Shown one piece after another: positions 1 to 19,077 of a DNA stretch of 19,077 nt. Position numbers and translations under genes: made by a program. The stretch's first letter is position 1; each line of letters starts with the position of its first letter. The stretch lies in assembly GCA_030017475.1 (NCBI GenBank), contig JASEIO010000031.1, forward strand, positions 1 to 19,077, in the 5' to 3' direction. Source of the DNA: a bacterium. GTDB lineage: Bacteria > UBA9089 > JASEIO01. A model generated the notes under the pieces. That model made no database searches. It was not told where the DNA came from and saw only the letters and a list, made by a program, of their open reading frames with translations.

Positions 1-137
1 TGAAAAGCCTGGTTGACAAAATACGACTATAGAAAAAAGCTTTTATGATGGTAAATTTGAAAAACTTGCAATCAGATTAACCCCTTGATTTGTGCAACGG
101 TGCCCCCTATGCCAGCCACTTAAAAATAAAAATTATC

Positions 138-166
138 TTGACAGATTGGGGAATTTATGTTAAAAA
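138..166 (+). promoter_or_regulatory. Candidate sigma-70 promoter for rplM-rpsI-leuS
   Basis: A perfect TTGACA lies at 138-143, and 17 bases later TAAAAA (161-166, followed by T) can serve as a weak -10 element. It is the best-spaced pair in the leader and points toward rplM, which starts about 140 bases downstream. That would leave a long untranslated leader containing the hairpins and repeats at 181-285. The -10 is poor, so this is a candidate only. Confidence 0.45.
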
Positions 167-180
167 TACTACTACTTTTT

Positions 181-206
181 AGACATCTATAAAGATCAGG
201 ATGTCT
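181..206 (+). other. Leader hairpin upstream of rplM
   Basis: AGACATC at 181-187 pairs perfectly with GATGTCT at 200-206 across a 12-base loop. It lies just downstream of the candidate promoter, so it would form near the 5' end of the transcript. No U-run follows the stem, so it is not an intrinsic terminator. Its role is unknown. Confidence 0.4.
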
Positions 207-285
207 GATTGCACAAATTAAGAGACAGATTACACAATGGTTTCAGAGATCTGTGTAATCAAGAGTTAAATCTTGCGTAATCAGG
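207..285. repeat. Cluster of related GATTRCACAA / TGYGTAATC motifs
   Basis: GATTGCACAA (207-216) and GATTACACAA (228-237) are direct near-copies differing at one base. The 9-base GATTACACA (228-236) is perfectly inverted as TGTGTAATC (252-260) across a 15-base gap. A further near-copy, TGCGTAATC, follows at about 274-282. TTGCACAAAT (209-218) is also a perfect 10-base inverted match to ATTTGTGCAA at 88-97. This could be a degenerate dispersed repeat family or an operator/leader structure controlling the ribosomal protein genes. Confidence 0.5.
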
Positions 286-307
286 TATATACCAGAAGGA
301 GAATGTA

Positions 308-736
308 ATGAAGACATATGTACCTAAAAAAGGTGATATTGAAAAGAAATGGTATCTTGTAGATGCGAAGGATAAGGTCCTTGGAAGGTTGGCATCAAGA
401 ATCGCTCTTGTTCTGAGGGGTAAACACAAGCCCATTTATACTCCACATATTGATACCGGAGATCATGTAGTGGTTGTGAATGCTTCGCAGATTCTACTTA
501 CAGGGCGGAAGTTGAAGGAGAAGGTTTATTATCGATACTCGGGTTATCCAGGTGGATTAAGATCCATAAACGCGGTTAATCTTTTAAAAAAATACCCAGA
601 AAGGGTGATTACCTTTGCAGTTAAAGGGATGCTTCCTAAAAATAAGTTGGGAAGGAAGATGTTACGGAAGTTGCGGGTATATGCAGATGAGTCTCATCCA
701 CATCGAGCTCAAAAATTAGAGCCAATAGAATTGTAA
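308..736 (+). CDS. rplM: Large ribosomal subunit protein L13
   Basis: This encodes ribosomal protein L13, an early-assembling 23S rRNA-binding protein of the 50S subunit. The 142-residue length is typical for bacterial L13. Recognisable family segments are the N-terminal [18 protein letters not shown], the central [13 protein letters not shown], and the later [12 protein letters not shown] and [11 protein letters not shown]. The ATG at 308 follows a strong AGAAGGAG site (294-301) with six bases of spacing. It is followed closely by rpsI, the usual rplM-rpsI pair. Its leader carries the hairpins and repeats described at 181-285. Nothing in the protein looks abnormal. Confidence 0.98.
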
Positions 737-763
737 GAGGACAGATACCAGGAGGTTTTGATT

Positions 764-1156
764 ATGAATGAATTGAGATTTTATGGAACTGGAAAAAGGA
801 AAAGGGCTGTGGCAAGGGTGTGGCTACTTCCAGGAGACGGAAAGATAATGGTTAATGGTAAGGAAATGGATGAATATTTTGGAAGGAAATATTTAGTAGC
901 TTCTGTACGTCAACCAATGGTTTTGACAGATACTATTAATAAGTTCGATGTGAGGGCAAATATAAAGGGTGGAGGTGTGTTAGGACAAGTAGGTGCTTTG
1001 CGTCATGGCATATCTCGTGCTTTGGTTCAAGCAAATGAGGAATTTAGACCAATTTTAAAAAAATCTGGTTTCTTGACCAGGGATCCGAGAGAACATGAAA
1101 GAAAGAAATATGGTCAGGCAGGGAGAAGGAAAAGGTTTCAATATTCAAAGCGATAA
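764..1156 (+). CDS. rpsI: Small ribosomal subunit protein S9
   Basis: This encodes ribosomal protein S9 of the 30S head, whose basic C-terminal tail reaches the P-site tRNA. Family marks are the N-terminal [34 protein letters not shown] in the middle, and the C-terminal [10 protein letters not shown] with the conserved terminal SKR. I chose the ATG at 764 because GGAGG (751-755) lies eight bases upstream. The TTG at 758 also gives an open frame but is only two bases from that site. The gene is 130 codons long, lies 27 bases after rplM, and runs into leuS after another 26 bases, so the three are probably co-transcribed. Confidence 0.97.
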
Positions 1157-1182
1157 TACAGATTTTCAAATAAGAGGTTCAT

Positions 1183-3636
1183 ATGAAGGGATATCCTTTT
1201 TCGGAGATAGAGATTAAATGGCAGAAGTATTGGGAAGAAAACGGAACCTTTAAGACTAATATAGAAGGTGACGAAAGACCTAAATATTATGTTTTGGAGA
1301 TGTTTCCTTATCCATCTGGCAAGATTCATATGGGACATGTAAGAAATTATGCTATAGGGGATGTAATAGCAAGGTTTAAGTTGATGAAGGGGTATAATGT
1401 GTTACATCCTATGGGTTGGGATGCATTTGGTTTGCCAGCAGAAAATGCAGCCATACAGGAGCGCATTCATCCAAAGATATGGACAGATAGTAATATACAC
1501 CATATGCGAAATCAATTAAAAAGAATGGGGTTATCCTATGATTGGGATAGAGAAATAACTACATGTTCTGAAGATTATTATAAATGGAATCAGTGGTTTT
1601 TCCTGAAATTATTTGAATTGGGGCTGGCCTATAGAAAGGAGGCACAGGTTAACTGGTGTAAGCAATGTAAGACTGTCTTAGCCAATGAACAGGTGGTAGA
1701 TGGCAGATGTTGGAGGTGTGAAGAGGAGGTAGGTGTAAAAAAGTTAGAGCAGTGGTTCTTTAAAATAACCGATTATTCTGAAAGATTATTAGAGGACCAA
1801 AAGGAGTTAGATAATTGGCCTGAAAGGGTCTTGACTATGCAAAATAATTGGATTGGGAAATCGAGTGGTGTGGAGATATATTTTAAGGTTTTAGGAAAGG
1901 AAATGGTTATTCCTTGTTTTACAACACGGGTTGATACTATCTTTGGGGCTACCTATTTATGCCTTGCTCCTGAATACCCAGATTTGGAATACCTTATAGA
2001 AGGGAGTGAGAATGAAAAAGGGGTATTAGATTATGTTAGAAGAAGTAAGATAGTAGATAGATTGGACCTTGAAAAAGAGGGGGTTTTTACTGGGGTATAT
2101 GCAATCAATCCAGTTAATGAGGAACATATTCCTATATATGTAGCAGCCTATGTTTTAATGGAATATGGAACAGGAGCAATTATGTGTGTACCAGCTCATG
2201 ATAGAAGGGATTTTGAGTTTGCTACGAAATATAACCTTCCAAAAAGGGTGGTCATTCAAAAAGAAGACGGGAGTTTATCTGAAGATAGGATGAAAGAGGC
2301 ATATGAAGAGGAAGGGTACTTAGTTAATTCAGGAAGATTTAATGGTTTAAGATCAAAAGAGGCTATGTCCCGAATATCGGATTGGATGGAAGAGATAGGT
2401 ATTGGTAAAAAGGTAGTTAATTTTAGGTTGAGAGATTGGCTTATTTCCCGACAGCGTTATTGGGGAACACCTATTCCCATTGTCTACTGTAAAGATTGTG
2501 GGATGGTTCCAGTAAAAGAAGAAGATTTGCCAGTAATTTTACCTATTAATGGAGATATATATAAGGAGGAGGAATCGAGTTTAGATCAGATTCGGAGATT
2601 CTATGAAACTACATGTCCGAACTGTGGACGCTCGGCCCGCCAGGAAACAGATACCATGGATACCTTTGTGGACTCATCATGGTATTTTGCAAGATTTATA
2701 ACACCTGCGGAAAAGGATCTACCTGTTAATCCTAAACTCTCCGATTATTGGCTTCCAGTTGATCAATATATTGGTGGGATCGAACATGCCATATTGCATC
2801 TATTATATGCAAGATTCTTTACTAAGGTTATGGCTGATTTAGGTCTCTTAAGGATAAAAGAACCCTTCCGTAATCTATTGACCCAAGGGATGGTAATAAA
2901 GGATGGGGCAAAGATGTCTAAGTCAAAAGGAAATGTGGTTGATCCAGATAAGATTATTGAAAGATATGGTGCTGATACCATGAGATTGTTTATCCTATTT
3001 GCCTCTCCACCTGAAAAGGATTTAGAATGGTCAGAAAGAGGTGTTGAAGGAAGTTTCCGGTTCTTAAATCGGGTAGATAGGCTTATTAGAAAGTATGCCT
3101 CGGAAATAAAGAAGGGAAAAGAGAAAATGGAAAAGGAGGTTAGAACTTCGGAAGATAAAGGACTCTATTCTTTTACACATACAACAATCAAAAGGGTAAC
3201 CAAAGATATTGAGGAAAGGTTTCATTTGAATACTGCCATAAGTAGGATTATGGAGTTGGTTAATGAATGTTATAAATATAAAGGGACTAATTTATGGGTC
3301 TTACATAAGGCATTAGAAACTATAATCCTATTATTATCCCCTTTTTGCCCACATCTCTCAGAAGAGCTATGGCAGGTTTTAGGAAATAAAGGGTGTGTAT
3401 CTAAATACCCTTGGCCAGAATATGATGAGTCGGCTATCATAAAGGAAGATGTCCTTGTGGTAATTCAGATAAATGGGAAGGTTCGAGGAAGGATTCAAGT
3501 TCCTGCTCAGGCTTCGCAAGATGATATAGAATCTTGTGCCTTAAAAGAGGTTGAGGGAAGGATTAAGGATAAAACCGTAAGGAAGATTATTTATGTACCA
3601 AAGAAACTGGTAAATATTGTAATAGAAGATAGATGA
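1183..3636 (+). CDS. leuS: Leucyl-tRNA synthetase
   Basis: This class I synthetase charges tRNA-Leu with leucine and edits misacylated tRNA. The protein has 817 residues, usual for bacterial LeuRS. The HIGH-type motif is HMGH at residues 49-52 and the KMSKS loop is at 577-581. A zinc-knuckle CKQC...CWRC lies near residues 160-185. The CP1 editing domain carries the TTRVDTIFGATY segment. A second cysteine pair group (CKDC, CPNC) precedes the family segment DTMDTFVDSSWYF. The C-terminal VVIQINGKVRGRI is the usual anticodon-side/tail region. The ATG at 1183 has AGAGG five bases upstream. It is the last + strand gene and converges with the - strand cluster 14 bases later. Placement directly behind rpsI is less common than behind other genes. 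Confidence 0.98.
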   Translation: MKGYPFSEIEIKWQKYWEENGTFKTNIEGDERPKYYVLEMFPYPSGKIHMGHVRNYAIGDVIARFKLMKGYNVLHPMGWDAFGLPAENAAIQERIHPKIWTDSNIHHMRNQLKRMGLSYDWDREITTCSEDYYKWNQWFFLKLFELGLAYRKEAQVNWCKQCKTVLANEQVVDGRCWRCEEEVGVKKLEQWFFKITDYSERLLEDQKELDNWPERVLTMQNNWIGKSSGVEIYFKVLGKEMVIPCFTTRVDTIFGATYLCLAPEYPDLEYLIEGSENEKGVLDYVRRSKIVDRLDLEKEGVFTGVYAINPVNEEHIPIYVAAYVLMEYGTGAIMCVPAHDRRDFEFATKYNLPKRVVIQKEDGSLSEDRMKEAYEEEGYLVNSGRFNGLRSKEAMSRISDWMEEIGIGKKVVNFRLRDWLISRQRYWGTPIPIVYCKDCGMVPVKEEDLPVILPINGDIYKEEESSLDQIRRFYETTCPNCGRSARQETDTMDTFVDSSWYFARFITPAEKDLPVNPKLSDYWLPVDQYIGGIEHAILHLLYARFFTKVMADLGLLRIKEPFRNLLTQGMVIKDGAKMSKSKGNVVDPDKIIERYGADTMRLFILFASPPEKDLEWSERGVEGSFRFLNRVDRLIRKYASEIKKGKEKMEKEVRTSEDKGLYSFTHTTIKRVTKDIEERFHLNTAISRIMELVNECYKYKGTNLWVLHKALETIILLLSPFCPHLSEELWQVLGNKGCVSKYPWPEYDESAIIKEDVLVVIQINGKVRGRIQVPAQASQDDIESCALKEVEGRIKDKTVRKIIYVPKKLVNIVIEDR

Positions 3637-3650
3637 ATTTAACAATAAAA

Positions 3651-4379
3651 TTATTTAGCTATTCCCTTCTGCCTGATATGGGCATTTATTTCAAGAAGTT
3701 CTTTCCTTTTATCAAGTAGATTAATAACCTCGGAGATATCAATTATCTCTCCTTCCTTATATAATCTTCTGTAAATCTCACGGATTAATGTCAAGTCTTC
3801 AATTGTGTCTACAGTTAGACGTAATTCAGGCCTTCTTAAGTATGGCTCTGTCTCTAATATCTCCAATCTAAACATATCCGGTCTTTCATGGATAAATGTA
3901 GATACATGTTCACGATGATAATGTGTCTTTTCTAAGCAGGAATGGGTTTTAATAAGTGCCTTTATACTGAGAACCTCAGTACCGAGTCCTAATGGCAAAA
4001 CATCCATGGTAGTACAGTCAGCCGATGTCTCTATATGATGGTGAACCATCCTATCAACCACCTCTATGGCCAATAATGGGTTATCTCCGGTAGCTCGAAC
4101 TATCGGATCTATATTGAATCTTTTAGATGCATCTATATATCGTTTCAATACATCATCTTCCTCCCCTACAAAATACTCTATTCCGCATTTCCGAGCTACA
4201 TCTAATATTCCTTTGTTGTTTTTATAGGAGGTAGCAACAACTAATATATCTAAGGTACTTATCCTTTTTAATCTTTCAATAATATGCCAGAGCATTGGAT
4301 GGCCTTCTATATCCATTAGTACCTTGCCAGGTAATCTTTCGGATTCCATTCTGGCCTGGATAATAGCTCCTATCTTCAT
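3651..4379 (-). CDS. SpsF-type acylneuraminate/CMP-sugar cytidylyltransferase family protein
   Basis: This is a nucleotidyltransferase of the SpsF/CMP-Kdo synthetase-like family, which activates a sugar acid with a nucleotide, usually CTP. Visible motifs are IIQARMESERLPGKVL at the N terminus (nucleotide loop), RATGDNPLL around residue 95, PLGLGTEV, REHVSTFIH and RLTVDTIEDL. These are the usual order for SpsF. The open frame reaches an ATG at 4391, but I prefer the ATG at 4379 because GGAG (4389-4386) lies six bases upstream and homologs begin MKIGAIIQ. That gives 242 residues. It is the last gene of the - strand train. Substrate is not predictable; the presence of IolB and an ATP-grasp enzyme next door suggests an unusual acidic sugar. 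No terminator hairpin is seen after it. Confidence 0.85.
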   Translation of the reverse strand: MKIGAIIQARMESERLPGKVLMDIEGHPMLWHIIERLKRISTLDILVVATSYKNNKGILDVARKCGIEYFVGEEDDVLKRYIDASKRFNIDPIVRATGDNPLLAIEVVDRMVHHHIETSADCTTMDVLPLGLGTEVLSIKALIKTHSCLEKTHYHREHVSTFIHERPDMFRLEILETEPYLRRPELRLTVDTIEDLTLIREIYRRLYKEGEIIDISEVINLLDKRKELLEINAHIRQKGIAK

Positions 4380-4420
4380 CATTTGCTCCATTCACGCATA
4401 ACAGCTTATGAGTAATAATT

Positions 4421-4448
4421 CGCTCTGCAATCTGCTATCTACTCGTAG
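4421..4448. repeat. Degenerate 7-bp periodic repeat at the 3' end of the DUF362 gene
   Basis: Four successive heptamers, CGCTCTG, CAATCTG, CTATCTA and CTCGTAG, share a loose C-N-N-T/C-C-T-R pattern. They cover the last codons and the TAG stop of the DUF362 gene. The similarity is weak and would not be called on its own. It is noted because clearer heptamer arrays occur at 6076, 6430 and 15837. Confidence 0.3.
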
Positions 4449-5637
4449 CATCACCAAAGGATGAGGGATCAGCATATATGTAAGGTAACCCTACCAACTT
4501 CCTAAAGAAATCCCGAATTAAGAATCCTTGGGGTGGGCAACCAGGGATGTATTCTCCTACCCGAACATTCCTATTACACCTTCCTATAGCTATCAACTTA
4601 CCTTTGAAATCTTTAGGGGCTTCTGCCTTAGGACCTATCAAAACACAAATCGCTCCATACCTATTTTTGATTAATGCCAGCTCCCCTTTTTCTTTCATCC
4701 TTTGCAATGCCACTACTAATCCTCCTATACATCCTGAACAGGCCGCTCCATCAATAAGATTAATACCAGGATACCCCTCCTCCTGACTAATCTTCGTTGG
4801 AGGACGCCTAAACCCCTTTGCTACTCGCTTAATATCTTCACCCTTTATATCGACCTCGTTTATGTTTATTGACCCAAGCCCTGCTTCATAGGCATATACT
4901 AAATGTTTAACCTCCGCTGGATCGTAACCCATTATAATACTCGCCACACTATCTACAGAAACAGGATTTCGCCCAGCCATTATAAGATTCATCTCCACTG
5001 GATCGCCACTTATAGGACCTAAGCCTTCTTGTCCTATAATTCCATCAATGAGAATCAAGTGGGGGGTGAAGATTAGATTTATGTCAGCTATCCCTTGATC
5101 TAGGTCTATGAGATGTAATCTTTTTTTTTCACTCGGTGGCAGAATGCCTTTCAAATTCTTTAGGCTAACAGATATTTGGGTGTGTATATGTGTTTTTAGG
5201 AGTGGTATGTTAATGAGTATATCAGATTCCGCAACACTTCTTGCTACTTGAATCTTTTTAAATTTCTTTGCCCGTGGGATTTCCATTTCTATTACACGAT
5301 CCTTATTTAGGTCTACCAAACGAACATCTAATCTTTTCGCCAATTCATAATATCCAGTTGCCTCAAATACCCTTTTTGTATCCAACCCAATAGTTGGACC
5401 ATCTCCAATAAGGATATCTTTACTGCCAGCCTCCCAGCATAATCTGACCACTGCCTCCACAACCCATGGATTTGTAGTTGCTCCACTCCTCCAATCCATA
5501 TCTATGCACAAATTTGGTTTTATAAATACCGAAGCCCCTCGAGGTATTATCTCTTCTGTCCCACCAATTAGATCAATAGCCTTTTTAACAGCGGTTTCTA
5601 TATTATTATCGATTTTTACGATCGATACCTTTCCCAT
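4435..5637 (-). CDS. DUF362 family protein with a four-cysteine C-terminal extension
   Basis: Residues 1-270 form a DUF362 domain, seen from SVFIKPNLC (37-44), LIGDGP (76-81), INIPLLKTHIHTQISVSLKNLKG (143-164), LIDGIIGQEGLGPISGDP and SVDSVASIIMGYDP. Family function is unknown, though some members accompany ferredoxin domains. Here the C-terminal 110 residues instead hold CSGC (300-303), GRCN (C354) and GCPP (C367). These four cysteines could bind an iron-sulfur cluster or zinc. No signal peptide or membrane segment is visible, so it is probably cytoplasmic. The ATG follows directly on the TAG stop of iolB (TAGATG), so translation is coupled. It may supply an electron-transfer or metal step to the neighbouring sugar pathway, which is inference. 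Confidence 0.8.
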   Translation of the reverse strand: MGKVSIVKIDNNIETAVKKAIDLIGGTEEIIPRGASVFIKPNLCIDMDWRSGATTNPWVVEAVVRLCWEAGSKDILIGDGPTIGLDTKRVFEATGYYELAKRLDVRLVDLNKDRVIEMEIPRAKKFKKIQVARSVAESDILINIPLLKTHIHTQISVSLKNLKGILPPSEKKRLHLIDLDQGIADINLIFTPHLILIDGIIGQEGLGPISGDPVEMNLIMAGRNPVSVDSVASIIMGYDPAEVKHLVYAYEAGLGSININEVDIKGEDIKRVAKGFRRPPTKISQEEGYPGINLIDGAACSGCIGGLVVALQRMKEKGELALIKNRYGAICVLIGPKAEAPKDFKGKLIAIGRCNRNVRVGEYIPGCPPQGFLIRDFFRKLVGLPYIYADPSSFGDATSR

Positions 5638-6444
5638 CTATTTTATCCAGGAGTGCACCGGATCTTCACTAAACTTGAGGAATCGAGTATTGCCTGCTAA
5701 TACCCAAAGGTAATAAAGTGAGTATCCAGGGGCTGCTACTACCGGATGGTAACCTTCTGGAATTATCACCACTGAACTGTCATGTACATAAAAGGTATTA
5801 TCTACCTTTTTCGTAGATGTATAGATTCCTTGTATTCCAAATCCCTGTTTTGGGGTGACTTTAAAGTAATATAATTCCTCAAGACATGCCTCTTGTGGAA
5901 GGTTATTTTCATCATGCTTATGGGGTGGGAAACTTGACCAGTTTCCAGGAGGTGATAATGTCTCTCCTACAAGTAGAACTCTTGCTGGGAAATCTTCTCC
6001 TACGATATCCCTTACTTCCCTCTTGAAATTTTCTCTACCAACTGTTCTGCATTTGACCTGATTTGGTGTAATTAACTGTGGACTGTGGATTGTGGATTGT
6101 GGACTGTGGACTTCTCCTTTGCAAACAGCTATCTCTACATCACGTTCTCCAGTCACTGTATATGTTGTATTTTGCGGAATGTAAACGGCATACGGTAAAC
6201 CAGAAAATACATCTTTTCTATAACCAACAGGATTCAAAATCTCTCCATCACTTTCTACCTTACATATTCCAGAAAGTACAACTAACACTAATTCACTATT
6301 CTTTGCCTTATCCTGATATTTCTCTTTGCTCCCAAGGCGTAATATACCAAATTCTATAATATTGAGCTTACTACTCTTAGGATTAACAATTGATGTATAT
6401 CCATACCTCTCATGATATTGATATAAATACTCCTCACTCCTCAC
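5638..6444 (-). CDS. iolB: IolB/KduI-family 5-deoxy-glucuronate isomerase-like protein
   Basis: This is a double-cupin isomerase of the IolB family, known to convert 5-deoxy-glucuronate to 2-deoxy-5-keto-gluconate in inositol breakdown. The catalytic C-terminal cupin is complete. SPPGNWSSFPPHKHDE carries H175 and H177, CLEELYYFKV carries E189/E190, and IPEGYHPVVAAPGYSLYY carries H233, matching the usual metal ligands. The 268-residue length is normal. The only usable start is a GTG at 6444, which lies inside a 7-bp repeat array and overlaps the previous stop (GTGA). Residues about 112-124, the linker between the cupins, are encoded by a second 7-bp array. No other inositol genes are nearby, so the true substrate may be a different uronate or deoxy-uronate. 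The family call is firm; the exact reaction is not. Confidence 0.85.
   Translation of the reverse strand: MRSEEYLYQYHERYGYTSIVNPKSSKLNIIEFGILRLGSKEKYQDKAKNSELVLVVLSGICKVESDGEILNPVGYRKDVFSGLPYAVYIPQNTTYTVTGERDVEIAVCKGEVHSPQSTIHSPQLITPNQVKCRTVGRENFKREVRDIVGEDFPARVLLVGETLSPPGNWSSFPPHKHDENNLPQEACLEELYYFKVTPKQGFGIQGIYTSTKKVDNTFYVHDSSVVIIPEGYHPVVAAPGYSLYYLWVLAGNTRFLKFSEDPVHSWIK
6076..6110. repeat. Five-copy 7-bp tandem repeat inside iolB
   Basis: Five adjacent units read CTGTGGA, CTGTGGA, TTGTGGA, TTGTGGA and CTGTGGA on the + strand, with a partial CT after. They are in frame within iolB and encode part of the stretch VHSPQSTIHSPQL between its two cupin domains. Because 7 is not a multiple of 3, gain or loss of one or two units would shift the frame, while three would keep it. 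Confidence 0.9.
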
Positions 6445-6458
6445 TCCTCACTCCTCAC
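6430..6458. repeat. Four-copy 7-bp tandem repeat spanning the GH57-like stop and the iolB start
   Basis: On the - strand this reads GTGAGGA four times plus one G, all perfect. The third copy gives the iolB GTG start, and the TGA stop of the upstream gene overlaps that start. Each copy carries a GAGGA purine run, so the copies upstream also provide a ribosome binding site; the first copy lies about seven bases before the GTG. Both coding ends therefore consist of repeat sequence: the upstream protein ends VRSEE and IolB begins with the codons for VRSEE. Confidence 0.93.
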
Positions 6459-8729
6459 TACCACAAGTCCTGCATTTATATTCTGTGCCTGACGTCTGGT
6501 AGAATTCAGGTTATTATTATGGCCTAAAAAACTAAAACCTATTGAATTATGTCCTCTCCAGAAGGAAGAGCCTGTATCGTCCAGCTCTCCAATTGAGTGA
6601 TACACCCTAAAAAGATAGGAATCCCTGATCTCTTCATACTCAATTAATGGAACAGAATAGAGTTTCTTTTTATCGGTGGCAATGGTTATTCCGTATTTTT
6701 TATCCGATATATCCACCCAACCTTCTGTAGCACCAAGACAGTTCATACAAGATACATCAAAATTTGCTGGTAGATTCTGCTTTATCGTCTTATTATGGGT
6801 AAAGTAGGTTTCCGAAATATCCCCTCCATTTACCACTGTATATCGAAGGGACTCTTTGTCAAATGCCCTTGGGTTAAGGGTTGCAATCCCTATTCTAAAG
6901 ATCATAGGATGGATATCATTTAGATAAAATTGATAGACCAAATCAAGCCTTGAAATATTTGTATAAACGTAATACCTCTTCAAAAATGTACCAGGTGGAA
7001 TGGATATTTCACATTCAATTGGAATCCTTATGGGGTAATCCTCTAAGGAGTCTGGAATATTAAAGATGGTGCGTTTGGTATCATTAAACTCCATCCCCTT
7101 AATATCTCTTAATATCAAACCACCTGAATAATAGTCGTTTGAATGGGCAATATGGTCGTAGTATAAAGGGGTTAAATAGCCAATAAGGATCTCTTTTGAG
7201 ATATGAGGGAAGATTAACCTTCTTATATCTCCTCCTGTTTCTTGTGATAGTCTCAGGTGAACAAAAGGGGTCTTTACAGTACAGATATCTCCTTTTAAAT
7301 CTATCTTTGCATCTTTGTAATCAATAGTCTTCTCTACAAATTCTCCTTGTTTTATCTCTCCACTTCGGAGAGATGGAAGTATAACTACCCGAGCCTTTCT
7401 TAAAGAGCCGTCTTTATAATACTCCTTTTCTTCAAGTTGGGTAGGGACCTCTTCTGAATCAAGAAGACAGATCAAATTCCGTTTAAATCTTCCTGGACGA
7501 AATCTCATATCAAATGGATATGGTTCTTGGTGCCAGTCATTGTTTGTAGCATTAATCAGTAAGAAATCCTTTTTTATTGGTACACGTTTTAGGATATCCT
7601 CCTTTATCCTTTTATACCTTGCTAAAGAATCACCCATCCTATTTCTAAAATCGATATATTTTTCATCAATTGTATTTGTCCTAAAATCTGATGAAAATAA
7701 GAAGTTTAGATCCCTCCATAAATTATCTGAACTTGAGGAATCATTAAATATCTGTTTAAGGCGTTCTAATCTTTTTATTCCTTGATAAAGCTGATAGCAC
7801 TGAGAATTTATCTTAACATCATCCCGACCCGAAACAGCCCATCTCGCAACATTATAAAAATCTCTATTTTTACAAGGGATAGGACATTCTGGGGAATCTA
7901 TACGAAGCTCTTCCTGGGGAGGGAAGATTTTTAACACCTCTTTGGGGGTGACTAATCTAAAGATATCTTTATTTGAGATATAGGTGAACAAGTCCCTCAT
8001 TCTTTGAAACTCCTCTATAATAACATTCTTTATTCCAGGCCTATAACCAATAAGTTCCCAATCAGTACCATAAAGGATAAATGCACGATCTTCTGAAGAG
8101 GAATGGAGCTCATGGATACTTTTTAAGTAATCCCTAAATTTTATTCTTCCATGGATATATCGCTGAAATTTAAATGAGGTTAAGGAGGAATTCCAGATTA
8201 GGTTGATTTTTTCGCCGTACTGCCCCACCAAGATATTTGGTCTGTATTTATAGTGTAGGGGATAGGGATTATATTCAGAGGCATTATCCCAATCCATGAT
8301 AATATTTTCATAGCCTGCTTTTAAATAAATGGAGATTAATCCAGGAGAATAGGTCATTTCGTTTAAAAAGGCAGTTTCAGGTTTCCTTCCTAAGATATTT
8401 AAGTAATCCATATTTCCAAGGCGTAGGTTTTTTATATTAACATCGGCTGGAATCAAAGGAAATATAGTCTGCGTAAACCCAGATCCGATTATTTCACATT
8501 TCCCATTTTCCCAATATTCCCTCAACTTTTTAACAAATGATGGATCAATCTTAGAGATAATATCTAAGGTAAAGGATGAAAATTCAAGGCCAAGCTTTAT
8601 ATCTAATTCATCCAAAAGTTCTAAGGTTGGCCAATAACAGTTATCAATAACAAAGGAATATTGATCCTTTGGGATTGAAGAAAAGGCAAGATTGGCATGA
8701 AATATAGTATAAAGATACAATCTTTTCAT
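6441..8729 (-). CDS. GH57-like (beta/alpha)7-barrel glycosidase-related protein
   Basis: This 762-residue protein resembles glycoside hydrolase family 57/38-type barrels. The N-terminal FHANLAFSSIP with H11, the NCYWPTLELL segment (30-39), EIIGSGFTQTIFPLIP (79-94), FLNEMTYSPG with E124 and LYGTDWELIGYRPG with D223 occur in GH57 order. E124 is the likely nucleophile and D223 the likely acid/base. The C-terminal half (from about 400) appears to be beta-rich and includes ETGGDIRRLIFP, like the sandwich domains of such enzymes. No signal peptide is seen, so it should act in the cytoplasm. Substrate is unknown. The ATG overlaps the ATP-grasp stop as TAATG with GGAG just upstream. The last codons lie in a 7-bp repeat shared with iolB. 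The family call rests on motifs alone. Confidence 0.65.
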   Translation of the reverse strand: MKRLYLYTIFHANLAFSSIPKDQYSFVIDNCYWPTLELLDELDIKLGLEFSSFTLDIISKIDPSFVKKLREYWENGKCEIIGSGFTQTIFPLIPADVNIKNLRLGNMDYLNILGRKPETAFLNEMTYSPGLISIYLKAGYENIIMDWDNASEYNPYPLHYKYRPNILVGQYGEKINLIWNSSLTSFKFQRYIHGRIKFRDYLKSIHELHSSSEDRAFILYGTDWELIGYRPGIKNVIIEEFQRMRDLFTYISNKDIFRLVTPKEVLKIFPPQEELRIDSPECPIPCKNRDFYNVARWAVSGRDDVKINSQCYQLYQGIKRLERLKQIFNDSSSSDNLWRDLNFLFSSDFRTNTIDEKYIDFRNRMGDSLARYKRIKEDILKRVPIKKDFLLINATNNDWHQEPYPFDMRFRPGRFKRNLICLLDSEEVPTQLEEKEYYKDGSLRKARVVILPSLRSGEIKQGEFVEKTIDYKDAKIDLKGDICTVKTPFVHLRLSQETGGDIRRLIFPHISKEILIGYLTPLYYDHIAHSNDYYSGGLILRDIKGMEFNDTKRTIFNIPDSLEDYPIRIPIECEISIPPGTFLKRYYVYTNISRLDLVYQFYLNDIHPMIFRIGIATLNPRAFDKESLRYTVVNGGDISETYFTHNKTIKQNLPANFDVSCMNCLGATEGWVDISDKKYGITIATDKKKLYSVPLIEYEEIRDSYLFRVYHSIGELDDTGSSFWRGHNSIGFSFLGHNNNLNSTRRQAQNINAGLVVVRSEE

Positions 8730-9922
8730 TATCTCCCCTTTGTTATTATCTTAATCATATCCCGGGCCTTTTCACATCTTCTGATTGCATCACTCCGGGT
8801 CTCTCCATAAGCAATTATATGTCCAGCTTTTCGCATATTATCAACTTGTTCCGTAACTACATCACCAATTTTCACATTTATAATAACATCTTTAACCCCT
8901 TGAAGATTCCGTGCCTTATCCACACCCGTAATTTTAATCACACGGCCTGGCTTAGGAATCAATGCCCTTTCACAAGCAGCATGGTTAAACCTTGGGGTTA
9001 TATCCCTTATATCAAGCGGATTTCCTAAGGAGAGATCTATAACTGCCTTTATGCAATCCATCCCTGTAGCTAATGGAGCAGTTGCTTGGCAATGAAATCC
9101 ACCTGATAAACGTGCAGCGAGTTCGCCTATCATAGCTCCATTTTTTGTCACCTTCATATCACATTTGGCAGCACCCCAGTCTATCCCAAGAGCCTGAATT
9201 CCAGTTTTCATCACCTCGAAGGCGTTATCAAGTTGTGAACTATGTAGCGAAGATGGAATGGTATGGCCAGTCTCCACAAAATAGGGCTCAAATTCTATTA
9301 TCCTATCAGCTATAGTCAGGAGGTGTATTTCACCATTATACACAATGGTATCGATAGAGAGTTCTGGTCCTTCCATCCATTGCTCAATTATTACGGACTT
9401 AATATCTGACCATTCCAAGGCCTTATAGAATGCCTCAGAGAGTTGGTATTTGTCTTTCACACCCTTTACTCCTCGTGCCCCCATATTATCCACTGGCTTA
9501 ACTACTAAGGGATATCCTAACTCCTCTCCTGCTTGAATAGCATCTTCGATCTTCTTAACCTCTCGAAAATCTGGAGATGGAACACCTCTTTCTTTGAATC
9601 GGCGTCGCATCTTTGCCTTATTGGTTGCAAGAAGAGCCACCTCTTCGGAAATCCCTGGTAGTCCAAGCTTTTTTGCAATTGCCGAAACAGTCCTTGAGCG
9701 ATCCGTACCAATTGTTAAAACCCCATCTATTTTATATCTTTTAGCTGCATTGATCGATCCCGGAATATCTTTTGTTGAGACCAATTCTTTGTAGGTTGCA
9801 AATTTAAATCCAGGGGCTGCAGGATTGATATCAGTCGCTAATACCCGAAGACCCATACTGCGGGCCTTCTTTATCGCCGCAACCTGCATTATCCCTGCCC
9901 CAATAATCATTACTGTCTTCAT
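8729..9922 (-). CDS. ATP-grasp carboxylate-amine/thiol ligase-like protein
   Basis: This is a three-part ATP-grasp enzyme, which activates a carboxylate as an acyl-phosphate for attack by an amine or similar group. The N-terminal Rossmann-like part begins KTVMIIGAGIMQVAAIKKA and includes LRVLATDINP. The ATP-binding core has PLVVKPVDNMGARGVKGV around residues 137-154, IIEQWMEGPELSIDTI and IGELAARLSGGFHCQA near residues 265-280, including the metal-binding Glu and Arg. The C-terminal part (from about 310) resembles an LAL_C2 domain, ending GETRSDAIRRCEKA. Its length of 397 residues is typical of PurK/PurT/biotin-carboxylase-like ligases. It sits between two glycosidase-like genes with one-base TAATG overlaps on each side. 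The substrate cannot be told; a sugar acid is an attractive guess. Confidence 0.82.
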   Translation of the reverse strand: MKTVMIIGAGIMQVAAIKKARSMGLRVLATDINPAAPGFKFATYKELVSTKDIPGSINAAKRYKIDGVLTIGTDRSRTVSAIAKKLGLPGISEEVALLATNKAKMRRRFKERGVPSPDFREVKKIEDAIQAGEELGYPLVVKPVDNMGARGVKGVKDKYQLSEAFYKALEWSDIKSVIIEQWMEGPELSIDTIVYNGEIHLLTIADRIIEFEPYFVETGHTIPSSLHSSQLDNAFEVMKTGIQALGIDWGAAKCDMKVTKNGAMIGELAARLSGGFHCQATAPLATGMDCIKAVIDLSLGNPLDIRDITPRFNHAACERALIPKPGRVIKITGVDKARNLQGVKDVIINVKIGDVVTEQVDNMRKAGHIIAYGETRSDAIRRCEKARDMIKIITKGR

Positions 9923-11271
9923 TATTCAAACCAAAATGAGAAAAGCCGAGCCTCTTTTAGATAAAAGCGAAGTCTTATCCTCTTTCCCATCAAACGCTCT
10001 AATCCATCATTCTTCCAACGAACAAGCTCTCTTGTTGAATTAGAGGTTATTTCTCTACAATCCTCCTTCTTAAATCCTTTAATTACCTCGCCAGAAGGAT
10101 TAAGCATCTCTACCCATAAGGCGCCATTTTCTGCATCTACATTCACAAAAAGGGAGCGTCCTTCAAATAAGATTGGTGTGGTGAGTATGAATCCGGAACT
10201 CAAAGCCCTATAAGACAAGAAACCATCCGTTCTCAGGCGCGCTAAGCCAATTGCGGCTTTTCTTCGGGAGCTATTATGTGGACCATCCCATCCACTATAG
10301 TAGATCAACAATTCCTCCCCTTTCTTAATGATTGGCTGATTTGGGGTATAAATGAGATGGGAATCAAAAGAGCCAGGTTCCCCAAGGGAGATAAATGGTT
10401 CATTTTTATTTACCCTTTCCCAATTTCTGCAATCCCGACTGAATATGAGTTCGATATCTGACGTTTGCGGTTCTGTATGATAGGTCCATAAGAAACCAAG
10501 GTATATATCCTCATAATTAAAACCACTCATTCCATAAAACTGAAGGTCTGGAGGATCAAGTGAATCGGGTTCGATTATTTTCTCTTGCTCACTCCAATTA
10601 ATCGAATCTTCACTTTCCCTAATTGATATTACCCTTTTCATACCGGGAAGATTATCCTGAGGGTAATAGAATGAAGGATTGTGGAGCAATAGGGTTTGAA
10701 AACATACAAAGCGCCCATGCCTTTCATCATAGATACAGTTTAAGACATCGTTCGGCTCACAGAATACTGGATTTCCCGAATATTTTCTCCAATTTAATCC
10801 ATCCTTGGAGAAGGCTACACATCCTCCACTTCTCCCTTTTCTACTGTCCTCCCAATAGATCAACCTGTACCTCTCATCCGAACTTTTGTCTTCCCCAGGG
10901 ATTATTAAAACACTTGGGGTAAGCAAATTTCCAAATCCTTCACTTTTAAGTACGATGTTATTATCCCTTGAACCTAGGTATTCAATAATTCCTAAGAGAG
11001 GCCTTTCCCAGTTAATGCCATCTACTGAAGATGCATAACAGATTGTAATTCCCTCTTCTCCCTGAGCATCATACCACATCCGGAATTCTTGCGTTCTTTT
11101 GTCACGAGAGACAGTTCCATAAAGATAAACAATTTCTGTTTCCCAGGGAAGGGAAGGTTTAAGGATGGGATTATGTTCGGATTTTATAGGTCTGTGACAC
11201 TCCCGGAATACCCCTTTTTTCTCATCAATTATTCCATCATCGAAGAAAAGATACCTACTCATGCCTTGCAT
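9922..11271 (-). CDS. Five-bladed beta-propeller glycosidase-like protein (GH32/GH43 clan type)
   Basis: The protein shows propeller-blade repeats typical of GH32/43/68-type folds. These include YLFFDDGIIDEKKGVFRECH at the start, FRMWYDAQG, SVDGINWERP, SRDNNIVL, YRLIYWEDS, FSKDGLNWRKY, SEDSINWSEQ, FSRDCRNWERV and LLIYYSGWDGPHN. The recurring 'S-x-D-G-x-N-W' blades are clear. I recall similar proteins in Planctomycetes and Lentisphaerae, mostly uncharacterised. A C-terminal 90-residue beta region follows. No signal peptide is visible. The frame is open from a GTG at 11289; the ATG at 11271 has GGAGG three bases upstream, and the ATG at 11262 is also possible. It overlaps the methyltransferase end by 17 bases and the ATP-grasp start by one. 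Catalytic acids cannot be assigned safely, so it may bind rather than cleave sugars. Confidence 0.68.
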   Translation of the reverse strand: MQGMSRYLFFDDGIIDEKKGVFRECHRPIKSEHNPILKPSLPWETEIVYLYGTVSRDKRTQEFRMWYDAQGEEGITICYASSVDGINWERPLLGIIEYLGSRDNNIVLKSEGFGNLLTPSVLIIPGEDKSSDERYRLIYWEDSRKGRSGGCVAFSKDGLNWRKYSGNPVFCEPNDVLNCIYDERHGRFVCFQTLLLHNPSFYYPQDNLPGMKRVISIRESEDSINWSEQEKIIEPDSLDPPDLQFYGMSGFNYEDIYLGFLWTYHTEPQTSDIELIFSRDCRNWERVNKNEPFISLGEPGSFDSHLIYTPNQPIIKKGEELLIYYSGWDGPHNSSRRKAAIGLARLRTDGFLSYRALSSGFILTTPILFEGRSLFVNVDAENGALWVEMLNPSGEVIKGFKKEDCREITSNSTRELVRWKNDGLERLMGKRIRLRFYLKEARLFSFWFE

Positions 11272-12082
11272 ATACCTCCATTGTATCACCTAACCCAAGA
11301 TAGTTCGCAAGCCTTTTGTAGACCTCTTTTATTAAAATAAACCCACCAATCTTTCCAATTATCCTTTCTGGATGAACACCACCCTGTATAATTTCAAGTA
11401 CAGAAAATCCAGCCTGCTTTAAGCACCTTCTGATTGTCTTTGGGGTAAAATCTACAAAATGGTCCTCTGGGTGAACCTCTAACCACCTTTTTCTTCTAAA
11501 TCTACAAAAGGCACCACTGGCATTTGGTAAGGATAGAGCTATAATACCACCTGATTTTAAAAGGCTTCTCACCTTTTTTAATGTTTTTATAGGGTTCGGT
11601 AGGTGTTCATACACCCACCAAAAGGTAACTGCATCAAAGAAGTTATTTGGGTAAGAGACCTCATCCAGCGTTCCAGTTTTAACCGGAATGCCGAGTTCTG
11701 TCTTGGCATAATTTGATGCATATTCTGATATCTCAACTCCATACACCTCCCACCCTCTTTCCTTTGCTACTTCCAAATAGAAACCCAATCCGCATCCGAC
11801 ATCCAAAATCCTTCCAGGTTTTATATATTTCTCAATAGTTTGAAATCTACTCTTAGCAAATCTTACAATATTCTCTTTATCCTCAATATAATCCCTTCCA
11901 TATTGATCCTTATAATTTTTGATAAAAAAGTCCTCTTCATATATCTCCTTTTCAATCTTTGGCTGAGGGCTAAGATATATCAAACTACAGTCCTTACACC
12001 TTACAATATTATGATCATCCTTTTGGCAAAGGATGCGGAAATTATTTCCTCCACACAAATGGCAAGCAATCTCCCTTTTCAT
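11255..12082 (-). CDS. Class I SAM-dependent methyltransferase with N-terminal zinc ribbon
   Basis: This is a methyltransferase of the type found in sugar and surface-glycan clusters. An N-terminal CHLCGG...CKDCSLIYLSP zinc ribbon is followed by the SAM-binding ILDVGCGLGFYLEVAKERG, the acidic loop VYGVEIS, FFDAVTFWWVYEHLPNP and LLKSGGIIALSLPN. The C-terminal HPEDHFVDFTPKTIRRCLKQAGF and LGLGDTMEVYARHE match this subfamily. I chose the ATG at 12082, which has AAGGA three bases upstream and places the zinc ribbon at the very N terminus. The frame opens earlier at 12118 with ATGA overlap, but those twelve extra residues match the C terminus of a decayed paralog (12083-12252). It is 275 residues long and probably methylates a sugar in the carbamoylated glycan. 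The zinc ribbon is intact. Confidence 0.88.
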   Translation of the reverse strand: MKREIACHLCGGNNFRILCQKDDHNIVRCKDCSLIYLSPQPKIEKEIYEEDFFIKNYKDQYGRDYIEDKENIVRFAKSRFQTIEKYIKPGRILDVGCGLGFYLEVAKERGWEVYGVEISEYASNYAKTELGIPVKTGTLDEVSYPNNFFDAVTFWWVYEHLPNPIKTLKKVRSLLKSGGIIALSLPNASGAFCRFRRKRWLEVHPEDHFVDFTPKTIRRCLKQAGFSVLEIIQGGVHPERIIGKIGGFILIKEVYKRLANYLGLGDTMEVYARHE

Positions 12083-12252
12083 ATATCCTTGAACCTTTTC
12101 TGCGCATACCATCATCATATCCCCATATTAAACCTTTTCACTAAGTAGTCCACTGATTTCTTGATTACTCTATTAATCTTCCCTTTAGGTATCCCACCCC
12201 AGGTTACACGATTTATTATCCTAAACCCTAAATTTTTCAATAGATACAGCAA
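12083..12252 (-). pseudogene. C-terminal remnant of a paralogous methyltransferase, frameshifted
   Basis: Between the GT2 stop and the intact methyltransferase, the - strand reads through 45 codons starting LLYLLKNLGFRIINRV, then TWGGIPKGKINRVIKKS and LVKRFNMG, before a TGA at 12117-12115. Shifting frame by one at the GGGG run (12124-12121) continues as MGDMMMVCAEK. The composite aligns with the last 50 residues of the neighbouring methyltransferase: LK..GF, then GG, a lysine-rich helix, then LGLGDTMEVYA against FNMGDMMMVCA. The catalytic N-terminal domain is absent, so this is the tail of a deleted gene copy. The remnant begins in the same frame as, and right after, the GT2 TAA. Confidence 0.65.
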
Positions 12253-13191
12253 TTAATCAAACTCTTCTAAATCATAACCATTACATACTAAATCTAAGAC
12301 CTCTTTATCACTCCTTATATAATAAGCTTTCTCCTTCCTTCTTTTCATTAAGACCCATTTTAGCCTTTTCAATGCCAACCAAAAACATATCAAAAATCTT
12401 GGTTCTCTTTTAAATAGATCCCGTAGGATGAGTAATGGTAGGAAGAATAGGTGGGAGATAATAAGTTTCTTATCCGTTATATTCTTCCAAGTAAAAAGAT
12501 ATGAATTCCGACCAGATATCCTTTTAATCTCGAGGGCCTTGTATTGTTTAATGTTACCCTCCTCTCTATTATACATTATTGCTTTGGGCTCATAGATAAT
12601 CTTCCACCCTCTTTTCCATGCCCTATATGAGATATCTACCTCCTCCCAATAAAATGGATGGTATAACGAATCAAATCCACCTAATTCTAAAAATTTCTCT
12701 CTACAGAAAGCAGCTGATCCACCTGATGCAAAAAGGGTAAGTGAGGTACAATTACATCTTCTATCCTCCTTGACAAAGAAATGTCCCCTTTTAATCTCTC
12801 CATATCTCCTTCCATAAAAGAATTTCCCATCCCAGGTTAATACCTTTGGCATAACCGCAAAGACCTGTTCATTCTCAAAATGGGCTAATAGAGGTGGTAA
12901 TGAATCATTTTTCATCATTACATCATTACTTAACAAGATAACTATATCGAAACATGCCTCTTTAATTCCAATATTTACGGATTCGCCAAAGCCTAAATTT
13001 TTAGATGACTCTATTAACCTAATGCTTGGAAACCGTTCTTTTATAAACTCAGGACTTCCATCTGTAGAGGCATCGTCTACTATTATTACTTCATGTTCTT
13101 TACCATTATACTTGAGAGCCTCAAAAATAGTGGGTAATGTCTTTCCTAAAACCTCTTTTCCATTCCAGTTTGGTATAACAATACTAATCAT
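12253..13191 (-). CDS. Glycosyltransferase family 2 (rhamnosyltransferase-like)
   Basis: This inverting GT-A enzyme transfers a sugar from a nucleotide donor to a growing glycan. It begins MISIVIPNWNGKEVL. The donor-binding VIIVDDASTDGSPEFI is near residues 36-51, followed by NLGFGESVNIGI, LLSNDV in the DXD position, and GGSAAFCREKFLELGGFD leading into FYWEEVDISYRAWKRGW, the usual acceptor/catalytic segment. The C-terminal region (about 235-290) has a hydrophobic stretch ILSHLFFLPLLIL-like and basic residues, suggesting peripheral membrane association. It has 312 residues, normal for the family. Its start overlaps by eight bases the expected end of the radical SAM gene (ATGATTAG), with only a weak purine tract upstream, so translation is probably coupled. 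Confidence 0.9.
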   Translation of the reverse strand: MISIVIPNWNGKEVLGKTLPTIFEALKYNGKEHEVIIVDDASTDGSPEFIKERFPSIRLIESSKNLGFGESVNIGIKEACFDIVILLSNDVMMKNDSLPPLLAHFENEQVFAVMPKVLTWDGKFFYGRRYGEIKRGHFFVKEDRRCNCTSLTLFASGGSAAFCREKFLELGGFDSLYHPFYWEEVDISYRAWKRGWKIIYEPKAIMYNREEGNIKQYKALEIKRISGRNSYLFTWKNITDKKLIISHLFFLPLLILRDLFKREPRFLICFWLALKRLKWVLMKRRKEKAYYIRSDKEVLDLVCNGYDLEEFD

Positions 13192-14143
13192 TTCTTCTTA
13201 TCTTATAGAAATCACAGTTTTTACAGATCTTAGAATGATTTTCTCTAAATTGATTAAAATTTTCTCCTTGCTAGATTGAATCCATATCTTCATTATAGAG
13301 ATTACCTACTGAATATTTAGGCAGCAAACAACAAGGGGTTACATCCCCAAGCATATTAACATAGATATTATCAAAGAGTTCTACACATAGATTATTGGAT
13401 ATGATAAAATCTATCTCACTTTGTGTAAATCTATTTGGCAGAGATTTCCCGTAAAGAGAAAGATTGGTGGTTAAATCAACCCTGTTCCTTTTGGAATAGA
13501 GGTGGGCCTTTCTATAAAATTCATATTCTGAAGATACATCAGGCCTTTTTAGGTTATTGCTACTTATTAAGTTAAGCCTTTGGATATTTATAGAGGTAAT
13601 ATTATTTTCTCTTGCAAAATCGATTATTTGAAAGATATGAACCATATTATCCTTATGCAAGGTTACTTGTAGCCTCAAATGTGGCAGTCCATTTTTCCTA
13701 ATTTTAGCCAAATAGATTATATATTCAATGACACGTTTATCAAAAGGATGTGCGTTAGGATTATTATGGGATTTTATATATTCAAGAGATACCTCCACTC
13801 GATCAATCCCTGAATCGACCAATCTTTTAATCATATCTTTATTTAACAGAAAACCATTGGTAGTAATATAACCCCTTTTTTTATGAGTCTTGCAAAAATC
13901 GATCATTAGAAAGATATCAGGATGAAGCAGCGGTTCTCCCCTTCCACCTAAATTTATCCAAGGAATTTCGGGAATTCGCTCTATAATCTCTTTAAACCTT
14001 TGAAGGTCCATATCCTTTGTCAATTCCTCTTTAGTAAAAAGCTTTTCTCTATTACACATTCCACAATTTAAATTACATCTATTGGTCACTTCAATCTGGC
14101 AGTTTAAAGGTATATCTCTTATAAATCTTTGATATTTACTCAT
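13184..14143 (-). CDS. Radical SAM/SPASM protein interrupted by an in-frame amber codon
   Basis: The N-terminal radical SAM core has CNLNCGMC (C23, C27, C30) for the 4Fe-4S cluster and LGGRGEPLLHPDI after it. A SPASM-type C-terminal domain follows: CVELFDNIYVNMLGDVTPCC, then YSVGNLYNEDMDSI. A TAG at 13273-13271 then stops the frame after 290 residues. The same frame continues QGENFNQFREN and ICKNCDFYKI for 28 codons to a TAG at 13186-13184. In this family the sequence after the conserved Gly-Asn-Leu normally reads I-W-x-G-x-x-F, so TAG replaces the Trp codon TGG. I chose the ATG at 14143, which overlaps the carbamoyltransferase stop by eight bases, although the frame is open to 14182. The full-length end overlaps the GT2 start by eight bases too. 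It may modify a sugar or attach a group; substrate unknown. Truncation removes the last CxxC, so function without readthrough is doubtful. Confidence 0.82.
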
Positions 14144-15824
14144 TTTTCTTAACCAGATAATTTCCCAAAACCAAATGATCAATTCCTGAAGAGAGAAAGC
14201 AATTTATGGCATCCGAAGGTGTACAGACAATCGGCTCTCCTTTGACATTAAAAGAGGTATTTAACAAGACTGGAACCGAGGTTTCCTTTTCAAACTCCTT
14301 AATTAACTGCCAAAAGCGTGGATTTGTATCTTTTGATACAGTTTGAACACGGGAAGTCCCATCAACATGGGTTACTGCAGGGATTATGTGCCTCATATCT
14401 TCTTTTACCCGAAAGACTAATAACATAAAGGGAGACTTACAGTTGCAATCAAAGTACTTACCCACTTCCTCTTCTAAAACAGCTGGTGCAAATGGACGGA
14501 ATTCCTCTCGGAATTTAATTCTCTCATTTACTATATCCTTCATCTCTTCTCTTCTTGGATCAGCCAATATTGACCTATTCCCTAATGCCCTTGGACCAAA
14601 CTCCATCCTTCCCTGAAACCATCCAATGATTTTACCCTGAGATAGCAACTTAGCCGTAACATTCTCAATATCGTCTCTTTCCTCATAATCCAATCCCTTC
14701 TTTTCTATTGCCTGCCTCATTTTCGATTCACTATAGGATGGACCCCAATAGGCATGTTTCATTTGGAAACCTCTTTTATTTCCTAATAAGGTATGATAAA
14801 TATACAGTGCTACTCCTAAAGATGTTCCTCCATCATGGGAGGCTGGTTGAATAAATATATCATGGAAAGGAGATTCTCTAAGGATCCTTCCATTCATTAC
14901 ACAATTTAAGGCAACACCTCCAGCCATGCACAGATTTCTCTTTTTGGTCAACCTATGCAAATAATTCACCAAGTGAATGGCTGTTTCTTCCAGAACCATT
15001 TGTAGGGATGCGGCTAAATCAGCAAACCTTTGTTGCATCTCACTTCCAGGAATCCTCTTTTCTCCGAATACCAAGATGAACTTTTGGGATACATAATTAT
15101 TGAAATCAAAATTCTGGAATGTGAAGTAACTTAGATCCAGCTCAAACCCATCCTTTGTGAGTCTTACAATATTCCTGACCTTGTCATAATACCTCCTTGG
15201 GTCCCCATATGATGAAAGCCCCATGACCTTGTATTCATCACCCCATTCAAAACCAAGATACTTAGTAAACGCTAAGTATAGAAATCCTAAGGAATGAGGG
15301 AAATATATCCTTTTTAAGATCTTAATTTTGTTCCCCTGGCCCACTCCAAAGGCTGTAGTTGCCCATTCACCCATAGCATCAATAGATAGGATTGCCGCCT
15401 CTTCATAAGGGGATGGAAAGAAGGCTGAAGATAGGTGACTCGCGTGGTGTTCAATCAGATAAGATCTTACCTTTTCATTTAGATTGAAATTTTGCCGAAT
15501 CACCCTGAGGAAGTTCCCATATATATGGATAAAATTCGATTGTATCTTAAATAGATTGAATGACCTTGGAAAGGACCTTGCAAAATAGACAGACTTCCTT
15601 AAAAAATTCAATCTATAATCCATATAGAAGCCGATATGTTCTATATCCCTTAATTCTATCCCCCCTTCCTTTAGACAATATCGAATCGAGTTTATAGGAA
15701 AGGCACGGGAGTGCTTTATCCTATCAAACCGCTCCTCTTCACAAGCTGCAATAAGTTCCCCATCCCGGATTAGTGAAGCCGATGCATCATGTTGGCCATA
15801 ATATGTTAATCCTAAGACATACAT
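14136..15824 (-). CDS. NodU/CmcH-family carbamoyltransferase
   Basis: This family moves a carbamoyl group from carbamoyl phosphate, through a carbamoyl-adenylate, to a hydroxyl of a sugar or natural product. The N-terminal Kae1-like domain has VLGLTYYGQHDASASLI (3-19), CEEERFDRIKHSRAFP, EHHASHLSSAFF with H126/H127/H130, ILSIDAMGEWATT with D149, and CMAGGVALNCVMNGRI (299-314). The C-terminal YrdC-like domain has GWFQGRMEFGPRALGNRSILADPRR (401-425) and LNTSFNVKGEPIVCTP. The 562-residue length and all motifs look intact. I chose the ATG at 15824, one base past the TAA of the preceding gene with AAGGGA upstream; an open frame extends to 15887 but overlaps that gene. It implies O-carbamoylation of a surface glycan residue. 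Confidence 0.93.
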   Translation of the reverse strand: MYVLGLTYYGQHDASASLIRDGELIAACEEERFDRIKHSRAFPINSIRYCLKEGGIELRDIEHIGFYMDYRLNFLRKSVYFARSFPRSFNLFKIQSNFIHIYGNFLRVIRQNFNLNEKVRSYLIEHHASHLSSAFFPSPYEEAAILSIDAMGEWATTAFGVGQGNKIKILKRIYFPHSLGFLYLAFTKYLGFEWGDEYKVMGLSSYGDPRRYYDKVRNIVRLTKDGFELDLSYFTFQNFDFNNYVSQKFILVFGEKRIPGSEMQQRFADLAASLQMVLEETAIHLVNYLHRLTKKRNLCMAGGVALNCVMNGRILRESPFHDIFIQPASHDGGTSLGVALYIYHTLLGNKRGFQMKHAYWGPSYSESKMRQAIEKKGLDYEERDDIENVTAKLLSQGKIIGWFQGRMEFGPRALGNRSILADPRREEMKDIVNERIKFREEFRPFAPAVLEEEVGKYFDCNCKSPFMLLVFRVKEDMRHIIPAVTHVDGTSRVQTVSKDTNPRFWQLIKEFEKETSVPVLLNTSFNVKGEPIVCTPSDAINCFLSSGIDHLVLGNYLVKKNE

Positions 15825-15825
15825 A

Positions 15826-18135
15826 TTAGTCCCTTGATGCCCGATACCCAATACCTGATATCCGTAGGAACAATGAGATGGTTCCAATTACTATAAAGTA
15901 CCAAAGGTATCTAAGCAAACTTTGAGTTAACCCTCTAAGAAGGTTAAATAATATATCCCCAATCTTTAAGGGATAAAAGGTTTTCATGTAGGCATTAAAA
16001 CCTATCTTGTATTTAGCTTTAGATAGGAATGCAAATATTTCTTGGGCCACAGTTTGGGTGCGGAGGGAATAGTAATAAGAGGGGACGATTACCATGTCAA
16101 AACCTTCCTCTCTTATTCTTCTTAGAACCCTAAAGCTAAATTTCATTCCTCCACTACCAATCGAAAGATTTGGGTGAACCTCCAAAATCTCTCTTCCTAA
16201 GAGTACAAAAGGTCTAATGGGTTTATTGTCAATCTCTTTCAATAAGTGGCTGAATTCCTTTTCTCGAATTGATGCTATAAGTAATATCCTATTTACCTCT
16301 CCAATTCCATTGAATAATCCGTGTACAATTTCGTATCTTTGCATTTTATTTTTTAGATATTGGTGAAATTTTTTATTTTGCAAATCTTTAATAAGGGCTT
16401 TGTCTATCTTAAAAAGATTAAAGAATCCATTACCATAGAGGAAGACCTGATTGATTAAGGGGTTTGCCTTTAGGTCATCAGCTACAGAATCTTGAGCCAA
16501 AACACTTATAGAGGCTTTAGGAAATCTTTGATTAAGGTCTTTAACAAGTTGGTTTACATGAGTCATATGGTGTGAACGGATAAGTAAGATCCTTTTTACA
16601 GATTGAGTTTCAATTTGAGGAAATGAGTAAAATGGAAGAGTTTCTTCTTGCACTTTTTCCGGAATCTCTATTAAGCCTCTCTTATCCTCCTTATATCTAT
16701 AGATAGTTACGTCATTTATCCTTGTTTCCATGATGTAGTTATTGTTAATGACTTCATCAAGTGCTGGGAAGCCTTCTCTTCCTCCAGACAAACTTTTGGT
16801 TATAACGATGTACCTTGGATTCTTCTTTTCTACATCCCTTAATATTTCCTGTTCATAAGTTTTATTTCCTGCAATATGGGAATCACAAACGAATCTTGTA
16901 ATGGATAAACGATTGGAAAGAAAGTAGATCTGTGCCGCACTATCCCAAACCAATATTCTTTCTTCTGGTTGAGTCCTTCCTTTGATATATTGAGCTACAG
17001 TATCCGAATATGTGAAGATCCCTGTGGGGAAATTAATGCCATCTGTTTGATGAAGACTAATCTCTTCGGGACTGTATCTGAAGTAAAAGTTAAAGCTGCT
17101 CTTAAAAGAATATATTGAAAGTAAGGCGATAGAACCTAAATTTAGAAAGTAGGGGAAATCTCCAATCCCATGTAGATTTAAGATAGCTACTAAACCAAGA
17201 CCAGTAAAGATACTTAATGCTGGGAAGATTTGAATGAAGTATTGAGGGGAAAAGCGTCCACCAACACATATTCCTGCAAAGCAAGATAAAAGCCATAACA
17301 TAAGAAAGATATTTACCCAAATAAGATAAGATTTTAAAATGAATGGAATGATTATAATTGGCATTATCCACAATAAACAGGTTTCTTTAAATATAGGTTT
17401 AAAGAACATCAAGAATCTCCATAGATACCTTGATTTTGGTATGATATTGATATACCTAAGATTATATTTAATTACACAAGAGACATAATCGGATAAAGTG
17501 CCTTTCCACCAAAAATAGATAAAGGGCATTAAATCTATTAATCCAAATCCTCCAATTAACCAGATATAACTCATCAATCCTTCTTTTTTAATCAAAAGGA
17601 AAAGTGCCATTATCCCTAAGTTAAAAAGGGCTACTGGTTTTATTAAAACCGAAATCCCATTTAAAAAACCAGCTCCTAATAAAAATAGAATACCTCCTTT
17701 ATCAAAGTAAAGTAAAAATAGAAGATTGCTCAACACCATTGGGAAGACCATAAATGTTTCTGAATTAGAACCACTTCCTCTATGCATAGGTGCGCTGGAG
17801 AAGATTCCATAGATTAAGGCAGAAACATACCCTACCATATCACCATATACATATCGAGCCAAAAGGAAGACCGAAAATGTGGTAAGTAAGGCATAAAGAC
17901 CAGTAAACAAACGAATTCTAAAAGGAGTCTTCCCAATAGTTTTTAATATAAAGGTATAGATTAGAAAAATAAAAGGTGGTTTATGATCCCATAGATCCCT
18001 ATATAATCTTAATCCCTTAAGAATTCCCAAGCCAAAATAGGCATAAAGACCTTCATCACAATCAAGGGGAATCCTTAAAAAAGGGATCCTCGATAAGAAC
18101 GTTATTAGTAAAATTGCACTTACTATCAAAATCAT
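15826..18135 (-). CDS. Membrane glycosyltransferase (GT39/GT83-like) fused to a GT9-like Rossmann module
   Basis: Residues 1 to about 360 form a polytopic membrane domain with ten or so hydrophobic segments. The first periplasmic loop carries LDCDEGLYAYFG (D27, E28), the acidic motif of ArnT/PMT enzymes that use lipid-linked sugars, followed by LWDHKPPFIF (50-57). Residues 360-490 form a soluble periplasmic-type tail. From about 512 a different module begins, KRILLIRSHHMTHVNQLVKD, with FPKASISVLAQD, NPLINQVFLYG and FDMVIVPSYYYSLRTQTVAQE. It resembles the N-terminal half of GT9 heptosyltransferase-like proteins. A hydrophobic stretch at about 741-758 follows. The 769-residue length exceeds ordinary PMT-type enzymes. 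The ATG overlaps the stop of the broken ORF upstream (ATGA). Final codons lie in a 7-bp repeat. The N-terminal call is firm; the C-terminal call is tentative. Confidence 0.8.
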   Translation of the reverse strand: MILIVSAILLITFLSRIPFLRIPLDCDEGLYAYFGLGILKGLRLYRDLWDHKPPFIFLIYTFILKTIGKTPFRIRLFTGLYALLTTFSVFLLARYVYGDMVGYVSALIYGIFSSAPMHRGSGSNSETFMVFPMVLSNLLFLLYFDKGGILFLLGAGFLNGISVLIKPVALFNLGIMALFLLIKKEGLMSYIWLIGGFGLIDLMPFIYFWWKGTLSDYVSCVIKYNLRYINIIPKSRYLWRFLMFFKPIFKETCLLWIMPIIIIPFILKSYLIWVNIFLMLWLLSCFAGICVGGRFSPQYFIQIFPALSIFTGLGLVAILNLHGIGDFPYFLNLGSIALLSIYSFKSSFNFYFRYSPEEISLHQTDGINFPTGIFTYSDTVAQYIKGRTQPEERILVWDSAAQIYFLSNRLSITRFVCDSHIAGNKTYEQEILRDVEKKNPRYIVITKSLSGGREGFPALDEVINNNYIMETRINDVTIYRYKEDKRGLIEIPEKVQEETLPFYSFPQIETQSVKRILLIRSHHMTHVNQLVKDLNQRFPKASISVLAQDSVADDLKANPLINQVFLYGNGFFNLFKIDKALIKDLQNKKFHQYLKNKMQRYEIVHGLFNGIGEVNRILLIASIREKEFSHLLKEIDNKPIRPFVLLGREILEVHPNLSIGSGGMKFSFRVLRRIREEGFDMVIVPSYYYSLRTQTVAQEIFAFLSKAKYKIGFNAYMKTFYPLKIGDILFNLLRGLTQSLLRYLWYFIVIGTISLFLRISGIGYRASRD
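15837..15864. repeat. Degenerate 7-bp tandem repeat at the 3' end of the membrane glycosyltransferase gene
   Basis: Four adjacent heptamers on the + strand read ATGCCCG, ATACCCA, ATACCTG and ATATCCG. They encode the C-terminal residues around SGIGYRA, just nine bases or so before the TAA stop and directly upstream of the carbamoyltransferase ribosome binding site. The period matches the arrays at 6076 and 6430, although the unit sequence differs. Confidence 0.65.
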
Positions 18136-18260
18136 CCCGCCAAACCATCTCCTATCATCAAAATCTCCTCAATTCCCTTTTCATTCAAGATATACAGCAA
18201 AGAATTCTATGATCAACCGCATCCTGCTAAGGGTGGATTTACAAAGATGATATCAACCAT
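18132..18260 (-). pseudogene. Broken short ORF, possible remnant of a deleted radical SAM/B12-type gene
   Basis: The ATG at 18260 directly follows the TAA of the upstream GT2 and reads MVDIIFVNPPLAGCG. The V-N-P-P pattern is common at the start of B12-binding radical SAM proteins. Then TGA and, two codons later, TAG interrupt the frame. The same frame then runs NSLLYILNEKGIEEIL to GDGLAG and a TGA that overlaps the next gene start as ATGA. Both ends therefore have the coupling junctions of a real operon gene while the middle is missing. The family guess rests on about ten residues and is weak; that something decayed here is more likely. Confidence 0.4.
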
Positions 18261-19001
18261 TTATTTATAAAAACCCCTTAAAGAATTTATCCTAATTTTT
18301 ATCAGTTCTATTAACATCTTAGCTCCATCAATAAAGATATTTAGTTTTGTTTCCCGGGAATTACGCCAAATAACTGGCACTTCCTTAATCCCAAGACCCC
18401 TCTTTTTGGCAATAAAAAGGAGTTCCGCATCAAAGCTGAAGCCTGAAATCCTTTGGCGAGAGAAAATCTCTCGAGCTGTCCCTCTTGTAAATGCCTTAAA
18501 TCCACATTGAGAATCACGAATCCCTCCTATAACCAGTAATCGAACAAAACATCCAAATAGCTTCTCCATACAATGTCGAAATAAGGGTTGACGCACCTGC
18601 AAATCTGAATCTGGTAGGGCGCGAGAACCAATTGCCACCTCACATCCATCCCTCAGAGAATAGAGTAGTTTTTCAACCTCTTCTATTGGTGTAGAAAGGT
18701 CAGCATCAGAAAATAGAACATATTCCCCTTTTGAATTAAGGATTCCATTCTTTACTGAATATCCCTTGCCAGAATTTACTGAATTGGAGATGATTCGTAG
18801 ACCATGGCATTTTTGTCTGAACCTATTTACTGCCTCGCATGTCCTGTCTTTCGATCCATCATCAACTACTATAATTTCATATTTATATGATTTATCAGCT
18901 AAAAAGCGGGAGACCTTCTCTAATGTTTCACATATTCTTCTTTCCTCATTATACGCAGGAATAATTATTGATAAAAATATTCCATTATTTTTGTGGCCCA
19001 T
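18261..19001 (-). CDS. GT2 polyprenyl/dolichyl-phosphate glycosyltransferase (ALG5/DPM1-like)
   Basis: This enzyme is of the kind that transfers a hexose from a nucleotide donor to a polyprenyl phosphate on the cytoplasmic membrane face. It begins FLSIIIPAYNEERRICETL, with YEIIVVDDGSKDRT near residues 42-55, ISNSVNSGKGYSVKNGIL, and FSDADLSTPIEEVEKLL carrying the catalytic DxD-type acids. GSRALPDS, GIRDSQCGFKAF, FSFDAELLFIAKKRG and EVPVIWRNS.ETKLNIF complete the ALG5-like pattern. The length of 246 residues is usual for the soluble form. No ribosome binding site is evident before the ATG at 19001, and no earlier in-frame start is obvious. It is the first complete gene of the - strand train, and its lipid-linked product would suit the membrane transferase encoded next. 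Confidence 0.9.
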   Translation of the reverse strand: MGHKNNGIFLSIIIPAYNEERRICETLEKVSRFLADKSYKYEIIVVDDGSKDRTCEAVNRFRQKCHGLRIISNSVNSGKGYSVKNGILNSKGEYVLFSDADLSTPIEEVEKLLYSLRDGCEVAIGSRALPDSDLQVRQPLFRHCMEKLFGCFVRLLVIGGIRDSQCGFKAFTRGTAREIFSRQRISGFSFDAELLFIAKKRGLGIKEVPVIWRNSRETKLNIFIDGAKMLIELIKIRINSLRGFYK

Positions 19002-19077
19002 AAAAAACCAGAATGTAGGTTATCGTAATTAACCAAGAATTCTAAGGATTAATTTTTTGTAAAGATAAAAGACCCAT

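Follow-up and report, generated by a model that had tools for sequence, protein, structure and literature searches.

A recurring gene set with ATP-grasp and GH57-like genes as a candidate N-acylation module of nonulosonic-acid surface glycans

We identified a set of genes, encoding an ATP-grasp ligase, a GH57-like protein, IolB, an SpsF-type cytidylyltransferase and a SAM methyltransferase, that recurs in unrelated genomes and comprises four of the six genes of a block in the window (the whole 19,077-nucleotide stretch of bacterial DNA analyzed here) plus a seventh gene. We assign the set, at a probability of about 0.6, to a glycan N-acylation module of the flagellin or surface nonulosonic-acid (NulO) cluster type. 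Its probable function is to produce an unusual sugar acid and couple it to an amino sugar within a sialic-acid-like glycan of the cell surface. Motility, adhesion and recognition are governed by sugars of this type on flagella and on the cell surface, and most of the chemical variety of these sugars is still without explanation.

Layout of the gene block

All six open reading frames of the original prediction are present on the minus strand (Table 1), as are the junctions it described: TAATG at 9922 between the propeller and ATP-grasp genes and at 8729 between the ATP-grasp and GH57-like genes, GTGA at 6441-6444 between the GH57-like and IolB genes, and TAGATG at 5637/5638 between the IolB and DUF362 genes. 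The 55-base gap reported between the DUF362 and SpsF genes applies when SpsF starts at the ATG at 4379; counted from the first ATG (4391) it is 43 bases. Contrary to what had been supposed, the propeller gene is not where the block starts, since a methyltransferase gene overlaps the 5' end of the propeller gene and genes on the same strand run on to 19001. That methyltransferase gene had been omitted from the prediction, yet it recurs with the set. A GTG at 11289 is a possible alternative start for the propeller gene. The window is a single contig (C36) whose ends coincide with both window ends, so the real neighbourhood may be larger.

Table 1. Genes of the block and of its upstream region
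Feature	Position	Strand	Place in the set	Evidence
SpsF-type CMP-sugar cytidylyltransferase	3651..4391	-	core of recurring set	PF02348, 118 bits
DUF362 protein, C-terminal CxxC...C...GCPP motif	4435..5637	-	local addition, outside recurring set	PF04015, 186 bits
IolB, KduI/IolB-family aldose-ketose isomerase	5638..6444	-	one of alternative suppliers	TIGR04378, 271 bits; KduI/IolB, 273 bits
GH57-like protein	6441..8729	-	core of recurring set	PF03065, 81 bits
ATP-grasp carboxylate-amine ligase with LAL_C2	8729..9922	-	core of recurring set	PF13535/PF18603
Five-bladed beta-propeller, GH130/GH32/GH43 fold, with C-terminal beta-sandwich	9922..11271	-	local addition	predicted structure
Class I SAM methyltransferase	11255..12118	-	in recurring set	PF13489, 94 bits
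GT2, radical SAM/SPASM, NodU-type carbamoyltransferase, PMT-type transferase, GT2 (upstream)	12253..19001	-	tied to block by gene order only	

Recurrence of the set in unrelated genomes

The ATP-grasp and GH57-like genes share a locus in 15 of the 19 loci that carry the GH57-like family, and these loci come from several phyla. Genes for nonulosonic acids (NeuB, PseG, PseB/C) are present in most of them, and Maf glycosyltransferases or flagellin in many. Among the loci with no ATP-grasp gene, two (L054 and L098) combine the GH57-like gene with pseB/pseC and two others (L094 and L095) begin at a contig end. Methyltransferase homologues occur in nearly all complete clusters, and a PseG-type hydrolase accompanies SpsF in many clusters and is fused to it in some. 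Pairwise identities of the ATP-grasp and GH57-like proteins point to no more than moderate co-evolution (r 0.39 over 105 pairs, which are not independent). The GH57-like family is found in genome contigs with a two-row alignment that includes a Solidesulfovibrio homologue; a single-sequence scan gave no match.

The idea that all six genes act together stands for the ATP-grasp, GH57-like, IolB and SpsF genes, which co-occur in unrelated genomes, and not for the propeller and DUF362 genes. A neighbourhood search proposed for the ATP-grasp, GH57-like and propeller genes likewise bore out the first two, in the 15 loci above, and not the third. Neither the propeller nor the DUF362 gene was found in any other locus of the set, and both were rejected as members. 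Because the two are missing from the other loci and their own relatives lie in unrelated neighbourhoods, the six genes as one unit are unsupported. For DUF362, relatives at E<=1e-30 are present in 73 of the 290 sampled genomes, in unrelated neighbourhoods; its four-cysteine motif is as predicted (C300-x2-C303 ... C354 ... C367, with 7 Cys in total). The propeller sequence matches GH32N below the cut-off only, and its structure model (pLDDT 88) resembles GH130 mannoside phosphorylases (Z 28) and the GalNAc deacetylase 6n1a (Z 27). We do not favour the deacetylase role suggested by the latter match, since the propeller alignment contains no invariant His.

It is possible, though we consider it doubtful, that only the ATP-grasp, GH57-like, IolB and methyltransferase genes cooperate and that SpsF, DUF362 and the propeller belong to other pathways. 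The failure of propeller and DUF362 to recur, together with the 43 bases that separate SpsF from DUF362, would fit such a division, but SpsF is present in 10 of the 15 ATP-grasp/GH57-like loci, or as an SpsF-PseG fusion within them, and the spacing of the genes suggests a single operon. The predicted CMP-sugar-type transferase is supported by its CTP_transf_3 score (118 bits). It groups with the SpsF proteins of other clusters, with a 100/99 split from LegF and PseF, and the second transferase of the host genome, a LegF/PseF protein on contig C56, falls outside this group.

Enzymes of the recurring set and competing readings

The ATP-grasp protein, predicted as an acyl-activating ligase, agrees with that call: it joins an ATP-grasp core to a LAL_C2 domain, with PF13535 (ATP-grasp_4, 59 bits) and PF18603 (73 bits) both above cut-off, and its best solved matches are 4dim and the L-amino acid ligase 3vot. 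An alternative, which we regard as unlikely, is that the block works for a carbamoylated, lipid-linked polysaccharide of the cell surface, specified by the upstream genes, rather than for flagellin, with the ATP-grasp enzyme coupling an amino acid to an amino sugar. ATP-grasp homologues 39% identical to the window protein do have sugar transferases and DegT aminotransferases as neighbours in Parabacteroides and Enterococcus capsule clusters, and the PMT, GT2 and carbamoyltransferase genes share the strand of the block. However, GH57-like, IolB and SpsF are not listed in those capsule loci, and the window ATP-grasp protein groups with its homologue from genome G246 (54% identical), which comes from a GH57-linked locus with Maf-like genes. 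The PMT, GT2 and carbamoyltransferase genes of the window suggest another surface glycan.

Elsewhere in the host genome, contig C56 carries NeuB (above cut-off and the only one in the genome), NeuC (above cut-off), a CMP-transferase and five Maf genes, and a flagellin gene lies on contig C67. Five strong DegT aminotransferases could supply amines. The window itself lacks NeuB, PseG, Maf and flagellin genes, and with NeuB, Maf and flagellin on other contigs the link between the block and NulO or flagellin within this genome is circumstantial.

The GH57-like protein is modelled (pLDDT 91) as a (beta/alpha)7 barrel followed by helical and mutarotase-like beta domains, with a Z of 31.6 to 1k1x. 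E124 and D223 are invariant across the 17 alignment rows of the family and align with the catalytic pair of the 4-alpha-glucanotransferase 1k1w; the protein keeps the GH57 catalytic Glu nucleophile and Asp acid/base. A deacetylase role is conceivable, as the fold also resembles polysaccharide deacetylases, but the conserved residues are the GH57 Glu/Asp pair. While the Thermococcus litoralis 4-alpha-glucanotransferase (1k1w/1k1x) has the barrel and Glu/Asp pair in common with the window protein, the two are only ~14% identical over aligned positions, and the window protein is intracellular and sits in a sugar-nucleotide cluster.

The predicted uronate isomerase is upheld by an IolB score of 271 bits against the TIGR04378 equivalog cut-off of 205, and the metal-site residues HKHD...E...H are conserved. 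In these respects it resembles the IolB of myo-inositol catabolism; its gene neighbours, in contrast, are biosynthetic. The host genome has no match to IolE, and its best match to IolD scores 245 bits against a cut-off of 715. An inositol derivative as substrate, as once proposed, is thus unsupported, and we rejected inositol catabolism as the role of this IolB. The same findings bear on a catabolic reading, in which the propeller and GH57-like hydrolases release a uronate that IolB isomerizes for carbon use. Two hydrolase-type folds in the block, an IolB above its equivalog cut-off and propeller relatives in neighbourhoods resembling glycan breakdown would suit it. We consider it very improbable nonetheless, given a genome with neither IolE nor an IolD above cut-off, the biosynthetic types of ATP-grasp, SpsF and methyltransferase, and the biosynthetic clusters in which the relatives sit.

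The loci themselves suggest another role for IolB. Its gene adjoins the ATP-grasp gene in L053, L062 and L063 as well as in the window (three lineages, window included), and in L063 a mannitol-dehydrogenase-family enzyme comes after it. We infer that IolB is one of four alternative suppliers of a carbon skeleton: IolB (L053, L062, L063, L058 and the window), transketolase (L052, L061, L096, L097), a TPP enzyme (L057, L060) and an FSA-type aldolase (L055, L056). These types are mutually exclusive, no ATP-grasp locus having two of them. The IolB proteins from glycan clusters form no supported clade of their own.

Proposed pathway and significance

Gene content, recurrence, catalytic residues and folds are observed; the substrates, the sequence in which the steps occur, the end acceptor in this bacterium and the supplier role of IolB are our interpretation, as follows. 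The supplier (IolB here; a transketolase pair, TPP enzyme or FSA-type aldolase elsewhere), usually assisted by an NAD(P) oxidoreductase, would yield a polyhydroxy sugar acid that the SAM methyltransferase may then methylate. The ATP-grasp ligase would link this acid, through its carboxyl, to a free amino group on the NulO or on a UDP-amino-sugar precursor, replacing the usual acetyl transfer. SpsF would make the CMP-sugar, for use by a glycosyltransferase (Maf in most relatives), and the putative GH57-like enzyme may act on a glycosidic bond somewhere in the pathway. The original prediction of a sugar isomerized, ligated through its carboxyl group and activated with CTP for a glycan comes near this best reading, inositol substrate excepted, because the ATP-grasp, GH57-like, IolB, SpsF and methyltransferase genes co-occur in CMP-nonulosonate and glycan clusters. 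A requirement for an ATP-grasp gene has been demonstrated in two flagellin glycan systems (PMC3765264, PMC5207246).

More tentatively, and with the odds somewhat against it, these genes may represent a widespread, unrecognized N-acylation system of bacterial nonulosonic acids, with a constant ATP-grasp/GH57-like core, interchangeable sugar-acid suppliers including an IolB recruited from inositol catabolism, and amide-linked methylated polyhydroxy acids as products. If so, much NulO variety would reduce to one constant enzyme pair with swappable suppliers, and the recurring GH57-like family would gain a function, as hydrolase-family proteins that act in biosynthesis inside the cell. An ATP-grasp gene adjoining a GH57-like gene would become a simple genomic marker for such glycans. 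This reading would also help account for the unassigned portion of the Shewanella flagellin glycan (236-264 Da), a glycan with an ATP-grasp ligase in its gene set. We found no published description of this gene combination, nor a report tying GH57-like and IolB enzymes to the Shewanella-type set; this is weak evidence, with subscription journals outside the search.

Comparison with known systems

The block had been described as having no known pathway. This is unsupported, given its nonulosonic-acid and flagellin-modification context and a studied relative, the sfmABCDE operon (PMC3765264). Two other systems share parts of it. In Clostridioides difficile, mutants in the ATP-grasp gene CDR20291_0245 lack the terminal peptidylamido sugar, so that an ATP-grasp gene is likewise required for amide-type decoration of a glycan sugar in the type B flagellin glycan; the type B genes, however, include no GH57-like, IolB or SpsF gene, and what they attach is a sulfonated peptidylamido group, carried by a chain extended with rhamnose (PMC5207246). 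Bacillus subtilis SpsF is part of a CMP-legionaminic acid pathway, and the sps genes share the SpsF cytidylyltransferase and SpsG hydrolase families with the clusters described here, but they use the acetyltransferase SpsD, and no ATP-grasp, IolB or GH57-like gene is described among them (PMC7439481).

The nearest studied relative of the module is sfmABCDE of Shewanella oneidensis, which encodes NeuB, a TPP enzyme, a reductase, a methyltransferase and an ATP-grasp protein. All five genes affect flagellin mass, and the ATP-grasp gene is needed for the full glycan mass; the glycan consists of a nonulosonic acid of 274 Da that bears a basic group, and of a nitrogen-free, variably methylated increment of C9H16O7 to C11H20O7 (PMC3765264). 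The two systems are alike in an ATP-grasp carboxylate-amine ligase of similar length, a SAM methyltransferase and a CMP-nonulosonate/Maf context, and the window holds both members of the sfm-type ATP-grasp and methyltransferase pair. The window ATP-grasp protein is probably akin to SfmE, judging by its domain, its length and the genes that accompany it. No NeuB, SDR reductase, Maf or TPP enzyme of the sfm type is encoded among the window open reading frames; the window has IolB where sfm has the TPP enzyme, and its GH57-like gene is absent from the published description of sfm (PMC3765264). With IolB in place of the missing TPP enzyme and SDR, we class the window system as working like sfm rather than as a member of it. 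Locus L057 unites all five sfm gene types with a GH57-like gene.

The block and its extent

All six genes of the original prediction are present on the minus strand of the window, which is one whole contig (C36) of a 1.64-Mb metagenome-assembled genome. Sequence reading agreed with the junctions described between them, as did domain searches with the domains assigned. The 55-base gap placed before the SpsF gene holds for one start codon and becomes 43 bases with the other. The six genes are indeed packed, and a methyltransferase gene that had been missed runs into the 5' end of the propeller gene, bringing the block to at least seven genes. The six are not supported as one unit: the propeller and DUF362 genes are passengers and the methyltransferase is an overlooked member. 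The proposed trimming, isomerisation, ligation and CTP activation of a sugar derivative pointed in the right direction, but the block probably encodes a variant form of glycan modification of the nonulosonic-acid/flagellin type. It is real and more than chance. Searches of open-access literature turned up no paper that ties either GH57-like or IolB proteins to clusters of this kind.

Coordinates of the block and of other features
Feature	Sequence	Coordinates	Strand
SpsF	window (C36)	3651-4391	minus
DUF362	window	4435-5637	minus
IolB	window	5638-6444	minus
7-base array, 5.4 copies, 93%, inside iolB	window	6075-6112	
7-base array, 4.4 copies, 100%, GH57-like/IolB junction	window	6429-6459	
GH57-like	window	6441-8729	minus
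ATP-grasp	window	8729-9922	minus
Propeller	window	9922-11271	minus
Methyltransferase	window	11255-12118	minus
PMT-type membrane transferase	window	15826-18135	
Nonulosonate gene row with GH57-like	L098	4817-10851	
Flagellin-type glycosylation/nonulosonic-acid island (L115, L123)	C56	10629-39157	

Two further observations concern other window genes. Residues 300-367 of the DUF362 protein carry a CxxC...C...GCPP-like motif reminiscent of Fe-S sites, which replaces the ferredoxin-like C-terminus of other DUF362 proteins and is also found in unrelated genomes (L142, L143, L145, L147). The PMT-type transferase has a long C-terminal part without a Pfam family match that looks like a fused second domain.

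Recurrence of the ATP-grasp/GH57-like pair

Among 18 other genomes of its phylum, the GH57-like protein had weak generic GH57 matches only and no close relative. A plasmid protein search gave one match, on pDCAR1 of Solidesulfovibrio carbinolicus, where the gene lies directly 3' of an ATP-grasp gene with overlapping ends, within a pseudaminic-acid-type cluster. A two-row alignment search gave eleven loci in named genomes and strong matches in 8 of 386 surveyed genomes. By translated-search mapping, 15 of 19 loci carry the ATP-grasp gene (L063 and L099 represent one and the same region of a genome, and L100 holds broken copies); since L053 and L062 are close relatives, independent lineages are fewer than loci. 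Two of the four lacking it begin at a contig end (L094, L095), and in L054 the GH57-like gene is 2.8 kb from one. In the fourth, L098, the same mapping placed PseB, PseC, NeuB, PseG and GH57-like genes consecutively with no ATP-grasp, which suggests that the nonulosonate pathway itself is where the GH57-like enzyme acts. Accompanying genes encode SpsF, in some cases as a PseG fusion, along with methyltransferases, Maf glycosyltransferases and flagellin. At L057, L060 and L061, SpsF and a PseG-like hydrolase are fused or joined in one reading frame, and the NeuB proteins are short (about 288 aa), the C-terminal SAF domain being absent; the reported length of Shewanella SfmA is likewise short.

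No ATP-grasp locus has more than one of four enzymes that would act as interchangeable suppliers of the carbon skeleton (translated-search mapping with Pfam support): IolB, a split transketolase, an acetolactate-synthase-type TPP enzyme or an FSA-type aldolase. None of the four was found at L059, L093 or the broken L100. With few loci sampled, some of them related, this pattern is suggestive and no test.

IolB lies directly 3' of the ATP-grasp gene at L053, L062 and L063, as does a divergent IolB at L058; in the window the GH57-like gene stands between the two. IolB in general is not rare: at E<=1e-25, 40 of 386 surveyed genomes have a match, with neighbours examined at a minority of these places. 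The window's genome has no IolE and no true IolD. Glycan-cluster IolB proteins, L058 excepted, have the same metal-site residues as catabolic IolB. They form no supported clade, and IolB may therefore have been recruited once or several times. The two 7-base tandem arrays, which rank among the top-scoring arrays of short units in the roughly 127 kb of this genome scanned, encode a short insert that homologues do not have; a change in copy number would shift the frame, and iolB might thus be switchable.

Nonulosonic-acid genes elsewhere in the genome

The C56 island, on another contig, contains five Maf-like genes, a PseF/LegF-type CMP transferase, a transketolase pair, GmhA/HldE-like genes, NeuC (511 bits against a cut-off of 236) and NeuB (432 against 400). 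Several of its genes are close to a Solidesulfovibrio plasmid cluster (radical SAM, 3e-156; HldE-like, 3e-141; methyltransferase, 5e-95) that also carries the ATP-grasp/GH57-like pair and an MptE-like gene, MptE-like being the Pfam family of Maf. Flagellin itself is encoded on a third contig, C67. Five strong DegT-type aminotransferases could be a source of amino-sugar acceptors. The window SpsF falls in the SpsF clade and the C56 CMP transferase outside it; other CTP_transf_3 matches in the genome are weak. A module of NeuB with SIS, an HldE-like kinase/nucleotidyltransferase and a GSU2086-family protein is common to this genome (L115) and a Desulfovibrionaceae plasmid (L052), and possibly makes a heptose-based acidic sugar.

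Predicted structures and comparison with known systems

The GH57-like model (pLDDT 91) matched 4-alpha-glucanotransferase 1k1x with Z 31.6 over 519 aligned residues; the rmsd of 16.4 indicates a different domain orientation. GH57 amylopullulanases gave Z 27 to 29 over about 330 residues (rmsd near 2.6), and in Foldseek GH38 mannosidases aligned over the full length. E124 and D223, invariant across 17 sequences, align with the Glu nucleophile and the Asp acid/base residue in the Thermococcus enzyme. The propeller model (pLDDT 88) scored Z 28 against GH130 mannoside phosphorylases and Z 27 against a GalNAc deacetylase. Likeness in fold of these predicted models is no proof of function.

In Shewanella, normal flagellin modification requires sfmA-E, encoding NeuB, a TPP enzyme, a reductase, a methyltransferase and an ATP-grasp protein; the ATP-grasp mutant still swims, with lighter flagellin (PMC3765264). 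In the glycan there, a nonulosonic acid of 274 Da that bears a basic group is extended by a nitrogen-free increment, C9H16O7 to C11H20O7 (PMC3765264). We read such an increment as compatible with an acid of one degree of unsaturation, amide-joined to the amine later seen as the basic group; the formula may also accommodate a glycosidic link. The terminal peptidylamido sugar of C. difficile type B flagellin likewise requires an ATP-grasp gene (PMC5207246), and B. subtilis SpsF belongs to a CMP-legionaminic acid pathway (PMC7439481). Taken together with the amide fit, the findings in these three systems make acid ligation by the ATP-grasp enzyme the most likely central step.
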